NCBI RefSeq assembly: GCF_003572205.1
Contig: NZ_QXNY01000004.1
Location: forward strand, 744,548-808,547
Direction of reading: 5' to 3'
Length of the DNA stretch: 64,000 nt
Source of the DNA: Algihabitans albus
Lineage (GTDB): Bacteria; Pseudomonadota; Alphaproteobacteria; Kiloniellales; DSM-21159
Shown: positions 1 through 64,000 of the stretch, one piece after another
Numbering within the stretch: the stretch's first letter is position 1
How the letters are laid out: every line of letters starts with the position of its first letter
Program-made: the position numbers and the translations under genes
Notes under the pieces: generated by a model
The model's input: only the letters and a program-made list of their open reading frames with translations
What the model was told of the DNA's origin: nothing
Database searches by the model: none

Positions 1-882
1 GGAGTCCGCCTGCTCGACGGTCTCGCCCGCCAGCAGGCGCTTGACCACCGACAGACCGGCGGCCGAGAGCTGCGCACCGCCCACGGCATAGTCCTGAAAG
101 GCCTGATAGGTGATCGGAACCCAGCGGCGGACAACGTCCAGCATGGCGTCGGCGTAGGCGCGGATCTCGTATTGGGCGTGGCTGTCGGCGCGCAGCGACA
201 GGAAGTGCAGCAGATTGTGCAGGTCGATCTTCCAATACCACTGGGTATAGGTCGACAAAGGCAAGGTCATGCGGGCCAACTCGCGCGCCAGGCCCTGGCG
301 ATTCGGATCGCGCGGCTGGCCGTCGGGCGTCTCGTTCAGCATGGTTTCGTAGTGGCCGAAGGCCTGCTCCGCGTCGTCCCGCAGCCAGGCCAGCACTTCG
401 GTTGCTTCCTCGCCCTCCAGGACGTCGCCGCGGCCCTGGCGGTTGGCCGTCGACTGGGCGGCCAGGTGCTCCGGCGCCGGCGTATAGAATTCCCGGTCGA
501 GAATGGAATAGCGCGCGGAGTACTCGTTGACGTTGGCGGTGCGATGGCGGATCCACTGCCGCGCCACGAAGATCGGCAGCTTCACGTGGAACTTGATCTC
601 GCACATCTCGAAGGGCGTCGTGTGGCGATGGCGCAGCAGGTAGCGGAGCAAGCCTTCGTCGTTGCGCAGCGACTTGGTGCCGCGTCCGTAGGACACGCGC
701 GCCGACTGCACCACGGCCGCATCGTCGCCCATATAGTCGACGACCCGGACGAAGCCCCGATCGAGCACCGGAATTGCCTGGTAGAGCACTTCTTCCAGCG
801 CCGGCGCGACAGGTCGCAGGGTCTGGCGCGTCTCGTTGCGCGCCTCTTCGATTTCAGCTTGTTGGTCGGGTGTCAAACTCAT
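1..882 (-). CDS. thyX: FAD-dependent thymidylate synthase ThyX (C-terminus cut by window edge)
   Basis: It makes dTMP from dUMP with methylene-tetrahydrofolate, using FAD and NADPH instead of the ThyA chemistry. Reading the minus strand from the ATG at 882 gives 294 codons with no stop before the window edge. The ThyX signature [15 protein letters not shown] is present near residue 114, and the downstream half ([23 protein letters not shown] split across the family's conserved helix) fits the family. Members are about 300 residues, so only the last few residues should be missing. The start lies 35 bases after the stop of the upstream ornithine-cyclodeaminase-like gene, so the two may share a transcript. 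Confidence 0.93.
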
Positions 883-917
883 GGTGAGCGGAACCTAGCG
901 CGACCGACCCGAGTCGG

Positions 918-1862
918 CTAGAGCCGGCTCTTCCACACCTGCGCGATCAGGTTCGCCGTCATGAGATCCAGATGCGCGCCGCCGCCGTTCTTGTAGAGGG
1001 TGACGGCCTGCGGGCCGCTGCGTCCGGCACCGCCGCCGGCCAGGTCGTGCAGGTCGCCGCGCAAGTCGCTCTCCGAAATGACGCCGGCGGCAATGGGGAT
1101 CGCCAACTCGCCGATGTCGTGGATCGCGGTCTCTCGGCTGTCGACGAAGAGCTCGGCCTTGGCGATCAGGGCATCGTCGGCCTCGCGCATGTCGGGCCGG
1201 AAGGCGCCGATCAGATCCACGTGGCAGCCGGGCCCGACCCAGTCCCCGCGCAGGATCGGCGCGGTCGCCATGGTGGCGCAGGCGATGATGTCGGCCTGCC
1301 GCGCCGTCCGCTCCAGATCCTCGACCGCGCGGACCCGGACCGGGTCGTCCGGGTAGGCGGCGGCCAGTTTGGCGGCGTTTGCCGGCTTGCGGCTCCAGAT
1401 CGCAATCTCCCGCAAATCCGGAAAGATCTCGCGGTAGGCCTCGATCAGCGAGGCCGCGACCACGCCGGAGCCCAGGATCAGCAACCGCCGGGACTCCGGC
1501 CGGGCGAGCAGGCGGGCGCCCAGCACCGAATCGCCGGCCGTCTTCCACTTGGTCACCAGGGGGCCGTCGATCAGCGCCGTGACGCTGCCGTCCGCGTCGT
1601 CGAACAGCACCACAACGCCCTGAACCGAGGGCAGCGGCGGGTGACGCGCGACGTTGCCGGGAAAGACGGTAACCGACTTGAGCGCCAGACCGACTCCGTC
1701 GAGCCAGGCGGCCCGGTTCAGGCAGGCGTCGGTGCCGCGCCGCAGCAGCAGGTCGCCGATCTCCGCCTTGGGGCCGCGATGGCCGGCCGCGATGGCGTCG
1801 GCCACGGCGGTCCAGGTCAGCCGGTCCTCGACGGCTGCGGCGTCGATCAAGGGAATCTGCAT
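918..1862 (-). CDS. ornithine cyclodeaminase / mu-crystallin family protein
   Basis: This is a Rossmann-fold NAD(P)-dependent enzyme of the family that includes ornithine cyclodeaminase, alanine dehydrogenase and imine (ketimine) reductases. The 314-residue product has the dinucleotide loop GSGVVAASL near residue 128 and the family-typical segments VKWKTAGDS-like (seen as TKWKTAGDS) and ACATMATAPIL. The start is the ATG at 1862. A longer in-frame extension reaches 2231 but runs through the ssrA RNA gene and has no family similarity, so I rejected it. The exact substrate cannot be told from sequence; ketimine or pyrroline-2-carboxylate reduction is as likely as true ornithine cyclodeaminase. 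Confidence 0.85.
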   Translation of the reverse strand: MQIPLIDAAAVEDRLTWTAVADAIAAGHRGPKAEIGDLLLRRGTDACLNRAAWLDGVGLALKSVTVFPGNVARHPPLPSVQGVVVLFDDADGSVTALIDGPLVTKWKTAGDSVLGARLLARPESRRLLILGSGVVAASLIEAYREIFPDLREIAIWSRKPANAAKLAAAYPDDPVRVRAVEDLERTARQADIIACATMATAPILRGDWVGPGCHVDLIGAFRPDMREADDALIAKAELFVDSRETAIHDIGELAIPIAAGVISESDLRGDLHDLAGGGAGRSGPQAVTLYKNGGGAHLDLMTANLIAQVWKSRL

Positions 1863-1916
1863 AAGCTGGGATCTCTCGAGGTGGGAGGCAGGGGTAAATC
1901 CTTGTCGGACGGGGCC

Positions 1917-1946
1917 TTTCGCCACGCCGCCAAGGGTCTTATACTC
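1917..1946 (+). promoter_or_regulatory. putative ssrA promoter
   Basis: A TATACT -10 element at 1941-1946 lies about 6-7 bases before the expected start of the tmRNA precursor. A weak TTTCGC -35-like hexamer at 1917-1922 is 18 bases upstream. Only the -10 is convincing. It also sits between the divergent ornithine-cyclodeaminase-like gene and ssrA. Confidence 0.45.
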
Positions 1947-1952
1947 TTTTAC

Positions 1953-2320
1953 TGCCGGGTAACCGGCTATGGCGCTAAACGGGCTAACGAAATAAGCGCA
2001 GTGGACCCGGGGGCAGTACCCGGCGCCTCCACCATTCACCGGCCCGGGTAGGGGCGGGCGTGGCACGCAGCCGCAACCGTTCTTCCCGGTCCGTCTACGG
2101 GGGCGAAACAGGATCGACACGCGTGGTAAAGGCTGGTTCGGCGCTCGGCATGGTACCGCCGTTATCGGGCCGTTCAATACGTGCGAACGACAACTTCGCT
2201 GAGGCTCGTGCTGCCGCGTAAGCGGTTTCACGAACCACGTATTTAAAGCCCTTGAGGTCTAAGCCCCTCAAGGCGGGGTTCGGGGCGCACCCGTCAACAA
2301 GAAGCGCCCCACTTTATTTT
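1953..2320 (+). ncRNA. ssrA: tmRNA, circularly permuted two-piece form
   Basis: tmRNA rescues stalled ribosomes and tags the nascent protein for proteolysis. The gene order is permuted as in other alphaproteobacteria. The acceptor piece comes first and ends with CGCCTCC-ACCA at 2024-2034. A spacer of about 64 bases follows, and the coding piece starts at 2099 with GGGGGCG, which pairs with CGCCTCC (one G-U). The tag reading frame is 2183-2221 and encodes ANDNFAEARAAA followed by TAA. A GGGGCGC/GCGCCCC hairpin (2282-2288 with 2304-2310) followed by a T-rich stretch probably ends the transcript. The T-arm is CCGGG-GGCAGTA-CCCGG, so its loop does not match the usual TTCRANY. The precursor ends are estimates. 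Confidence 0.92.
2282..2320 (+). terminator. probable end hairpin/terminator of ssrA
   Basis: A perfect 7-bp stem GGGGCGC (2282-2288) with GCGCCCC (2304-2310) is followed by ACTTTATTTT. It lies 61 bases after the tag stop codon and 54 bases before the sspB start. It could be an intrinsic terminator or the 3' structural end of the coding piece. Confidence 0.55.
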
Positions 2321-2373
2321 CGCCGGCTCGACCCTCCAGACAGTCCGGATCATCGACCGCTACAGAGACACGC

Positions 2374-2961
2374 ATGACGACGTCTGAAGATCTGATGCGT
2401 TACGACCAACTGGTCGAGGAGGCCATGCGCGGCGTGGTTCGTGCCGCGCTGGAGCGCGCCGCCGAAGAAGGGCTGCCCGGCGAGCATCACTTTTACATCA
2501 CCTTCCGCACCGGTCAGGACGAGGTGGAGATCCCCGGTTGGTTGCGCGAACGCTATCCGGATGAAATGACGATCGTTCTGCAGCATCGCTTCAGCGATCT
2601 GGAGGTCGATGAGCAGGGCTTCGGCGTCACCCTCAGTTTCAACGAGATTCCGGCGCGGTTGCAGGTACCTTACGTGGCGATTGCCGCCTTTGCCGATCCC
2701 AGCGTGCGGTTCGGTTTCACCTTCGCGTCCGGTCAGCAACTCACGGACCTCGAGTCGGAGGGCGAGGCCGCGGAAGCGCCGGAAGCCGAGGCCCAGCGGC
2801 CGTCGTCGGACGGACTCCCGCACGGCGAGGCACCGAACGATATGTCGGCTGACGATCTATCGGGAGGAAATGTTTCGGACGAGGCCAAGGCTGACGATGC
2901 CCCAGCCACCGGCGACCAGACCGTGGTGTCCCTCGACCGCTTCCGTAAAAGCAAGAGCTAG
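2374..2961 (+). CDS. sspB: ClpXP adaptor SspB (alpha type)
   Basis: SspB binds the ssrA tag and delivers tagged proteins to the ClpXP protease. The 195-residue product begins MTTSEDLMRYDQLVEEAMRG. It carries the family's beta-rich core with the HHFYITFRT and EMTIVLQHRFSDL stretches (about residues 45-90) and then an acidic low-complexity linker. The tail, ending in VVSLDRFRKSKS, is separated from the core by that linker; in the family such tails dock to ClpX. Its position directly after ssrA is notable because adaptor and tag are partners. The start ATG at 2374 is the only one that keeps the full N-terminal helix. Confidence 0.92.
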   Translation: MTTSEDLMRYDQLVEEAMRGVVRAALERAAEEGLPGEHHFYITFRTGQDEVEIPGWLRERYPDEMTIVLQHRFSDLEVDEQGFGVTLSFNEIPARLQVPYVAIAAFADPSVRFGFTFASGQQLTDLESEGEAAEAPEAEAQRPSSDGLPHGEAPNDMSADDLSGGNVSDEAKADDAPATGDQTVVSLDRFRKSKS

Positions 2962-2978
2962 AGCCTGGTCGGCCTGTT

Positions 2979-3200
2979 CTAGCGTGCCGGTCCGCTCTTT
3001 CCGTTGAGAGTCCTGGCGCCGAAGGTGCGCGGATCCCACCGCTGGGCCGACTTCGCCGGTGCCTTCTCCGCGGTCGGGCGGGTTTTGCGCATCGTCTGAA
3101 CGAATTCTTCGAAGCGACGCTTCATCTCCAGCCGTTCGGCCGGGGTCATGTCCTGCACACGCTTGCCGGAAAGGTCGCGCTGGGTCAGGTCATCCTGCAT
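2979..3200 (-). CDS. small conserved-looking hypothetical protein
   Basis: This 73-residue basic protein is not one I recognise. The sequence MTPAERLEMKRRFEEFVQTM near residue 18 predicts a charged amphipathic helix; the rest is disordered-looking and ends in a basic tail. A good AGGAGAG ribosome binding site stands 7 bases before the ATG at 3200, which supports translation. It is convergent with sspB, 17 bases after its stop. No function can be inferred. Confidence 0.6.
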   Translation of the reverse strand: MQDDLTQRDLSGKRVQDMTPAERLEMKRRFEEFVQTMRKTRPTAEKAPAKSAQRWDPRTFGARTLNGKSGPAR

Positions 3201-3482
3201 CGTGGCTCTCCTAGAGCGGGGCAGAGGTGCGTGGCGACACTTGCAATTCCCCGCAGCGCCGGACTCCCGCTCTACTCCTGAACGTTAGAGTGAGACCTCC
3301 AGCTTGGCGCGCCATGCTTAAAAGAGCGTAAAGTTCGCAATCGAGCCATCGCGGTGCGGTCTCGGAACCGCACAGGACAGGTGCGCTCGGAGCGCCGCGC
3401 TCGGAGCCCTCTTCCCGTCGCCTGCGGGCATGCTACAAACCGGCTCTGAGTTCTCAAGCCACTACGAGGGGCCGCAACAGAC

Positions 3483-4901
3483 ATGTCCGCGCAATCGACC
3501 GGTGCGACCGCCACCCGCAGCGAATCCGACACCATGGGCGAGGTCCAGGTGCCTGCCGAGGCTTACTGGGGCGCGCAAACCCAACGGTCGCTGCAGAACT
3601 TCAAGATCGGCGGCGAGACCATGCCGCCGGCCATCGTCACGGCGCTGGGCGTGCAGAAGCTGGCGGCCGCGCGGGTCAATCTCGCCATGGGCCGCCTGCC
3701 CGAGGAGATCGGCAAGGCAATCTGCCAAGCCGCCAACGAGGTGATCGAGGGCCGGCTCTCCGACCAGTTCCCGCTGGTGGTCTGGCAGACCGGATCCGGC
3801 ACCCAGAGCAATATGAACGCCAACGAGGTGATCGCCGGGCGCGCCAACGAGATCCTGTCCGGGACCCGAGGCGGCAAGTCGCCCGTGCATCCCAACGACC
3901 ACTGCAACATGGGTCAGTCGTCGAACGATACCTTTCCGACCGTGATGCACATTGCCTTCGTCAGCCAGATCGCCAGCGAGACCGTGCCGAAGCTCGGTCG
4001 TCTCCATGCCGGCCTGGCCGAGAAGGCCGACGCCTACGGCGACATCATCAAGATCGGCCGGACCCACCTGATGGATGCCACGCCCCTGACCCTGGGTCAG
4101 GAGTTCTCGGGCTACGCCAAGCAGCTTGAGAACGGGATCGAGCGGATCGAGCAGTCCCTGCCGAAGCTGCACGAACTGGCCCAGGGCGGCACCGCGGTCG
4201 GCACCGGCCTCAATGCCGTCGAGGGCTTTGCCGAAGCCTTTGCGGCGGAGGTCGCCCAGATCACCGGTTTCCGGTTTGTCACCGCCCCCAACAAATTCGA
4301 GGCGCTGGCCAGCGAGGATGCTGCCGTGCAGGCTTCCGGCGCGCTCAACAGCGTTGCCGTTTCGCTGATGAAGATCGCCAACGACATCCGCCTGCTGGGG
4401 TCCGGCCCGCGCTGCGGCCTCGGCGAACTGCTGCTGCCGGCCAACGAGCCCGGCTCCTCGATCATGCCGGGCAAGGTCAATCCGACCCAGGCCGAGGCCA
4501 TCACCATGGTCTGCGCCCAAGTGATGGGGAATCACACCGCGATCACGGTCGCCGGCTCCCACGGCCACTTCGAGCTGAATGTCTTCAAGCCGGTGATCGC
4601 CTACAACCTGCTCCAGTCGGCGAAGCTTCTGGGCGATGCCGCCGTCTCCTTCCTCGAGAACTGCGTCGCGGGAATCGAGCCGAACGTCGAGCGGATCACC
4701 AGCCTGATGAACGAGTCGCTGATGCTGGTCACGGCGCTCAACCCGCACATCGGCTACGACAACGCCGCCAAGATCGCCAAGAAGGCCTATGCCGAGAATT
4801 CGACCTTGAAGGATGCCGGCATCGCGCTCGGCCTGCTGACCGCAGAGCAGTTCGATGACTGGGTTCGGCCGGAGATGATGGTCGGGCCGTCGAAAGCCTA
4901 G
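3483..4901 (+). CDS. fumC: class II fumarate hydratase
   Basis: It interconverts fumarate and malate in the TCA cycle without an iron-sulfur cluster. The 472-residue product matches the usual length of FumC. The superfamily signature [13 protein letters not shown] is near residue 330, and the substrate-site segments [29 protein letters not shown] and [11 protein letters not shown] are all present. It follows sspB on the same strand with a 520-base gap that holds a small convergent gene. The ATG at 3483 has a GAGGGG-like purine stretch upstream. Nothing in the active site looks altered. Confidence 0.97.
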
Positions 4902-4927
4902 GTGAAGGAAGCGTGAGGGTGGAGTCG

Positions 4928-4968
4928 GGCCGCTCCGCCAGCACACCGTCGGAGCCGAAAGAGCGGCC
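4928..4968 (+). promoter_or_regulatory. hairpin immediately upstream of the ribbon-helix-helix gene start
   Basis: GGCCGCTC (4928-4935) pairs perfectly with GAGCGGCC (4961-4968), ending 3 bases before the ATG at 4972. The only purine-rich stretch available as a ribosome binding site lies in the 3' arm, so the stem could limit initiation. No T run follows, so it is not a typical terminator of fumC. Confidence 0.35.
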
Positions 4969-4971
4969 GCG

Positions 4972-5190
4972 ATGAAAAAGCGCTCCGTGGTGATCGCCGG
5001 GCATGCCACCTCTCTCACACTCGAGGAGCCTTTCTGGCAAGCGCTCAAGGAGATCGCCCTGGCGGAGGGCACGACGGTCAGCGCGCTGGTCGAAGCGATC
5101 GATGCGCGGCGCACCGAGGCCGGCGAGACCAACCTCTCCAGTGCGGTGCGCGTCTGGGTGTTTCGGCGCGTGAAGGAGGACCGGTCGTAA
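4972..5190 (+). CDS. ribbon-helix-helix domain protein (RHH_4 type)
   Basis: This 72-residue protein has the layout of the short ribbon-helix-helix DNA-binding family common in alphaproteobacteria. A beta strand (KRSVVIAGHATSLTL) is followed by helix 1 (EPFWQALKEIALAEG) and helix 2 (TVSALVEAIDARR). It follows fumC on the same strand, a neighbourhood often seen in the class together with a DUF4169 gene, which here lies 5 kb away at 9956. The target DNA is unknown. A hairpin covers the region just before its start. Confidence 0.85.
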   Translation: MKKRSVVIAGHATSLTLEEPFWQALKEIALAEGTTVSALVEAIDARRTEAGETNLSSAVRVWVFRRVKEDRS

Positions 5191-5196
5191 GCGACT

Positions 5197-6057
5197 TCAA
5201 GTGTCGGCCAGGCTGCTGCCGTCTGCGAGACGCCGGAACCATTCACGCGGCACGCGCGGTGCCCGGCCGTCGAGATTGGGCGCGCCTCGGTTGGCCTCCA
5301 GATCTGCCGTCCAGACTGTGCGTGTCTCGAGCGAGAAGCGGGTGACGCCCGTGTGGTTGGGCACGCTGGCGTGGAGTTGAGCGGCGGAGAAGGCCACGAC
5401 ATCGCCGACCTCCGGCAGCACGAGCAGCGCTTCGCCTTCGGCCACCGGTTCCAACGGTTGCGGCAAGGTCGGGTAGGCGGCATCGGGATCGCGGCCTGCG
5501 TCGCGGGCGCGCCGGCGGGCGGCCTTCAGTTCCTCCCAGTCCCAATCGGCGCTGTCGTTGGCGATCGGCTCAGCCCAGTAGCGCGGGAAGAGCGCCAGGG
5601 TTCGGCCGGCGGTCAACGGCGTGACCGGCAGCCACCAGTTGACCTGCGCCGTCAGATTGGAGCCCCAGGTATCGCGGTGGGCGTGCAGCGGCTTCGTGCG
5701 GCGGTGCGTCCGGCCGAGCTGCGAGGGCTGCGTTCTCAGGTAGAAGTCGTCCACGTAGGTCTCGGCGGGGTCGCAGCCGAGTGCCGTCAGAAGCCGGGCG
5801 AAGGCGACGGTCACCTCCGGGTCCTTGCGCCAGGCGGCCGTCAACGCAACCACACGCTTCAGGAACTCGGCTTCGGCCAGAACCCGCTGTGCCGTCGCCG
5901 GGTCTTCCGTTTCGGGAAAACAGCTCCGCAAACGCCGCAGAGCCAAGGCGACGAGATCCTGGGCGGCGGGCACCTGGCGAAAGATCAACACCTCGCCCGC
6001 GAACAAGCGCGGACCGCGCAGCGCGTCGCTCAGGGGGCTGTCGAGTTGTACCGGCAT
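5197..6057 (-). CDS. 2-oxoglutarate/Fe(II)-dependent oxygenase-like protein
   Basis: The 286-residue protein carries the pattern of the phytanoyl-CoA-dioxygenase-like fold. HRDTWGSN near residue 127 supplies an HxD pair, AAQLHASVPN near residue 227 a distal His, and RFSLETRT about ten residues later the 2OG-binding Arg. It is probably a hydroxylase of an unknown small molecule. It starts 7 bases after the stop of the asmA-like gene, so the two are likely co-transcribed. It ends 6 bases from the convergent ribbon-helix-helix gene. The motif reading is by eye and the substrate is unknown. Confidence 0.7.
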   Translation of the reverse strand: MPVQLDSPLSDALRGPRLFAGEVLIFRQVPAAQDLVALALRRLRSCFPETEDPATAQRVLAEAEFLKRVVALTAAWRKDPEVTVAFARLLTALGCDPAETYVDDFYLRTQPSQLGRTHRRTKPLHAHRDTWGSNLTAQVNWWLPVTPLTAGRTLALFPRYWAEPIANDSADWDWEELKAARRRARDAGRDPDAAYPTLPQPLEPVAEGEALLVLPEVGDVVAFSAAQLHASVPNHTGVTRFSLETRTVWTADLEANRGAPNLDGRAPRVPREWFRRLADGSSLADT

Positions 6058-6064
6058 GGCTGCC

Positions 6065-9000
6065 CTACTGCAGATTTCGGAACAAGCCCCTCAGAATTTC
6101 CTCGCCTTGCTCGCGCAGCTGGTCTTCCGGCGACGGCTCCTGTTGCGGCGCCGACGGTGCCTGGTCTTCGGTCGTTGGCCGTTGCTGCCCGCGCTGGAAG
6201 GGCTGGCCGGAGACCTTTACGTCGGGTTCGTCCAGCGATCCGCTCAGCAGAGCCGTCAGGTAGGGCTGTCGTTCCTGTCCGCGATAGAGGTCGGTCCGCA
6301 GGTCGAGTGTCCAGGCCGGCAGATCGGCGGCAATGCCCTGGCCGCGGGCTACGGCATCGCGGCCGGTCAGGGTAAGATCGCTGGTGCGTACGACGCCCTT
6401 CTCGATCGCGAAGCTGCCGCTCAACTGCGCCGGGGTACCGGCAAAGGCGCTGAAAACCGCGTTGACCGTATTGCTGAGTCCCCGCAACTCCCGGATCTGC
6501 TGACCCAGGATGCCCAGCAGCACGTTGCCGACGGCCTCCTCCGCGGTGGCCCGGACGGTGATTTGGCCGCCGACAGTGCCCTGACCGGCCAGGTTGCCGA
6601 CCAGCTGCGCTTCGCTGGCTCCCAGGCTGTTGCCGGTGATCCGCAGATCGATCGGACCGCTGACGCGCCCGGCGGCCGTCCCCTCCGATGGCGCCAGCTG
6701 CGCGCTGTCGAGTTGCGTGCCCGTCACATCGAAGTCGAGCCCGGCCGCGCGCGGGTCGCGGGCGTCTAGAGAGAGCGCCATGCGCAGGTTGCCGCCGAGC
6801 GCCCGGCCCGTCAGCGCGTCGATTTGCAGAAGCGAGTTCTCCAGACGCAGCGGGATCGTGGCGTTGGACAAAGCCAAATCCCCCTGACTGATCGAGGCCG
6901 CGGTGACATCGGCCGTGACGTTGAGCCCGGCGAGCGCGTCGAGGGGCAAGGGCTCGTTCGACCAGCGGCCGGGCGACTGCCCGCCACCGCCCGAAAGGCC
7001 GTCGTCAAGCAACCGATCGAGCGGGATCTGACCGAGCTGCAGGGTCGCCTGGATCGCCGGCCGGGCACCGGTCAGGGTGACGGCGGTCTCTCCGGCCAGG
7101 TCGGTCGGACCCAACCGACCGGTCAGGCCGCCAACCTGGATTTGCAGCGGCGTGCCGCTGATCCGAGCCGTCGCATTCAGCCCGACGCCGTCGCGCAGCG
7201 TCTGCTCCATACCCAGGGTGGTCAGCAGTCGGCCAAGCTGTGGAAGGTCGACGGCGGCGTCGAAGCTGTAGCTCATCTGCGAGCCGGTCACGCCGCTGGC
7301 CGTTCCGTTGCCCCGGATCTCTCCACCGAGCAATCCGAGCGTGGTGTCGTAACTCAGTTCGCCGTCGGGACTGCCGTTCATCGTGGTTGCGAGATTCAGA
7401 GCGCCGAGTCCCGCCAAGCGATCGGCTGCCGGGCCGATCAGGTCTGCGATTCTGCTCCCCGTCACCTCCCGCGCCGTCACGCGTAGATTTTCCAGGCGCA
7501 GCGTCTTGCCTTGCTGCACCCGGCCGGCGGCGGCGATGTTACCGCCCAGCGCCTGCCCCGACAGGTCCAGTGTGAGATCGTTGGCGTTTCCGGAGAGGGG
7601 ACCCGAGATCTGCAAGGCGCCCAATCGGGCCACGGGCGAATCGGCGAGCCCGGCGATCTGCGCCAGCCGCCGGGTATCGGAAAGCTCGAGAGACAGGCGC
7701 CCGTTCTCCACGGCAAGATTGCCAGCAGGCTGGCTCACCTGCCCGGCGAAGGCGAAGCTGCCTTCGGGGATCCGTGCGCGGAGATCGGTGCCGAAGGCGT
7801 CGAGGCTGCCGCTTGCCGTCCCGTCGACCGAGAGGCTGCCGAGCTGGGCGAGCGCGCCGGAGGCGGGCTGTTCCAACAGCCTGGCAAGCCGCTCGGTGTC
7901 GGGCACCTCGAGCCGAAACTGTCCGTCCGCCACCTCGGGGTTGTCCGGCAGACCGCTGATCACGCCGGCGAAGCTGGCGGACCCGCCCACCAGATCGCCC
8001 ACGGTGAGGGACTGAACGGTCAGGTCGGCGTCCTTCACCTGGGCCTGGAGCGTGAGGTCGTTGGTCTGTTGGCCGCCGTAGGTCAGATTGCCGACCAGGA
8101 TGTTGAGATTGGCGTCGAAGCTCTCGAGCGGGTTCGCGGCTTGCGGCTGCGCTTCGCCCGTTTCCGGGGTCGCCTGCTCGGCCTGCGCGACCTGTAGGTC
8201 ATCCGGTCCGCCGCCGCCGCCCGACCCGGTCAGGTAGGCGTCCAAGTTGATCCGGTCGACGCTGAGTCCGGCGCCGAAGGCCGGTTTGGCCCGTCCGAGG
8301 GCCAGGTTGATGCCGCCCTGAACTGTGGTGGAGTCGATTTCCAGCACCAGGCCGCTGAGTTGCGCGCGCGCCGGCGTGACGTCGACTGCGGTGGAAAGGG
8401 AGGCGCGGCGCAGTCGGTCGTTCGGGGCCGGCGGGAGCTCCAATTCCAGCCATTGGGCGAGGCCACGCAGGTTGTCGCTGGCTCCCTCCAGCGTCCCGGC
8501 GAAGCGCGGTATTCCTTCCTCCGCCGTCAGTCGACCGCTGACCGAGAGGTCGCCACCCGCCGGCAGCAGGGCCAAGGCCTGATCCAGCGTGACGGCCCCT
8601 TCTGCCAGGCGCCCGCTGACCAGGACCTGCCGTACGACCTGACCCTTGTAGACCAGCGCGTCGACGATCAGCTCGAAGCCCAGCGCGATATCTTGCGGCA
8701 GCACGAAGCCTCCGGCGGGTGCCTGGCCGCCGCCGCCGTCGAGCGGTGACTCGAGCAGATCGTCGAGGTCGAGGCGAGCGACGTTCAAGGCGACTTGCCC
8801 GTCCAGTTGCGACGCCAGGATCACCTCGGCGTCGCCGGTGGCGTTGGTGCCGCCGAGGGTGAGTTGCAAGTCGTTCAGATTCAGCGTCTCGCCGGCCAGA
8901 GCGATATCGCTGGAGAGCGCAAAACTCTCCGCCAACTGGGCCGGCAGTCCGCTGCCGGGGGCGAGCGCCTCGGCCAGCAGGGCGAGGTTTTCGCCGCCTG

Positions 9001-9838
9001 CCTCTAGCCGGCCTTCAAAGGCCTGAGCTGTCCGGTCGAAGCTGCCGCGCAGATTGACCCTGGCCGTGCCCGCTTCCGGCAGGGCGAGCTCCAGCGCGAT
9101 CGGAGCGGCGCCATCGCCCAGACGGCCGCTGCGTGTTTCGAAGGCGACGGCCTGGCCGCGGGCAATTGCGGTGCCGGAGGCCTCGAAGGGGCCCTGAAGG
9201 CTGTCGGCCGAAATCTCCGCGTCGAGCTGTTCGAGCCGTTCTTCCGTTCCGGTCGCCAGGTCGCGATAGATGACGGTTCCATCCTCGATGGAGACGGAAT
9301 CCAGCCGAATTGCCGGGCTCGAGCTCGCTGCCGGTTGCGGCTGGCTTGACGGTTCGCTCGGCTGAGCCGGCTGGTCGCTCGCTGTAGTGTCTCGGGTCGT
9401 GACGTCTTCGGCCGCTGTCTCTGGGGCCGCTGTCTCTGGGGCCGTTTCGGTGCCGAACTGCCAGTTGGCGCGGCCATCGGCCAGTCGCTCCAGGCTGACC
9501 GTCGGGGCGACCAGGACCAGCGACTGCACCTGGATGTCGCCGGACAGCAACGGAGCCAAGGCAACGCGCACCTCCAGGGCTTCCAAACTCGCCATTTGCG
9601 GTGCCTGGCCGCCTGCCACGTTGCTCAGGCTGACCTGCCCCGCGGTCAGACGGGGGGTTGGCAGCAGAGACAGGCCGACATCTCCTGCGATGGTGAGCTG
9701 GCGGCCGGTCGCGGCCTCGATTTCGCGCGCGATCTGATCCTTGTAGGCGTTCCAGTCGACGAAGGACGGCACCACCAGTGCCGCGCCGACCAGCAGCGCC
9801 AGCAGGACCACGAGCCCGATCAAACTTCTTTTAACCAA
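6065..9838 (-). CDS. AsmA/TamB-like envelope protein
   Basis: This large (1257-residue) AsmA-superfamily protein is of the kind thought to bridge the periplasm and move lipids toward the outer membrane. An N-terminal membrane anchor (SLIGLVVLLALLVGAALVV) is followed by the family start FVDWNAYKDQIAREIEAATG. A long repetitive beta-rich body of recurring QVxxLxL-type strands comes next. Near residue 140 a 15-base tandem repeat encodes a PETAA duplication. I chose the TTG at 9838 because AGGAG lies 8 bases upstream; another TTG at 9865 lacks such a site. The 2OG oxygenase-like gene follows closely. Confidence 0.85.
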   Translation of the reverse strand: MVKRSLIGLVVLLALLVGAALVVPSFVDWNAYKDQIAREIEAATGRQLTIAGDVGLSLLPTPRLTAGQVSLSNVAGGQAPQMASLEALEVRVALAPLLSGDIQVQSLVLVAPTVSLERLADGRANWQFGTETAPETAAPETAAEDVTTRDTTASDQPAQPSEPSSQPQPAASSSPAIRLDSVSIEDGTVIYRDLATGTEERLEQLDAEISADSLQGPFEASGTAIARGQAVAFETRSGRLGDGAAPIALELALPEAGTARVNLRGSFDRTAQAFEGRLEAGGENLALLAEALAPGSGLPAQLAESFALSSDIALAGETLNLNDLQLTLGGTNATGDAEVILASQLDGQVALNVARLDLDDLLESPLDGGGGQAPAGGFVLPQDIALGFELIVDALVYKGQVVRQVLVSGRLAEGAVTLDQALALLPAGGDLSVSGRLTAEEGIPRFAGTLEGASDNLRGLAQWLELELPPAPNDRLRRASLSTAVDVTPARAQLSGLVLEIDSTTVQGGINLALGRAKPAFGAGLSVDRINLDAYLTGSGGGGGPDDLQVAQAEQATPETGEAQPQAANPLESFDANLNILVGNLTYGGQQTNDLTLQAQVKDADLTVQSLTVGDLVGGSASFAGVISGLPDNPEVADGQFRLEVPDTERLARLLEQPASGALAQLGSLSVDGTASGSLDAFGTDLRARIPEGSFAFAGQVSQPAGNLAVENGRLSLELSDTRRLAQIAGLADSPVARLGALQISGPLSGNANDLTLDLSGQALGGNIAAAGRVQQGKTLRLENLRVTAREVTGSRIADLIGPAADRLAGLGALNLATTMNGSPDGELSYDTTLGLLGGEIRGNGTASGVTGSQMSYSFDAAVDLPQLGRLLTTLGMEQTLRDGVGLNATARISGTPLQIQVGGLTGRLGPTDLAGETAVTLTGARPAIQATLQLGQIPLDRLLDDGLSGGGGQSPGRWSNEPLPLDALAGLNVTADVTAASISQGDLALSNATIPLRLENSLLQIDALTGRALGGNLRMALSLDARDPRAAGLDFDVTGTQLDSAQLAPSEGTAAGRVSGPIDLRITGNSLGASEAQLVGNLAGQGTVGGQITVRATAEEAVGNVLLGILGQQIRELRGLSNTVNAVFSAFAGTPAQLSGSFAIEKGVVRTSDLTLTGRDAVARGQGIAADLPAWTLDLRTDLYRGQERQPYLTALLSGSLDEPDVKVSGQPFQRGQQRPTTEDQAPSAPQQEPSPEDQLREQGEEILRGLFRNLQ

Positions 9839-9955
9839 CCGTAGAACTCCTGCAGGTATTAACAACTAAAGGCTGGCACAGGCCGCTTTTACCTCTATCA
9901 TGGCGTCGTTCGTCGTCGCTTGAAGGCCGCAAAGCACCCTAGGAGACCATGAAAG

Positions 9956-10141
9956 ATGGGCGAGGTGGTGTCCCTGCGCCAAGTGCGTAAAACCAAGGAC
10001 CGGGACCGGAAGCAACTCCAAGCTTCGGAGAACCGTGCGGTTTACGGCCTCAGCAAAGCCGAGAAGGCCCTCGCGTTGGCGGAGCGTGATGCGGCCCGGC
10101 GCAGACTCGAACAGCATAGGCGTGAAGACGAGCGGCCCTGA
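9956..10141 (+). CDS. DUF4169 family small protein
   Basis: This 61-residue, highly charged, helix-forming protein begins MGEVVSLRQVRKTKDRDRK and has the NRAVYGLSKAEKALA centre typical of the DUF4169 family of alphaproteobacteria. The function of the family is unknown. An AGGAG lies 10 bases before the ATG at 9956, preceding an out-of-frame ATG. It is divergent from the asmA-like gene. In relatives it usually sits beside fumC and the ribbon-helix-helix gene; here these are separated by two minus-strand genes. Confidence 0.85.
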   Translation: MGEVVSLRQVRKTKDRDRKQLQASENRAVYGLSKAEKALALAERDAARRRLEQHRREDERP

Positions 10142-10162
10142 AGGCCAGCGGTGCCGCAACGC

Positions 10163-10744
10163 TTACCTGCCCGCGACCTGTTTTTCATGATCAAGCAAGA
10201 ACCGCTTCGCGTCCAGTCCTCCTCCGAAGCCAGTCAGGCTTCCGTTGGTGCCGATGACGCGGTGGCAGGGAACCACGATGGGCAGCGGATTGGCGCCGTT
10301 GGCGGCACCCACGGCCCGAACCGCGCTTGGCCGCCCGATGCTCAGGGCAAGCTCCGCGTAGGTGACCGTCTGTCCATGCGGAATCCGGCGTAGCGCGCTC
10401 CAGACCGAGGTCTGGAAGGCGGTTCCGGACGTTCGCAAGGTCAGGTCGAACTGCTTCAACTCGCCGGCGAAGTAGCTCCGAAGCTGCTCGGCGACCGACG
10501 CGAAGCGCCCGTCGTCACGCCGCCAGCCGGGGCCGGGGGTTGTCGCTCTGCTGCCGCTGGGAAAGCCGATGAGCCGCAGGCTCCGCTCATCGCCGGCGAT
10601 GAGCAGCTGGCCGAGCGGACTATCGACGTAGGTGAACGCGTAGAGGCTTTCGCGCCGTCCGGCCGGACGGCGGGCGCGCGCGTCGGCTGCGCGTTGCGTC
10701 GCTGCGGGTAGTTCCGGTGACCGGTGGGTTCGTTTCGACGGCAT
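10163..10744 (-). CDS. ogt: methylated-DNA--protein-cysteine S-methyltransferase
   Basis: This suicide repair protein takes alkyl groups from O6-alkylguanine. The 193-residue product has the active-site motif PCHRVIG with the acceptor Cys near residue 160, preceded by the DNA-binding helix region PHGQTVTYAELALSIGRPSAVRAVGAANGANP. No AraC-like Ada domain is fused, so it is the Ogt type. The first 35 residues are basic and poorly conserved, and GGAGGG lies almost against the ATG at 10744, so the true start could be slightly downstream. It follows the D-lactate dehydrogenase-like gene on the same strand with a 76-base gap. Confidence 0.92.
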   Translation of the reverse strand: MPSKRTHRSPELPAATQRAADARARRPAGRRESLYAFTYVDSPLGQLLIAGDERSLRLIGFPSGSRATTPGPGWRRDDGRFASVAEQLRSYFAGELKQFDLTLRTSGTAFQTSVWSALRRIPHGQTVTYAELALSIGRPSAVRAVGAANGANPLPIVVPCHRVIGTNGSLTGFGGGLDAKRFLLDHEKQVAGR

Positions 10745-10820
10745 CCCTCCAGTCTATCAGTGAGACATGCTCGTTTGGGATATCGGCCGGCTGATGAGGT
10801 CCGTTTCCGGCCAATACCCC

Positions 10821-12227
10821 TTAGACCCGTACCACCTTGCCGGGATTCATGATGTTGTCGGGGTCGAGCGCCAGCTTCACCTGACGCATCAAGGCGACGG
10901 CCTCGCCGTGTTCGGCCTGCAGGAAGTGCATCTTGCCGTAGCCGATGCCGTGCTCGCCGGTGCAGGTGCCGCCCATCCGGAGGGCCCGGGCGATCATGCG
11001 GTCGTTGACCGTCTCGGCCTTGTCGTGCTGCGCGGCGTCGCCGGGATCCAGCAGGTAGACCAGGTGAAAGTTGCCGTCGCCGACATGTCCGACGATGGGG
11101 GCCAGCAGGCCGCTGTCCTGGACGTCCTGCTTGGTCTCCAGGATGCATTCGGCCAACCGCGAGATCGGCACGCAGACATCGGTCGCCCAGCCCTCCGACC
11201 CCGGCTTCAGCGCCTTGGCCGCCCAGTAGGCGTCGTGCCGGGCCTGCCAGAGGCGGCTGCGATCCTCCTGCCGCGTTGCCCACTGGAAGTTGGCGCCGCC
11301 GAACTCGCCGGCCAACTCGCCGACCGTCTCGGCCTGCTCCTGCACGCCGGCCTCGGTGCCGTGGAACTCGAAGAAGAGAGTCGGCTGCTCGGGAAAGTCG
11401 AGCTTGGAGTAGAGGTTGCAGGCCCGCATCTGCACTTCGTCCAGCAGTTCGATCCGCGCGACGGGAACCCCAAGCTGGATCGTGGAAATCACCGTGTTGA
11501 CCGCACCTTCCAGGTCGGCGAAGGCGCAGACGGCGGCTGAGGTCGCCTCCGGAATGCCGTAGAGCCGCAACTGTACCTCGGTGATCACGCCGAGCGTACC
11601 TTCCGAACCGACGAACAGCCGTGTCAGGTCGTAACCCGCCGAGGACTTGCGCGCGCGACCGCCGGTCCTGACGACCCGTCCGTCGGCGGTGACCACCGTC
11701 AGCCCCAGCACGTTCTCGCGCATGGTGCCGTAGCGCACCGCGTTGGTCCCGCTGGCGCGGGTGGCCGCCATGCCGCCGAGCGAGGCGTCGGCGCCGGGGT
11801 CGATGGGGAAGAACAGCCCGCTGTCGCGCAGATACTCGTTGAGGCCCTTGCGCGTGACGCCGGCTTGAACCCGGCAGTCCAGATCCTCCCGATTGACCTC
11901 CAGCACCGCCGTCATGCGGCTGACATCGAGGGAGACGCCGCCGCGCAGCGCCGCGATGTGACCCTCCAGGGAGGTGCCGGTGCCGAAGGGGATGATCGGC
12001 GTCTTGTGGCGGGCGCAGATCTTGACGATCTCCGCCACTTCCTCCGTCGTTTCGGCGAAGGCGACCGCGTCGGGCGCGGCGCCCTCGTGATAGCTGACGT
12101 CCTTGCCATGCTGTTCGCGGACGGCGGCGGCGGTCGAGAGCCGCTCGCCCAGCAGAGCCTGCAGCTCGGCGATGGCCGGCGCCGGGTCGCTGCGCGGTGG
12201 CTCGATGTGGCTTTCGGCGATGCTCAT
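10821..12227 (-). CDS. FAD-linked D-lactate/D-2-hydroxyacid dehydrogenase
   Basis: This GlcD/Dld-type flavoprotein oxidises a D-2-hydroxy acid and passes electrons to the respiratory chain. The 468-residue product has the FAD_binding_4 stretch IIPFGTGTSLEGH near residue 80 and DPGADASLGGMAATRASGTNAVRYG near residue 145. The C-terminal oxidase domain carries GHVGDGNFH and ends in the family tail LDPDNIMNPGKVV. The ATG at 12227 has AGGAAAG 8 bases upstream; an extension to 12467 is not conserved. It is divergent from a mandelate-racemase-like gene, and the nearby TRAP transporter suggests use of hydroxy acids. Confidence 0.9.
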   Translation of the reverse strand: MSIAESHIEPPRSDPAPAIAELQALLGERLSTAAAVREQHGKDVSYHEGAAPDAVAFAETTEEVAEIVKICARHKTPIIPFGTGTSLEGHIAALRGGVSLDVSRMTAVLEVNREDLDCRVQAGVTRKGLNEYLRDSGLFFPIDPGADASLGGMAATRASGTNAVRYGTMRENVLGLTVVTADGRVVRTGGRARKSSAGYDLTRLFVGSEGTLGVITEVQLRLYGIPEATSAAVCAFADLEGAVNTVISTIQLGVPVARIELLDEVQMRACNLYSKLDFPEQPTLFFEFHGTEAGVQEQAETVGELAGEFGGANFQWATRQEDRSRLWQARHDAYWAAKALKPGSEGWATDVCVPISRLAECILETKQDVQDSGLLAPIVGHVGDGNFHLVYLLDPGDAAQHDKAETVNDRMIARALRMGGTCTGEHGIGYGKMHFLQAEHGEAVALMRQVKLALDPDNIMNPGKVVRV

Positions 12228-12342
12228 GGCACGATCTTTCCTGTTGGTCCGCATTTCCCCCGCGGCAAGGGTACTGCAATATGGGGCCTCAACCCAAACC
12301 GCTAGGAACCGGAGCCCGCGAGCCAACCATGACCAACCAGCC

Positions 12343-13467
12343 ATGACCCAGTTGCCGACCGCGCCTGCCGTCGCCACGGCCGAGTTGACGATCCATCGCA
12401 TCACCGCCCGGCCGGTCCTGGTCCCGCTCGCCCTGCCGCTCGTGACGGCCGGCGGCGCGGTCGACAAGGCGCCGCTGGTACTGGTGGATCTGGAGACCGA
12501 GGAGGGTGTGACCGGCAGCGCCTACCTCTTCACCTACACGCCGCGCGCCTTGGCGGCGACGGCCCGGCAGGTCGAGGAGCTGACACCGCTGATTGCCGGC
12601 CAGCGGGTCGCGCCCCTGGCCCTCGCGGAGCGCTTGGCAGCGGCCTTCCGGCTGCTCGGGCGTCCGGGTCTGGTCGGCATGGCGCTGGCAGGGCTCGACA
12701 TGGCGGCCTGGGATGCCCTGGCCAAGTCCCAGGGCCTGCCGCTCTACCGGCTCTTGGGGGCCGAGGCGCGGCGCCTGCCGGCCTACAACAGCAAGGGTCT
12801 GGGCATGATCGGCGCCGTTATGGCGGCTGAAGAGGCCGTGGCGCTGCTGGCCGAGGGCTTCCAGGCGATCAAGCTCCGCCTCGGCTACCCGACCCGTGCC
12901 CAGGACCTGGATGTGGCCGCCGCCGTGCGCAAGACAATCGGGCCGAACCCCCGCCTTTTCGTGGACTTCAATCAGACGCTGACGCTGGCGGAAGCCAAGC
13001 ACCGGGTGCCGCCGCTTGAGGACTTCGACCTGGAATGGATCGAGGAGCCGCTGCCCTGGGATGACTACCGGGGCCACGCGGCGGTGGCGGCCGAGACGGC
13101 TCTGCCGATCCAGCAGGGCGAGAACTGCTGGGGCGCCGGCGACTTCGACAAGGCCCTGGAGGCGGGGCTGGATGCCGTCTTCATGCCCGATGCCATGAAG
13201 ATCGGCGGCGTCACCGGCTGGCAGCGGACCGCCGGCCTTGCCGCAGCCCGCGGCGTGCAGGTTTCCAGTCACCTTTTCCCGGAGATTTCGAGCCATCTGC
13301 TGGCGGCCACGCCCACGGCCCACTGGCTCGAATACGTCGACTGGGCCGCCCCGGTCCTGGCCGAGCCTTTCGCGGTGACCGATGGCGTCGGGCGCCCGAG
13401 CGAGGCGCCCGGAATCGGCATCGCCTGGGACGAGACGGCGGCCAAGCGCTTCGCGGCGGAGATCTAA
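12343..13467 (+). CDS. mandelate racemase/muconate lactonizing enzyme family protein
   Basis: This 374-residue enolase-superfamily enzyme is close in sequence to mandelate racemase. Metal ligands are in VDFNQ (Asp), WIEEPL (Glu) and QGEN (Glu). The catalytic Asp-Lys pair is in MPDAMKIGGVTGW, and the catalytic His and following Glu are in SSHLFPEISSHLLAATPTAHWLE. The KxK motif of mandelate racemase reads K-L-R here (GFQAIKLRLGYP), so the second lysine is arginine. It is flanked by a hydroxyacid dehydrogenase and a TRAP transporter, which suggests catabolism of a hydroxy or sugar acid. The ATG at 12343 is chosen because an earlier ATG at 12329 is out of frame. Confidence 0.88.
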   Translation: MTQLPTAPAVATAELTIHRITARPVLVPLALPLVTAGGAVDKAPLVLVDLETEEGVTGSAYLFTYTPRALAATARQVEELTPLIAGQRVAPLALAERLAAAFRLLGRPGLVGMALAGLDMAAWDALAKSQGLPLYRLLGAEARRLPAYNSKGLGMIGAVMAAEEAVALLAEGFQAIKLRLGYPTRAQDLDVAAAVRKTIGPNPRLFVDFNQTLTLAEAKHRVPPLEDFDLEWIEEPLPWDDYRGHAAVAAETALPIQQGENCWGAGDFDKALEAGLDAVFMPDAMKIGGVTGWQRTAGLAAARGVQVSSHLFPEISSHLLAATPTAHWLEYVDWAAPVLAEPFAVTDGVGRPSEAPGIGIAWDETAAKRFAAEI

Positions 13468-14768
13468 CGCGCCGCCATTTGGGTGGGCAGCCAGGTCGCC
13501 AGTTCCGGGAAGATCACCAGCAGTACGACGGCCAGAACCATGATCAGGAAGAAGGGTAGAGCCGCGTAGGCCACCTGAAGGATGTTGCGGCCCGTCAGAC
13601 CCTGGATGACGAAGAGATTGAAGCCGACCGGCGGGGTGATCTGGCTCATCTCGACGACCACGACGACATAGATCCCGAACCAGATCCGGTCGATGCCGGC
13701 GGCGTCGATCATCGGCAGGACGATCGCCGTGGTCAGCACCACCACCGAGATGCCGTCGAGAAAACAGCCGAGCACGATAAAGAAGAGCGTCAGGACGAAG
13801 ATCAGTTCGTAGCGGCTGAGCTCCAGTTCGCCGATCCAGGCGGCCAGCTCGCGGGGCAGGCCGGTGAAGCCCATGGCCGTGGTCAGGAAGGCGGCGCCGG
13901 CCAGGATGAAGGCGATCATGCAGGACGTGCGGGTCGCCCCCAGCAACGAGGCCTTGAAGCTCTCCCACGTCAGCGTGCCGGACGACCAGGACAGCAGCAG
14001 GGCGAGGGCCACGCCGACGGCCGCCGCGTCGGTCGGGCTGGCGATACCGAAATAGATTGAGCCGATCACGCCCAGGATCAGCCCCACCACGGGAGCCAGC
14101 CGCCTCAGACCGACGAAGCGCTCGCGCCAACCGTAGATCCTCTCGGCCGGTGGCACCTTGTCGGTATTGAGCAGCGACCAGACGCCGACGAAGAGCATGA
14201 AGAGCGCCATCAGCATCAGGCCCGGCACGACGCCGGCCATGAAGAGGCGGGCGATCGACTCCTCGATCGCGACGCCATAGACGATCAGGATGATCGAGGG
14301 CGGGATCAGCAAGCCGAGCGTGGCGGACCCCGCCAGGGTGCCGATGGTCATGCGCTCGTGGTAGCCGCGGCGCTGCAGCTCGGGCAGCGACATCTTGCCG
14401 ATGGTGGCCGCCGTCGCCGCCGAGGAGCCCGACACGGCGGCGAAGATGCCGCAGGCCAGGATGTTGGTGTGCAGCAGCCGTCCCGGCAGCCGCGCCATCC
14501 AAGGCACCAATCCCGTGAAGAGGTCGGAGGAGAGCCGCGAGCGGAACAGGATCTCGCCCATCCAGATGAAGAGCGGCAGCGCGGCGAGCGCCCATTCCGC
14601 CGAGGCGCCCCAGACACTGGAGGCCAGGACCTGGCCGACCGGCCGGCCGGTGAAGAGCGCGATGGCGACCCAGCCGCAGGCCATCAGTGCGAAGGCGACC
14701 CAGACGCCGCTGGCCAGGAAGGCCAGCAGGGCGACGGCGAGAAGGCCGGAGAGCAGCAGTTCGTCCAT
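13464..14768 (-). CDS. dctM: TRAP transporter large permease (DctM type)
   Basis: This 434-residue membrane protein of the DctM family drives sodium-coupled solute uptake with DctQ and DctP. Many hydrophobic helices are visible (for example LLSGLLAVALLAFLASGVWV at the start and FFLIMVLAVVLLVIFP near the end). Family-typical segments are VSGSSAATAATIG near residue 115, the TLGLLIPPS region near residue 152, and the TPPVGFNLFV stretch near residue 380. It is the last gene of the TRAP operon, 39 bases after dctQ, and overlaps the convergent racemase-like gene by 4 bases. Confidence 0.95.
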   Translation of the reverse strand: MDELLLSGLLAVALLAFLASGVWVAFALMACGWVAIALFTGRPVGQVLASSVWGASAEWALAALPLFIWMGEILFRSRLSSDLFTGLVPWMARLPGRLLHTNILACGIFAAVSGSSAATAATIGKMSLPELQRRGYHERMTIGTLAGSATLGLLIPPSIILIVYGVAIEESIARLFMAGVVPGLMLMALFMLFVGVWSLLNTDKVPPAERIYGWRERFVGLRRLAPVVGLILGVIGSIYFGIASPTDAAAVGVALALLLSWSSGTLTWESFKASLLGATRTSCMIAFILAGAAFLTTAMGFTGLPRELAAWIGELELSRYELIFVLTLFFIVLGCFLDGISVVVLTTAIVLPMIDAAGIDRIWFGIYVVVVVEMSQITPPVGFNLFVIQGLTGRNILQVAYAALPFFLIMVLAVVLLVIFPELATWLPTQMAAR

Positions 14769-14807
14769 TTTGATCCCTAAACGCGGCCGTCCGGTTGCCG
14801 ACGTCGT

Positions 14808-15362
14808 CTAGCTGTTGGGGCCGAGCAGATCTTCACCCTGGTCGTAGGCCGGTGGCTTGCCGCGCGCGACGCGCTGCAGTTCGTCGAGCAAGGCGACCGT
14901 GAGCACGAGAGCGCCCAGGGTCATCGCAAGCTGCGGCAGCCAGAGCGGAATCGGGACCAGGCCGTAGGAGACGTCGCCGAAACGCCAGGACTCTCCGGTG
15001 AGCCGCGCGATCCAGAAGGTGAAGTAGCCCGACACAGCAACGCCGACGCCGCAGCACCAGATCTCGATCGCCCGGCGCAATCCTGCAGGCAGATGCTGGA
15101 TCACCAGCGTCACCCGGATGTGGCCCCCCTGTTTCAGCGTATAGGCCAGGGCGAAGAAGGAGGCGGCGGCCAGAAAGAAGCCGGCGAACTCGGCGTAGGA
15201 GGGAATCAGCAAGCCGATGGGTTTGCCCAGAGTCCAGCGCAGCAGAACGTCGATCAGGTTGAGCAGGACCTGGCCCAGCACGACGGCGAAGATGGCCAGC
15301 AGGAAACCGGCGGCGATCCAGCCTGACGCCAGATAGAGCCGGTCGAGCGCGGTGCGCAGCAT
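14808..15362 (-). CDS. dctQ: TRAP transporter small permease (DctQ type)
   Basis: This small permease subunit has 184 residues and four predicted membrane helices (for example GWIAAGFLLAIFAVVLGQVLL and FAGFFLAAASFFALAYTL). The HIRVTLVIQHLP segment after helix 2 matches the DctQ family pattern. It lies between the DctP and DctM genes. The ATG at 15362 keeps only the conserved part; no ribosome binding site is obvious, and an in-frame extension to 15443 is possible but not hydrophobic or conserved. Confidence 0.88.
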   Translation of the reverse strand: MLRTALDRLYLASGWIAAGFLLAIFAVVLGQVLLNLIDVLLRWTLGKPIGLLIPSYAEFAGFFLAAASFFALAYTLKQGGHIRVTLVIQHLPAGLRRAIEIWCCGVGVAVSGYFTFWIARLTGESWRFGDVSYGLVPIPLWLPQLAMTLGALVLTVALLDELQRVARGKPPAYDQGEDLLGPNS

Positions 15363-15461
15363 CAGAGGCGACCTATCGAGAAGGGAGGGTTCGTCCGGCG
15401 AAGCCCGGCGCATGAGAGACGGGTCGGCAGAATCCGCCCCCAAGCGCCTCGATCGCCCGCC

Positions 15462-16448
15462 TCAATTCCGGTAGTTCTCCAGGATCGCGGCGCCGTCGTC
15501 GCCGGCCTGCTCGGCCCATTCGTCGGCCATGGTCGCGCCGATCTCGCGCAGGCTGGCCGCGAGAGACTCGCTGGGATCGGCTACGGCGATGCCGTTGTCC
15601 AAGAGGATCTGGGTCTTCTCGGCGGTTTCGTTCCTGGAGGCCTCCCAACCGCGTTGCTCGGCCGCGGCGGCGGCAGTCTTTACAGCCTCTTGCAGCTCCG
15701 GAGACAGGGCTTCGAAGGCATCGACATTGACCACCGTGACGTTCTTCGGCAGCCAGGCCTGGGTGTCGTAGTAGTGGGACAGGAAGTCCCAGGCCTTGAT
15801 GTTCACGCCGGTGGAGGGCGAGGTGATCATGGCCTCGACGCGACCGGTCGCGAAGGCCTGCGAGATGTCGGGCACCTCGACCTGGGTCGGCACGGCGCCG
15901 GCGAGTTGCGCCAGACGCTCCGTCGCGGCGTTGTAGGTCCGGAACTTCAGGCCGGACATGTCGTCCAGCGTGGCGACCTCGCCGTCGGCGTAGATGCCCT
16001 GGGGCGGCCAGGGCACCACGAAGAGAATCATCAGGTTCTGGCGGGCGAGCAGGGCCTCCGTCACCTCGCGCGACGCATCCCAGAGTCTTTCCGCCGCGTC
16101 GTAGCTGTTCGCCAGAAACGGCACGGAGTCGGCGCCGAACACGGGGTTCTCGTTCGACAGGCGCGAGAGCAGGAATTCGCCGACCGGCACCTGGCCGGAG
16201 CGCACCGCGTTCTTGATCTCCGGATGCTTGATCAACGAACCCGCCGGATGCACGACGACCTCCAGATCGTCGCCCGCCGCCGCGTTCACCTCCTCGGCGA
16301 ATCGCATGATGTTCTGGGTGTGGAAATTGCCCTCCGGGTAGGGCGTCGGCAGATCCCAGGTCTCGGCGAGAGCCGGGCCGACGGCCAGGCCTGCCATCAG
16401 GCCGACGGTCAGCGTTGCGGCCTGCGCGACGCGAAGAGTTTTGCGCAT
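15462..16448 (-). CDS. dctP: TRAP transporter substrate-binding protein (DctP type)
   Basis: This is the periplasmic binding component of the TRAP system. The 328-residue product has a clear Sec signal (VAQAATLTVGLMAGLAVGPALA, cleaved before ETWDLP). Family hallmarks are LKFRTYNAATERLAQLAGAVPTQV, with the conserved Arg that binds a carboxylate, and the VEAMITSPSTGVN region. AGGGGA lies 9 bases before the ATG at 16448, so the longer reading frame to 16577 is rejected. It is first in the operon dctP-dctQ-dctM. The ligand is most likely an organic acid; the neighbouring hydroxyacid enzymes agree. Confidence 0.93.
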   Translation of the reverse strand: MRKTLRVAQAATLTVGLMAGLAVGPALAETWDLPTPYPEGNFHTQNIMRFAEEVNAAAGDDLEVVVHPAGSLIKHPEIKNAVRSGQVPVGEFLLSRLSNENPVFGADSVPFLANSYDAAERLWDASREVTEALLARQNLMILFVVPWPPQGIYADGEVATLDDMSGLKFRTYNAATERLAQLAGAVPTQVEVPDISQAFATGRVEAMITSPSTGVNIKAWDFLSHYYDTQAWLPKNVTVVNVDAFEALSPELQEAVKTAAAAAEQRGWEASRNETAEKTQILLDNGIAVADPSESLAASLREIGATMADEWAEQAGDDGAAILENYRN

Positions 16449-16597
16449 CGATGAAGTTCCCCTGTCGTTCGGCAGTTCCCGTGCGCTGTGACCTCTTTTG
16501 CAAGTCCGGTTGCGCTTATCGAGAAACTGTTTTTCCCTGTGGATCCAAAGGTCAACATGCAAGACGCGACGATGCAAGGCCTGTTAGACTCGGGAGC

Positions 16598-17287
16598 ATG
16601 ACACCGGATTACGACATCCTCGTCCAGGGCAACAATCTGCGCCTGAAGGACGATTTCCTCGGCATCGCCAACATCACGCTGGTCCAGACGGGCGAGGGCC
16701 CGCTGCTGTTCGATACCGGCGGCTACGTCTCGCGCCTGGGCCTGGTCAAGGCCCTGGCGGCGCGCGGCCTGGAGCCGGACGATATTCGTCTGGTCTTCCT
16801 CTCTCACCTGCACTTCGATCACGCCCACAACGTCGATCTCTTCCGCAAGGCGAAGGTGCTGGTCAGCAAGTCCGAGTGGGATTATGCCGCCGCACCGCAC
16901 GACAAGGACCTCTTCATGCCCTGGGGCATTCACGCGCAGCTGGAACGCCACGACCTGGAACTGATCGAGGGCGAGGGGCAACTTTCCAACCGCATCGGCT
17001 GGTTCCCGGCGCCGGGTCATACGCCCGGCTGCTATGCCCTGCGGCTGGAAACGGCGGCACGCGGCACCGTGGTACTGGCGGGCGATGCCATTAAGTACGC
17101 CAAGGAAGCCATCGCCCGGCGCTGCGACATGGCCTTCGACACCGTCGAGCGCGGCACGGCTTCGATCCGGCGGATCCTGGAAATGGCCGACCGCATCGTC
17201 CCCGGCCACTTCCCCGAACTGATCCGGCAGGATGACGGGAGCTTCCTTTGGGAAGACGCCGCGCCCTTCGACCTGAGGGTCCGATGA
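16598..17287 (+). CDS. metallo-beta-lactamase fold hydrolase
   Basis: This 229-residue protein of the MBL-fold family has the metal-binding motif [10 protein letters not shown] near residue 70. Later ligands are in PAPGHTPGC (His), LAGDAIKY (Asp) and VPGHFPEL (His). It is likely a cytoplasmic hydrolase of a lactone or thioester; no signal peptide is present. The gene is divergent from dctP. Its stop overlaps the start of the FAD oxidoreductase by 4 bases (ATGA), which indicates translational coupling. The substrate cannot be inferred. Confidence 0.88.
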
Positions 17288-18417
17288 GCGCGGTCGACCG
17301 CATCGATGCCGTGGTGATCGGGGCCGGCGTGGTCGGACTGGCGGTGGCGCGGGCGCTGGCTCTTGCCGGCCGGGACGTGGTCGTTCTGGAGCGGGCCGGT
17401 GAGATCGGCAGCGAGACCTCCTCGCGCAACTCGGAGGTCATCCACGCCGGTATCTACTATCCGACCGGCAGCCTGAAGGCACGAACTTGCCTTGACGGCA
17501 AGCAGGCGCTCTACCGCTACTGCGCCGAACACGCCGTCGGCCATGCCCGCTGCGGCAAGCTGATCGTCGCGACCGACGCGGCGCAGATCCCGACGCTCGC
17601 CGAATTGAAGACGAAGGCAGCGGCCAACGGCGTGTCCGATCTCGTCTGGAAAACGCCGGAAGAGGTGCGGGATCTGGAGCCGGCGGTGAGCTGCGTCGCC
17701 GCCCTGCTGTCGCCCAGCTCCGGCATCGTGGATAGCCACGGCCTGATGCTGTCCTACCTGGGCGACGCCGAGGCGGCCGGCGCCATGGTTGCCTTTCATG
17801 CGCCCCTGGAAGCTGCAGCCGTCACGCCCGAGGGTCTGCGCCTGGAGGTCGGCGGCCAAGCACCCATGACTCTGCTGGCGGAGACGGTGATCAACGCCGC
17901 CGGTCTATCCGCCGTGGAGACAGCCCTGCGTATCGAGGGGCTGCCGAAGTCGGCGATCCCGACGGCTTACTTCGCCAAGGGCAGTTACTACACCCTCGCC
18001 GGCCGTTCGCCCTTCGCGCGGCTGATCTATCCGGTGCCCGAGGCGGCCGGGCTGGGCGTTCACGTCACCGTCGACCTGGGCGGGGCGGCCCGTTTCGGAC
18101 CTGACGTGGAGTGGGTCTCGCGGCCCGACGACTACGACGTCGACCCGGATCGCGCCCTGGCCTTCTACGACGCGGTGCGCCGCTACTGGCCGGAGCTGCC
18201 CGACGGCGCCCTGCAGCCCGGCTATGCCGGCATCCGGCCAAAACTGCAGGCGCCCGGCGAGCCGGCCAGGGACTTCGTGGTCCAGGGAGCCGAAGCTCAC
18301 GGCGTCCCCGGCCTCGTCAATCTCTTCGGGATCGAGAGTCCCGGCCTGACGGCCTCACTGGCCTTGGCGGATTTGACGCTGGACACGCTCGAACGTGCGC
18401 GGGCGCAGGCCGCGTGA
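17284..18417 (+). CDS. FAD-dependent oxidoreductase (DAO / L-2-hydroxyglutarate oxidase-like)
   Basis: This is a 377-residue flavoprotein of the DadA/LhgO group. The FAD-binding motif [24 protein letters not shown] is at residues 13-36. The LhgO-like stretch [21 protein letters not shown] follows near residue 50, and [18 protein letters not shown] and [15 protein letters not shown] are near the end. L-2-hydroxyglutarate or another 2-hydroxyacid is a likely substrate, based on the family. It is coupled to the upstream metallo-hydrolase and followed 22 bases later by a CobW-like gene. Confidence 0.9.
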
Positions 18418-18439
18418 TGGCCGGACCGCGAACGAGAGT

Positions 18440-19447
18440 ATGAGCGACGCGCGGATCCCGGTCACCCTGATCACCGGCTTTCTCGGCAGCGGCAAGACCA
18501 CCCTGCTGCGCAAGCTGCTGGTCCGGCCGGAGCTGGCCGACACGGCTGTCATCGTCAATGAACTGGGCGACGTCGGCCTTGACCACGAACTGGTCGAGAC
18601 GGTGACCGACGAGGTGACGGTGCTGACCTCGGGCTGCCTCTGTTGTGCCCTGCGCCAGGACCTCGTGAGCACCCTGCGCGATCTCTACCTGAAGCGGGAG
18701 GCTGGAGAGATTCCGCGTTTCGCGCGGGTGGCGGTGGAGACCACGGGGCTGGCCGACCCGGCGCCGGTGCTGCAGACTCTTGTTGCCGATCCGCTGGTCG
18801 GCAGCTTCTTCGTCCTCGATGCCGTGGTGACCTGCGTCGATGCCGTCACCGGCCTCGCGGCGCTGGAGGCCCATCCGGAGTCCGTCAAGCAGGCCGGTGT
18901 CGCCGACCGTCTGCTGCTGACCAAGACCGACCTGCAGCCCGACACGGCGGCCTTGGAGCTGCGTCTGGCGGTGCTCAATCCCGGTGCCCCGCGCCAACGC
19001 GTGCTGCAGGGAGACCTGGATCCGGCGCTCGTTCTCAACCAGGCGCGCCGGCCGGAGGCGGACCGCCTGGCGGATCTCGACCGCTGGCTCGATGCCGCGA
19101 AGGATCCGCATCGCCACCGTCACCATTCCGACATCGCGGCCCATTGCCTGAGCGTGGAGGAGCCGCTCGACTGGACGCGCTTTACCAAGTGGCTCGGTGA
19201 GCTGTTGGAGCGGAGCGGCGCGGACCTGCTACGGGTCAAGGGACTGATCCAGGTTGCCGGCGAGGCGCGTCCTCTCTTGGTCCAGGGCGTTCAGCATGTC
19301 TTCCACGAGCCGCAGTGGCTGGAGGCTTGGCCGCCTGCCGCGCCGCCGTACAGCCGTCTCGTCTGCATCGGACGGAACTTGGAGACTGCGAGCCTGCGGG
19401 CCGGTCTCGACTCCTGCCGTGCGCCGACCCTCGCCGAGGCCCGTTGA
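18440..19447 (+). CDS. CobW/COG0523 family GTP-binding metal chaperone
   Basis: This 335-residue G3E GTPase has a Walker A at residues 13-21 (GFLGSGKTT), the CobW metal-binding CxCC motif in GCLCCALRQDL near residue 71, an ETTGLADP switch, and TKTD as the guanine-specificity motif. A His-rich stretch (HRHRHHSD) near residue 220 and a C-terminal CobW_C domain follow. The family inserts zinc or other metals into client proteins. The close linkage to a metallo-hydrolase suggests that enzyme as a possible client, which is inference. No zinc-responsive site was seen upstream. Confidence 0.92.
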   Translation: MSDARIPVTLITGFLGSGKTTLLRKLLVRPELADTAVIVNELGDVGLDHELVETVTDEVTVLTSGCLCCALRQDLVSTLRDLYLKREAGEIPRFARVAVETTGLADPAPVLQTLVADPLVGSFFVLDAVVTCVDAVTGLAALEAHPESVKQAGVADRLLLTKTDLQPDTAALELRLAVLNPGAPRQRVLQGDLDPALVLNQARRPEADRLADLDRWLDAAKDPHRHRHHSDIAAHCLSVEEPLDWTRFTKWLGELLERSGADLLRVKGLIQVAGEARPLLVQGVQHVFHEPQWLEAWPPAAPPYSRLVCIGRNLETASLRAGLDSCRAPTLAEAR

Positions 19448-19508
19448 CCTTCCCGCGCCAAGCTGCTGCTTTAGCGCCTGGTCTGCAGAGCGACAAAGAG
19501 GATCTTCG

Positions 19509-22500
19509 ATGCCCGAGGGAAAGCGCGGCTGGCAGTTCTGGGTCGACCGGGGCGGAACCTTTACCGACGTGGTGGCGCGGCGGCCCGACGGCGGGCTGCT
19601 GAGTGCCAAGCTGCTGTCGGAGAATCCGGAGCTCTATGCCGATGCCGCCATCGCCGGCGTGCGCCGACTGCTGGAGATCGAGTCCGGGGCGACGATTCCG
19701 TCGGCGGCGATCGAAGCGGTCAAGATGGGTACCACCGTCGCGACCAACGCGCTGCTGGAGCGCAAGGGCGACCGCACGGTGCTGGCGATCACCCGTGGTT
19801 TTCGCGATGCGTTGCGCATCGCCTACCAGAACCGGCCGCATCTCTTTACCCAGCGGATCGAACTGCCGGAGCTGCTCTACGAGCGCGTGGTCGAGGTGCC
19901 GGAGCGCCTGAAGGCCGACGGCGAGGTCCTGCTCGCGCTGGAGGAGGCCGTCGCGCGCCAGGGCCTGCAGGCGGCTTACGATGCCGGCATCCGGGCCTGC
20001 GCCGTCGTGCTGATGCATGGCTACCGCTACCCGGAGCATGAGACGCGGGTGGCGGAGATCGCCCGCGAGATCGGCTTCACCCAGATCAGCGTCAGCCATG
20101 AGGCCAGCCCGCTGATGAAGCTCGTCAGCCGCGGCGATACGACGGTGGTCGATGCCTATCTCTCGCCGATCCTGCGCCGCTATGTCGACCTGGTGGCCGG
20201 CGAACTGAATGCGGATGGGGCGGAGACCGTGCGGCTGATGTTCATGCAGTCGAACGGCGGCCTGACCGATGCCCAGACCTTTCAGGGCAAGGACTCGATC
20301 CTCTCGGGTCCCGCCGGCGGCATCGTCGGGGCGGTGCGCACCGCGGCCATGGGCGGCTTCGAAAAGATCATCACCTTCGACATGGGCGGTACCTCGACCG
20401 ACGTGGCCCACTACGACGGCGCCTACGAGCGGGCCTTCGAGACTCAGGTGGCCGGCGTGCGGATGCGCGCGCCGATGATGCAGATTCACACGGTGGCGGC
20501 CGGCGGCGGTTCGATTCTGCATTTCGACGGCGCGCGCTACCGCGTCGGGCCGGATAGCGCCGGCGCCAATCCCGGCCCCGCCTGCTACCGGCGTGGCGGA
20601 CCCCTGGCGGTGACGGACGCCAACGTCATGCTGGGCCGTGTGCAACCGGACTTCTTCCCGGCCGTCTTCGGACCCGAGGCGGATGCCCGCCTGGACGCCG
20701 AGGTCGTGCAGGAAAAGTTCCAGGTCCTGGCGCGCGAAATCGGCGAGGCGAGCGGCGACAGCCGGGCGCCGGAAGAGGTGGCCGAGGGCTTCCGCCGCAT
20801 CGCGGTCGAGAACATGGCCAATGCCATCAAGAAGATCTCGACCCAGCGCGGTTACGACGTCACGGAGTATGCCCTGCAGTGCTTCGGCGGCGCGGGCGGC
20901 CAGCATGCCTGCGACATCGCCGATACCTTGGGCATGACCCGCATCTTCGTGCATCCCTTCGCCGGCGTGCTCTCAGCCTACGGAATGGGCCTGGCCGACC
21001 TGCGCCTGATGAAGGAGCAGGCGGTCGAGGCGCGCCTGGAGACGGCGCTGGACGATCTGCCGGCGATCTTCGTGCGCCTGGGCAGGGAGGCGCGCGACGA
21101 GCTGCGCGGACAGGAGATCGAGGACGCGCTCATCTCCGTCCTGGAGAAGGTGCATCTGCGCTACGAGGGCAGCGACACCGCCCTGATCGTCGAGAACGGA
21201 AGCCGCGCCGAGCTGATGGAGCGCTTCGAGGCGGCCTACAGTCAGCGCTTCGGTTTCCTGATGGCCGACAAGCCCGTGCTGGTCGAGGCCGTCAGTGTCG
21301 AGGCCATCGGTGCCATGGAGACGGTCGAAGATCCTATTTTGGCGAAGACGGCAGGTGGGGTCGCGCCCGCGCCGCAGGCGGTTCGGCCGCTCTATGCCGG
21401 TGGGCGCTGGCACGACGCGCCGGTCTACGACCGCGCCGATCTCGCTGTCGGCGATAGCCTGTCCGGCCCCGCCATCATCATCGAGCCCAACTCGACCACG
21501 GTGATCGAGCCCGGCTGGCAGGCGGAGCTGACCGACCGCAATCATCTGGTGCTGGAGCGCCGCGTGCCGGTCGAGCGCGAGCTGGCGGTCGGTACCCAGG
21601 TCGACCCGGTGATGTTGGAGATCTTCAACAATCTCTTCATGTCGATCGCCGAGCAAATGGGCTCGGTTCTGGAGAACACCGCCCACTCCGTGAATATCAA
21701 GGAGCGGCTCGACTTCTCCTGCGCCATCTTTTCGCCGGCGGGCGATCTGGTCGCCAACGCCCCGCACATGCCGGTTCACCTCGGCTCCATGAGCGAGTCG
21801 ATCCGCACGGTGATCCGCCAGAACGACGGCCGGATGGCGCCCGGCGACGTTTACGTGCTCAACGCGCCCTACAACGGCGGCACCCATCTGCCGGACATTA
21901 CGGTGATCACGCCGGTGTTCGACACGGACGGCGCCTCGGTCCTTTTCTACGTCGCCAGCCGCGGCCATCATGCCGACGTCGGCGGACTGACGCCGGGGTC
22001 CATGCCGCCGGACTCCAAGACCGTTGCGGAAGAAGGCGTGCTGATCGACAACTTCAAGCTGGTCGACCGCGGCGCCTTCCGCGAGCAGGCCCTGCGGGAC
22101 CTCCTGGCCTCCGGCGACTATCCGGCGCGCAATCCCGACCAGAACGTCGCCGATCTGCAGGCCCAGATCGCGGCCTGCAACAAGGGCGTGCAGGAATTGG
22201 GCCGCATCGCCGATCACTTCGGCCTGGAGGTGGTGCAGGCCTACATGCGCCACGTGCAGGACAATGCCGAGGAGCAGGTCCGCCGCGTGCTCGATCGCCT
22301 CGCCGACGGCCACTTCGTCTATCCCTTGGACGACGGCAGTCAGATCGAGGTCGAGGTCCGGATCGACAAGCAGGCGCGCTCCGCCCGGATCGACTTCACC
22401 GGCACCAGCCCGCAGCAGGACAACAACTTCAATGCGCCTTCGGCGGTCTGTCGCGCCGCCGTCCTCTATGTTTTCAGGACCCTGGTCGACGACGAGATTC

Positions 22501-23186
22501 CGATGAACGAGGGCGTGCTCAAGCCGCTCGACATCACGATCCCCGAGGGCTGCATGCTGAATCCCTCCTACCCTGCGGCTGTCGTTGCCGGCAACGTCGA
22601 GACCAGCCAGGCGATCACCGACTGCCTCTACGGCGCCACCGGGGTCCTGGCCGGGGCCCAAGGCACCATGAACAACCTGACTTTCGGCAACGCCACCCAT
22701 CAGTATTACGAAACCATCGCCGGCGGTTCGGGCGCCGGGCCGGACTTCGACGGGACCGATGCCGTTCACACGCACATGACCAACTCGCGGCTGACCGATC
22801 CGGAGGTGCTGGAGTGGCGCTTCCCGGTGCTGCTGGACTCCTTCGAGATCCGGCGCGGCTCCGGCGGCGCGGGGCGGCAGCGCGGCGGTGACGGCGCCGT
22901 TCGGCGCCTGCGCTTCCTGGAGCCCATGACCGCCTCGATCCTCTCGAGCCACCGCAAGGTGCCGAACTTCGGCGTCGCCGGCGGCGAACCCGGCGCGCTC
23001 GGCCGCAACGCCGTGGAGCGGGCCGACGGGACGGTCGAGGAATTGTCGGGGACCGACAAGGCGGAGATGCGCCCCGGCGACGTCATCGTCATCGAAACGC
23101 CGGGCGGCGGCGGCTACGGCCCGGCTGCCGAGCGCGCGGAGCCGGCGGAGGGGAAACAGGCGGACCGGAAACAGGCGGCGGAGTAG
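19509..23186 (+). CDS. 5-oxoprolinase-like hydantoinase, HyuA and HyuB fused
   Basis: This 1225-residue protein joins the ATP-dependent HyuA half (about residues 1-690; [14 protein letters not shown] at the start, [14 protein letters not shown], and DMGGTSTDV for nucleotide binding) to the HyuB half (about 700-1225; starting near [18 protein letters not shown], with [17 protein letters not shown] and the glycine-rich end GGGGYGPA). The fused order and length match 5-oxoprolinase, which opens 5-oxoproline to glutamate with ATP. Related fused enzymes act on hydantoins, so the substrate is not certain. AGAGGA stands 6 bases before the ATG at 19509. It is the longest gene of this plus-strand run. 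Confidence 0.9.
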
Positions 23187-23327
23187 TCCAAGCCGGGGCG
23201 TCGTGCCTGCCTCTTGTCGAGCCTGCCCGTTGACAGTCCCGCGGGGGCGTCGGAAGCTCTCGTCATAATCGAGCGGCTGGGGTGGCCGTTTCGAACCTCG
23301 GGCGATTTCGGAGAGGGAGGCGGAAGC

Positions 23328-24464
23328 GTGGCTTCGCGTGACGACAAGCAGCGGGACGGTGACAAGCAGGACAGCTCCTTGGATTCCAAGGGCAGTGGCC
23401 GAAGGAACTTCCTGAAGGGCACTGCGGCGGCGGCGGCCACCGGCGGCGTGATCATGCATGAGCTCAGTCATGCGACGCCGGCTGCCGCGTTGGAGGGGGG
23501 CGTCTCAGAGGACGCCGGCTTCGCTCCGAACCGCCGCAGGGCGGCGACCGAACTGTTCGGCGAGGACTGGTGGCCCTCCAAATGGGGGGCGGAGGATCAA
23601 GCCGGCGCGGCGAATCACATGGGGCCGGCCAAGACTCTGGAGGCCGTCAGTCGCATCACGACCGGGACGGTCTATCCGATCGGGCGGGTCTACGAGGCCG
23701 GCATGCCGCTGTTCGGCAGCCGCGTTTTCGGCATGCGCATTCCCGGTGCGCCGACCGGCGGCGTTTTCGGTCGCAACAAGATCATCTGGAACGACGAGTT
23801 CCTGGCGACGGAGATCGGGCAGGTCGGCACTCAGTTCGACGGCCTGGGCCATATCGGAGTCGAGGCGGGCAACGCGGGCGACCAGAACGAGCGGCGCTTC
23901 TACAACGGCGTTCCTCTCTCGGAGATGGCGGGGCCCTATGGCCTGCATAAGCTGGGCATGGAGCATGTCACACCCTTCTTCACACCGGGCGTGCTGATCG
24001 ACGTGAAGGGTCTGAAGGGCGGCATGATGGAGGCCGGAACCGAAGTCACCGTCGCTGACCTGGAAGCGGCGCTGGAGCGGCAGGGGCTGTCCGGCGATAG
24101 CATCACGGCGGGCGACGCGGTGGTGATCCGCACCGGCTGGGGCGATCTCTGGATGGAGGACAACGCGCGCTACAATTCCGGCGAACCGGGCATCGGCATC
24201 GAGGCTGCCGAATGGCTCGCCGCCAAGGACGTCTGTCTGGTCGGCGCCGACTGCTGGGGCATCGAGGTGGTGCCGAACCCGGATGCCGATCTGGCTTTTC
24301 CGGCGCATCAGATCCTGCTGACGAAGTACGGCATCTACCTGCACGAAAACCTGGACCTGGACGCTCTGGCCGAGGCGGAAGCCTGGCAGTTCGCCTATAT
24401 CTTCGCGCCACTGCCGATCAAGGGCGCCACCGGGTCCCCGGGCGCACCCGTCGCGGTCGCCTAA
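23328..24464 (+). CDS. TAT-exported cyclase family protein with altered metal site
   Basis: This 378-residue protein starts at a GTG with AGGGAGG 8 bases upstream. The N-terminus carries a twin-arginine signal, GRRNFLKGTAAAAATGG near residue 24. The rest fits the cyclase/kynurenine-formamidase-like family (PF04199). The signature HxGTHxDxxxH reads Q-V-G-T-Q-F-D-G-L-G-H near residue 165, so two of the usual metal-binding histidines are glutamine. Family relatives with GTQ-type sites exist, but I cannot say whether this one binds metal or is catalytic. It follows the oxoprolinase-like gene by 141 bases. Confidence 0.85.
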   Translation: MASRDDKQRDGDKQDSSLDSKGSGRRNFLKGTAAAAATGGVIMHELSHATPAAALEGGVSEDAGFAPNRRRAATELFGEDWWPSKWGAEDQAGAANHMGPAKTLEAVSRITTGTVYPIGRVYEAGMPLFGSRVFGMRIPGAPTGGVFGRNKIIWNDEFLATEIGQVGTQFDGLGHIGVEAGNAGDQNERRFYNGVPLSEMAGPYGLHKLGMEHVTPFFTPGVLIDVKGLKGGMMEAGTEVTVADLEAALERQGLSGDSITAGDAVVIRTGWGDLWMEDNARYNSGEPGIGIEAAEWLAAKDVCLVGADCWGIEVVPNPDADLAFPAHQILLTKYGIYLHENLDLDALAEAEAWQFAYIFAPLPIKGATGSPGAPVAVA

Positions 24465-24558
24465 CATTCCCCGCGACCTGCTGTGGTTCCGGGCGCTCGA
24501 AACCCGTTCTCGAGTGCCCGTGCGACCTCTTCCGAATCGATTGAAAAGGACGGCTGCC

Positions 24559-25389
24559 ATGCCTTCTCGCGCGCTCTTGCCAGTGATTTGGTTCTGGTTG
24601 CTGGCGATTTGCCTCGCCGGGCCGGCTGCCGCAAACGATCTCGACGACGTCCTGGAGCGTGGCACGCTGCGTGTCGGAACGGCGCTCTTCTCACCCTGGG
24701 CGATGCGGGCCGAGGACGGGGCGCTGATCGGCTTCGAGGCGGAGGTAGCGGCGAAGCTGGCTCAGGACATGGGCGTCGAACTGGAAACCGCCGTGATGGC
24801 CTTCGACCAGTTGATCCCGGCACTGGAGGAGGGCGCGATCGATATGATCGCGGCAGGCCTGTCGATCACGCCGCGCCGCGCCTTGGTCATCTCCTTCTCC
24901 CAGCCTTACGCCACCAGCGGTATCAACATGCTGGTCAACCGGGAACTCGGCGAGACGCTCGGCAATCTCAGCGACTTCAACGATCCGAGCGCACGCATCG
25001 CGGTCGTCCGCGACACCGCGGCGTCGGACGTCGCGCGCTCGCTCTTCCCGGAGGCGGAGATCTTCCTGCTGGCCAACGAGGAGGAAGTGGCCACTGCCGT
25101 GCTGACCAAGCGGGTGCTCGCCGCCGTTGCCACGACCCCGTTTCCGGAGTTGCGGCGCCTGGCACAGCCGAACCGGGTGTTCGTACCCTTCGAGCAGCCC
25201 TTGGTCACCACCGGCGAGGGGTTCGGACTGAGCCGGGGTGCCTACGATCTGAAGGCTTATCTCGATTCCTGGATCGTCTTCCGCAGCCTGGACGGTTGGC
25301 TGGGCGACCGCCGCGACTACTGGTTCGGCACCTTGGCCTGGCAGTCCCAACTGCCGCCGGAAGAGCGAATCACGCGCGAGAGCCAGTAG
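24559..25389 (+). CDS. periplasmic solute-binding protein, family 3 (amino-acid type)
   Basis: This 276-residue secreted binding protein has a signal peptide (LLPVIWFWLLAICLAGPAAA, cleaved before NDLDDV). The SBP_bac_3 opening is ERGTLRVGTALFSPWAM, and the hinge region FEAEVAAKLAQDMGV, ALEEGAIDMIAAGLSITPRR and FSQPYATSGI follow. AAAAGGA lies upstream of the ATG at 24559. No ABC permease or ATPase is adjacent, so it may serve a distant transporter or a sensor. Its last 20 bases overlap the convergent hydrolase gene. Confidence 0.9.
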   Translation: MPSRALLPVIWFWLLAICLAGPAAANDLDDVLERGTLRVGTALFSPWAMRAEDGALIGFEAEVAAKLAQDMGVELETAVMAFDQLIPALEEGAIDMIAAGLSITPRRALVISFSQPYATSGINMLVNRELGETLGNLSDFNDPSARIAVVRDTAASDVARSLFPEAEIFLLANEEEVATAVLTKRVLAAVATTPFPELRRLAQPNRVFVPFEQPLVTTGEGFGLSRGAYDLKAYLDSWIVFRSLDGWLGDRRDYWFGTLAWQSQLPPEERITRESQ

Positions 25390-26497
25390 CCAGCCGGTCC
25401 CGGACCGACAGCAGCGTCCAGGCCGCGGAGAACAGACGCCAGCCGTCCGTGACGGTCGAGAGATCCAGCTCGACGTGGGCGAGACTGTCGAGCAGATAGA
25501 AACGTGCCTCCGGCGCGGCGGCGGCCAAGGCTTGGCTTTCGGTGTAGGGCAAGATGGGGTCGTCCCGCCCGTGCACCAGTATCAGTTCGGCCTGAAGGCG
25601 CGACAGGTCGCGCTCCGCGAGACTGAGGGCCGCCAGTTCCTCCCGGATCGACGGCGGCAGCGCGTCGATTAGCGGACCGACCCGATCGGGCGAGTCGTTG
25701 GTCAGCACGGCCCAGACCGCTTCGCCCTCCGGTCCCAGCAGTTCCACCAGATGATAGATCGGTGCGTTGGGGTCGGAGCGGCGCACCCGCGCCATCTCCA
25801 GCAGCAGGGCGCGGTCGTTGGCGCTGGGCAGCAAGCCGACGTTGGCGCGCAGGAACACCCAGCGTCCGTGGTTGGCGGCCTCGGTGGCCTGCCATTCCCC
25901 CTGGGGACCGCGGTAGGATCCGGTGGTCAGGAAGGTGACGGCCGCCCGGCTGTCGTGATAACCGCCGATGCCCAGGATGGCTGCCACGCTGTCGGAGACA
26001 TCGGGGTCGAGGGCGGCCAGCACGGCGGGCCCGACGGCGTAGGAGATGGCGGCCAGGACAACGCCCTCGCGGCCCAGCGGCCGTTCGGCCATATGGGCAA
26101 CCGCGCCGGCGATGCGCTTGGCGTCGGCGGCGGAAAGTCGCAATTGCCGCAGGGACTCGATATCCGGCACCAGGACCAGAAAGCCGGCCGAAGCCAGGGT
26201 TTCGGCGAAAGCGATGAACAGGGGATGCTGCTGACCGGCCATGTCTGCGCCGGGAACCAAGACGAGGGCGGCCTCGGCCCTGCGGTTGGCGGGCCGGTAG
26301 AGCAGACCGCTGCGCGCCGCCCCTTCCTCCGACCAGATCGCGGTTTCCTGCAGGGCGACCACGGCCGATTGAGGGGTGGCGCCGCCGAGGACGGCGACCA
26401 GACGCGCCGCTTCCCACGCGCGCTGAGGCGTGCCGCTGGCGAAAGCGACCGTCAAGGCCACCGCCACCAAGGCGACGAAGAAGGCTTTGCGACGCAT
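25370..26497 (-). CDS. exported alpha/beta hydrolase
   Basis: This 375-residue protein has an N-terminal hydrophobic segment (AFFVALVAVALTVAFASG) that is a signal peptide or anchor. The alpha/beta-hydrolase layout follows: VLVPGADM oxyanion strand, an AAISYAVG nucleophile elbow, VHGRDDPILPY with the acid, and DSLAHVELD with the His near the end. The nucleophile elbow lacks the full GxSxG, so catalytic assignment is tentative. The ATG at 26497 is chosen over longer frames because it opens directly into the signal sequence. The gene is divergent from the leuA leader. Confidence 0.75.
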   Translation of the reverse strand: MRRKAFFVALVAVALTVAFASGTPQRAWEAARLVAVLGGATPQSAVVALQETAIWSEEGAARSGLLYRPANRRAEAALVLVPGADMAGQQHPLFIAFAETLASAGFLVLVPDIESLRQLRLSAADAKRIAGAVAHMAERPLGREGVVLAAISYAVGPAVLAALDPDVSDSVAAILGIGGYHDSRAAVTFLTTGSYRGPQGEWQATEAANHGRWVFLRANVGLLPSANDRALLLEMARVRRSDPNAPIYHLVELLGPEGEAVWAVLTNDSPDRVGPLIDALPPSIREELAALSLAERDLSRLQAELILVHGRDDPILPYTESQALAAAAPEARFYLLDSLAHVELDLSTVTDGWRLFSAAWTLLSVRDRLATGSRA

Positions 26498-26639
26498 GGC
26501 TGCTAGGGACCCTGGGCGGTTACGACCCTGGTATGTCGGGGCTTGTGATTCCAAGCTCGTTACAGTTAAATCCCAGGATGGCAAGACCAAGGCAAGCTTG
26601 GAAGATGTTTTCCTGGCGGTCTTCGGAGACATAAAGACG

Positions 26640-26765
26640 ATGCGCGAGACCCGCGCCAGCACCGCAAACCCGACGACCGGCGCCCAGATGCGTCTGCCGG
26701 CCGGCCGGTCTATCGCGGTCTCTGCTCCGATTATTCTTGCCGGCCTCCTCCTTAGCCGCCCCTGA
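26640..26765 (+). CDS. probable leuA leader peptide
   Basis: A short frame upstream of leuA starts at ATG 26640 (41 residues) or, without a good ribosome binding site, at ATG 26688 (25 residues). It ends ...PIILAGLLLSRP-stop. Three consecutive leucine codons (CTC CTC CTT) lie just before the stop, with two isoleucines and further leucines. This is the hallmark of ribosome-stalling control of leucine biosynthesis. The frame ends inside a predicted stem and is 117 bases before leuA. Leaders of this kind are known for amino-acid operons of proteobacteria; assignment here is inference from sequence. Confidence 0.55.
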   Translation: MRETRASTANPTTGAQMRLPAGRSIAVSAPIILAGLLLSRP

Positions 26766-26861
26766 GCGCTACAGCCGCCTGCGCGGCACGCACTCAGGGG
26801 ATCGAAGCCAGCCGAACGCAACGACGGCCAGCGCAAGACCAGATGCGCGGCCCGCTAAGGA
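26749..26861 (+). promoter_or_regulatory. leuA attenuator-like RNA structure
   Basis: Three nested perfect pairings span the end of the leader and the leuA translation start. TCCTTAGC (26749-26756, inside the leucine codon run) pairs with GCTAAGGA (26854-26861). CCCCTGAG (26759-26766) pairs with CTCAGGGG (26793-26800). GCCGC (26774-26778) pairs with GCGGC (26783-26787). The distal arm ends 5 bases before the leuA ribosome binding site AAGGAAG (26867-26873). A ribosome stalled on the leucine codons would block the outer stem. No T run follows the stems, so control of translation is as likely as transcription attenuation. Confidence 0.5.
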
Positions 26862-26882
26862 TAGACAAGGAAGATCCCGACC

Positions 26883-28505
26883 ATGACCAGCCAGACCGGC
26901 CCCGCCAGCACCGCAAGCGTTCATAGCGAACGCGCCAAGGTCGACGCCGACCCGAACCGCGTCATCGTTTTCGATACCACCCTGCGCGACGGCGAGCAGT
27001 CGCCGGGCTGCTCGATGAACCTGGAGGAGAAGCTCTCGGTCGCGACCCAGCTCGAGGCCATGGGGGTGGACGTCATCGAGGCCGGTTTCCCGATCGCCTC
27101 CAACGGTGACTTCGAGGCGGTGCGAGAGGTTGCCAAGGCGGTCAAGACCGCCACCGTGGCCGGTCTGTCGCGCGCCAGCCGGAAGGACATCGACCGTGCC
27201 TGGGAGGCGCTGCGACATGCCGCCAGCCCGCGCATTCACACCTTCATCTCGACCTCGCCACTGCATATGAAGCACAAGCTGCAGATGGATCCGGAGGATG
27301 TGATCCAGGCGGTCGCCGACAGTGTCGGCCATGCGCGCAATCTCTGCGACAACGTCGAGTGGTCGCCGGAGGACGCGACCCGCACCGACCATGACTTCCT
27401 CTGTCGCGTGGTCGAAACGGCGATCCGGGCCGGCGCCGGTACGATCAACATCGCCGACACGGTCGGCTACACCATTCCCGGCGAGTTCGCCGAACTGATC
27501 GCCATGCTGCGCGACCGGGTGCCGAACATCGATCAGGCGATTCTCTCGGTCCACTGCCACAACGACCTGGGCCTCGCCGTTGCCAACTCCCTGGCGGCCG
27601 TGCAGGCGGGAGCGCGCCAAGTGGAATGCACGGTCAACGGGATCGGCGAACGGGCCGGCAACTGCGCCATGGAAGAGGTCGTGATGGCGCTGCGTACAAG
27701 GTACGACTCCATGCCCTACGGCACCGGCGTGGATACGACTCAGATCACCCGAGCGTCGCGCCTGGTCTCGGGCATCACCGGTTTCGCCGTGCAGCCGAAC
27801 AAGGCGATCGTCGGTGCCAATGCCTTCGCGCATGAGTCCGGCATCCATCAGGACGGCATGCTGAAGAACGCCCAGACCTACGAAATCATGACCCCGGAGT
27901 CGGTCGGACTGACCAAGTCCAACCTGGTCATGGGCAAGCATTCCGGGCGCCACGCCTTCAAGACCAAGCTCAAGGAACTGGGCATCGACCTGTCCGACAA
28001 CCAGTTGATGGACGTTTTCGGACGCTTCAAGGATCTCGCCGACCACAAGAAGGACGTCTATGACGAAGACATCCTGGCTCTGGTCGACGACGCGGCGGTC
28101 CGTCACAACGATCATGTGCAGTTCGTCGCTCTGGGTGTGCGCTGCGGCAGTCACGGCCCGCAGTCGGCGGACCTGGAGCTGACGGTCGAGGGGGCCTCGC
28201 GGCATGCCACCGCCCAAGGTAACGGCCCGGTCGACGCGCTCTTCGCCGCGATTCGCGCGATCGTGCCCCACGAAGCCAAGCTCCAGCTCTATCAGGTGCA
28301 TGCGGTGACCGGCGGAACTGACGCTCAGGCTCAGGTGACCGTGCGGCTGGAGGAGCAGGGCAAGACGGTCAACGGCCAAGGCGCCGACTACGACACTCTC
28401 GTCGCCTCGGCCCGCGCCTACGTCAACGCGCTCAACAAGCTGCTGGTCAAGCGCGAACGCAGCGCGCCCGACGATGTGGATCGCAGCGCCCCGGCCGCGG
28501 AGTAG
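26883..28505 (+). CDS. leuA: 2-isopropylmalate synthase
   Basis: It condenses acetyl-CoA with 2-oxoisovalerate in the first committed step of leucine synthesis. The 540-residue product has the HMGL-like catalytic motif [12 protein letters not shown] near residue 32, [14 protein letters not shown] with the metal-binding histidines near residue 223, and [17 protein letters not shown]-terminal LeuA allosteric domain follows from about residue 415, where leucine feedback acts. AAGGAAG lies 9 bases before the ATG at 26883. An upstream leader with leucine codons suggests attenuation. Length and motifs are normal. Confidence 0.97.
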
Positions 28506-28588
28506 CCTGGCAGCGGAGTAGTCTGATCGCCTCCTCTGTCGCCAGAGAGCCGGGTTGGAGAGGAGCAACAGGAAGTGGAGGGACGGGC

Positions 28589-30117
<1,529 letters not shown>

Positions 30118-30234
30118 ATCCCAGCGAATCTGAAAGCAATTCTTTATCTTCTCTGGGTTAGCATCTAGGTTGCTTTGGTGATTCAAGACTTCGCGGTTCG
30201 ACCTTTGGTCGTGCGGCGATCTCGGAGGGGGTTC

Positions 30235-31113
30235 GTGAAACAAAGACCCGGCACGGTGGTGCGCTTAGCCACGCCATTGAAGGCGTGGGCGCAGCGCTTC
30301 GCGGTCTTTCTTCTGATCGGCGCCACCTTTTCCCTCATGATGCTCGGTAAGGTTGACACCGTTGTGGTGGAGCGGGCCCGGATCGCTGTTCTGGATGCCG
30401 TCGCACCGATCCTCGACGTGGCTTCAAGGCCGGTCTCCAGCATCAATCATGCCTTCGACGAGGCGCAGAGTCTGGCGGCCGTCCGCGAACAGAATGCGGC
30501 GCTTCAGGAAGAAGTCCGCCGTCTCGCTGGCTGGTACCAAGAGGCCCAGCGCCTATCGGACGAGAACCGCAGTTTGCGCAGTCTGGTCAATCTCGCGCCG
30601 GATCCGCAGCACCGTACGATCGCCGCACGCGTGGTCGGTGACCAGGGGAGCGCGTACGTACGCTCGGTTCTGGTGACGGCCGGCTCGCAGGAGGGGGTTC
30701 GTAAGAACCAAGCGGCCTTGACCGGTTCGGGATTGGCCGGTCGCGTGATCGAGGTCGGGTGGCGTGCTTCTCGCATTCTCCTGATCACCGATATCAACAG
30801 CCGGATCCCCGTTCTGGTCGGACAGGCCAGGGATCGCGCCGTTCTTGCAGGCGACAACTCGGAGCATCCGGAACTTCTCTATCTGTCGCCCGGAACGTCG
30901 ATCTCTCCCGGGGACAGGGTCGTGACGTCGGGCCACGGTGGCGTGTTTCCGGCCGGTTTATCGGTCGGCATCGTCGCGGCCGTGGATGAGCAGGGTGTAC
31001 GCGTACGGTCCTTCGCCGATTGGTCGCACATGGAGTTCCTGCAGCTGATCGACTATGAACTGCCCGATTTGCTGGGGCCGTTGACCAACGGCGCGGCGGT
31101 TGTGAATCCATAG
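30235..31113 (+). CDS. mreC: rod-shape-determining protein MreC
   Basis: This bitopic inner-membrane protein links MreB filaments to periplasmic wall synthases. The 292-residue product has one N-terminal membrane helix (FAVFLLIGATFSLMMLG), a coiled-coil stretch around residues 75-115 (AVREQNAALQEEVRRLAG), and the beta-barrel MreC core with VLVTAGSQEGVRKNQAAL and GDRVVTSGHGGVFPAGL. The GTG at 30235 follows GGAGG by 6 bases; a longer frame starting at TTG 30175 lacks a comparable site. It sits 117 bases after mreB. Confidence 0.95.
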   Translation: MKQRPGTVVRLATPLKAWAQRFAVFLLIGATFSLMMLGKVDTVVVERARIAVLDAVAPILDVASRPVSSINHAFDEAQSLAAVREQNAALQEEVRRLAGWYQEAQRLSDENRSLRSLVNLAPDPQHRTIAARVVGDQGSAYVRSVLVTAGSQEGVRKNQAALTGSGLAGRVIEVGWRASRILLITDINSRIPVLVGQARDRAVLAGDNSEHPELLYLSPGTSISPGDRVVTSGHGGVFPAGLSVGIVAAVDEQGVRVRSFADWSHMEFLQLIDYELPDLLGPLTNGAAVVNP

Positions 31114-31218
31114 GAACCGGCGGCTTTGCCTTTGCCTGTCTGTTCCTCAACTGCGGCCCGACCGCCTAACTGAGGCCGGACTGCGGCGACACCCGAGGGT
31201 GTGGGACCTACGCTACAG

Positions 31219-31731
31219 ATGGAACAGGTCAGTATTTGGCAGCGTTTGGATTTGATGGCACGCGGGCTTGCACCGCTCTCCATCACGTTCCTCCTGATGA
31301 TCGCCACCGTTCTGCCGACGCGCACGCCCGAGATCGCACCCGTGATGCCGGCCCTGGTCCTGACGGCCGTCTATTACTGGGCCATTTTCCGTCCCGATCT
31401 GCTTCCAATCTGGTTGGTCTTCCTGCTCGGCATCGTTCACGATTTGCTGACCGGTGCTCCGCTCGGTCTCGGCGCCGCCGTGTTTCTGACGGCCTATCTT
31501 GCGGTTGCCGCCCAACGCCGTTTCTTCGCCCATGCGACCTTCGCTATGCTTTGGGCGGGCTTTCTGTTGGTCGCCGCCATGGCGCTCACGGTCGAGTGGC
31601 TGTTCGGTTCGCTGCTTCAACTGCGTCTGGTCGATCCTCTGGAGACACTGCTGCGCTATGCGGCCACCGTTGCCGCTTATCCCTGTCTCGCCTGGCTGTT
31701 CGGCCGGGCGCAGCAGGCCTTTCTGAAGTAG
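31219..31731 (+). CDS. mreD: rod-shape-determining protein MreD
   Basis: This small integral membrane component of the elongasome has 170 residues and about five hydrophobic helices (for example PLSITFLLMIATVLP and LPIWLVFLLGIVHDLLTG, the latter matching the family's GxxxDL region). The ATG at 31219 has no clear ribosome binding site; a GTG 18 bases upstream is an alternative. It lies between mreC and mrdA, and the mrdA start is 10 bases after its stop. Confidence 0.9.
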   Translation: MEQVSIWQRLDLMARGLAPLSITFLLMIATVLPTRTPEIAPVMPALVLTAVYYWAIFRPDLLPIWLVFLLGIVHDLLTGAPLGLGAAVFLTAYLAVAAQRRFFAHATFAMLWAGFLLVAAMALTVEWLFGSLLQLRLVDPLETLLRYAATVAAYPCLAWLFGRAQQAFLK

Positions 31732-31741
31732 GGCTGCCGTG

Positions 31742-33628
31742 ATGCAGAAAGTCCGCCACGAAGAACAGATGCGTCATCGCAGCTTCACCCGTCGCACGCT
31801 GCTGCTGGGCGGAGGCATGTCGCTGATGCTCGCCGCCCTGACGGGACGGATGTACGTCCTGCAGGTCGAGCAGTCGGATCGCTTCGCCATGCTGGCGGAA
31901 GACAATCGCATCAATCTGCGTCTGCTGCCGCCCTTGCGCGGCCGTATTCTCGACCGCTTCGGTGCTCCGGTCGCCGCGAATCGCCAGAACTACAGGGTGT
32001 TGCTGGTGTCCGAGCAGGCGCGCGATCTGGACGCCGCGCTCGACCGGCTCGCCGACATCCTGCCCCTGACCGCTGCGGATCGCGCCCGGATCCATCGGGA
32101 GGTTGCCCGCAAGCGCAATTTCGTCCCGGTGACCGTCGCGGAGAACCTGACCTGGGATCAGGTCGGCGCCGTCGAAGTGAACGCACCGGATCTGCCCGGT
32201 GTCTCGATCGATGTCGGGCAAATTCGCACCTACCCTTACGGCGGTGCCATGTCGCACGTCCTGGGCTACGTCGGCGCGGTCTCGGAAAAGGATCTGACCG
32301 GCGACCCGGTGCTGGAACTGCCGGGCTTCCGTGTCGGGAAGAATGGGATCGAGAGGCTGCATGACGAACGGCTGCGCGGCGAGGCCGGAACCAGCCACGT
32401 CGAGGTCAATGCCTACGGGCGGGTGATCCGGGAGTTGCGGCGCGAAGAGGGAACGCCGGGTCAGGACGTCGTGCTGACCCTGGATGCCGGCCTGCAGAAC
32501 TACGTGCATCAGCGTCTGATGGGCGAGCGCAGCGCCTCTGCCGTGGTGATGGACACGGCCAATGGCGACGTTCTGGCCATGGCCTCGGTGCCTTCCTACG
32601 ACCCCGATGTCTTCACCCATCGGATCTCCTCGGCGGAATGGCGGCGTCTGACGGAAGACCCGCTCGGTCCGCTGTCCAACAAGTCGATCGCCGGCATCTA
32701 CGCCCCTGGATCGACCTTCAAAATGCTGGTGGCTCTGGCGGCCTTGGAGCAGGGCATCGACCCCGATTTTCGCGTTTGGTGTCCCGGCCACTACACCCTC
32801 GGCAACCATCGCTTCCACTGTTGGAAACGGCCGGGCCATGGCTGGATGGACATGCACGACGCCATCGTCCAGTCCTGCGACGTCTATTTCTACGATGTCG
32901 CGCGCAAGCTCGGCGTCGACCGAATCGCTGAGATGTCGGAGCGCTTCGCCCTGGGCTTACCGACCGGGATCGATCTGCCCGGCGAACGCGGCGGTGTGAT
33001 TCCGACCCGCGCCTGGAAGCTGGCGAACATCGGCGAGCCCTGGCAGGGCGGCGAGACACTGGTCACTTCGATCGGTCAGGGGTTCGTCCTGACGACACCG
33101 CTGCAGCTCGCCGTGATGACGGCGCGTCTGGTCAACGGCGGCCGTGCCGTGACCCCGCGCATGACCCGCGGTTTCAAGCTGTCCGGCGCCGGCGACGAGC
33201 CGCTGGTCGCCCCGGCGCCCGATATGAGGATCGGCGGGCCGGAACTGGAGATCATGCGGGTGGCCATGGATGCCGTGGTCAACGGCCGGCGCGGCACCGC
33301 CCGGGGCTCCAAGATCACCGAGGAAGGCTGGGAGATGGGCGGCAAGACCGGCACCAGCCAGGTGCGCCGCATCACCAAGGCGGAGCGCGCGGCCGGCGTC
33401 ATCAAGAACGAGGACCTGCCCTGGCGCCGGCGCGACCACGGTCTGTTCGTCGGCTATGCACCGATCTCCGACCCGCGCTATGCGGTCTCCATCGTGGTCG
33501 AACACGGCGGTGGCGGTTCCAGTGCGGCGGCACCGATCGCCAAGGACATTCTGCTCGAAGCCCAGCGGCGCGATCCCCTCGGCACCTCTCCCTTGCCGCT
33601 GGTCGCACGCAGCGGCGACCAGGCCTGA
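31742..33628 (+). CDS. mrdA: penicillin-binding protein 2, elongation transpeptidase
   Basis: This is the class B PBP that cross-links side-wall peptidoglycan with RodA. The 628-residue product has a short cytoplasmic tail, one membrane helix (LLLGGGMSLMLAALTG), and the dimerisation domain opening LRLLPPLRGRILDRFG. The transpeptidase domain has the active-site Ser in GSTFKM near residue 324, an SCD-like motif in QSCDVYFYD near residue 379, and KTGT in GGKTGTSQV near residue 536. All catalytic motifs are intact. It is 18 bases from rodA. Confidence 0.97.
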   Translation: MQKVRHEEQMRHRSFTRRTLLLGGGMSLMLAALTGRMYVLQVEQSDRFAMLAEDNRINLRLLPPLRGRILDRFGAPVAANRQNYRVLLVSEQARDLDAALDRLADILPLTAADRARIHREVARKRNFVPVTVAENLTWDQVGAVEVNAPDLPGVSIDVGQIRTYPYGGAMSHVLGYVGAVSEKDLTGDPVLELPGFRVGKNGIERLHDERLRGEAGTSHVEVNAYGRVIRELRREEGTPGQDVVLTLDAGLQNYVHQRLMGERSASAVVMDTANGDVLAMASVPSYDPDVFTHRISSAEWRRLTEDPLGPLSNKSIAGIYAPGSTFKMLVALAALEQGIDPDFRVWCPGHYTLGNHRFHCWKRPGHGWMDMHDAIVQSCDVYFYDVARKLGVDRIAEMSERFALGLPTGIDLPGERGGVIPTRAWKLANIGEPWQGGETLVTSIGQGFVLTTPLQLAVMTARLVNGGRAVTPRMTRGFKLSGAGDEPLVAPAPDMRIGGPELEIMRVAMDAVVNGRRGTARGSKITEEGWEMGGKTGTSQVRRITKAERAAGVIKNEDLPWRRRDHGLFVGYAPISDPRYAVSIVVEHGGGGSSAAAPIAKDILLEAQRRDPLGTSPLPLVARSGDQA

Positions 33629-33646
33629 GCCGGGACGCCACGGGTC

Positions 33647-34804
33647 ATGTCCGTCCTCAGCGAAATCACCCTCAGACGCAATCCGGAGCTGCAGCTCGGA
33701 CAGAAGATCTGGCAGCTCAACTGGGGTCTCGTCCTGTTGGTCCTTCTGCTCGCCGGCATCGGCTTCGCGATGCTCTACTCCGCCGCGAGCGGAAGCTGGG
33801 ATCCCTGGGCCGTACGCCAGGCCATTCGCTTCGGCGGCGGTTTGCTTCTGATGTTCGTGGTCGCCCTGATCGATATCCGCTTCTGGTTTCGGGTCGCCTA
33901 TCCGATTTACTTCTGTGCCTTGGCGCTGCTGGGTGCCGTGGAGGTGATGGGCACCGTCGGCATGGGGGCGCAGCGCTGGATCGATCTGGGCGTCATGCAG
34001 CTGCAGCCCTCGGAGCTGATGAAGATCGCGCTGGTGATGGCCCTGGCGCGCTATTTTCACGGCATCACCTATGCCGATATCGGCCGGCCGACCTATCTGA
34101 TCGTGCCGCTTCTGCTGGTGGGCGCGCCGGCGCTTCTGGTGCTGAAGCAGCCCGACCTCGGGACAGCCGGGATGCTGCTGACGGTCGGCGGCGCGCTCTT
34201 CCTCGTCGCCGGGGTGCGTTGGTGGAAGTTTCTTCTGGTGATCGCCGCCGCGGGCGCGGCCTTGCCGGTCGCCTGGAACTTCCTGCACGACTATCAGAAG
34301 AACCGCGTGATGACCTTCCTGGATCCGGAGTCAGATCCGCTCGGCGCCGGCTACCACATCCTGCAATCCAAGATCGCCCTCGGCTCCGGCGGCATCTTCG
34401 GCAAGGGCTTCCTGCAGGGCACGCAGAGCCATCTGAACTTCCTGCCCGAGAAGCAGACCGACTTCATCTTCACCATGCTGGCCGAGGAATGGGGAATGGT
34501 CGGCGGGCTGGGTCTGCTGGGGCTCTATCTGCTGGTCTTCGTCTATGGTTTCGCCATCGCGCTCCGCAGCCGCAGTCACTTCGGCCGGCTGCTTGCGATG
34601 GGTCTGACCGTCAATTTGTTCCTCTACGTCTTCATCAACATCGCGATGGTGATGGGTCTACTGCCGGTGGTCGGCGTCCCGCTCCCGCTGGTGTCCTACG
34701 GTGGAACGGTGATGCTGGCGACGCTGATCGGTCTCGGCCTCCTGCTCAGTGTCTCGATTCACCGCGACCTTCGCATCCCCCGCCGCGGACCCCGAGAAGA
34801 CTAG
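33647..34804 (+). CDS. rodA: peptidoglycan glycosyltransferase RodA
   Basis: This SEDS-family membrane enzyme polymerises lipid II with PBP2. The 385-residue product has about ten membrane helices. Signature loops are GAQRWIDLG followed by QPSELMKIA near residue 120, KQPDLGTAG near residue 167, and EKQTDFIFTMLAEEWG near residue 267 with the catalytic Asp region. The ending VGVPLPLVSYGGT is typical. It is the last gene of the rod-shape cluster. Confidence 0.97.
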   Translation: MSVLSEITLRRNPELQLGQKIWQLNWGLVLLVLLLAGIGFAMLYSAASGSWDPWAVRQAIRFGGGLLLMFVVALIDIRFWFRVAYPIYFCALALLGAVEVMGTVGMGAQRWIDLGVMQLQPSELMKIALVMALARYFHGITYADIGRPTYLIVPLLLVGAPALLVLKQPDLGTAGMLLTVGGALFLVAGVRWWKFLLVIAAAGAALPVAWNFLHDYQKNRVMTFLDPESDPLGAGYHILQSKIALGSGGIFGKGFLQGTQSHLNFLPEKQTDFIFTMLAEEWGMVGGLGLLGLYLLVFVYGFAIALRSRSHFGRLLAMGLTVNLFLYVFINIAMVMGLLPVVGVPLPLVSYGGTVMLATLIGLGLLLSVSIHRDLRIPRRGPRED

Positions 34805-35300
34805 CTCCAGAACGTCCAGTCGGCCGGTGGGCCGGCGCGAGGGCAGGTCTCTGCTCGGCATCGCCGCCGCCGTGCGAATCTTGTCCGCGTCGGGTCCGCC
34901 GATCGGCAGCAACTCGTATCCGTCCCGCGGCCAGAGGTCCTGGCGCTCATGTCTCTAGTCGCCTCCTGAGCTGTGGCACGGTGCCGCCCGAGTTTGCTCG
35001 TCAGCCCCCTTCCGGGATTCCGGTCGGAACGGGCGCGTACCGCCGAAGAGGCGGATAATGGGCTTACAAATCATCGCGAACGGCACAAGTTGAATTTCTG
35101 CGGTTGAACTTCTGCGGCGGATCACATGAATTTCCGACCGGGCCAGCAGGTTGGCGAAAGGCAGGGCATGCAATTACGCGAAGGTCGACGCAGGCTTTGT
35201 GAGCCGGTCGCAGGTCCCCGCGCGGGGGACAAGCGGAGGAGTCTCTTTTCACTGCCACAGGGCTCGCGCAAGACGAACCTCCAGCTCATGGGAGTCACAG
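34805..35300. other. intergenic region between rodA and the sugar dehydrogenase gene
   Basis: No gene is supported in these 496 bases. A tandem imperfect 14-base repeat, TTGAATTTCTGCGG (35090-35103) then TTGAACTTCTGCGG (35104-35117), is the only patterned element. It could be a regulator site for the downstream gene or chance. Short frames here have no recognisable content. Confidence 0.4.
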
Positions 35301-36431
35301 ATGAAATCCATCGCCAAGGCAGCCAGCTTTGCGAGCGTTCTTTTGGCAATGCCCTTGCTGGCGACTGCCGAAGAGCGGCAGATCGATGTCGTCACCGCCC
35401 AGTACGCCTTCAAGCTGACACCGGTCGCCACGGGTTTGGAGAATCCCTGGGGTCTGGACTGGTTGCCCGACGGCCGGATCATCGTGACCGAGCGGCCCGG
35501 CCGCGTGCGGCTCGTCGAGCAGGACGGAACGGTTTCGGAGCCGCTGAGCGGTGCGCCCGAGACCAGCAGCGGCTTCCGTGATGGCCTTCTCGACGTTGGC
35601 GTCAGTCCGAAATTCGCCGAGGATCAAACGGTTTATCTCGCCTACTCGAAGGTCGAACTGGAGGGCGAGGTCGAAATGCGCTGGCTGGAGATTGCGGCGG
35701 CGCGTCTCGGCGAAACCGGTTTCGAGGATCTCCAGACGATTTTCAGCTCGGAGGTGAAGGTCGACCAGCTGGAGGGATTCGGCGCGCGGATCCGCTTTGA
35801 CAGCCAAGACACGATGCTCGTGACCGTTGGCGACCATGCCGTCCCGATGGAGGCTCAGAATCCGGAGAGCAAGGCGGGGACTCTGGTTCGGCTCAATCTC
35901 GATGGAACGCCGGCGGCTGGCAATCCCGGCGGCGCCCTGCATCCGGCGATCCTGGCTTACGGTTTCAAGAATCCGCAGGGTTTGGCCATCGATTCGGCGA
36001 CGGGCGCCGTCTGGCTGACCGATCACGGGCCGCGCGGCGGTGGTGAACTCAACCTGCTTGCGGTCGGAGCGAACTATGGCTGGCCACTGCGGACCTTTGG
36101 CGATTTGAACGGCGAACCGGGCGCCGCGACGACAGGCGATTTCGTGGACCCTGTCTTCACATGGGGCGTTGCCCCGACGCTCTCCCTATCAGGCCTCGAG
36201 ATTTACAGCGGAGAGGACTTTCCGGATTGGACCGGCGATCTCTTCGCCGGCTCCCTGAGTCAGCTTGCGCTTCTGCGCGTAATGCTGAACGCGGATGGCT
36301 CGGTCGCCGGCACCGAGTACGTTCTGGATGGCCAAATCGGCCGCATACGCGACGTGCGGCAAGGCCCCGATGGCCGGCTCTATCTTCTCAATGACGAGTT
36401 CGAGGGCGGAATCTACCGGGTGGACCCCTGA
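35301..36431 (+). CDS. PQQ-dependent aldose/sorbosone-type sugar dehydrogenase
   Basis: This is a soluble periplasmic beta-propeller quinoprotein of the YliI/GSDH family that oxidises sugars with PQQ. The 376-residue product has a signal peptide (AKAASFASVLLAMPLLATA). The GSDH opening GLENPWGLDWLPDGRIIVTERPGRV and the blade segments YGFKNPQGLAIDSATGAVWLTDHGPRGG-like with GANYGWP match the family. The His used in catalysis would lie in VTVGDHA. GGAG lies just before the ATG at 35301. Its PQQ need links it to the pqqA gene at 53 kb. The sugar substrate is unknown. Confidence 0.88.
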   Translation: MKSIAKAASFASVLLAMPLLATAEERQIDVVTAQYAFKLTPVATGLENPWGLDWLPDGRIIVTERPGRVRLVEQDGTVSEPLSGAPETSSGFRDGLLDVGVSPKFAEDQTVYLAYSKVELEGEVEMRWLEIAAARLGETGFEDLQTIFSSEVKVDQLEGFGARIRFDSQDTMLVTVGDHAVPMEAQNPESKAGTLVRLNLDGTPAAGNPGGALHPAILAYGFKNPQGLAIDSATGAVWLTDHGPRGGGELNLLAVGANYGWPLRTFGDLNGEPGAATTGDFVDPVFTWGVAPTLSLSGLEIYSGEDFPDWTGDLFAGSLSQLALLRVMLNADGSVAGTEYVLDGQIGRIRDVRQGPDGRLYLLNDEFEGGIYRVDP

Positions 36432-36433
36432 AA

Positions 36434-36482
36434 GCAGGTCGTGACCTCTAGGTTTCATCTCGCGATCCTAGAGGTTGCCTGC
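36434..36482 (+). terminator. strong hairpin after the sugar dehydrogenase gene
   Basis: ACCTCTAGG (36444-36452) pairs perfectly with CCTAGAGGT (36467-36475), and the flanking GCAGG (36434-36438) pairs with CCTGC (36478-36482). It begins 3 bases after the stop codon. There is no T run, so it may act with Rho or protect the mRNA end. Confidence 0.5.
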
Positions 36483-36549
36483 CTCTCCACATCCGTTTCG
36501 ATGAAAGACGGAGCCGCGTCTTGAGTCCGATCGCCGGGGCGATCTGATT

Positions 36550-36714
36550 CTAGAGCGTCGGCAACAACCACAGGACGACGGCGCAGGTCAGGAGCAAGGC
36601 TCGCAGCAAAGATGCTCGCAGCGCCGCATTGCTCGGCAACCGCAGGCCGGCCTCCGTCGGCGCCAGCGGCGTCGAAACTGGGAGGGTTTGCTGTCTGTCA
36701 GCGGCGGTCTGCAT
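36550..36714 (-). CDS. possible small single-helix membrane protein
   Basis: A 54-codon frame from ATG 36714 (AGGA 10 bases upstream) ends in a hydrophobic helix LLRALLLTCAVVLWLLPTL right at the stop. An upstream GTG start at 36777 would give 75 residues. I do not recognise a family. The tail-anchor-like pattern and the ribosome binding site are the only support, so it may be chance. Confidence 0.35.
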   Translation of the reverse strand: MQTAADRQQTLPVSTPLAPTEAGLRLPSNAALRASLLRALLLTCAVVLWLLPTL

Positions 36715-37008
36715 GGCCGAAGTATCCTGCGGAGGTGATACGCGATATTGCTCCGGCATTCCTTTCCGAAGTCTCACTTTTGCATATGATACGAGATAAA
36801 TTCTGCCGCCGTGATCGACCTCACAGGTAAGTGTCCGCTGCCCTTGGTCTCCGAAGCCTGGCCGGAGGAGGTAGCCGGCCCGGATGTGCCCTCGCGCCGG
36901 ATGGGCTCAGCAGGTGGCCAGGCAGGTGGCTCTGGGGGCTGGACAAGCCGAGGGGCTGTTGCTATCTACGCGGCCTCCCGGGCCTGGGACAGGGCTCGAG
37001 GGCACGGT
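36715..37008. other. intergenic region upstream of tRNA-Lys
   Basis: I see no gene in this stretch. It should contain the tRNA promoter, but no convincing -35/-10 pair could be assigned by eye. Confidence 0.35.
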
Positions 37009-37084
<76 letters not shown>

Positions 37085-37187
37085 CTTAACTAGCTGAAAT
37101 CGATAATTTTTCGCATTCGTGGCGGGAGCCGCCAGACTATCGCCAGGTCGGCCGGCACACTGCTGGAGGAACGGGCAACACCGTCGC

Positions 37188-38375
37188 TTAGGTCACGCGG
37201 CTCGTTCTCCGGAAGGCCGGATCGTCCCATAGCCGATTGTCCAATACATCGGTCAGCACGTCCACTGCGCGGCGGACGTCGCCTTCGTCAATGTAAAGCG
37301 GCGTAAAGCCGAAGCGCATGATGTTGGGGGCGCGGAAATCGCCGATGACGTTGCGGGCGATCAGCGCCTGCATCGCGGCGTAGCCATGCTCGAAGGCGAA
37401 CGAGACCTGGGAGCCGCGTCGTGCGCTCTCGCGCGGGCTGGCGAGCGTCAGGTCGGGACAACGCGCCTCGACCTCGGCGATGAAGAGATCGCAGAGCGCC
37501 AAGCTGGCGGCACGCAGTTCTTGCATGTCGACGTCGCTCCAGACCTGCATCGCAGCCTCCAGCGCGGTCATTTGCAGAACGGGCGGGGTGCCCACGCGCA
37601 TCCGCTCGATGTCCTTCGCGGGCCGATAGGACTGTTCAAAGGCGAAGGGCGCGTCATGACCCAGCCAGCCGCTGAGCGCAGGCACGATATCCGCCGTGAT
37701 GTCGGGCCGGGCATAAATGAAGGCGGGCGCGCCGGGGCCGCCATTGAGGTATTTGTAGGTACAGCCAACCGCGAATTCGCAGCCCGCGGCGGTCAGATCG
37801 ACCGGCACCGCGCCAGCGCTATGGGCGAGGTCCCAGATCGTCACCGCGCCTGCGTCTCGTGCGCGCTCGGTGATCTCGGTCATGTCATGCATCCGGCCGG
37901 TGCGGTAGTCCACTTGCGTGATCATCACCGCCGCAACCTCGTCGGTGACAGCGTCAGCCACATCCTCCGGCGCCACGATCCTCAGCTCATGACCCTCATT
38001 CAGTTGGGCGATCAACCCTTCGGCCATGTAGAGATCGCTGGGGAAATTCCCGCTATCGGACAGGACGACCTTCCGCTGAGGGCGCATCTGCAGGGCGGCC
38101 GAGAGCGCCTGGTAGACCTTGATCGACAGCGTGTCGCCCAGCACGACCGAGCCCTCGGGAGCGCCGATCAGACGGGCCACAAGATTGCCGACGCGCAGGG
38201 GCTGCCCCATCCAGTCGTCGACGTTCCATCCGGTGATCAGATGCTGGCCCCATTGCTCCTCGATCATCGCGGACAGGTGCCCGACCACGGATTTGGGCAT
38301 CGGCCCCAGCGAGTTGCCGTCGAGATAGATCATGCCTTCGGGCAGAACGAATCGATCCTTGATGGGGAGCGTCAC
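37188..38375 (-). CDS. kynU: kynureninase
   Basis: This PLP enzyme splits kynurenine to anthranilate and alanine. The 395-residue product has the opening MIYLDGNSLGPMP, the PLP-contact stretch GNFPSDLYMA near residue 110, ITQVDYRTGRMHDM, DLAHSAGAVPVDL, and the PLP-lysine motif CTYKYLNGGPGAPAF near residue 208. The C-terminal RFGFTPLYIDEGDV matches the family. The start is a GTG at 38375; the nearby ATG is out of frame. It is the last gene of the gntR-kynA-kynU operon, 13 bases after kynA. Confidence 0.96.
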   Translation of the reverse strand: MTLPIKDRFVLPEGMIYLDGNSLGPMPKSVVGHLSAMIEEQWGQHLITGWNVDDWMGQPLRVGNLVARLIGAPEGSVVLGDTLSIKVYQALSAALQMRPQRKVVLSDSGNFPSDLYMAEGLIAQLNEGHELRIVAPEDVADAVTDEVAAVMITQVDYRTGRMHDMTEITERARDAGAVTIWDLAHSAGAVPVDLTAAGCEFAVGCTYKYLNGGPGAPAFIYARPDITADIVPALSGWLGHDAPFAFEQSYRPAKDIERMRVGTPPVLQMTALEAAMQVWSDVDMQELRAASLALCDLFIAEVEARCPDLTLASPRESARRGSQVSFAFEHGYAAMQALIARNVIGDFRAPNIMRFGFTPLYIDEGDVRRAVDVLTDVLDNRLWDDPAFRRTSRVT

Positions 38376-38388
38376 GGCTTGTCTTTCA

Positions 38389-39222
38389 TCACAGCTGGCC
38401 TCGCATGTTCCAGAGTTCGGGGAACAGTTCGACCTCCAGCATCTTGCGCAGATACTTCACTCCTGAGGTGCCGCCGGTGCCGGGTTTGAATCCGATGATG
38501 CGTTCCACGGTCGTGACGTGGTTGAAGCGCCATCGGCGGAAGTAATCTTCCAGATCCACCAGCTTTTCCGCCAGTTCGTAAAGGGTCCAGAAATCGTGTG
38601 GGGCCCGGTAGACGCGGGTCCAGGCATCCATCACCTGATCGTTTGCGGTATGCGGCCGATCCATCCGGTAGATCGCGGGGTCGAAGCGAGTGTTCAACTG
38701 CTTGGCCAGGCTATCCAGCGCCACGTGATAAAGCGATTTCGTCTCAAGCTCCTGGGCAAGCATATGCCGCAGTTCCGGCCGGTGCTCGTGCACCTTCAGC
38801 ATCGCCCGGTTGCGATTGCCGAGAATGAATTCGATCAACCGATACTGATGCGACTGAAACCCGGACGACGTTCCGAGTTCAGCGCGAAACTCGGTGTACT
38901 CGCTTGGCGTCATCGTTCGCAGCACATCCCAAGCATTGTTCAACTGCTCGAATATGCGGGCCACGCGGGTCAACATTTTGAAGGCCGCGGGGAACTGGCC
39001 TTGAGTGAGCTCCTCCCGTGCGGTTGACAGCTCATGCAATGCCAGGCGCATCCACAGCTCCGACGTTTGATGCTGGATGATGAACAGCATCTCGTCGTGG
39101 GCATCCGATCTTCTGTTCTGCGCCCCTAGGATCGGGTCGAGCGATAGGTAGTCGCTATAGCTCATGCCCTTGGCAGAAGATGTTTTGGCGCCGTCGCCAG
39201 CGGAGTCATAGGCTCTGGTCAC
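38389..39222 (-). CDS. kynA: tryptophan 2,3-dioxygenase
   Basis: This heme enzyme opens the indole ring of tryptophan to N-formylkynurenine. The 277-residue product has the conserved FIIQHQTSELWMRLALHE (residues about 48-65, with the substrate/heme-pocket His and the Arg below it), GFQSHQYRLIEF near residue 122, and the heme-ligand segment FRRWRFNHVTTVERIIG near residue 230. GTG at 39222 overlaps the stop of the GntR gene and has GGAGG 7 bases upstream, so the two are translationally coupled. Confidence 0.96.
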   Translation of the reverse strand: MTRAYDSAGDGAKTSSAKGMSYSDYLSLDPILGAQNRRSDAHDEMLFIIQHQTSELWMRLALHELSTAREELTQGQFPAAFKMLTRVARIFEQLNNAWDVLRTMTPSEYTEFRAELGTSSGFQSHQYRLIEFILGNRNRAMLKVHEHRPELRHMLAQELETKSLYHVALDSLAKQLNTRFDPAIYRMDRPHTANDQVMDAWTRVYRAPHDFWTLYELAEKLVDLEDYFRRWRFNHVTTVERIIGFKPGTGGTSGVKYLRKMLEVELFPELWNMRGQL

Positions 39223-39989
39223 AAGGTGGCCTCCGTCAGGTTTGGGCGCTGCGGGGCGACACCGACCTGATCCGGCAGCAGCGCCACGAGATGTTCGAAG
39301 GCTTGAATCGACAGGTTGGAATGGGCGTTGAAGAGTTCCCGCGCGGCTTGGGCGTCACGCGCCAGCGCCACGTCGTAAAGCGCCTGGTGAGGACCGAGCG
39401 CCATGGCGCTGGAAAAGGCCTGGGCCGCCGGGCCGGCCGTGTCGGGTTCGGTTTCCGAAAGCTCGCGCAGGCCCGCTTGGATGAACCTGTGATAGCGCCC
39501 TAGCTGATCGCCCAGCGCGGTGCGGAAGCGGTGCATCCAGATCGACGACGCAGCGCCGATCAAGGCGCTGTGAAAAGCGGCGTGGTGTTTGGTCCAGACC
39601 TCCAGCTCTTCCGGCGCGTGGAGGACGGATGGGAAGGGCGTTTTCGAAAGGTGATGGAAGCTACCGACAATCTCGGCTTCCCAGGCCTCGTCGCCACTGG
39701 CGACGGCCTCGGCGAAAAGCGCACCTTCGATGATGCTGCGCGTACGCTCCAGGTCAAGCAGGTCCGGAAGTGACAGGGGCGCCACACGGAAGCCCTTGTT
39801 ATGCTCCGGCACCACAAATCTTTCGGCGCTCAGCCGGTTCATGCATTCCCGAAGCGGCGTAAGACCGAGTCCATACCGGTCCGACAGGGTCGGCAGGCGC
39901 AGCGCCGCACCTGGAGGCAGGCGGAGGGTCAGGATATCCTGACGAACCCGCTGATAGAGAGCATCGGATTTCGACTGCGGCGCGGACAT
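39219..39989 (-). CDS. GntR family regulator (FCD type) of the kynurenine operon
   Basis: This 256-residue regulator has an N-terminal winged helix-turn-helix (about residues 10-70; PTLSDRYGLGLTPLRECMNRLSAERFV) and a helical FCD ligand domain with the metal/ligand-type residues in FHSALIGAA. It is first in an operon with tryptophan dioxygenase and kynureninase and most likely controls them in response to tryptophan, kynurenine or anthranilate. A palindrome 18 bases upstream of its start may be its operator. Confidence 0.92.
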   Translation of the reverse strand: MSAPQSKSDALYQRVRQDILTLRLPPGAALRLPTLSDRYGLGLTPLRECMNRLSAERFVVPEHNKGFRVAPLSLPDLLDLERTRSIIEGALFAEAVASGDEAWEAEIVGSFHHLSKTPFPSVLHAPEELEVWTKHHAAFHSALIGAASSIWMHRFRTALGDQLGRYHRFIQAGLRELSETEPDTAGPAAQAFSSAMALGPHQALYDVALARDAQAARELFNAHSNLSIQAFEHLVALLPDQVGVAPQRPNLTEATL

Positions 39990-40006
39990 CGGCGATTTAC
40001 CAAGGT

Positions 40007-40037
40007 TTCATATGCAATCCTCCATATCGCATATGAA
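40007..40037 (-). promoter_or_regulatory. palindromic operator candidate of the gntR-kynA-kynU operon
   Basis: TTCATATGC (40007-40015) and GCATATGAA (40029-40037) form a perfect 9-base inverted repeat with a 13-base spacer. It lies between the formamidase-like gene stop (40053) and the GntR start (39989). The local sequence is AT-rich in a GC-rich genome, as expected for a promoter/operator. Confidence 0.55.
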
Positions 40038-40052
40038 TGGATAAATCATATA

Positions 40053-40874
40053 TTATTTCTCGATAAAGGCCTTGGTGATGGCGCTGTCCACAGCGCGCAG
40101 CCCTTCAATTACGGTGAAGTGGTTATGGAGCCCCTCCACGATACAGTTCGTATCTGCGTCCAAACCCTCCCAGATTTGAGCGATGATCTGCGCCTGCCGG
40201 ATAAACTCGGGCCGCTCCCCGCCGCCGACCCAGGCCGTCAAGCGCCGATTGCCGGCTGGCCGATGCAGAACGGCGCTTTCGGCGGCCGCTTCCGCAAGAT
40301 CCAGATGCAGGGTCTTGTTCATCTCGGTATGCAACAGGGGGCGCAGATCATGAAGCCCGCTGATCGAAAGCGTGTGATCGATCCGCCCCACCAGGTCGCC
40401 TGCCAAGGGTGTGTCCGTACAGATCATCCGTGAGACCAGATGCCCGCCGGCTGAATGCCCCGCCAGTCGGAGCGGGCCCGCAACACGCGCCGCCGCAGCG
40501 GTAACCGCCTTCCCGATCTGCCGGGTCATCTGACTGATCCGGACCTCGGGCGCCAGTGTGTAGCTGGGCAGGCAGACGGCCCAGCCGCATGCCCTCGCGC
40601 CTTCAGCCAGGTCGGTCCAGTAGGATCTGTCGAGGCGCATCCAATAGCCGCCATGCACAAAGACGGCCAGGCCTTTGGGCGTGCTATCGGGCCAGACGAT
40701 ATCGAACCGTTCGCGGGGGTGGTCGCCATAGGGGACGTCCTGCTCGATCCGCAAACCGCTCTCCCGATAGGCGGCGGCCCGTGCTGCCCACTTGCTGGGC
40801 AACTGCGCCGAGCCCGGGACGTGGGCCATGTTGGCGAACGCGTCATCCCAATCGCGGGAAGGGGTCGTATCCAT
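40053..40874 (-). CDS. alpha/beta hydrolase, probable arylformamidase
   Basis: It probably hydrolyses N-formylkynurenine to kynurenine, the step between the two neighbouring enzymes. The 273-residue product has the oxyanion motif VHGGYWMRLDRS near residue 74, typical of AFMID-type formamidases, the nucleophile elbow GHSAGGH near residue 147, and a late His in LHNHFTV. GGAG precedes the ATG at 40874 by 5 bases. It lies upstream of, and in the same direction as, the gntR-kynA-kynU operon. Assignment to formamidase rests on context plus motif. Confidence 0.85.
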   Translation of the reverse strand: MDTTPSRDWDDAFANMAHVPGSAQLPSKWAARAAAYRESGLRIEQDVPYGDHPRERFDIVWPDSTPKGLAVFVHGGYWMRLDRSYWTDLAEGARACGWAVCLPSYTLAPEVRISQMTRQIGKAVTAAAARVAGPLRLAGHSAGGHLVSRMICTDTPLAGDLVGRIDHTLSISGLHDLRPLLHTEMNKTLHLDLAEAAAESAVLHRPAGNRRLTAWVGGGERPEFIRQAQIIAQIWEGLDADTNCIVEGLHNHFTVIEGLRAVDSAITKAFIEK

Positions 40875-41686
40875 GCTTGCTCCGCCTGATAGGCTGGGGG
40901 GCGAGGCCAGGAAGGTGCCACAAGCCGCCGCCTTGGCATAAGAGGCTTGCCCGGCCCGCGGGCCGCGCTTAGCTCTCCGGTGCCGGTGAGGAAAGGGCGA
41001 CGACGCAGCCTTGGCGGTACGCCGACCGGTACGGAAAGGCGATCGGGCAACTCGCCATCGGAGGTTCCCTGCACGGTCTCCGGTGCCAGTACGCAAACGA
41101 TCGTCGTGGGGTCGCCGGCCGCCTGCCATGGATCGGCAGGCCACGGACATGCCTCCAGATCGAATACAATGATACTTCTCATGGGAAACTGTCGCATAGA
41201 TTGCCGAGACTCGATTCCACCCCATAAAGGAGATAGCCTTCCGAGGCCATCGACCGGGTTGCCTAGATGAGACAGAGAGGAGGCTGCCTTGCTGTTTCGG
41301 CTGCCTTGCGGAGTGAGCTCTTGGTTAGGGTGCTGGTGCAAAGGCCGTGCCGTGCGATGTTGTTCTGGGAGGACGATGGGGTGCGAGCGGTACCGAGGGC
41401 TCGTGAAATGGTAGCGGTATAGGGGGACGAAGACCGTAGGCGAACGGTCGCCGCCGCGATGGCGGATCTGGGAGAGGCCCGCGGCATCCGGTGTAAGTCG
41501 CTTGAAAGTCAGACTCTGCAGCTTGACAGCGTTCCTCGCCGTAGCTGCGGGAGAAGCCGCCAGGCTGAAGACGTTCGGCTGGCCGGCAACTCATTGCAAT
41601 CGTGCTTCGCCGTGGCGACTTTCCCGGCCTCGAAGATGCGTTAAATGATCGTGTGCGAATCCAAAGTTGGGACAAGGATGTCTGTT
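40875..41686. other. intergenic region with no recognisable intact gene
   Basis: About 810 bases between the formamidase-like gene and a divergent FadR-type regulator. Frames on both strands have no family I recognise. One minus-strand frame starting at 41180 (MRSIIVFDLEACPWPAD...) and one plus-strand frame starting at 41268 look like possible decayed coding remnants, but neither has a convincing ribosome binding site. It marks a probable seam between two accessory segments. Confidence 0.35.
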
Positions 41687-42454
41687 ATGCCTTTCCGGCC
41701 CATTGAGTCAGAGAGCATTGCCGAGGCCGCCGCCGCGCAAATCCGGGAACTGATTGCGGAAGACGTGCTGCGCCCGGGGGACCGCCTGCCGAGCGAGCGC
41801 GAGCTGTGCGAACACATGAAGGTTTCCCGTACTTCCCTCCGCGAGGCGGTCAAGGCGTTGATTTCCGAAAAACTGCTGGAGTCGCGCAGGGGGGCTGGGC
41901 TTTTCGTTTCGACGCATGTGGGCGCCGACCTCGCGTCCCCGCTACGCAGTCTGATCGAGGCGCAGCCCAGGGCGATCGATGACTACATCGTGTTCCGTCG
42001 GATGTTGGAAGGCGAGTGCGCCGCCGCCGCGGCGACAACGGCGACGAAGATCGAGCGGCTGCGGATTCTCAGACTGCTGCAGCAGCTCGAAGAAGCCGCC
42101 AAGAATCACGATCAAAATACCGAGGCCGCGCTCGATACGGAATTCCACATGGCTATCGTCGAAGCGGCCCGTAACGTTGTCGCTATTCAGGTCACCCGAA
42201 GCTTGCTGGATCTGCTCCGCCGGGGCATCGGCTATAGCCGGGCGCTTATCTTCGACGATGCGGAGGCGCGAGCGAAACTGCTGGATCAGCATCGGGCCAT
42301 CGCGCAGGCGATCGATGCGCGCGACGCCCAGAAGGCCCGCGAGAAAATGCACGTTCATCTCGATTTCGTTCTCAAAATGCTGCAGCAGAAGCGAAAGGAT
42401 GCCGGTGCGCATGCACTGGCCAGCCGTCGTGCGGCTTGGGAAAAAAGAGCGTGA
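41687..42454 (+). CDS. FadR/GntR family regulator with FCD domain
   Basis: This 255-residue repressor-type protein has a GntR winged helix (ESIAEAAAAQIRELIAEDVLRPGDRLPSERELC-like, with VSRTSLREAVKAL as the recognition region) and an FCD domain with conserved ligand/metal residues in DTEFHMAIVEAARN and QHRAIAQAI. AAGGA lies 8 bases before ATG 41687; earlier in-frame ATGs at 41645 and 41678 are alternatives. It reads toward the redox gene cluster and the palindrome at 42659, so it is the likely regulator of that cluster. Confidence 0.9.
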   Translation: MPFRPIESESIAEAAAAQIRELIAEDVLRPGDRLPSERELCEHMKVSRTSLREAVKALISEKLLESRRGAGLFVSTHVGADLASPLRSLIEAQPRAIDDYIVFRRMLEGECAAAAATTATKIERLRILRLLQQLEEAAKNHDQNTEAALDTEFHMAIVEAARNVVAIQVTRSLLDLLRRGIGYSRALIFDDAEARAKLLDQHRAIAQAIDARDAQKAREKMHVHLDFVLKMLQQKRKDAGAHALASRRAAWEKRA

Positions 42455-43315
42455 AGACCAAGTGCGAAGAGGGGGGGCGGATGCTCGCGTCCGCTTGCGC
42501 AGTTGGACTTTGGTGTGCCAGAGGCTGACAGCTGCCTGGCGTGTCTTCGGTGACGTGCAGCCCCTTCATGAACCGCACCTAACCCCTTCTCCGACAGCCT
42601 TTTGAGACGGCTTCCACGGCGGTTCGCCGCGCGATACCAATCCCACGTTCTTAAGAAAATTGGTCATACCACTAGACTGCCTTATTGACAGACCAAAGTT
42701 GTGGTGAGAGGATTTCAATCAGTTAGATGGCGAACGCTTACAAGGCGTCGTCGTGCGGGCAGGTGATTTGAGGGAGGCGTTGATGGTGGGCGAAGATCCC
42801 CACGCGCTTGAGATCGGTCTCGACGTGCACGCAAAGCCGGTCGGGCGGACATCTATCAAGCGAGGACGGCTCCGCTGCGGCTCCCGCGAGCGTCCGATCG
42901 CCCGCTTTCCATCTCTCTCGGCGACGCTTCGTCCACTTCCGGAAAAACACCAGGCGAGACGGAACGGCACTCCGGCAGCTCCGAGCCTAGCGCGGGAAGG
43001 TTCGGGTTTTGCGGGTGGCGGTCGTTTTCCGTCGGCCCGCGATGTGCAGAAAGTGTCGCTCCACAAGCCAAACCGTTCAATCGGCCATTCGCGGACCCAT
43101 CGCGGACGGAAGCGCTTTGCCCCTGCAGGAACGTTCCGCAGCCGGTGGAACGATCTCGATAACTATCCCCATCACGTCTCATTTTGCGCGGAAGCGCTGC
43201 AAGGAGCGGAGCATCCGTTGCTCGCGCTGCGTGGACCCGCCATGCCGTGAAGTGAAGAGTTTCGGCGGCCTCACAAGAGACCGTCTCTGCAAATAATAAA
43301 GGGAGGATCGAAGAT
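42455..43315. other. long leader/intergenic region before the redox gene cluster
   Basis: This 861-base stretch holds the operator-like palindrome near 42659 and a TTGACA hexamer at 42685. No intact gene is recognised. Near 43187-43256 a two-frame reading gives EALQGAEH then RCSRCVDPPC, resembling the N-terminal FeS motif of dihydropyrimidine-dehydrogenase PreT-like proteins with a frameshift, so part may be a decayed gene. A GGGAGGATCGAAGAT leader to ATG 43316 supplies the ribosome binding site for the first redox gene. Confidence 0.4.
42659..42672 (+). promoter_or_regulatory. FadR/PdhR-type operator candidate
   Basis: ATTGGTCATACCAC contains the dyad TGGT-CAT-ACCA (42661-42671). It is close to the ATTGGTNNNACCAAT consensus known for PdhR/LldR-like members of the FadR subfamily, the same subfamily as the regulator encoded just upstream. 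A half site ACCAAT occurs at 42636-42641 and a spaced ACCA/TGGT pair at 42692-42705. TTGACA at 42685-42690 could be a -35 box, but no good -10 follows at 17 bases. Confidence 0.5.
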
Positions 43316-43768
43316 ATGGCGGTTGTGAGGATCAGCGGAGAGGACCGTGATCTCGATGGCCCCGACGACATGACCTTGTTGTGGGCGCTTCGAGATCTGG
43401 CTGGGCTAACCGGGACGAAGTACGGGTGCGGCGTCGGTCTCTGCGGCGCCTGCACGGTGCATGTCGACGGCGTCGCTGCGCGTAGCTGCATGCTGACCGT
43501 CGCGGAGGTTGCGGGCAAGGAAATCACGACGATCGAGGGGCTCTCGCCGACTGGCGATCACCCGGTGCAGGCGGCATGGCGTGAACTCAACGTGCCGCAG
43601 TGCGGTTTCTGCCAAGCCGGCCAGATCATGCAGGCCGCAAGTTTGCTGGCCGCGAATCCAAGCCCGACAGACCAAGAGATCCTTACCGAAATGGAAGGCA
43701 ACGTCTGCCGTTGCGGCTGCTACGAGCGCATTGTCGCCGCCGTCCGTCTTGCCGCTACGGGGAGCTGA
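43316..43768 (+). CDS. [2Fe-2S] small subunit of a molybdenum hydroxylase
   Basis: This 150-residue iron-sulfur subunit of the xanthine-dehydrogenase superfamily (IorA/CoxS type) carries electrons from the molybdenum site. The plant-ferredoxin-like cluster ligands are C38, C43, C46 and C58 (YGCGVGLCGACTVH). The second cluster ligands are C96, C99, C131 and C133 (QCGFCQAGQ and NVCRCGC). It has no signal peptide, so it is probably exported folded together with the TAT-bearing large subunit. It lies 3 bases before that gene. No FAD subunit gene is nearby. Confidence 0.93.
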   Translation: MAVVRISGEDRDLDGPDDMTLLWALRDLAGLTGTKYGCGVGLCGACTVHVDGVAARSCMLTVAEVAGKEITTIEGLSPTGDHPVQAAWRELNVPQCGFCQAGQIMQAASLLAANPSPTDQEILTEMEGNVCRCGCYERIVAAVRLAATGS

Positions 43769-43771
43769 GTC

Positions 43772-46102
43772 ATGCTGCACTATCTCGAGCAAGCCGCCAT
43801 CACGACCTCGACGACATCGCCGGGTGCCAATTGGGAAACGAGACTCGCGAAAGTTTCGCGTCGCGGATTCCTGGCCGGCGGTGCCGCCGCCTTGTCGATT
43901 GCCGCCTTCGCTGGCCCGGCCGAGGCTTTCAAGCGCTATCCCGTCGGCGGCGAGCAGATGCCCCACGGGCTGCGCGACAACCCCCTCGTCTTCGTCACGC
44001 TCTATCCCGATGGCAGCGTCGAGATCGTCGCCCATCGATCGGAGATGGGCCAGGGCGCGCGCACCTCGCTCCCGATGGTGGTCGCCGATGAGATGGGTGC
44101 CGACTGGTCGCGTGTAACCCTGATCCAGGCCGAGGGTAACGAGCCGAAGTACGGTAATCAGGATACCGACGGTTCGCGGTCCATGCGGCATCACCTGCAG
44201 AGTATGAGACAGATCGGAGCGTCGGTCCGGCTCATGCTCGCGAGAGCGGCGGCCGAGCAATGGGGTGTCGAGATCGACAAGGTCGAGGTTGGCGTCCATG
44301 AGGTTTCGAGCGGTGCCAACTTGGCCGGCTTCGGCGAGCTGGCGGCGGCGGCGATGCTGCAGCCGGTCCCGGCCTTCGAGGAGCTGTCCTTCAAGGAGGA
44401 GTCCGAGTTCCGCTACATCGGTAAGGGCAATGTGGAGATCTACGATCTGCACGACATCACCACCGGTAAGGCCATCTACGGCGCCGATGTGAGGCTGCCG
44501 GGCATGAAGTTCGCCGTGATCGCGCGTCCGCCGGTCGTCGGCGGCAAGGTCCGAAGTTTCGACGCGCGTCGGGCATTGGAGCTTCCCGGTGTCGAGCAGG
44601 TGATGGAATTGCCGGGGTCGATCCCGCCGGCCAAGTTCGCCCCGCTCGGGGGCGTTGCAGTCATCGCCAGCAACACCGATGCCGCGATCAAGGGCCGCGA
44701 TGCGCTCGAGATCGAGTGGGACGATGGCCCCCATGGCGGTTACAACTCCGCAGCCTTTCTGGCCGAGATGCGCGAGACCGCCAAGAAACCAGGCGAAATA
44801 CTGCGCGATGAGGGGGACGTCGACGCAGCCTTCGGATCGGCGGCGCGTTCCTTCGCACGGGAGTACTCTCAGGCTCACATGGTGCACGCCGCCATGGAAC
44901 CGCTGGTTTCCGTCGCGAACGTCACCAACAGCGGCGCCGAGCTTTGGGCCCCGGTACAGTCTCCGTCGGCCGCCCGGCAGGACGTTGCGACGGCACTCGG
45001 TATGGACATGTCGGACGTCAGGATGAATGTCACCTTGCTGGGCGGCGGCTTCGGGCGGAAGTCGAAATGTGACGACGTGATCGAGGCCGCGCTGATCAGT
45101 CAGGCGATCGGCTCACCCGTCAAGGTCCAGTGGACTCGGGAAGACGACATTCGTCACAGCTTCAACCACACCACCTCGGTGGAGCGGATCGAGGTCGCGC
45201 TCGATGCCTCGGACAAGATCGTCGCCTGGCGCCATAACTCCGTGGCGCCCTCGATCCTCTCGACCTTCGCACCGGACAGCGGTCATCAGTTCTTCATCGA
45301 GTCCGGCATGGGACACGTCGACATGCCGTTCGAGATCCCGAACGTGCGCTGCGAGAACGGCAAGGCGATGGCGCATACCCGGATCGGTTGGTTCCGCGCG
45401 GTCTCGAACATCCCGCGTGCCTGGGCGATCCAGTCATTTGCCGCCGAACTCGCGGATGAGCTCGGCAAGGATCAGCGCGAGATGCTGCTGGAGTTGATCG
45501 GTGCCGATCGCCAGCTCGACCCGGAAGCTCAAGGTTTCCCCGATGACTACTGGAACTACGGCGAAACCTATTCCGCCTATCCCATCGACACCAAACGCCT
45601 GAAGGGCGTGTTGAACCTCGCGGCCGACAAGGCCGGTTGGGGCGCAGAGATGCTGGCCGGCGAGGGCTGGGGTCTCGCGGTTCATCGCTCCTTCGTCACC
45701 TACGTCGCTTCCGCGGTGCGTGTGAAGATCGAGGAGGGTCGGATCACCGTGCCCGAGGTGCATATGGCCGTCGACTGCGGCTTTGCCGTAAACCCGGAAC
45801 GTATCCGCAGCCAAATGGAAGGTTCCGCGGTGATGGGGATGACGCTCGCGCTCCACAGCGGCGTCACCTACGAGAACGGTGCCGTCGTCCAGTCGAACTT
45901 CAACGACTACCCCATGGTCCGCTCGACCAACTTCCCGAAGAAAGTCCACACCCACATCGTCGAGCATCCCTTCTCCGTGCATGCATCGGGAGTGGGGGAG
46001 CCCGGATTGCCGCCGATCGCACCGGCACTTGCCAACGCGGTCTTCAACGCGACCGGCAAGCGACTGCGCGACCTGCCGATGGGCGATACCGTCGAGACTT
46101 GA
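43772..46102 (+). CDS. molybdopterin-binding large subunit, xanthine dehydrogenase family (TAT exported)
   Basis: This 776-residue catalytic subunit resembles the beta subunit of isoquinoline 1-oxidoreductase and periplasmic aldehyde dehydrogenases. A twin-arginine signal (SRRGFLAGGAAALSIAAFAG) starts near residue 29, so the enzyme acts in the periplasm. A GGGFGRK molybdopterin loop is near residue 426, and the catalytic Glu is E743 in GVGEPGLPP. It hydroxylates an N-heterocycle or oxidises an aldehyde; the substrate is not deducible. The absence of a flavin subunit fits electron transfer to a periplasmic carrier. Confidence 0.92.
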   Translation: MLHYLEQAAITTSTTSPGANWETRLAKVSRRGFLAGGAAALSIAAFAGPAEAFKRYPVGGEQMPHGLRDNPLVFVTLYPDGSVEIVAHRSEMGQGARTSLPMVVADEMGADWSRVTLIQAEGNEPKYGNQDTDGSRSMRHHLQSMRQIGASVRLMLARAAAEQWGVEIDKVEVGVHEVSSGANLAGFGELAAAAMLQPVPAFEELSFKEESEFRYIGKGNVEIYDLHDITTGKAIYGADVRLPGMKFAVIARPPVVGGKVRSFDARRALELPGVEQVMELPGSIPPAKFAPLGGVAVIASNTDAAIKGRDALEIEWDDGPHGGYNSAAFLAEMRETAKKPGEILRDEGDVDAAFGSAARSFAREYSQAHMVHAAMEPLVSVANVTNSGAELWAPVQSPSAARQDVATALGMDMSDVRMNVTLLGGGFGRKSKCDDVIEAALISQAIGSPVKVQWTREDDIRHSFNHTTSVERIEVALDASDKIVAWRHNSVAPSILSTFAPDSGHQFFIESGMGHVDMPFEIPNVRCENGKAMAHTRIGWFRAVSNIPRAWAIQSFAAELADELGKDQREMLLELIGADRQLDPEAQGFPDDYWNYGETYSAYPIDTKRLKGVLNLAADKAGWGAEMLAGEGWGLAVHRSFVTYVASAVRVKIEEGRITVPEVHMAVDCGFAVNPERIRSQMEGSAVMGMTLALHSGVTYENGAVVQSNFNDYPMVRSTNFPKKVHTHIVEHPFSVHASGVGEPGLPPIAPALANAVFNATGKRLRDLPMGDTVET

Positions 46103-46190
46103 TCGGTTTCGTCGCTGACCGGGCGTGCGCGTCCAAAAAAGGAAGAACTCAAGACGTCTCCCAACAAGAAAAATTTGGAGGAAACATCTT

Positions 46191-47981
46191 ATGAGGACGG
46201 TTCGATCGAAGCTGCTGCTCGCCTGCAGTACGCTAGCCTTCAGTTTGGCTTCCCTTCAGGCTTTCGGGCAAACCTTGAACCGGGTCAATCAGGAGATCAC
46301 TGACTACAGCCCTGTTACGAAAGAGCGTCTCATTGAAGCCGATCCAAGTGACTGGCTGCTCCCGAAAGGCAACTACGAAGGGTGGATGCACAGCGCGCTC
46401 GATCAGATCAACACCGAGAACGTTCGGCAGCTCACGCCCGTCTGGACCTATTCGACGGGTGTCGATTCAGGTCATCAGGCTCCGGCCCAGGTGAACGATG
46501 GCGTGATGTTCATCACCACGCCGTACAATCACGTCATCGCCCTCGATGCGAAGACCGGTCAGCTTTTCTGGCGATACGAGCATGACAACCCGAGCGATCT
46601 GGGCGTCATGCACAACACGGCCCGCGGTGTCGCGCTGTGGGAGGATAAGGTCTTTGCCGCCGGCCTCGACGGAACCTTGAACGCGCTTGACGCGAGAACC
46701 GGCGAACGCCTCTGCCAGAACGTCATCGGCGACTGGAGCATCGGTGCCTACATCACCTCTGCGCCAATGCCGATCGAAGGCAAGATCATGGTCGGTCCGT
46801 CTGGTGGCGAGTTCGGTGTTCGTGGGTTCTTGGAAGCGACCGATGCCGACACTTGCGAGACGGTGTGGAGAACCTACAGCGTTCCCGGTCCCGGCGAAGC
46901 GGGCCATGAGACCTGGCTCAAGGAAGGTCAGCGTCCCGACGCCTGGAAGTACGGCGGCGGCAGTATGTGGATGCCGGGGAACTATGATCCGGAGACTGGG
47001 GTGCTCTACTGGGGCGTCGGCAATGGATCGCCGTGGCTCGGCGACCAACGCCCCGGCGACAACCTCTACGTCGCCTCGGCGCTCGCGATGGACCCCGAGG
47101 ACGGCGAGATCGTCGGGCATCACCAGTACCACTGGAACGACTCCTGGGACTGGGCCGCGATGAACGCCCCCATGCTGCTGGACTTCGAGCACGACGGCAG
47201 CACCGTCAAGGGACTGATGTCACCCCAGCGCAACGGCTACATGTTCTGGATGGAACGCATGCCGGACGGCGAGATCAAGTACCTGGAGGGCAAGCCGTAC
47301 GTCTACAACAACGTCTTCACGGAACTCGATCCCGAGACAGGGCGTCCCTCCTACGACCCGAACCATACTCCGGTAACGGGAAAGCGGGTGGGCTATTGCC
47401 CGAGCCTCTGGGGTGGAAAGAACTGGCCCTATGAAGCCTTTAATCCGCAGACCGGCCTGATGTACGTCCCGGCGAACGAAAACCTCTGCAACTCTTTCAT
47501 CGGGATTTGGCAGGACGATGTCGACCCGGCTTCCGGCCAGTTCTGGGCTGGGATCGATATTCCGGACTTGGACGTTTATGTCAACGACCCGAGCAAGGGC
47601 GTCGGACAGCTCCAGGCTTGGGATGTGAACACCCGCGAGATGGTCTGGCAGCACGACTTCGGCAAGACGATGAACTGGGGTCCGGTTCTGTCGACCGCCG
47701 GTGGCCTGGTATTTGGAGCCGGTACGAACGACAGGAAGTTGCGGGCCTTCGACGCCGTAAGCGGTGAGATCTTGTGGGAGTTCCCGCTGAACTCGACGGC
47801 CATCGCACCGCCGGTCAGCTACACTGTGGATGGCAAGCAGTACATCGCAGTCACCGCCGGCTATGGCGTCGACGCGCAGTGGACCAACGGTGTGCTGGCG
47901 GCCAAGGACGAGACCAACGAGTGGATCGCAGACGTGCCCGAAGGCGGTGTCGTCTGGGTCTTCGCGCTTCCTGAGAGCTAA
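46191..47981 (+). CDS. PQQ-dependent alcohol dehydrogenase, methanol-dehydrogenase-like
   Basis: This 596-residue periplasmic eight-bladed quinoprotein has a signal peptide ending SLASLQAFGQ. Tryptophan-docking-like repeats (for example GQLFWRYEHDN and GEILWEFPLN) recur along the chain. Metal and PQQ residues can be placed at E207 (SGGEFGVRG), N278 (VGNGSPW) and catalytic D320 (NDSWDWAAMN). Position 322 is Ala, as in calcium-type MxaF and unlike the Asp of lanthanide XoxF. The vicinal Cys-Cys of methanol dehydrogenases is replaced by M140-H141 (GVMHNTARG). No cytochrome domain is fused. TTTGGAGGA precedes ATG 46191. Confidence 0.92.
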   Translation: MRTVRSKLLLACSTLAFSLASLQAFGQTLNRVNQEITDYSPVTKERLIEADPSDWLLPKGNYEGWMHSALDQINTENVRQLTPVWTYSTGVDSGHQAPAQVNDGVMFITTPYNHVIALDAKTGQLFWRYEHDNPSDLGVMHNTARGVALWEDKVFAAGLDGTLNALDARTGERLCQNVIGDWSIGAYITSAPMPIEGKIMVGPSGGEFGVRGFLEATDADTCETVWRTYSVPGPGEAGHETWLKEGQRPDAWKYGGGSMWMPGNYDPETGVLYWGVGNGSPWLGDQRPGDNLYVASALAMDPEDGEIVGHHQYHWNDSWDWAAMNAPMLLDFEHDGSTVKGLMSPQRNGYMFWMERMPDGEIKYLEGKPYVYNNVFTELDPETGRPSYDPNHTPVTGKRVGYCPSLWGGKNWPYEAFNPQTGLMYVPANENLCNSFIGIWQDDVDPASGQFWAGIDIPDLDVYVNDPSKGVGQLQAWDVNTREMVWQHDFGKTMNWGPVLSTAGGLVFGAGTNDRKLRAFDAVSGEILWEFPLNSTAIAPPVSYTVDGKQYIAVTAGYGVDAQWTNGVLAAKDETNEWIADVPEGGVVWVFALPES

Positions 47982-47998
47982 GCACCGAAAATCCTGCG

Positions 47999-48043
47999 GG
48001 AGACTCTGGCAAGCCGGATCTGCGGTCCGGCTTGCCTGTCTCC
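47999..48043 (+). promoter_or_regulatory. strong intercistronic hairpin
   Basis: GGCAAGCCGGA (48008-48018) pairs perfectly with TCCGGCTTGCC (48026-48036), and GGAGAC (47999-48004) pairs with GTCTCC (48038-48043). It begins 17 bases after the PQQ dehydrogenase stop and 88 bases before the Rieske gene. Without a T run it probably stabilises or partly terminates the upstream message, giving unequal expression within the cluster. Confidence 0.5.
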
Positions 48044-48131
48044 ACGGGCGACAGTCGAAATGAAATTCCTGAGTTTCGCCAATCCGCGGCGATCTCGGTT
48101 GAACGTGCGACAGACGTGGGAGATCGACTAA

Positions 48132-48812
48132 ATGGTGTCTTTCAAGAACTCTGAAGACGGGAACTGCAACGACACGGCCGAGGGCTGCGGGTGCTCGGGG
48201 CCTGCCAGCGAAGGCGTCGGGACGGAAAGCCGTCGAACGGTCGTGAAGAGCTTCCTGCTGGCCGCTTTCGCCTTCAAGGGATTGGTTTCAGCCCGGTCCG
48301 CGCTGGCCGATACGGCGGCCTTGCCGGACGAGGAGAAGAGGAAGCTCCCGCCGCAGGTGGGCGACCGCCTGACCTATTTCAGCAAGAGACGGCGTGGGCC
48401 CTTCCTGAAACTCGAGGATCTGGAGACGGCCGGCAAGCAGCTGGTGGTGGTTCCCATCGAGAAGGAAAGTGGAATTGTCCGCGATGGATCGCGTCACAAC
48501 CAGATCCTTCTGCAACGTTTCGATACCTCGGACCTGATGCCGGACACATTGGCCAACTCCGGTGACGGGGCGGTGGCCTACTCGGCCATCTGCACGCACA
48601 ACGGCTGTCCAGTGACGGCGTGGGACAGAGATGCCCAAACCTTCATGTGCCCCTGTCATCAAAGTCAGTTCAATCCGAAGAACGCCGCTTCGGTCGTGGA
48701 AGGTCCGGCGCCGCGCGAGCTGCCCGCCCTCCCGCTTCGTGTCGAGAACGGCGAAATCGTCGTGGCCGATGCATTCACCGCCCGCGTGGGTCATGGCCGG
48801 AAAGGAAGCTGA
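48132..48812 (+). CDS. TAT-exported Rieske [2Fe-2S] protein
   Basis: This 226-residue electron carrier has a Cys-rich N-terminus (NCNDTAEGCGCSG) followed by a twin-arginine signal ESRRTVVKSFLLAAFAFKG. The Rieske motifs are C154-T-H156-NG-C159 and C173-P-C175-H176-Q-S, so all four cluster ligands and the disulfide cysteines are present. It could accept electrons from the molybdenum or PQQ enzyme. No cytochrome b gene is nearby, so it is not part of a bc1 complex. The next gene starts 7 bases after its stop. Confidence 0.92.
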   Translation: MVSFKNSEDGNCNDTAEGCGCSGPASEGVGTESRRTVVKSFLLAAFAFKGLVSARSALADTAALPDEEKRKLPPQVGDRLTYFSKRRRGPFLKLEDLETAGKQLVVVPIEKESGIVRDGSRHNQILLQRFDTSDLMPDTLANSGDGAVAYSAICTHNGCPVTAWDRDAQTFMCPCHQSQFNPKNAASVVEGPAPRELPALPLRVENGEIVVADAFTARVGHGRKGS

Positions 48813-48819
48813 GAGAGCG

Positions 48820-49314
48820 ATGACGATCCGGTTCGGCCCCGCAGCTGACGGGAGCGGCAAGCGTCGGCGTTTCACCGGCTGCTTCGTGGCGGCACTCTGT
48901 CTGCTTCTGCTTGCTCAACCTGGTAACACAGTTCAGGCCGCGACGCCGATCACGGGCGTGAGTTGCGGCGGTGGCTTCTTCGTCAAGATACGCAGTCACG
49001 AGGTTTTCTGGATTCAGACCGAAGAAGAGAAACGGACGTCCGTCTACAATGGCGGATCGCCGATCTTTGCAATGGCGCAGTGTGGAACGGGCGTCTTGAC
49101 GGTTTTCGGAACGGGCGATCAGGAAACCCGGAACTATGACATCTACCATAGTCCCGACTGTCGGAAGATCGGAGAGGCCGGCGGCAACACGACCCTGGTT
49201 CACAGCAGTCCTCTGCAGGTCACCAGGATCACGCCCGAAGAGTCAGGCGTCAGTCTGCGGTTTTCAGATGGTAGCGTCGTGCGCAGCGACATCTGCAGCT
49301 TGCCGGGAAGGTAG
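48820..49314 (+). CDS. small secreted protein of unknown function
   Basis: This 164-residue protein has a signal peptide (CFVAALCLLLLAQPGNTVQAA). The mature part, about 120 residues, is predicted beta-rich and has four cysteines (VSCGGG, AQCGTG, SPDCRK, SDICSL), which could form two disulfides. I do not recognise a family. Tight packing between the Rieske gene (7 bases) and the di-heme fusion gene (5 bases) says it works with them, perhaps as an assembly or binding partner. Confidence 0.8.
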   Translation: MTIRFGPAADGSGKRRRFTGCFVAALCLLLLAQPGNTVQAATPITGVSCGGGFFVKIRSHEVFWIQTEEEKRTSVYNGGSPIFAMAQCGTGVLTVFGTGDQETRNYDIYHSPDCRKIGEAGGNTTLVHSSPLQVTRITPEESGVSLRFSDGSVVRSDICSLPGR

Positions 49315-49319
49315 AGGCC

Positions 49320-52300
49320 ATGCCGCCGTGCGAGCGACTGCGTCTCCTCTTTACCCGACTGGCTAAAGCGGCGGTCTGCCTTGTCTTGCTGTGGCCTCCC
49401 GGTCTTTCGTCTGAGGTCGAGGCGGAGGACGGGCTCTTTTCGGAGGACGCCCTTCTCGACGCGCAGCTGGATCTGATAAAGGCGCGTCACGGAGCGGATC
49501 TCTTTCTCGACTCCGACGATCTGCCCGCGCCAGCAAGCCCGGGCCTGGTGAAGTTGGGGCGGGAGCTCTTCTTCAGCAAGTCGCTCAGCGGGAACATGGA
49601 CGTCGCCTGCGCGAGTTGTCATCACCCGCTTCTTGCCGGCGGGGACAAACTCAGTCTCCCAGTCGGCGAGAGCGCTTACGATCCGGACCTGTTGGGACCG
49701 GGGCGGTGGCACGACTGGAGGGCGTCGGGCGACCCGAAGGCGAATGGCGCACCCAATGTGCCCCGGCACTCGCCGACGACCTTCAACAGCGGGCTCTATC
49801 GGCATGCGATGTTCTACGATGGGCGCCTTTTTCTGCTCGACCCCGACAGGCCGGAACTGGGTCTGGCGGCGCGGCATCGAACGCCCGACAGCGTCCTGCT
49901 GCACGCGGACCCCGGTGCAGGCAGGAGCATCATGGCTTCGCAGGCACGCTTTCCCGTGGTGTCTCCGCAGGAGATGCAGGGCTTTCACTTCGGAGCCGAC
50001 CGGTCTCACGAGGAAGTGCGCGATGCTCTGGTCGATCGACTGAGAGGGACCACGGGTGAATTGTCCAGGAACGCCTGGCTGACATGGTTCCGTGAGGCCT
50101 TTCAGGCACCGGACGGCACGGCCGCCGAGCTGATCACCTTCGAAAACCTGCAGGATGCGCTGGCTGCCTACCAGGATTCGCAGATCTTCGTTGACAACGA
50201 TTGGACTGCATACCTGGCTGGCGACGAAAGCCGCCTCGATACGCAGGAAAGGCGGGGAGCGGCGATCTTCTTCCTGCCTCCTGAGCAGGGAGGGGTGGGC
50301 TGCGCCGTTTGCCATACGCCACCGATCTTCTCCGATGAGAAGTTTCACAATATCGCGGTGCCGCAGTTCGGTCGCGGTATCCAAGCGGACGGCCAGGATT
50401 TCGGCCGCCGTGGTGTGACCCAAAGAGACGAGGATCGTTTTCGCTTCCGGACGCCTTCCTTGTTCAACGTCGCGCGAACCATGCCCTACGGACATACCGG
50501 GGCGTTTCTTGATTTGCGCGATATGCTGGATCATCATCTGGACCCCCAGCAGTCGATCTCTCGTTTCGATTTCGATTTCAGCGATAACGGTCAGCTTCGC
50601 CATGTGAGTTCGCTCTACGCGAATGCCGAGTCCTTGACCCGTGCGGCGCTTCGCGATCTCGAGAAAAAACAGTCGCTCGGCCTGAGTGCCTTGCCGTCGG
50701 GTCTGGAGCTTTCGGACGCGGACGTCGATGCGCTCGAGCGTTTCCTGCATGCCTTGACCGACCCCTGTCTCGACAGCCACAGCTGTCTGAGTCACTTGAG
50801 TCCCGATGAAGACGAGCCAAGCCCCGACAACAACCGTCTGGTCGCGCGCTTTGCACCGCATGGGCCGCCTCCCTCTGGGCTCGCGACGGAACGTCATGCC
50901 GATGAGACGCCCCGATCCGGCCGTCACGATCCGCAAGTCGGAAGCGCGGACCCCGTAGTACGAACTGACTGTACGCACGGCCTGCCGGGCGCGAATGCCG
51001 GCGGTTTCGTCTTCGACGAGGTGGCGCTGGAGGCCGGACTCACGGCGAGGCATCAGGTTTCCTGGGAGCTCTATAGGTTCGAGACGGCGCAGCGTGTGCT
51101 CTTTACCGGCGGTGTCGCCGCCGGCGACCTGGATGGCGACTGTTGGCCGGACATCTATTATCCGACGGGGGATACCGCCGCCGATGTTCTCTACCGCAAT
51201 GACGGAAGCGGTGGGTTCGAGGATATCTCGGAAGCCTGGGGTATCGTGAAGACGGACTTTTCGAACGGTGCGGCGATGGCCGACCTGGATGGCGATGGCC
51301 ACCTCGACCTGATCACGACGAATATCGTGCACCCCGAAAAGCCTTCGATCCTGGGACAAGCCTCTGGAGCGGAGCGATCGCAGATCCCGACGATCTATCG
51401 CAACGAGGACGGGGAGCGGTTTTCCCTATGGCACGGCTTGGGAATCGGGGCCGATTTCACGAGCTGGTCCTTCTCGTTTGGAGACTACGACGCGGATGGC
51501 GACCTCGATGCGCTCTCCACGCATTGGCGTGGACCGGGCTTGGGCGGAGCGCAACCGAACCATCTCTGGAGGAACAACGGTGCCGACGAAGGCAAAGCCT
51601 TCACGCCGGAGGATCGTCCCGCGGGTCTGCTGGGCATGGTTGGCAAGTCGGACTTCACCTTCACCGGAACCTTCTCGGATTTCGATCTGGACGGCCGGCC
51701 CGATATTCTCATGGCGTCGGACTTCGAAAGCAGCCAAGTCTACAGAAATCTGGGGAATGGCCGCTTCGCCAACGTGACCGCGGCCAACGAGATCAGCGAC
51801 GAGAACGGCATGGGCTCCGCCGTCGCCGACTACGACAACGATGGGGATCTGGACTGGTTCGTCAGTAGCATCTGGGATCCCAACGGATTCGCCGAGGGAA
51901 CCTGGGGCGTCACCGGAAACCGGTTGTATCGGAACGACCGGGGTGTGTTCGTCAATGCGACAAAGGCGTCCGGCGTTACCGAAGGCTACTGGGGATGGGG
52001 TGCATGCTTCGCCGACTTCAACAACGATGCCTGGCCCGATCTGTTCCACGTGAATGGCTTCGATCTGCAGACCCAGATGGCACGCCATCTCGGACCGCCG
52101 CAGGTTTTCGTATCCTTGCGGCGCTCGATGCTGGAGTTCGAGAAAACGCCGAGCAGACTTTTCATGTCAGATCGAGAGGGTGGGTTCGTCGAGCGTTCCG
52201 CGGCGTGGGGCATTACGGATACGAAGTCGGGACGGGGCGTCGTTTGCTTCGACTATGACCGCGATGGCGACGTGGACATCCTGGTGAGCAATCACAACGA

Positions 52301-52625
52301 CCGGCTATTGCTCTATAGGAACAACGCCCGTTCGATGCCCGACACGAATTTCATCACGGTGTCCCTGCGCGGGCGCGGCAAGAACTCCGGGGCGGTCGGG
52401 GCCAGAGTCTACGTGACGGCGAACGGCACGACTCAGCTCCAGGAAGTGAGAGCGGGTGGAAGCTTCCTCTCGTCTTCGCCGCAGGAACTGCATTTCGGCT
52501 TGGGAAGCTCCGAAACAATCGATCGGATCAAGGTGGTTTGGCCTCGACCGTATTACGAGAGCAACGTCCTGACGGATGTATCGGTCAATCAATTCGTGAC
52601 CATCGAGCAGCCAACCGACAACTGA
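49320..52625 (+). CDS. di-heme MauG/cytochrome c peroxidase fused to FG-GAP/VCBS repeats and ASPIC/UnbV domain
   Basis: This is an 1101-residue exported protein with an N-terminal hydrophobic segment (LAKAAVCLVLLWPPGL). Residues about 45-490 form a di-heme peroxidase/MauG-like module with heme sites C97-ASC-H101 and C328-AVC-H332, and a TPSLFNVARTMPYGHTGAF segment after the second heme. An unstructured linker follows. Seven calcium-loop motifs DxDxDGxxD-like lie near residues 603, 655, 722, 787, 837, 899 and 978, as in FG-GAP/VCBS beta-propellers. The C-terminus (about 1010-1075) is ASPIC/UnbV-like. The fusion order is unusual. The frame is continuous with uniform codon use, so it is not a sequencing fusion. 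Confidence 0.9.
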   Translation: MPPCERLRLLFTRLAKAAVCLVLLWPPGLSSEVEAEDGLFSEDALLDAQLDLIKARHGADLFLDSDDLPAPASPGLVKLGRELFFSKSLSGNMDVACASCHHPLLAGGDKLSLPVGESAYDPDLLGPGRWHDWRASGDPKANGAPNVPRHSPTTFNSGLYRHAMFYDGRLFLLDPDRPELGLAARHRTPDSVLLHADPGAGRSIMASQARFPVVSPQEMQGFHFGADRSHEEVRDALVDRLRGTTGELSRNAWLTWFREAFQAPDGTAAELITFENLQDALAAYQDSQIFVDNDWTAYLAGDESRLDTQERRGAAIFFLPPEQGGVGCAVCHTPPIFSDEKFHNIAVPQFGRGIQADGQDFGRRGVTQRDEDRFRFRTPSLFNVARTMPYGHTGAFLDLRDMLDHHLDPQQSISRFDFDFSDNGQLRHVSSLYANAESLTRAALRDLEKKQSLGLSALPSGLELSDADVDALERFLHALTDPCLDSHSCLSHLSPDEDEPSPDNNRLVARFAPHGPPPSGLATERHADETPRSGRHDPQVGSADPVVRTDCTHGLPGANAGGFVFDEVALEAGLTARHQVSWELYRFETAQRVLFTGGVAAGDLDGDCWPDIYYPTGDTAADVLYRNDGSGGFEDISEAWGIVKTDFSNGAAMADLDGDGHLDLITTNIVHPEKPSILGQASGAERSQIPTIYRNEDGERFSLWHGLGIGADFTSWSFSFGDYDADGDLDALSTHWRGPGLGGAQPNHLWRNNGADEGKAFTPEDRPAGLLGMVGKSDFTFTGTFSDFDLDGRPDILMASDFESSQVYRNLGNGRFANVTAANEISDENGMGSAVADYDNDGDLDWFVSSIWDPNGFAEGTWGVTGNRLYRNDRGVFVNATKASGVTEGYWGWGACFADFNNDAWPDLFHVNGFDLQTQMARHLGPPQVFVSLRRSMLEFEKTPSRLFMSDREGGFVERSAAWGITDTKSGRGVVCFDYDRDGDVDILVSNHNDRLLLYRNNARSMPDTNFITVSLRGRGKNSGAVGARVYVTANGTTQLQEVRAGGSFLSSSPQELHFGLGSSETIDRIKVVWPRPYYESNVLTDVSVNQFVTIEQPTDN

Positions 52626-53034
52626 GGGCCGCCGCTCCCTTTTTTCGCGCCGTCGTTCTTGCCGTTGCCTGCAACGGCCGCGTGATGAGGGCGGCACGGG
52701 CCGGCGATAGATTTGAGCTGTTCGGAAGGGTTCTGTCGGTGACGTGCGGCGGGCCAGATGGCCCCGACATCCAAGCCGATCAAAAGGACCGAGAGTCCGG
52801 CGGCGATCAGGGCCGGTATCCGGACTGTGTGCAATGTCTACTGAAGGCTATGCGCCGCTGCTGATTTTTTGGCGGCTGAATGCCGGAAAATTATCGGCCG
52901 GCCGCCTCAGAACAGCGAACCAACGGAGTGCTTGCGATTCTAGAACGGGTCGCTGCCGTTGGCCGCCGAACTGGGACCGATAGCGCCGAGGCGACCTAAC
53001 TCGAAGGGCGCGTGAAGCTATCGTGACATCGGAC
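52626..53034. other. intergenic region between the di-heme fusion gene and pqqA
   Basis: No gene is supported in these 409 bases. A small hairpin GCCGTTG/CAACGGC (52661-52667 with 52672-52678) and a T6 run at 52640-52645 lie after the fusion gene stop; the T run has only a weak stem before it. The two convergent genes must end transcription here. Confidence 0.4.
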
Positions 53035-53112
53035 TTAGAATTCGGCTGGAAAGTAGCCGTTGATCTCCATACCGATGCAGATCTCCTCGATCCGTGGTGC
53101 GCTCCAGGTCAT
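53035..53112 (-). CDS. pqqA: PQQ precursor peptide PqqA
   Basis: This 25-residue peptide supplies the Glu and Tyr that are cross-linked into pyrroloquinoline quinone. It begins MTWSAPRIEEICIGME and ends INGYFPAEF. The invariant E-x3-Y pair is E16 and Y20, and the W-x-AP-x-IxEIC-x-GMEI core matches known PqqA. GGAGG stands 6 bases before the ATG at 53112. No pqqB-E genes are in the window, so it is a detached precursor gene placed beside a PQQ-enzyme cluster. It is below the usual gene-finder length limit. Confidence 0.92.
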   Translation of the reverse strand: MTWSAPRIEEICIGMEINGYFPAEF

Positions 53113-53166
53113 ATCAATCCTCCGAATGAGTTTTCACAGTTGATCTGTCGCAAACCAACATTAGCC

Positions 53167-53195
53167 ATAATACGATCTGTGCCCGCCGAAGCCAA
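53167..53195 (-). promoter_or_regulatory. putative pqqA promoter
   Basis: Read on the minus strand, TTGGCT (53195-53190) and TATTAT (53172-53167) are separated by 17 bases. The expected transcription start is about 45 bases before the pqqA start codon. This gives pqqA an independent promoter between it and the egtBD gene. Confidence 0.5.
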
Positions 53196-53289
53196 GGATT
53201 AGCGTGCCTTCGATCGTCGATTTCGTGAGTCACTCCTATCCCAATTTCATTTTGCTTATTCGAGCTTGGCTTGCCTCCGACCCCTAGAG

Positions 53290-55587
53290 TTAGTCCGCGT
53301 CGAACAGATGTACCGAGAAGAGGTTCTCCGCATCCGTCCAGGCCTTTACGGCGCTGAAGCCGGCGTCCTTCGCAAGGGCTTGGAATTCAGGAACCGTGAA
53401 CTTGTGGGAATTCTCGGTGTGAATGGTCTCCCCGGGTTCGAAATGGAACTTGTGCCCCGCGACTGTCACGGTCTGGCGGTTCCGACTGCGCAGATGCATT
53501 TCGATGCGGCCCGCCGCTTCGTTGAACAGAGCCAGATGCTCGAAGGCGTCGAGGTCCAGATCGCCGCCGAGTTCTCGTTCGATGCGGACGAGGATATTCT
53601 TGTTGAATCGACCGGTGACGCCGGCGCTGTCGTCGTAGGCCGCTTCCAGTCGCGCCTTATCCTTCTTCAGATCGACGCCGATGACGAGAGCGCCGCCGCT
53701 GCCGACCGCTTCGCGTATGCGCTCCAGCAAGAGCCGGGCTTCCAAAGGATCGAAATTGCCGATGGTCGAACCCGGAAAGAAGGCGCAACGCCGTCCCGCC
53801 TCGCCCAACCAGGCGGGGAGACGGATCGGCTTCGTGAAGTCCTTGGCGATCGTGTGAACGCGGAGGCTCGGATAGGCGGCTTCCAGGCTCTGCGCGGACT
53901 GCTCGAGCTGCTCTTCGGAGATATCGATGGCGACGAACGCGTGAGGGTCTTGCAGGCAGTCGAGCAACCGTCTGACCTTGGACATCGCGCCGGAGCCGTA
54001 CTCCACCAGAACCGGCCGCAGCCCGAGCGCCTCGGCGATGGCGGGTGCGACTGTCTCCAGGATCCCGGTTTCCGTCCGCGCTGGATAGTATTCGGGCAGA
54101 TCGCAGATCGCCTCGAACAGTTCGGCGCCCGTCTCGTCGTAGAACCATTTGGCCGGCAGGCTCTTCGGCGTATCCGATAGCCCCACGACCACGTCATTGA
54201 GAAACGCGAGGGTCGAGGGGTCGGCGGGCGTCTCCTGCGGTTCCTCGGTCTCCGTCAGCGGGGGAAGCTCCACGCTGCGCTGTGCGCAGTCGTCGGCTAG
54301 GCGGATGCCGGTGAACTGCCAACGATCGGCTGGATAGAAGAAGTTGCGGTAGGTCGGCCGCACATGTCCCTCCGGCGTGACGCAAGAGCCGCCACGCAGG
54401 ACCATCTGGCCCGACATGAACTTGCCGTTGTATTCGCCGACCGCGCCCTCGGCGGCTTTGAAGCTGGGATAGGGACGGTAGGCGTTGGCGGTCCACTCCC
54501 AAACGTCGCCATAGATCTGCCGGAGTCCGTCCCCACGAGCCGGGACAGGATGGTATTCGCGAGACCCTGCGAAGTTGCCGGCTGGTGTCAGCGGTGTGGC
54601 GACGACCTCCCATTCCGCCTCGGTCGGAAGGCGTTTTCCGGCCCAGGAGGCGTAGGCGTCGGCCTCGAAAAAACTGACATGACAGACCGGCGCGTCGGGG
54701 TCGAGGGGGCGTAGACCGGCGAGCGTGAAGATTCGCCAGTCGTCGGTCTCGGTGCGACTCCAGTAGAGGGGAGCCTGCCAGCCATGCGCCTTGCAGGCCG
54801 CCCAACCATCGGCGAGCCACAGCTCCGGACGTGTGTAGCCGCCGTCTTGCATGAAGGCCAGGAACTCGCCGTTGGTGACCGGCCGGCTCGCCAGCTTGAA
54901 GGGCTCCAGCCAAATTCTGTGGCGGGGACCCTCGCAATCGAAAGCGAAGTCGTCGGCGCCGTGCCCGATTTCGACCAGTCCCCCCGCGTGTTCGATCCAA
55001 TCCCAGGTGCGGGTCCGGCTTGCGTCTCTTGGCCGCGGTGGCTGATAGGCGGGCTTCAGCGGATTGCACGAGAGGACATGCTTGATGTCGGTCAGCAGCA
55101 GTTCCTGATGCTGCTGTTCGTGATGGCAACCGAGTTCCAGCAGCGTCCAAGGCCCCGCATTCGTGTCGTCGTGGCCGGCCAGGACCTGCTTGAGCGCATC
55201 TTCGACATGCGCTCGGTAGGCGAGAACTTCGGAGAGGGAGGGGCGGGACAGGAGGCCACGCTTGGGGCGCTCATGGCGTGGACCGACTTGCTCGTAATAG
55301 GAGTTGAAGAGGAACCCGAACTTCGGATTGAACACTTCGTAGTCGTCGGAAAAGGCCTTGAGGATGAACTCCTCGAAGAACCAAGTCGTGTGCGCCAAGT
55401 GCCATTTGGTCGGGCTGACATCGGGCATGGACTGGATGCACTGATCCTCGGCGCTTAGCGGCTCGGAAAGGTCCAGGGTTCGCCGGCGCACCGCGCTGAA
55501 CTGATCGAGGCGGCGTTCCACTTCCGGCGCGCGCGCAGTGTCCGCCTGCTCGGGAGGGTCCTGCGGGGGATAGGGACGATGGTCCAT
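53290..55587 (-). CDS. fused ergothioneine enzyme EgtB-EgtD
   Basis: One 765-residue chain carries both core steps of ergothioneine synthesis. Residues about 1-440 are EgtB, the iron-dependent sulfoxide synthase. A DinB-like domain has metal histidines in HLAHTTWFFEEF (near 62) and CHHEQQHQE (near 154), followed by a FGE-sulfatase domain with GDVWEWTANAY and RGGSCVTP. Residues about 455-765 are EgtD, the SAM-dependent histidine trimethylase (KWFYDETGAELFEAICDLPEYYPARTE-like start, VEYGSGAMSKVR, and FPGSTIGNFDP). ATG 55587 follows CGGAAG; an ATG at 55611 has no site. No egtC or egtE is adjacent. Confidence 0.93.
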   Translation of the reverse strand: MDHRPYPPQDPPEQADTARAPEVERRLDQFSAVRRRTLDLSEPLSAEDQCIQSMPDVSPTKWHLAHTTWFFEEFILKAFSDDYEVFNPKFGFLFNSYYEQVGPRHERPKRGLLSRPSLSEVLAYRAHVEDALKQVLAGHDDTNAGPWTLLELGCHHEQQHQELLLTDIKHVLSCNPLKPAYQPPRPRDASRTRTWDWIEHAGGLVEIGHGADDFAFDCEGPRHRIWLEPFKLASRPVTNGEFLAFMQDGGYTRPELWLADGWAACKAHGWQAPLYWSRTETDDWRIFTLAGLRPLDPDAPVCHVSFFEADAYASWAGKRLPTEAEWEVVATPLTPAGNFAGSREYHPVPARGDGLRQIYGDVWEWTANAYRPYPSFKAAEGAVGEYNGKFMSGQMVLRGGSCVTPEGHVRPTYRNFFYPADRWQFTGIRLADDCAQRSVELPPLTETEEPQETPADPSTLAFLNDVVVGLSDTPKSLPAKWFYDETGAELFEAICDLPEYYPARTETGILETVAPAIAEALGLRPVLVEYGSGAMSKVRRLLDCLQDPHAFVAIDISEEQLEQSAQSLEAAYPSLRVHTIAKDFTKPIRLPAWLGEAGRRCAFFPGSTIGNFDPLEARLLLERIREAVGSGGALVIGVDLKKDKARLEAAYDDSAGVTGRFNKNILVRIERELGGDLDLDAFEHLALFNEAAGRIEMHLRSRNRQTVTVAGHKFHFEPGETIHTENSHKFTVPEFQALAKDAGFSAVKAWTDAENLFSVHLFDAD

Positions 55588-56307
55588 GACGTCACACTTC
55601 CGTTCAAGCATTCAAGTCAGGGGATAAGCGGATGGGGCGGAGGGGCCTGATCTATCGGAGCGATCGACTCCTCAATCGGCAGGTCTCCGTCGTAATGCAC
55701 TCTCAGGCGGTAGCGTCCTGGGCAGCTACGATCCGATATCGAGGGGCGAGTTCAAATGTCCCGGCTCTTGGCCAAGCATTTGGGGGCGAGGTCTCTCGTG
55801 GCCAGGGATCTTGCCGTGGGGATTTTGTGGCCTGAGAGTCCAGGCCCAAAGCTTCGGTCCGCATGCCACCCGCCTCGCTGGTCCGTTTTTGCGGTGCCTA
55901 TCGTTAAACTATCGAAAGGCTGGCTCGGTTCAATGCCTCACGGGTCGCGGACAGAAAAAAAGTCACACGGCGGCGAAAGCTCGAGGATCGTCCGGCCGGG
56001 ATTTTGCGGTCGAAGCGCGCTTCGTTGTTGCCCGCTGGTCGTTTTGAACCGCGGGCGTTTTTGACCCTGCTTACAGTTGATTTATGGGTGTATGTCTCTC
56101 CATGACGACGCGCTATACGAAAGTAAAAGCATCGAATATATTCGTGCGCAGATATTTTTTATAATTCTCATGGTTGCTATCTAAGGTCGAATAGTACGTA
56201 TATTAACGTGTCTCGAGGTGTTAACTTAAAATTATCCGACATTGTATTACTTCATAGCCCTACTGGGCGCCGGCTTGTACGGCGTCGATCAACCGATCGG
56301 CTCGGCT
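55588..56307. other. intergenic region between egtBD and the hybrid kinase gene
   Basis: These 720 bases carry no recognisable gene. The last 200 bases (about 56080-56260) are markedly AT-rich compared with the genome and probably hold the kinase promoter. An in-frame extension of the kinase to 56242 is not conserved-looking. Confidence 0.4.
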
Positions 56308-59300
56308 ATGACCGTACCTGCACCCTTACCGCCGACAGAGATCGAGCGACTGGCAGCGCTGCGTCGCTACGCGATTCTCGATACGGCGCCAGATCCGATG
56401 CTCGACAGGATCGTTCGCTTCGCGGCGAAGCAGTTCAAAATGCCGATCGCGATGATCTCGCTGGTCGATCAGGACCGACAGTGGTTTCAATCGATTTGCG
56501 GACTGGACGCGAAGGAAACCGGGCGTGACGTGGCCTTCTGCGGCCATACAATTCTCCAGGAGGATGTCTTCGTCATTCCCGACGCGCGGCAAGATTGTCG
56601 CTTCGCCGAAAATCCTCTCGTAACGGGCGACCTGCAGATTCGCTTCTACGCCGGTGCGCCACTGATCAATCCGCAAGGACATGCGCTCGGCGCCCTGTGT
56701 CTGGTCGACACCGAGCCACGCGGCGATTTCTCCGAGGACGACAAGGCCGCTCTCCAGGATCTGGCCGTGATGGTCGTAGATCACATCGACACGCGCTACA
56801 CGGCGGGTGACGTCCTGCGTGAAGTCGAAGCGCGCGCCCAGGTCGAAAACAGTCTCGCCATCGCCGAGCATCAACTCGAGTTGTTCTTCGAGTACGCACC
56901 TGTCTCCGTCGCGGTCTTCGACACCGACATGTGTTACCTGGCGGTCAGCCGCAGCTGGTGCGAAGCCTTCGAGCTCGACTCCGGATCGCTAATCGGCCGA
57001 CCCCATGACGAGGTCACGTCTCATATTCCACCAGGATGGCACGAACAGTACACGCGGTGTCTGAAAGGTGAGGCGGTCGATGTCGATGAAGAAAAGTTTC
57101 CGAAACCAGGAGGCGGCTTCCAATGGGTCAGACGGCAGATGCGGCCTTGGAAGAACCGTCACGGAGAGATCGGCGGCCTGATCGTCTTCAAGGAAATCAT
57201 TACGCAACGGAAAGAAATGGAGGCGACGCTTCAGCAGAATCAGAGGTTCCTGGAAGCCGTTCTGGAGAGTGTTCAGGATGGCATCGTTGCTTGTGATTCC
57301 GAAGGCCGCCTGACTTTGTTCAATGCCTCGGCCTGCCGGATCGCCGGCCTGGACATGAAACCGCTGCTGCCGGAAGACTGGGTCGACACCTATCGTCTGC
57401 TCGACGCGGATGGCGAGACGCCGCTTGCCATGGAGCAAACTCCCCTGTTCAGAGCGTTTCAAGGCGAAAACGTCGAAAATCAGGAAGTCGTCATCGCGCC
57501 GTCCGATCTTCCGCAAAGGCGTGTCGTCTGCCGGAGCGCGCCTTTGTACGACGATACAGGTGTCAAACTGGGCGCGGTTGCCTCCATGCACGATGTCACC
57601 GCGCAACGCGAGGCCGAGAGGTCATTCGAGACAGCCTTGGAAGAGGTTCGCCAACGCGAAGCTCACCTCCGGATCATTACGAATAACCTGCCCTTCCTGA
57701 TCACCTATACGGACAACCACCTCAGGTACCGTTTCATCAATCGTACCGGTGCTGCATGGTACGGCTGTTCTCAGAAGGACATAGCGGGTCTTAACGCTGC
57801 CGACGTTCTGGGAGTCGATAATTTCGCGCGCTTGCGGCCCTATCTGGAACGTGCACGCTATGGCGTTAAGTCGACCTTTGAGGCGACCGTCAGTTACCCA
57901 GATGGTGTGACACGGGAGATTCAATGTCTCTACGTGCCCGACTTCGATGACGCCGGAGCCGTTCAAGGGGTGATCGCAATTGCGATCGACATAACGGAAC
58001 AGAAGCGTGTCGCGACGAAGCTGATATCGGAGCAGCGGCAGTTGGCGCTGATTCTCGATAACGTGCCCGTTCGCATCTTCTACAAGGATGACAAGAACCG
58101 CATCCTACGGGTCAACGAGCCGGCCGCGCGATCGATCGGCTTGACGGTCGATGAGGTCGAGGGTGCGGATGCCTTCGACCTGTTTCCCGATATGGCGCGT
58201 AAGTATCACGAAGACGATCTGGAGGTGATTCGCTCCGGTGAGCCTAAGCTCGGCATCATCGAAGAACTTCCGCCGCAAGGCGGCCAGTGTCGCTGGATGC
58301 GGACTGACAAGGTGCCTTATACCGACGCGGATACCGGCGAACGCTTCGTCTTCGTCGCGTCTACCGACATCACGGCCGAGAAACTTGCCGAGCAAAGGCT
58401 TCGCGCGAGCGAAGAGCGTTTCCGCTCTCTCTATACCAAGACACCCGTGATGCTCCACTCCATCGATGCCGAGGGGCACCTCTTGAGCGTCAGCGACTTG
58501 TGGCTGGAAAGGTTGGGTTACAGCAAGGAAGAGGTCATCGGCCGCAAGGCACGGGAGTTCATGACTCCGGAATCCGTGCGCGATGCAGCTGAGCAGAGCA
58601 TGCCGCAATTCTTCCGGGATGGCTTTTGCAAGAACGTCGAGTATCAGTTCGTCACGAAGTCCGGAGAGATCCTCGACATCCTCCTGTCGGCGGTTGCGGA
58701 ATACGACGAGGCGGGGCGGCCCACGCGATCGATGGCAGCCCTGAACGATATCACCGAGCGTCGGATCGTCGAACGCCAGTTGGCGCAATCCCAGAAGATG
58801 GAGACGGTCGGGCAGTTGACTGGCGGCTTGGCGCACGACTTCAATAACCTGCTCGGCGTCGTCCTGGGTAATCTGCAGCTTCTCGAACGTTCTCTGAAAA
58901 GCGACGAGAAGGCAGCCAGGCGAATCGCCGCGGCCGTCAAGGCCGTCGACCGAGGTGCCGAGTTGAATCGGCGTCTGCTCGCATTTTCGCGGCGCCAGAA
59001 ACTGGAGACCGAGGTCATCGATCCCAATCCCCTGGTCGAGGGCCTCAGTGACATGCTGACCCGCACCCTGGGCGAGTCGATCGCTCTGGACTGCCGCCTA
59101 GGTGCCCGAATTTCCTGCGTCCAAACCGATCCCAGCCAGCTCGAGTCTGCCATTCTTAATCTGGCCGTCAACGCACGAGACGCCATGCCCGACGGCGGAC
59201 GTCTGACCATTGAGACCGCCAGTATCTATCTCGACGAGGACGATGCGGCCCGAGAGCATGAGGTGGAGGCCGGCGACTATGTCATGCTGTCCGTGACGGA

Positions 59301-59973
59301 TAGCGGTTGCGGCATAGCCGCCGACAAGATCGACAAGGTTTTCGAGCCCTTCTTCACGACCAAGGATGTCGGTAAGGGAAGTGGGCTCGGTCTGAGCATG
59401 GTCTACGGTTTCATCAAGCAGACAGGGGGGCATGTCAGGGTCTACAGCGAGCTGAACCGCGGCACGACGATTCGTCTCTACCTTCCCGTTGCCGATCGCA
59501 GTCGCTGCAATTTCGCGACGTCGGAGGAATTGGAGGTGGACATCGAAGGTGGTCGCGAGACCGTGCTCGTTGTCGAAGATCAGGCCGACGTACGGGAAGT
59601 CGCGGTCGGTCTTCTCGAAGATCTCGGGTACAGCGTGCGCGAGGCCGAGGATGGACGCCAGGCGCTTGCGATTCTAAACGAAGATGAAGGGATCGATCTT
59701 CTCTTCACGGACATCGTGATGCCGGGCGGCATGGACGGGACGCAGGTGGCTAAGGCGGCACGCCGTTTACGTCCCAGTCTCCCGGTCCTCTACGCGACAG
59801 GATACGCCGAGGCGGCGGTGCTCCGCGAAGGCGAGGTGAAAGCCACCGAGAATCTCGTGACCAAGCCTTATCGCCGTGAGGATCTGGCAATCAAGATCCG
59901 ACAGGCCTTTAGGGAGCAGATGGCAGGTTCGCGGGAGTCGCTGGTCCCAGCCGTTACTCTGCGGGACAGTTGA
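56308..59973 (+). CDS. cytoplasmic GAF/multi-PAS hybrid histidine kinase
   Basis: This is a 1221-residue sensor with no membrane segment. A GAF domain fills about residues 10-165 (ERLAALRRYAILDTAPDP opening, typical of this group). Several PAS/PAC units run to about residue 825. The HisKA H-box is H843 in GGLAHDFNNLLG, and HATPase motifs DSGCGI and GSGLGLSMVYGF follow. The C-terminal receiver domain has phospho-acceptor D1135 (FTDIVMPGGMDG). The GAF class often binds small ligands or heme-like cofactors; the signal here is unknown. A stand-alone receiver gene follows. Confidence 0.93.
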   Translation: MTVPAPLPPTEIERLAALRRYAILDTAPDPMLDRIVRFAAKQFKMPIAMISLVDQDRQWFQSICGLDAKETGRDVAFCGHTILQEDVFVIPDARQDCRFAENPLVTGDLQIRFYAGAPLINPQGHALGALCLVDTEPRGDFSEDDKAALQDLAVMVVDHIDTRYTAGDVLREVEARAQVENSLAIAEHQLELFFEYAPVSVAVFDTDMCYLAVSRSWCEAFELDSGSLIGRPHDEVTSHIPPGWHEQYTRCLKGEAVDVDEEKFPKPGGGFQWVRRQMRPWKNRHGEIGGLIVFKEIITQRKEMEATLQQNQRFLEAVLESVQDGIVACDSEGRLTLFNASACRIAGLDMKPLLPEDWVDTYRLLDADGETPLAMEQTPLFRAFQGENVENQEVVIAPSDLPQRRVVCRSAPLYDDTGVKLGAVASMHDVTAQREAERSFETALEEVRQREAHLRIITNNLPFLITYTDNHLRYRFINRTGAAWYGCSQKDIAGLNAADVLGVDNFARLRPYLERARYGVKSTFEATVSYPDGVTREIQCLYVPDFDDAGAVQGVIAIAIDITEQKRVATKLISEQRQLALILDNVPVRIFYKDDKNRILRVNEPAARSIGLTVDEVEGADAFDLFPDMARKYHEDDLEVIRSGEPKLGIIEELPPQGGQCRWMRTDKVPYTDADTGERFVFVASTDITAEKLAEQRLRASEERFRSLYTKTPVMLHSIDAEGHLLSVSDLWLERLGYSKEEVIGRKAREFMTPESVRDAAEQSMPQFFRDGFCKNVEYQFVTKSGEILDILLSAVAEYDEAGRPTRSMAALNDITERRIVERQLAQSQKMETVGQLTGGLAHDFNNLLGVVLGNLQLLERSLKSDEKAARRIAAAVKAVDRGAELNRRLLAFSRRQKLETEVIDPNPLVEGLSDMLTRTLGESIALDCRLGARISCVQTDPSQLESAILNLAVNARDAMPDGGRLTIETASIYLDEDDAAREHEVEAGDYVMLSVTDSGCGIAADKIDKVFEPFFTTKDVGKGSGLGLSMVYGFIKQTGGHVRVYSELNRGTTIRLYLPVADRSRCNFATSEELEVDIEGGRETVLVVEDQADVREVAVGLLEDLGYSVREAEDGRQALAILNEDEGIDLLFTDIVMPGGMDGTQVAKAARRLRPSLPVLYATGYAEAAVLREGEVKATENLVTKPYRREDLAIKIRQAFREQMAGSRESLVPAVTLRDS

Positions 59974-60113
59974 GACATGAAAGTGAGTATGAGTAGCCCC
60001 CGCTCCACCCGTCCCTGTGGTTCATCGGTCTCGGTCGACTTCGAACTGTTGTCGAAACAGCCTCTGTCCCCGGCGGCTGATCGGTTGGTTGCAGGTTGTC
60101 GGATCCTGGTTTC

Positions 60114-60171
60114 GAAGGCCTGGAGTGCAGCAGGCCTTCCTTCGCCCCCGGTTTCTCTCATGGAGAGAAAC
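60114..60171 (+). repeat. two adjacent perfect hairpins between kinase and receiver genes
   Basis: Stem 1 pairs GAAGGCCTG (60114-60122) with CAGGCCTTC (60131-60139) around 8 bases. Stem 2 pairs GTTTCTCTC (60151-60159) with GAGAGAAAC (60163-60171) around a 3-base loop. They lie 141 and 178 bases after the kinase stop and end 53 bases before the receiver start. Terminator, processing site or protein-binding dyads are all possible. Confidence 0.5.
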
Positions 60172-60224
60172 GTCGATTCTCTTAGTGATTGCATCAAGAA
60201 GCATTCAATCTCCGGAGACCGGTT

Positions 60225-60626
60225 ATGACCAAAGTTCTTTTGATCGAAGACGACGATCTGGTTCGCGCAACTTTGCGCGAGATGCTGGAGGATATCGGCT
60301 GCACCGTGCTTGAGGCGGAGGATGGCAGCAAGGGGATCGCACTTCTCGCCGTGGAGGGACCGGCGCTGGTGATCACCGACATTCTGATGCCCAACAAAGA
60401 GGGGACGGAGACGATTCATGAAATCAGATCGGCGAACCCCGATCTGCCCCTGATCGCAATATCCGGAGGTGGAGTCAGCGGCGATCTGACGTTTCTCGGC
60501 TTTGCCGAGCGGCTTGGAGCCAACCGTGTTTTGCAGAAGCCGATCAATTTCCACGAGCTGGAGGCTTGCGTAAACGCATTGCTTCCGACTCTCGTGAACA
60601 GCTCGCTGTCGAGCGCCGCTGGCTAA
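60225..60626 (+). CDS. single-domain response regulator (CheY-like)
   Basis: This 133-residue receiver domain has the acidic pair in LIEDDDLVR near residue 9, phospho-acceptor D52 (ITDILMPN), the Ser of IAISGGG near residue 83 and K105 in LQKPIN. No output domain is attached. It follows the hybrid kinase on the same strand by 251 bases and probably takes phosphoryl groups from it. CTCCGGAGACC upstream gives a GGAG ribosome binding site for ATG 60225. Confidence 0.93.
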   Translation: MTKVLLIEDDDLVRATLREMLEDIGCTVLEAEDGSKGIALLAVEGPALVITDILMPNKEGTETIHEIRSANPDLPLIAISGGGVSGDLTFLGFAERLGANRVLQKPINFHELEACVNALLPTLVNSSLSSAAG

Positions 60627-60648
60627 CGGTTGAGGTGAAGAAGCAGCC

Positions 60649-62106
60649 ATGACGGACGTGCGCGCCAAGAACCGATCGATGAGACTCGAACCTAGCCAGC
60701 AGGTCAGCGGCGCGCTCAAGACTGCTTTTCGGAGATCGCCGACGATCCTTCGACGGATCAACCCGCCAATCGAGCTTCCCGAACTTCCCGTCGCAGACGC
60801 GAGTGGGAGCGGAAGCGCGAGGCTCTCCTGGAGCAAGTCCGCTCTCGACGATCGCGAGAGCCAACTGGAGGGTCAGCCGGTCGTTGGCGCCGGTCAATTG
60901 GTGGTCAGCGGATTTACCGATTTGCGTGAGAGTTTGGGTGAGCGCTACGCACACTTCGAGGCTCGCGTGCAGGAGGCGGCGGAGACGGTCTTTCGTACCC
61001 GTTTGACGGAGGGCGACCGCTATAAAGATCTAGGAAATCATCGTTTTCTGGTGATTTTTCCCGAGTCCTCAGGGCACGAAGCCCGCGCCAAGGCGGCCTT
61101 GATCGCCAAGGAGATCGAAGCCCGGATTCAGAACTACGACGAGGTTGGACCCTTCATCAGCGTCGACAGGTTTGTCATGGATGTCGAGCGGCATCTCGTC
61201 GGCCGCGGCGAGTTCGACTTCGGCGCCGTATCGGCTCTGGTCGAGAGTGCCGCCGATCGTCGTCTCGAGGCGGTGACTGCCTCTACCGCTGCCGATCTCG
61301 AAGCATCCGAGGCGATTGTTCCCTGTAAGGCGGATCAGCAGCCGGACGGTAGGGTCTCTAGGCTCGGCTCAAGCGTCCTGGAGGCCTGGAACGCCCAATT
61401 CCAATACTGGCCGGTCTGGGATGTCAGGAGTCAGGCGCTTCTTGCCTTTCTGCCAGAACGCATGTCTGGTTCGCCCGGTGTCGATCAGGAAGGTCACCAA
61501 GATCCGTCAGAGACGCTCGAGTTCGATTTCTCTTTTCTGCATGATCTCGCCTGCAATTTCGAGCGACTGGAGATCGCGAGTAAGAGATTTCCGGTCATTT
61601 GCCCGGTGCACTTTGAAACCCTCGCGTCGGGTAGAATTCGACAGGAATATCTCGCTTTCTGCGAAATCATTCCGGAGTCCTGGAGATCGTTTCTCACTTT
61701 CGAGGTGGTCTCGGCACCCTCCGACGTGACGCCGATCCGCGTACAGGCCATCGTACGCAGTCTGAAGCCTTTCGGTCGTAGTATCTACTGGCGCGCCGAC
61801 CTCAGGACTCCGTATCTAGCCGATTTGGAGTACACCGGCATCGATGCCTTGGGGCAGAAGCTGGACGAGTCGCTCGATGATGAGGCGGAGATGATGACTC
61901 GCATCGATGTCTTCGCGAAGAAGATGAAGGGGTTGCGGATCGAGACATTCCTTCACGGGGTGCCGTCGCGGAGTCTTGCGACCAATGCTTTCTGCGCCAA
62001 CTTCGGCTTCATTAGCGGACAGGCGATCCATGCAAAGGTGGAGTTTATCGATCACCTGCGCAGTTTCGAGCCGGGCCATCTTCTCTTTGCACGGCGTAAC
62101 AGGTGA
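60649..62106 (+). CDS. hypothetical protein with probable degenerate GGDEF/EAL-like regions
   Basis: This 485-residue cytoplasmic protein follows the receiver gene by 22 bases and probably shares its transcript. The segment around residues 115-165 (GDRYKDLGNHRFLVIFPESSG with a following helix EARAKAALIAKEIEARI) resembles a GGDEF-domain core without the GGDEF loop. The C-terminal part (about 240-480) resembles an EAL-type barrel ending ANAFCANFGFISGQAIH-like but lacks a clear EAL motif. Both readings are by eye. It may be a non-catalytic signalling output for the kinase/receiver pair. Confidence 0.7.
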   Translation: MTDVRAKNRSMRLEPSQQVSGALKTAFRRSPTILRRINPPIELPELPVADASGSGSARLSWSKSALDDRESQLEGQPVVGAGQLVVSGFTDLRESLGERYAHFEARVQEAAETVFRTRLTEGDRYKDLGNHRFLVIFPESSGHEARAKAALIAKEIEARIQNYDEVGPFISVDRFVMDVERHLVGRGEFDFGAVSALVESAADRRLEAVTASTAADLEASEAIVPCKADQQPDGRVSRLGSSVLEAWNAQFQYWPVWDVRSQALLAFLPERMSGSPGVDQEGHQDPSETLEFDFSFLHDLACNFERLEIASKRFPVICPVHFETLASGRIRQEYLAFCEIIPESWRSFLTFEVVSAPSDVTPIRVQAIVRSLKPFGRSIYWRADLRTPYLADLEYTGIDALGQKLDESLDDEAEMMTRIDVFAKKMKGLRIETFLHGVPSRSLATNAFCANFGFISGQAIHAKVEFIDHLRSFEPGHLLFARRNR

Positions 62107-62155
62107 GCTGAGCGGGAGCGCTTCACACCGACGCACACTGCAGGGTCACGAGAGC

Positions 62156-62184
62156 TTGCTGTAACTTGAAATTTTGACTAATTT
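62156..62184 (+). promoter_or_regulatory. putative arsR promoter of a leaderless mRNA
   Basis: TTGCTG (62156-62161) and TAATTT (62179-62184) are separated by 17 bases. The expected start of transcription falls at or within a base or two of the arsR ATG (62191), and no ribosome binding site precedes it. The AT-rich stretch over the -10 is the likely ArsR operator. Confidence 0.5.
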
Positions 62185-62190
62185 AAAAAT

Positions 62191-62550
62191 ATGAAGAATA
62201 AGGATGCCATCGAGGCTCTGGCCGCTCTGGCTCAGGAAACCCGGCTGAAGGTCTTCCGGTTGCTGGTCCAGGCCGGCCCCGAGGGCCGACCGGCCGGCGA
62301 GATCGCGCAGGCGGTTGGGGTCCCGCCCGCCACGCTGTCGTTTCATTTGCGCGAGTTGGAGCGCGCGGGATTGCTGCTCTCCCGTCGGGAAAGCCGGCAG
62401 ATCTTCTACGCGACTCACTACGAGGGCATGCGCCGGCTGCTCGATTTCCTGATGCAGGACTGCTGCAACGGCCACCCCGAGATCTGCAGCCCGGAACCCT
62501 CTCTCGCGGATGCCGCCGACGCCGCGGCGGAAAGGAGGGAAGCGTCGTGA
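62191..62550 (+). CDS. arsR: ArsR family arsenic-responsive repressor
   Basis: This 119-residue winged-helix repressor opens MKNKDAIEALAALAQETRLKVFRLL. The recognition helix lies in GVPPATLSFHLRELERAGLL near residue 45. C-terminal cysteines in QDCCNGHPEIC (near residue 90) are the likely arsenite sensors, as in the type-2 ArsR with C-terminal cysteines. It heads the ars operon, and its stop overlaps the arsC start by 4 bases. Confidence 0.93.
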   Translation: MKNKDAIEALAALAQETRLKVFRLLVQAGPEGRPAGEIAQAVGVPPATLSFHLRELERAGLLLSRRESRQIFYATHYEGMRRLLDFLMQDCCNGHPEICSPEPSLADAADAAAERREAS

Positions 62551-63068
62551 CGCGTCACGCCAAGAATGTCCTGTTCCTTTGCACCGGAAACTCGGCACGC
62601 AGCATTTTGGCGGAGGCGATTCTCAATCGCACCGGATCCGGCGGTTTTGTCGGCTACAGCGCCGGCAGTCAGCCCAAGGGCGCGGTTCACCCCTATGCGA
62701 TCGATCTGCTGGGCCGTCAGAACTATCCGATTTCCGGACTGACCTCGAAATCCTGGGATGTCTTCGATCGGGCTAACGGGCCCAAGATGGATTTCGTCTT
62801 CACCGTCTGCGATCGGGCAGCGGAAGAGGTCTGCCCGATTTGGCCGGGCCAGCCGATGACGGCCCACTGGGGCCTGCCCGATCCGGCGGCCGCAACCGGG
62901 TCGGAAGCCGAGAAGCGCTATGCCTTCCTTGAGACGCTGCGCATGCTGGAGCAGCGAATCGGGATTTTCGTGAATCTGCCGATGACCTCTCTCGACAAAC
63001 TCAGTCTTCAACGACGCTTGGACGAGATCGGCACGGCCAACGTCGTCGCTCACAAGCAGCGCGCCTGA
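62547..63068 (+). CDS. arsC: arsenate reductase, low-molecular-weight phosphatase type
   Basis: It reduces arsenate to arsenite with thioredoxin or glutaredoxin electrons. The 173-residue product has the P-loop CTGNSARS near residue 12 (catalytic Cys and Arg), the second catalytic region with FTVCDRAAEEVCPIWPG (two further cysteines near residues 86 and 94), and the acid in GLPDPAA. GTG overlaps the arsR stop; the start here is at the ATGA-type overlap position 62547. The ACR3 pump gene follows 24 bases later. Confidence 0.93.
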   Translation: MTRHAKNVLFLCTGNSARSILAEAILNRTGSGGFVGYSAGSQPKGAVHPYAIDLLGRQNYPISGLTSKSWDVFDRANGPKMDFVFTVCDRAAEEVCPIWPGQPMTAHWGLPDPAAATGSEAEKRYAFLETLRMLEQRIGIFVNLPMTSLDKLSLQRRLDEIGTANVVAHKQRA

Positions 63069-63092
63069 CCTCTCGCTTCGGGGACTTCCATT

Positions 63093-64000
63093 ATGCCGGC
63101 CGAAAGCACCACCGCCGCCGCTATGCCTGGCGGCATCGGCGCCTTCGAGAAGTGGCTGAGCGTCTGGGTCGCCCTTTGCATCGGCGCCGGCCTGCTGCTC
63201 GGCAATCTGGTGCCTGGGATCTTCGCGACCTTGGCAGGCTGGGAGGTTGCATCGGTCAACTTGCCGGTGGCCCTGCTGATCTGGGCGATGGTTTACCCCA
63301 TGATGGTCAACGTCGACTTCGCCAGCTTGCGCCATGTCGGCGACCGGCCCAAGGGGCTGGCGATCACCGTCGTCGTCAACTGGCTGATCAAGCCTTTCAC
63401 CATGGCCGGGCTGGGCGTGCTGTTCTTCGAGGTAGTCTTCGCCGACCTGATCGCCCCGGCCGACGCGCAGCAGTACATCGCCGGATTGATTCTGTTGGGC
63501 GCGGCGCCCTGCACGGCAATGGTCTTCGTCTGGTCTCAGCTCACTCGGGGCGATCCGACCTACACGCTCGTGCAGGTCTCGGTGAACGACGTGATCATGA
63601 TCTTCGCCTTCGCACCGTTGGTTGCGCTGCTGCTTGGCGTCACGGACATCGCCGTGCCCTGGAACACGCTGCTGCTCTCGGTTGGGCTCTATGTGGTAGT
63701 GCCACTGATCGCCGGAGCGATCACCCGCCGTTGGCTGCTGACGCACGCTCGGCGCGGCGAGTCGGCCGAAGCGGCCGTTGCGCGTTTCACCGCCGCGATA
63801 AAGCCGGTTTCGGTCTTGGGTCTGCTCGCCACCGTGGTACTGCTTTTCGGCTTTCAGGGCGAGACGATCCTGACGCAGCCCCTGGTGATCGCTCTGATCG
63901 CGGTGCCGCTGCTGCTCCAATCCTACGGTATCTTTTTCCTCGCCTACGCCGCGGCCTGGGCTTGGCGCGTGCCCTTCAAGGTGGCGGCGCCCTGTGCCCT
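63093..64000 (+). CDS. ACR3 family arsenite efflux pump (runs off window)
   Basis: This inner-membrane carrier expels arsenite made by ArsC. 302 codons are present before the window edge; full ACR3 proteins are about 350 residues. The family motifs are clear: [19 protein letters not shown] near residue 55, [15 protein letters not shown], and [15 protein letters not shown] with the conserved Cys near residue 138, followed by [23 protein letters not shown] precedes ATG 63093. The gene completes a standard arsR-arsC-acr3 operon. Confidence 0.95.

Follow-up and report, generated by a model that had tools for sequence, protein, structure and literature searches.

A di-heme peroxidase-type domain fused to a CRTAC1-like propeller near a PQQ alcohol dehydrogenase gene in Algihabitans albus

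The operon and the domains of the fusion

The window, by which we mean the whole stretch of 64,000 nucleotides that was analysed, holds a run of plus-strand genes in which a molybdenum enzyme, a PQQ-dependent alcohol dehydrogenase (PQQ-ADH), a Rieske protein and a small protein precede a long gene for a di-heme domain fused to a propeller (Table 1). The large subunit of the molybdenum enzyme, which scores below the cut-off of every NCBIfam model listed for it, may by its context be of the aldehyde-oxidoreductase type. In the PQQ-ADH no heme domain was detected with Pfam or NCBIfam, and a search of the PDB at E 1e-100 gave no match. The small-protein frame has neither a Pfam match (E up to 1) nor an NCBIfam match; homologues occur in six other loci. 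The label "cysteine-rich" given by the first-pass annotation is generous: what the seven sequences conserve is a set of four Cys that lie outside the signal region. Between positions 40000 and 56000 the fusion is the sole open reading frame of at least 80 amino acids with a CxxCH motif. A scan for promoters and terminators gave counts at shuffle level (2 versus 1.8, 9 versus 8.2).

Table 1. Positions of the fusion gene, its parts and its neighbours within the window
Feature	Position	Strand	Basis or remark
GntR-type regulator (named by eye)	41645..42454	+	homologue adjoins the fusion in locus L012, 37% identity
2Fe-2S subunit of molybdenum enzyme	43316..43768	+	Pfam, NCBIfam
Molybdenum-cofactor oxidoreductase large subunit	43772..46102	+	twin-arginine-like motif
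PQQ-dependent alcohol dehydrogenase	46191..47981	+	TIGR03075 524.4 bits (cut-off 480.05); Pfam
Rieske 2Fe-2S protein	48132..48812	+	twin-arginine-like motif; bc1-type CTHNGC / CPCHQS; 7 nt to small gene
Small protein, 164 aa	48820..49314	+	signal-like N-terminus (by eye), four conserved Cys; 5 nt to fusion
Fusion gene, 1101 aa	49320..52625	+	order: di-heme CCP_MauG domain, linker, seven-bladed FG-GAP propeller, UnbV_ASPIC
Di-heme CCP/MauG-type domain, about residues 70-490	49527..50789	+	Pfam CCP_MauG; phmmer to solved di-heme peroxidases
First heme c site CASCH, residues 97-101	49608..49622	+	invariant in alignment A1; 42/42 MauG-domain rows
Tyr166, inter-heme Trp position	49815..49817	+	aligned with FWDGR Trp of 4aal
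Gln208, Pro212, Glu218, predicted distal pocket of peroxidatic heme	49941..49973	+	42/42 rows
Second heme c site CAVCH, residues 328-332	50301..50315	+	A1 and 42-row alignment
His406, MauG Tyr294 axial-ligand position	50535..50537	+	alignment to MauG chains
Linker, poorly conserved, about residues 491-560	50790..50999	+	gappy in A1; pLDDT <50 at 512-545
Seven-bladed FG-GAP propeller	51000..52349	+	Pfam, propeller-half model, fold search, loop motifs
UnbV_ASPIC, residues 1025-1093	52392..52598	+	Pfam

The first-pass annotation had described a MauG/peroxidase module, seven calcium loops and a UnbV-like C-terminus in one uninterrupted frame, and a single frame of 1101 codons indeed carries them all. 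CCP_MauG (PF03150; 86.0 bits, cut-off 25.6), FG-GAP_3 (137.8 bits over six stretches, cut-off 26.9) and UnbV_ASPIC (71.1 bits, cut-off 23.4) each exceed their Pfam thresholds in the domain search which that annotation had proposed. Since the same fusion is present in 14 other loci, it is not an assembly joint. Both CxxCH sites lie exactly where they had been placed, and two such motifs were reached in none of 2000 composition shuffles. Residues 603, 655, 722, 787, 837, 899 and 978 are the starting points of seven Dx[DN]xDx loops, two of them imperfect (DLDGDC, DFNNDA). With overlaps allowed, D.[DN].D[GA] matches eight times, whereas 2000 composition-shuffled sequences average 0.30 matches and never exceed 4.

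Structure prediction of the full chain, also proposed by the first-pass annotation, succeeded in part: the AlphaFold model of the whole protein (pLDDT 66, pTM 0.53) is too poor to place the two halves, with pLDDT below 50 across most of residues 105-172 and 333-394 of the heme half, but the propeller half modelled alone is good (pLDDT 87.5, pTM 0.92). In the latter, a manual count over the strand list gives seven blades and a C-terminal sandwich, and the fold matches murine CRTAC1 (9etn; Z 37.6, 459 residues aligned, rmsd 2.7, 21% identity). FG-GAP repeats, UnbV_ASPIC above its cut-off and the seven-bladed fold make this half CRTAC1-like, although the protein is bacterial, of low identity to CRTAC1 and joined to a di-heme domain. 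We know of no role for bacterial CRTAC1/ASPIC proteins. A match to aldos-2-ulose dehydratase (Z 26.2) was dropped as a functional clue, as unrelated propellers score 23-26.

Heme sites and relatives of the di-heme domain

The heme ligands of the fusion were read off alignments. In the MauG-domain alignment, Cys, Cys and His of both CxxCH sites are present in all 42 rows, as are Gln208, Pro212 and Glu218, a pocket of the di-heme cytochrome c peroxidase type. The position that we take to correspond to Trp94 of the bacterial cytochrome c peroxidase (bCcp) and Trp93 of MauG is Tyr in 4 of the 42 rows, the fusion included, Trp in 9, His in 26, and Thr, Asn and Gln in 1 each; the clade found with PQQ-ADH (PQQ-type) has Tyr, Thr or Asn here, and Trp is present in the other fused clade. 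At the position of MauG Tyr294, 41 rows have His and one has Tyr. The best-scoring MauG chain, 3orv, itself has His at position 294, aligned with His406 of the fusion; this chain is presumably the Y294H mutant. For the Met ligand of bCcp no alignment to a Met was obtained, His406 occupying the place of MauG Tyr294.

The fusion shares with MauG the Pfam domain and two c-type hemes and can be aligned to MauG chains, but it differs in His406, in Tyr166 and in the extra CRTAC1-like half, and it scores 77.6 bits against the MauG model TIGR03791, far below the cut-off of 443.85. The nearest curated families are MbnH (TIGR04039; 105.4 bits, cut-off 362.85) and the His-Xaa-Ser-associated MauG-like proteins (TIGR03981; 171.3 bits, cut-off 340), both also below threshold. 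Among solved structures, di-heme peroxidases give the best sequence matches (phmmer; top 4aal, E 2.1e-22), from which the fusion departs in its predicted second-heme ligand, His instead of Met or Tyr, and in a 600-residue extension of linker, propeller and ASPIC. According to a report on BthA (PMC6405878), the peroxidatic pocket of that enzyme is likewise Glu/Gln/Pro and the inter-heme Trp is lacking there too, the Y463H variant loses the near-IR bis-Fe(IV) feature, as MauG Y294H does, and retains H2O2 reduction, and the high-potential heme of canonical bCcp is Met-His ligated.

A further parallel is offered by hydrazine synthase, in which, according to PMC12758564, a CCP-like gamma subunit is paired with a seven-bladed propeller, the second heme is bis-His, as predicted for the fusion, and some homologues have a CRTAC1-annotated gene between the alpha and beta-gamma genes. 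The same paper gives His in place of the CCP/MauG Trp in the gamma subunit (PMC12758564), like 26 of our 42 rows, where the fusion has Tyr. The propeller family of hydrazine synthase is however unlike that of the fusion. The sequence search of the PDB at E 0.01 gave 29 sequences, none of them a hydrazine synthase chain; the heme-half model is too poor for a fold search.

Gene settings and what they say about the partner

A count of the architecture, suggested by the first-pass annotation, gave 15 distinct fused loci, a number that includes the near-copies L018/L027, L016/L020 and L117/L119 and comes from overlapping genome samples, mechanically picked locus ORFs and searches that miss distant relatives, the long profile scoring at most two candidates per genome. 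The fused form looks rare. Among the open-access literature matches listed, titles and abstract openings name neither the fusion nor the four-gene unit. That unit, in the order PQQ-ADH, Rieske protein, small four-Cys protein and fusion, is found in 7 of the 15: the window, L012 (a Hyphomicrobiaceae MAG), L013 (a Rhodobacteraceae MAG), and L068, L117, L118 and L119, which belong to the same family as L016. To this extent the suspected link with the PQQ enzyme and the small protein encoded alongside is conserved. Four of these seven loci (L012, L117-L119) have an LldD-like gene in the vicinity of the unit. In four (L068, L117-L119) an aldehyde dehydrogenase gene is located upstream, separated by two genes on the reverse strand, the L118 copy exceeding the PRK10090 cut-off.

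In another five of the 15 (L016, L017, L018, L020, L027), the fusion directly follows SusC/SusD in GH32 fructan loci, a type of which Catenovulum agarivorans is a cultured carrier; homologues of PQQ-ADH and the Rieske protein are absent from the stretches examined, and besides the fusion the PQQ-type and fructan-type ORFs share one weak TonB-receptor match at E 1e-8 or better. Furthermore, nine loci of one family (f30) carry a split pair: next to xylose genes, a related di-heme gene and an FG-GAP gene are arranged tail to tail. Other MauG-only relatives have TRAP transporters or a sugar kinase as neighbours. In a quick tree (SH-aLRT only, one long branch marked), the di-heme and FG-GAP/ASPIC association appears in two separate lineages; the MauG-only and FG-GAP-only rows were recruited by similarity to the fusion and are no census of either family.

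These sugar-uptake settings, fused and split, would suit a role at the cell surface in which the propeller binds carbohydrate and the di-heme module oxidises it or guards the uptake machinery against peroxide. We consider this rather unlikely: of the six operon proteins from the window that were scanned with Pfam and NCBIfam, none is a glycoside hydrolase or a TonB receptor, and the aldos-2-ulose dehydratase score is no higher than that of ordinary propellers. Generic periplasmic peroxide defence, with the fusion and its gene context incidental, would account for the invariant Gln/Pro/Glu triad, but it seems quite improbable given that the order with the same three partners is kept across loci of different classes and that the FG-GAP/ASPIC association is seen in two separate lineages.

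The first-pass annotation had proposed radical oxidation of a partner protein, for example maturation of the PQQ enzyme or of the small protein. MauG chemistry is not supported: with His406 at the Tyr294 position and Tyr166 in place of Trp, the fusion lacks residues presumably required for MauG-type protein maturation, and its TIGR03791 score is far below cut-off. No mau family was found with Pfam or NCBIfam among the six operon proteins scanned. Elsewhere in the genome, two other PQQ-ADHs are encoded on contigs C2 and C6 and three CCP_MauG matches lie on contigs C1 and C4; the genome search found no CCP_MauG gene beside either PQQ-ADH. PQQ is itself the product of a separate biosynthetic pathway, and PqqE was found in the genome. 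Since at E 1e-8 the fructan-type and PQQ-type fusions share no partner except the weak TonB-receptor match, the PQQ enzyme and the small protein are both excluded as the general substrate. On residues 406 and 166, the fructan-type fusions and the two PQQ-ADHs without a di-heme neighbour, we reject maturation of PQQ-ADH as the main explanation.

A more general maturation enzyme, whose di-heme module oxidises Trp or Tyr of a propeller-held partner or of the propeller itself, appears quite unlikely. CorB and SACCP, relatives within CCP_MauG, have been proposed to form kynurenine in CorA and MopE (PMC3912023), and the conserved small protein is encoded next to the fusion in all seven loci of the unit. 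The propeller could also be a partner in cis, W891, W893 and C896 being invariant in the 11 fusions of A1; yet these columns are equally invariant in alignment A3, which takes in 12 propellers without a MauG domain. At E 1e-8 the three settings (PQQ, fructan and xylose) have no partner in common besides the di-heme/propeller protein, if the weak TonB-receptor match and a single match between distant genes are set aside. Such an enzyme is also argued against by the His that takes the place of Tyr294, by the missing inter-heme Trp and by MauG and MbnH scores that fall far short of their cut-offs.

A possible electron-accepting peroxidase

The reading that we tentatively favour, while holding it somewhat short of probable, is that the fusion serves a periplasmic alcohol-oxidising system as a peroxidase module that accepts its electrons and docks through the propeller; export, each electron-transfer step, peroxide as the acceptor and docking are what we infer. 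The PQQ-ADH would turn an alcohol, possibly a short diol, into an aldehyde. The molybdenum enzyme would carry the product further, a task that in the relatives may fall to a dehydrogenase of the AldA type together with an FMN hydroxy-acid dehydrogenase. Electrons from PQQ might pass to the Rieske protein, alone or along with the small Cys protein, in place of a soluble cytochrome c, enter the predicted His/His-ligated second heme and move on to the open first heme, where Gln208, Pro212 and Glu218 could support reduction of H2O2. The calcium propeller and ASPIC domain would form a docking platform holding the electron donors; in relatives that look lipoprotein-like by eye, they may keep the enzyme beside the outer-membrane uptake machinery.

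Several observations favour this electron-accepting role. The four-gene order is conserved, and the Rieske, small-protein and fusion genes are spaced by 7 and 5 nt. The fusion is the only CxxCH ORF near the operon, unlike the situation at the other PQQ-ADHs of the genome, one of which has a fused cytochrome c domain above cut-off, while close to the other there is a weak match to cytochrome c at 26.2 bits (cut-off 27.0). The invariant Gln/Pro/Glu residues and the bc1-type Rieske motifs are consistent with peroxide reduction and electron carriage, and BthA Y463H would be an analogue in which a His-substituted enzyme, deprived of bis-Fe(IV), still reduces H2O2 (PMC6405878). The LldD-like and aldehyde dehydrogenase genes near the unit fit a route from alcohol to aldehyde, hydroxy acid and keto acid, but neither LldD nor an AldA-type gene was found in the window, which counts against this role.

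So do three further points. Because PQQ-ADH and Rieske homologues are absent from the fructan-locus stretches examined, the donor there must differ; inter-heme transfer may be slower in the PQQ-type clade, which lacks the Trp between the hemes that the other fused clade has; and a His/His heme is expected to have a lower potential than the Met-His heme of bCcp, so the second heme might be a poorer acceptor.

If the electron-accepting role holds, this could be a quinoprotein system in which a Rieske protein and a CRTAC1-propeller-docked di-heme peroxidase replace soluble cytochrome c, alcohol oxidation being coupled to peroxide reduction in one assembly, and the di-heme/CRTAC1 pairing, fused or split, recurring in sugar-uptake loci would be a general periplasmic redox module; in this full breadth the proposal is unlikely. 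The fusion and the separately evolved split pair link the CCP_MauG and CRTAC1/ASPIC families directly. At stake is the electron source of many CCP_MauG enzymes, for which the four-gene unit supplies named candidate partners, and the natural His at the MauG Tyr294 position is a native counterpart of the Y294H and Y463H mutants.

Domain architecture and distribution of the fusion

Pfam placed CCP_MauG (86.0 bits), FG-GAP_3 (137.8 bits, six stretches) and UnbV_ASPIC (71.1 bits) on the fusion, each over its cut-off, and a motif scan found two CxxCH sites and seven Dx[DN]xDx loops, the latter far over shuffle expectation. These results confirm the first-pass annotation, which had described a di-heme module, seven loops and a UnbV domain in one frame and had named these three domains for searching. 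The N-terminal half resembles solved di-heme peroxidases in sequence (top match 4aal, E 2.1e-22). Structure prediction, which that stage had proposed for the full chain, gave a good model of the second half when folded alone (22 sequences; pLDDT 87.5, pTM 0.92); the heme half of the predicted fusion model is of poor quality. The top VIA-align match for the propeller half is murine CRTAC1, at Z 37.6 over 459 aligned residues with an rmsd of 2.7 and 21% identity; Z is much lower for LGI1 (29.9) and for ordinary propellers, which reach about 23-26.

Coordinates of the features discussed
Feature	Location	Strand	Remark
Fusion	window 49320-52625	+	one uninterrupted frame, 1101 codons
CxxCH pair	fusion residues 97-101 and 328-332
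Dx[DN]xDx loops	fusion residues 603, 655, 722, 787, 837, 899, 978		loop starts
Rieske cysteine-containing stretch	window 48132-48220		CGC, ahead of a twin-arginine-like motif; similar in L012, L068, L118
773-aa ORF	window 53290-55611	-	by eye, EgtB-like half and EgtD-like methyltransferase half (ergothioneine type)
Genes for an arsenite-oxidase-like subunit pair with adjoining di-heme genes	L142 (own genome C1:78500-90000) 667-6169		two CCP_MauG genes directly upstream

A pattern scan over a collection of genomes from 84,980 species picked out 22 related loci, ten of which (L012-L020, L027) hold both halves together. Among sampled genomes, the complete fusion occurs in one of 385 of the class (the own genome), two of 398 of the phylum (the own genome and G701) and nine of 295 from the L016 family. 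After removal of duplicates by contig coordinates (G900 equals G701; G800, G977, G981, G942 and G993 equal L016, L020, L027, L018 and L017), 15 distinct fused loci remain (the window, L012-L020, L027, L068, L117-L119), three pairs of them near-copies. By this count, of a kind proposed at first pass, the architecture looks rare; it is conserved and tied to a defined four-gene unit (PQQ alcohol dehydrogenase or PQQ-ADH, Rieske protein, small four-cysteine protein, fusion) in seven of the 15. Each module is already known, and their joining is a variant. The own genome has one UnbV_ASPIC and three CCP_MauG matches. The full-length fusion turned up in none of the 60 other genomes searched in the window's order, yet its close relatives occur with the same gene order in other groups (L012, L013, L068, L117-L119); horizontal transfer is likely.

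Residues of the di-heme domain

Q208, P212 and E218 are retained in all 42 aligned di-heme rows. At position 406, 41 rows have His and one, the MauG-only row L067, has Tyr. This position aligns with MauG 294, where the top chain, 3orv, which we take to be the Y294H variant of MauG, has His. In a study of BthA, in which Ser replaces the inter-heme Trp, the near-IR feature is lost in the Y463H variant, as it is in MauG Y294H; BthA Y463H keeps H2O2 reduction, and E277Q impairs both (PMC6405878). Read against these mutants, residue 406 and the retained Q208, P212 and E218 lead us to expect peroxidase activity from the fusion and not MauG-type bis-Fe(IV) chemistry. MauG-like radical maturation of a partner, suggested at first pass, is disfavoured, in part by the His at the MauG 294 position. 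Position 166 varies (His 26, Trp 9, Tyr 4, Thr 1, Asn 1 and Gln 1 of the 42 rows), being Trp in the fusion clade L015-L020 and L027, and Tyr (window, L012, L068), Thr (L013) or Asn (L014) in the PQQ-type clade. In L117-L119, it reads by motif as Tyr, and the second-heme motif ends HH.

The PQQ-type operon and a putative electron chain

In the window, the genes run from the 2Fe-2S subunit and the molybdenum oxidoreductase through PQQ-ADH and Rieske to the small cysteine protein and the fusion, with gaps of 7 and 5 nt between the last three. L013 holds all six genes, and in L012 the contig end falls within the PQQ gene. The four-gene unit is present in L068 and L117-L119, in whose examined stretches molybdenum-gene homologues were not found; a TonB-dependent receptor lies downstream in these four. 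An LldD-like gene is close by in L012 and L117-L119. L068 and L117-L119 have an aldehyde dehydrogenase upstream, separated from the unit by two genes on the reverse strand; the L118 copy is over the cut-off of PRK10090 (AldA, the lactaldehyde/glycolaldehyde enzyme). These LldD-like and AldA-type genes near the unit, neither found in the window, point to a short diol or similar alcohol as putative substrate.

The usual electron acceptor of quinoprotein alcohol dehydrogenases is a cytochrome c. The fusion is the sole CxxCH ORF of at least 80 aa within window 40000-56000. The own genome encodes PqqE (560.6 bits, cut-off 381.35) and two further PQQ-ADHs over cut-off, one with a cytochrome c domain at its C-terminus (35.3 bits against a cut-off of 27.0), the other with a weak cytochrome c match (26.2 bits) in an ORF 0.8 kb downstream. 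The window Rieske protein (motifs CTHNGC and CPCHQS) resembles bc1 and arsenite-oxidase Rieske proteins at scores below cut-off, and di-heme genes adjoin a Rieske gene a second time in the own genome, at L142 (large subunit over the TIGR02693 cut-off, Rieske small subunit just below). Together, the sole CxxCH ORF, the cytochrome c matches of the other PQQ-ADHs and the recurring Rieske neighbour make it plausible, from sequence, that electrons would pass from PQQ through the Rieske protein and the di-heme domain to peroxide. Several results speak against this chain: the PQQ-type clade is without the inter-heme Trp, a His/His heme should have a potential below that of the Met-ligated heme of canonical enzymes, fructan-type fusions have no PQQ-ADH or Rieske homologues in the stretches examined, the window yielded neither an LldD nor an AldA-type gene, and the model of the heme half is of poor quality.

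Sugar-linked settings and the split version

In Catenovulum (L016, L017, L020) and Glaciecola (L018, L027), genes for a SusC-type receptor and a SusD protein lie ahead of the fusion, and GH32 enzymes are encoded nearby (Pfam on four L016 proteins and one of L018, and one more of each; the remainder by similarity). The L014 fusion is followed by a pair that by eye looks sigma/FecR-like and by a TonB receptor; L015 and L019 show no clear gene context, and contig ends cut L014 and L019 near the fusion. The di-heme and FG-GAP genes are separate and tail to tail, overlapping in some, in nine xylose-type loci (L072, L073, L075, L078, L079, L081, L083, L085, L087) of f30, one family of the window's class that looks to us like Rhodobacterales; UnbV_ASPIC was confirmed in the L072 FG-GAP gene. 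A ROK-type regulator cluster and a sugar-permease cluster (XylH by eye) occur in all nine and a XylF cluster in eight. In L073, XylB, XylA and XylF are over NCBIfam cut-offs, and the di-heme ORF begins directly after xylA. Because sugar-linked loci may represent the broader theme, glycan-directed oxidation is retained as a rather unlikely alternative to the electron-accepting peroxidase.

Twelve fused di-heme domains and three MauG-only rows (L065-L067) form a single set (support 100), and the split rows are a distant lineage in the trees of both halves, so the pairing probably arose at least twice. Another study describes a gene annotated as CRTAC1 that separates the alpha gene from the beta-gamma genes in a hydrazine-synthase-like setting; the gamma part is CCP-like (PMC12758564).

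Comparison of ORFs of at least 100 aa (E 1e-8) from seven PQQ-type, five fructan-type and nine xylose-type stretches found no general partner gene common to the three settings. PQQ-type stretches have the fusion in common with fructan-type ones, along with a weak TonB receptor match that links L068 to two fructan-type loci. With xylose-type stretches they share the di-heme part and a single match between genes that lie far from it (L013, L081). Between fructan-type and xylose-type stretches no ORF but the fusion matched, best to the di-heme genes.

MauG-like genes also lie directly 3' of a TRAP transporter cluster in six loci (L074, L082, L084, L086, L089, L090); L074 also encodes a monooxygenase of the alkanesulfonate type and a flavin reductase, each below cut-off, a set that resembles a sulfosugar monooxygenase pathway. 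Of 14 FG-GAP-only loci in the L016 family, seven (L124, L126, L127, L129, L130, L131, L134) have a tryptophan-halogenase-like gene directly 5' of the FG-GAP gene, preceded by a TonB receptor in six.
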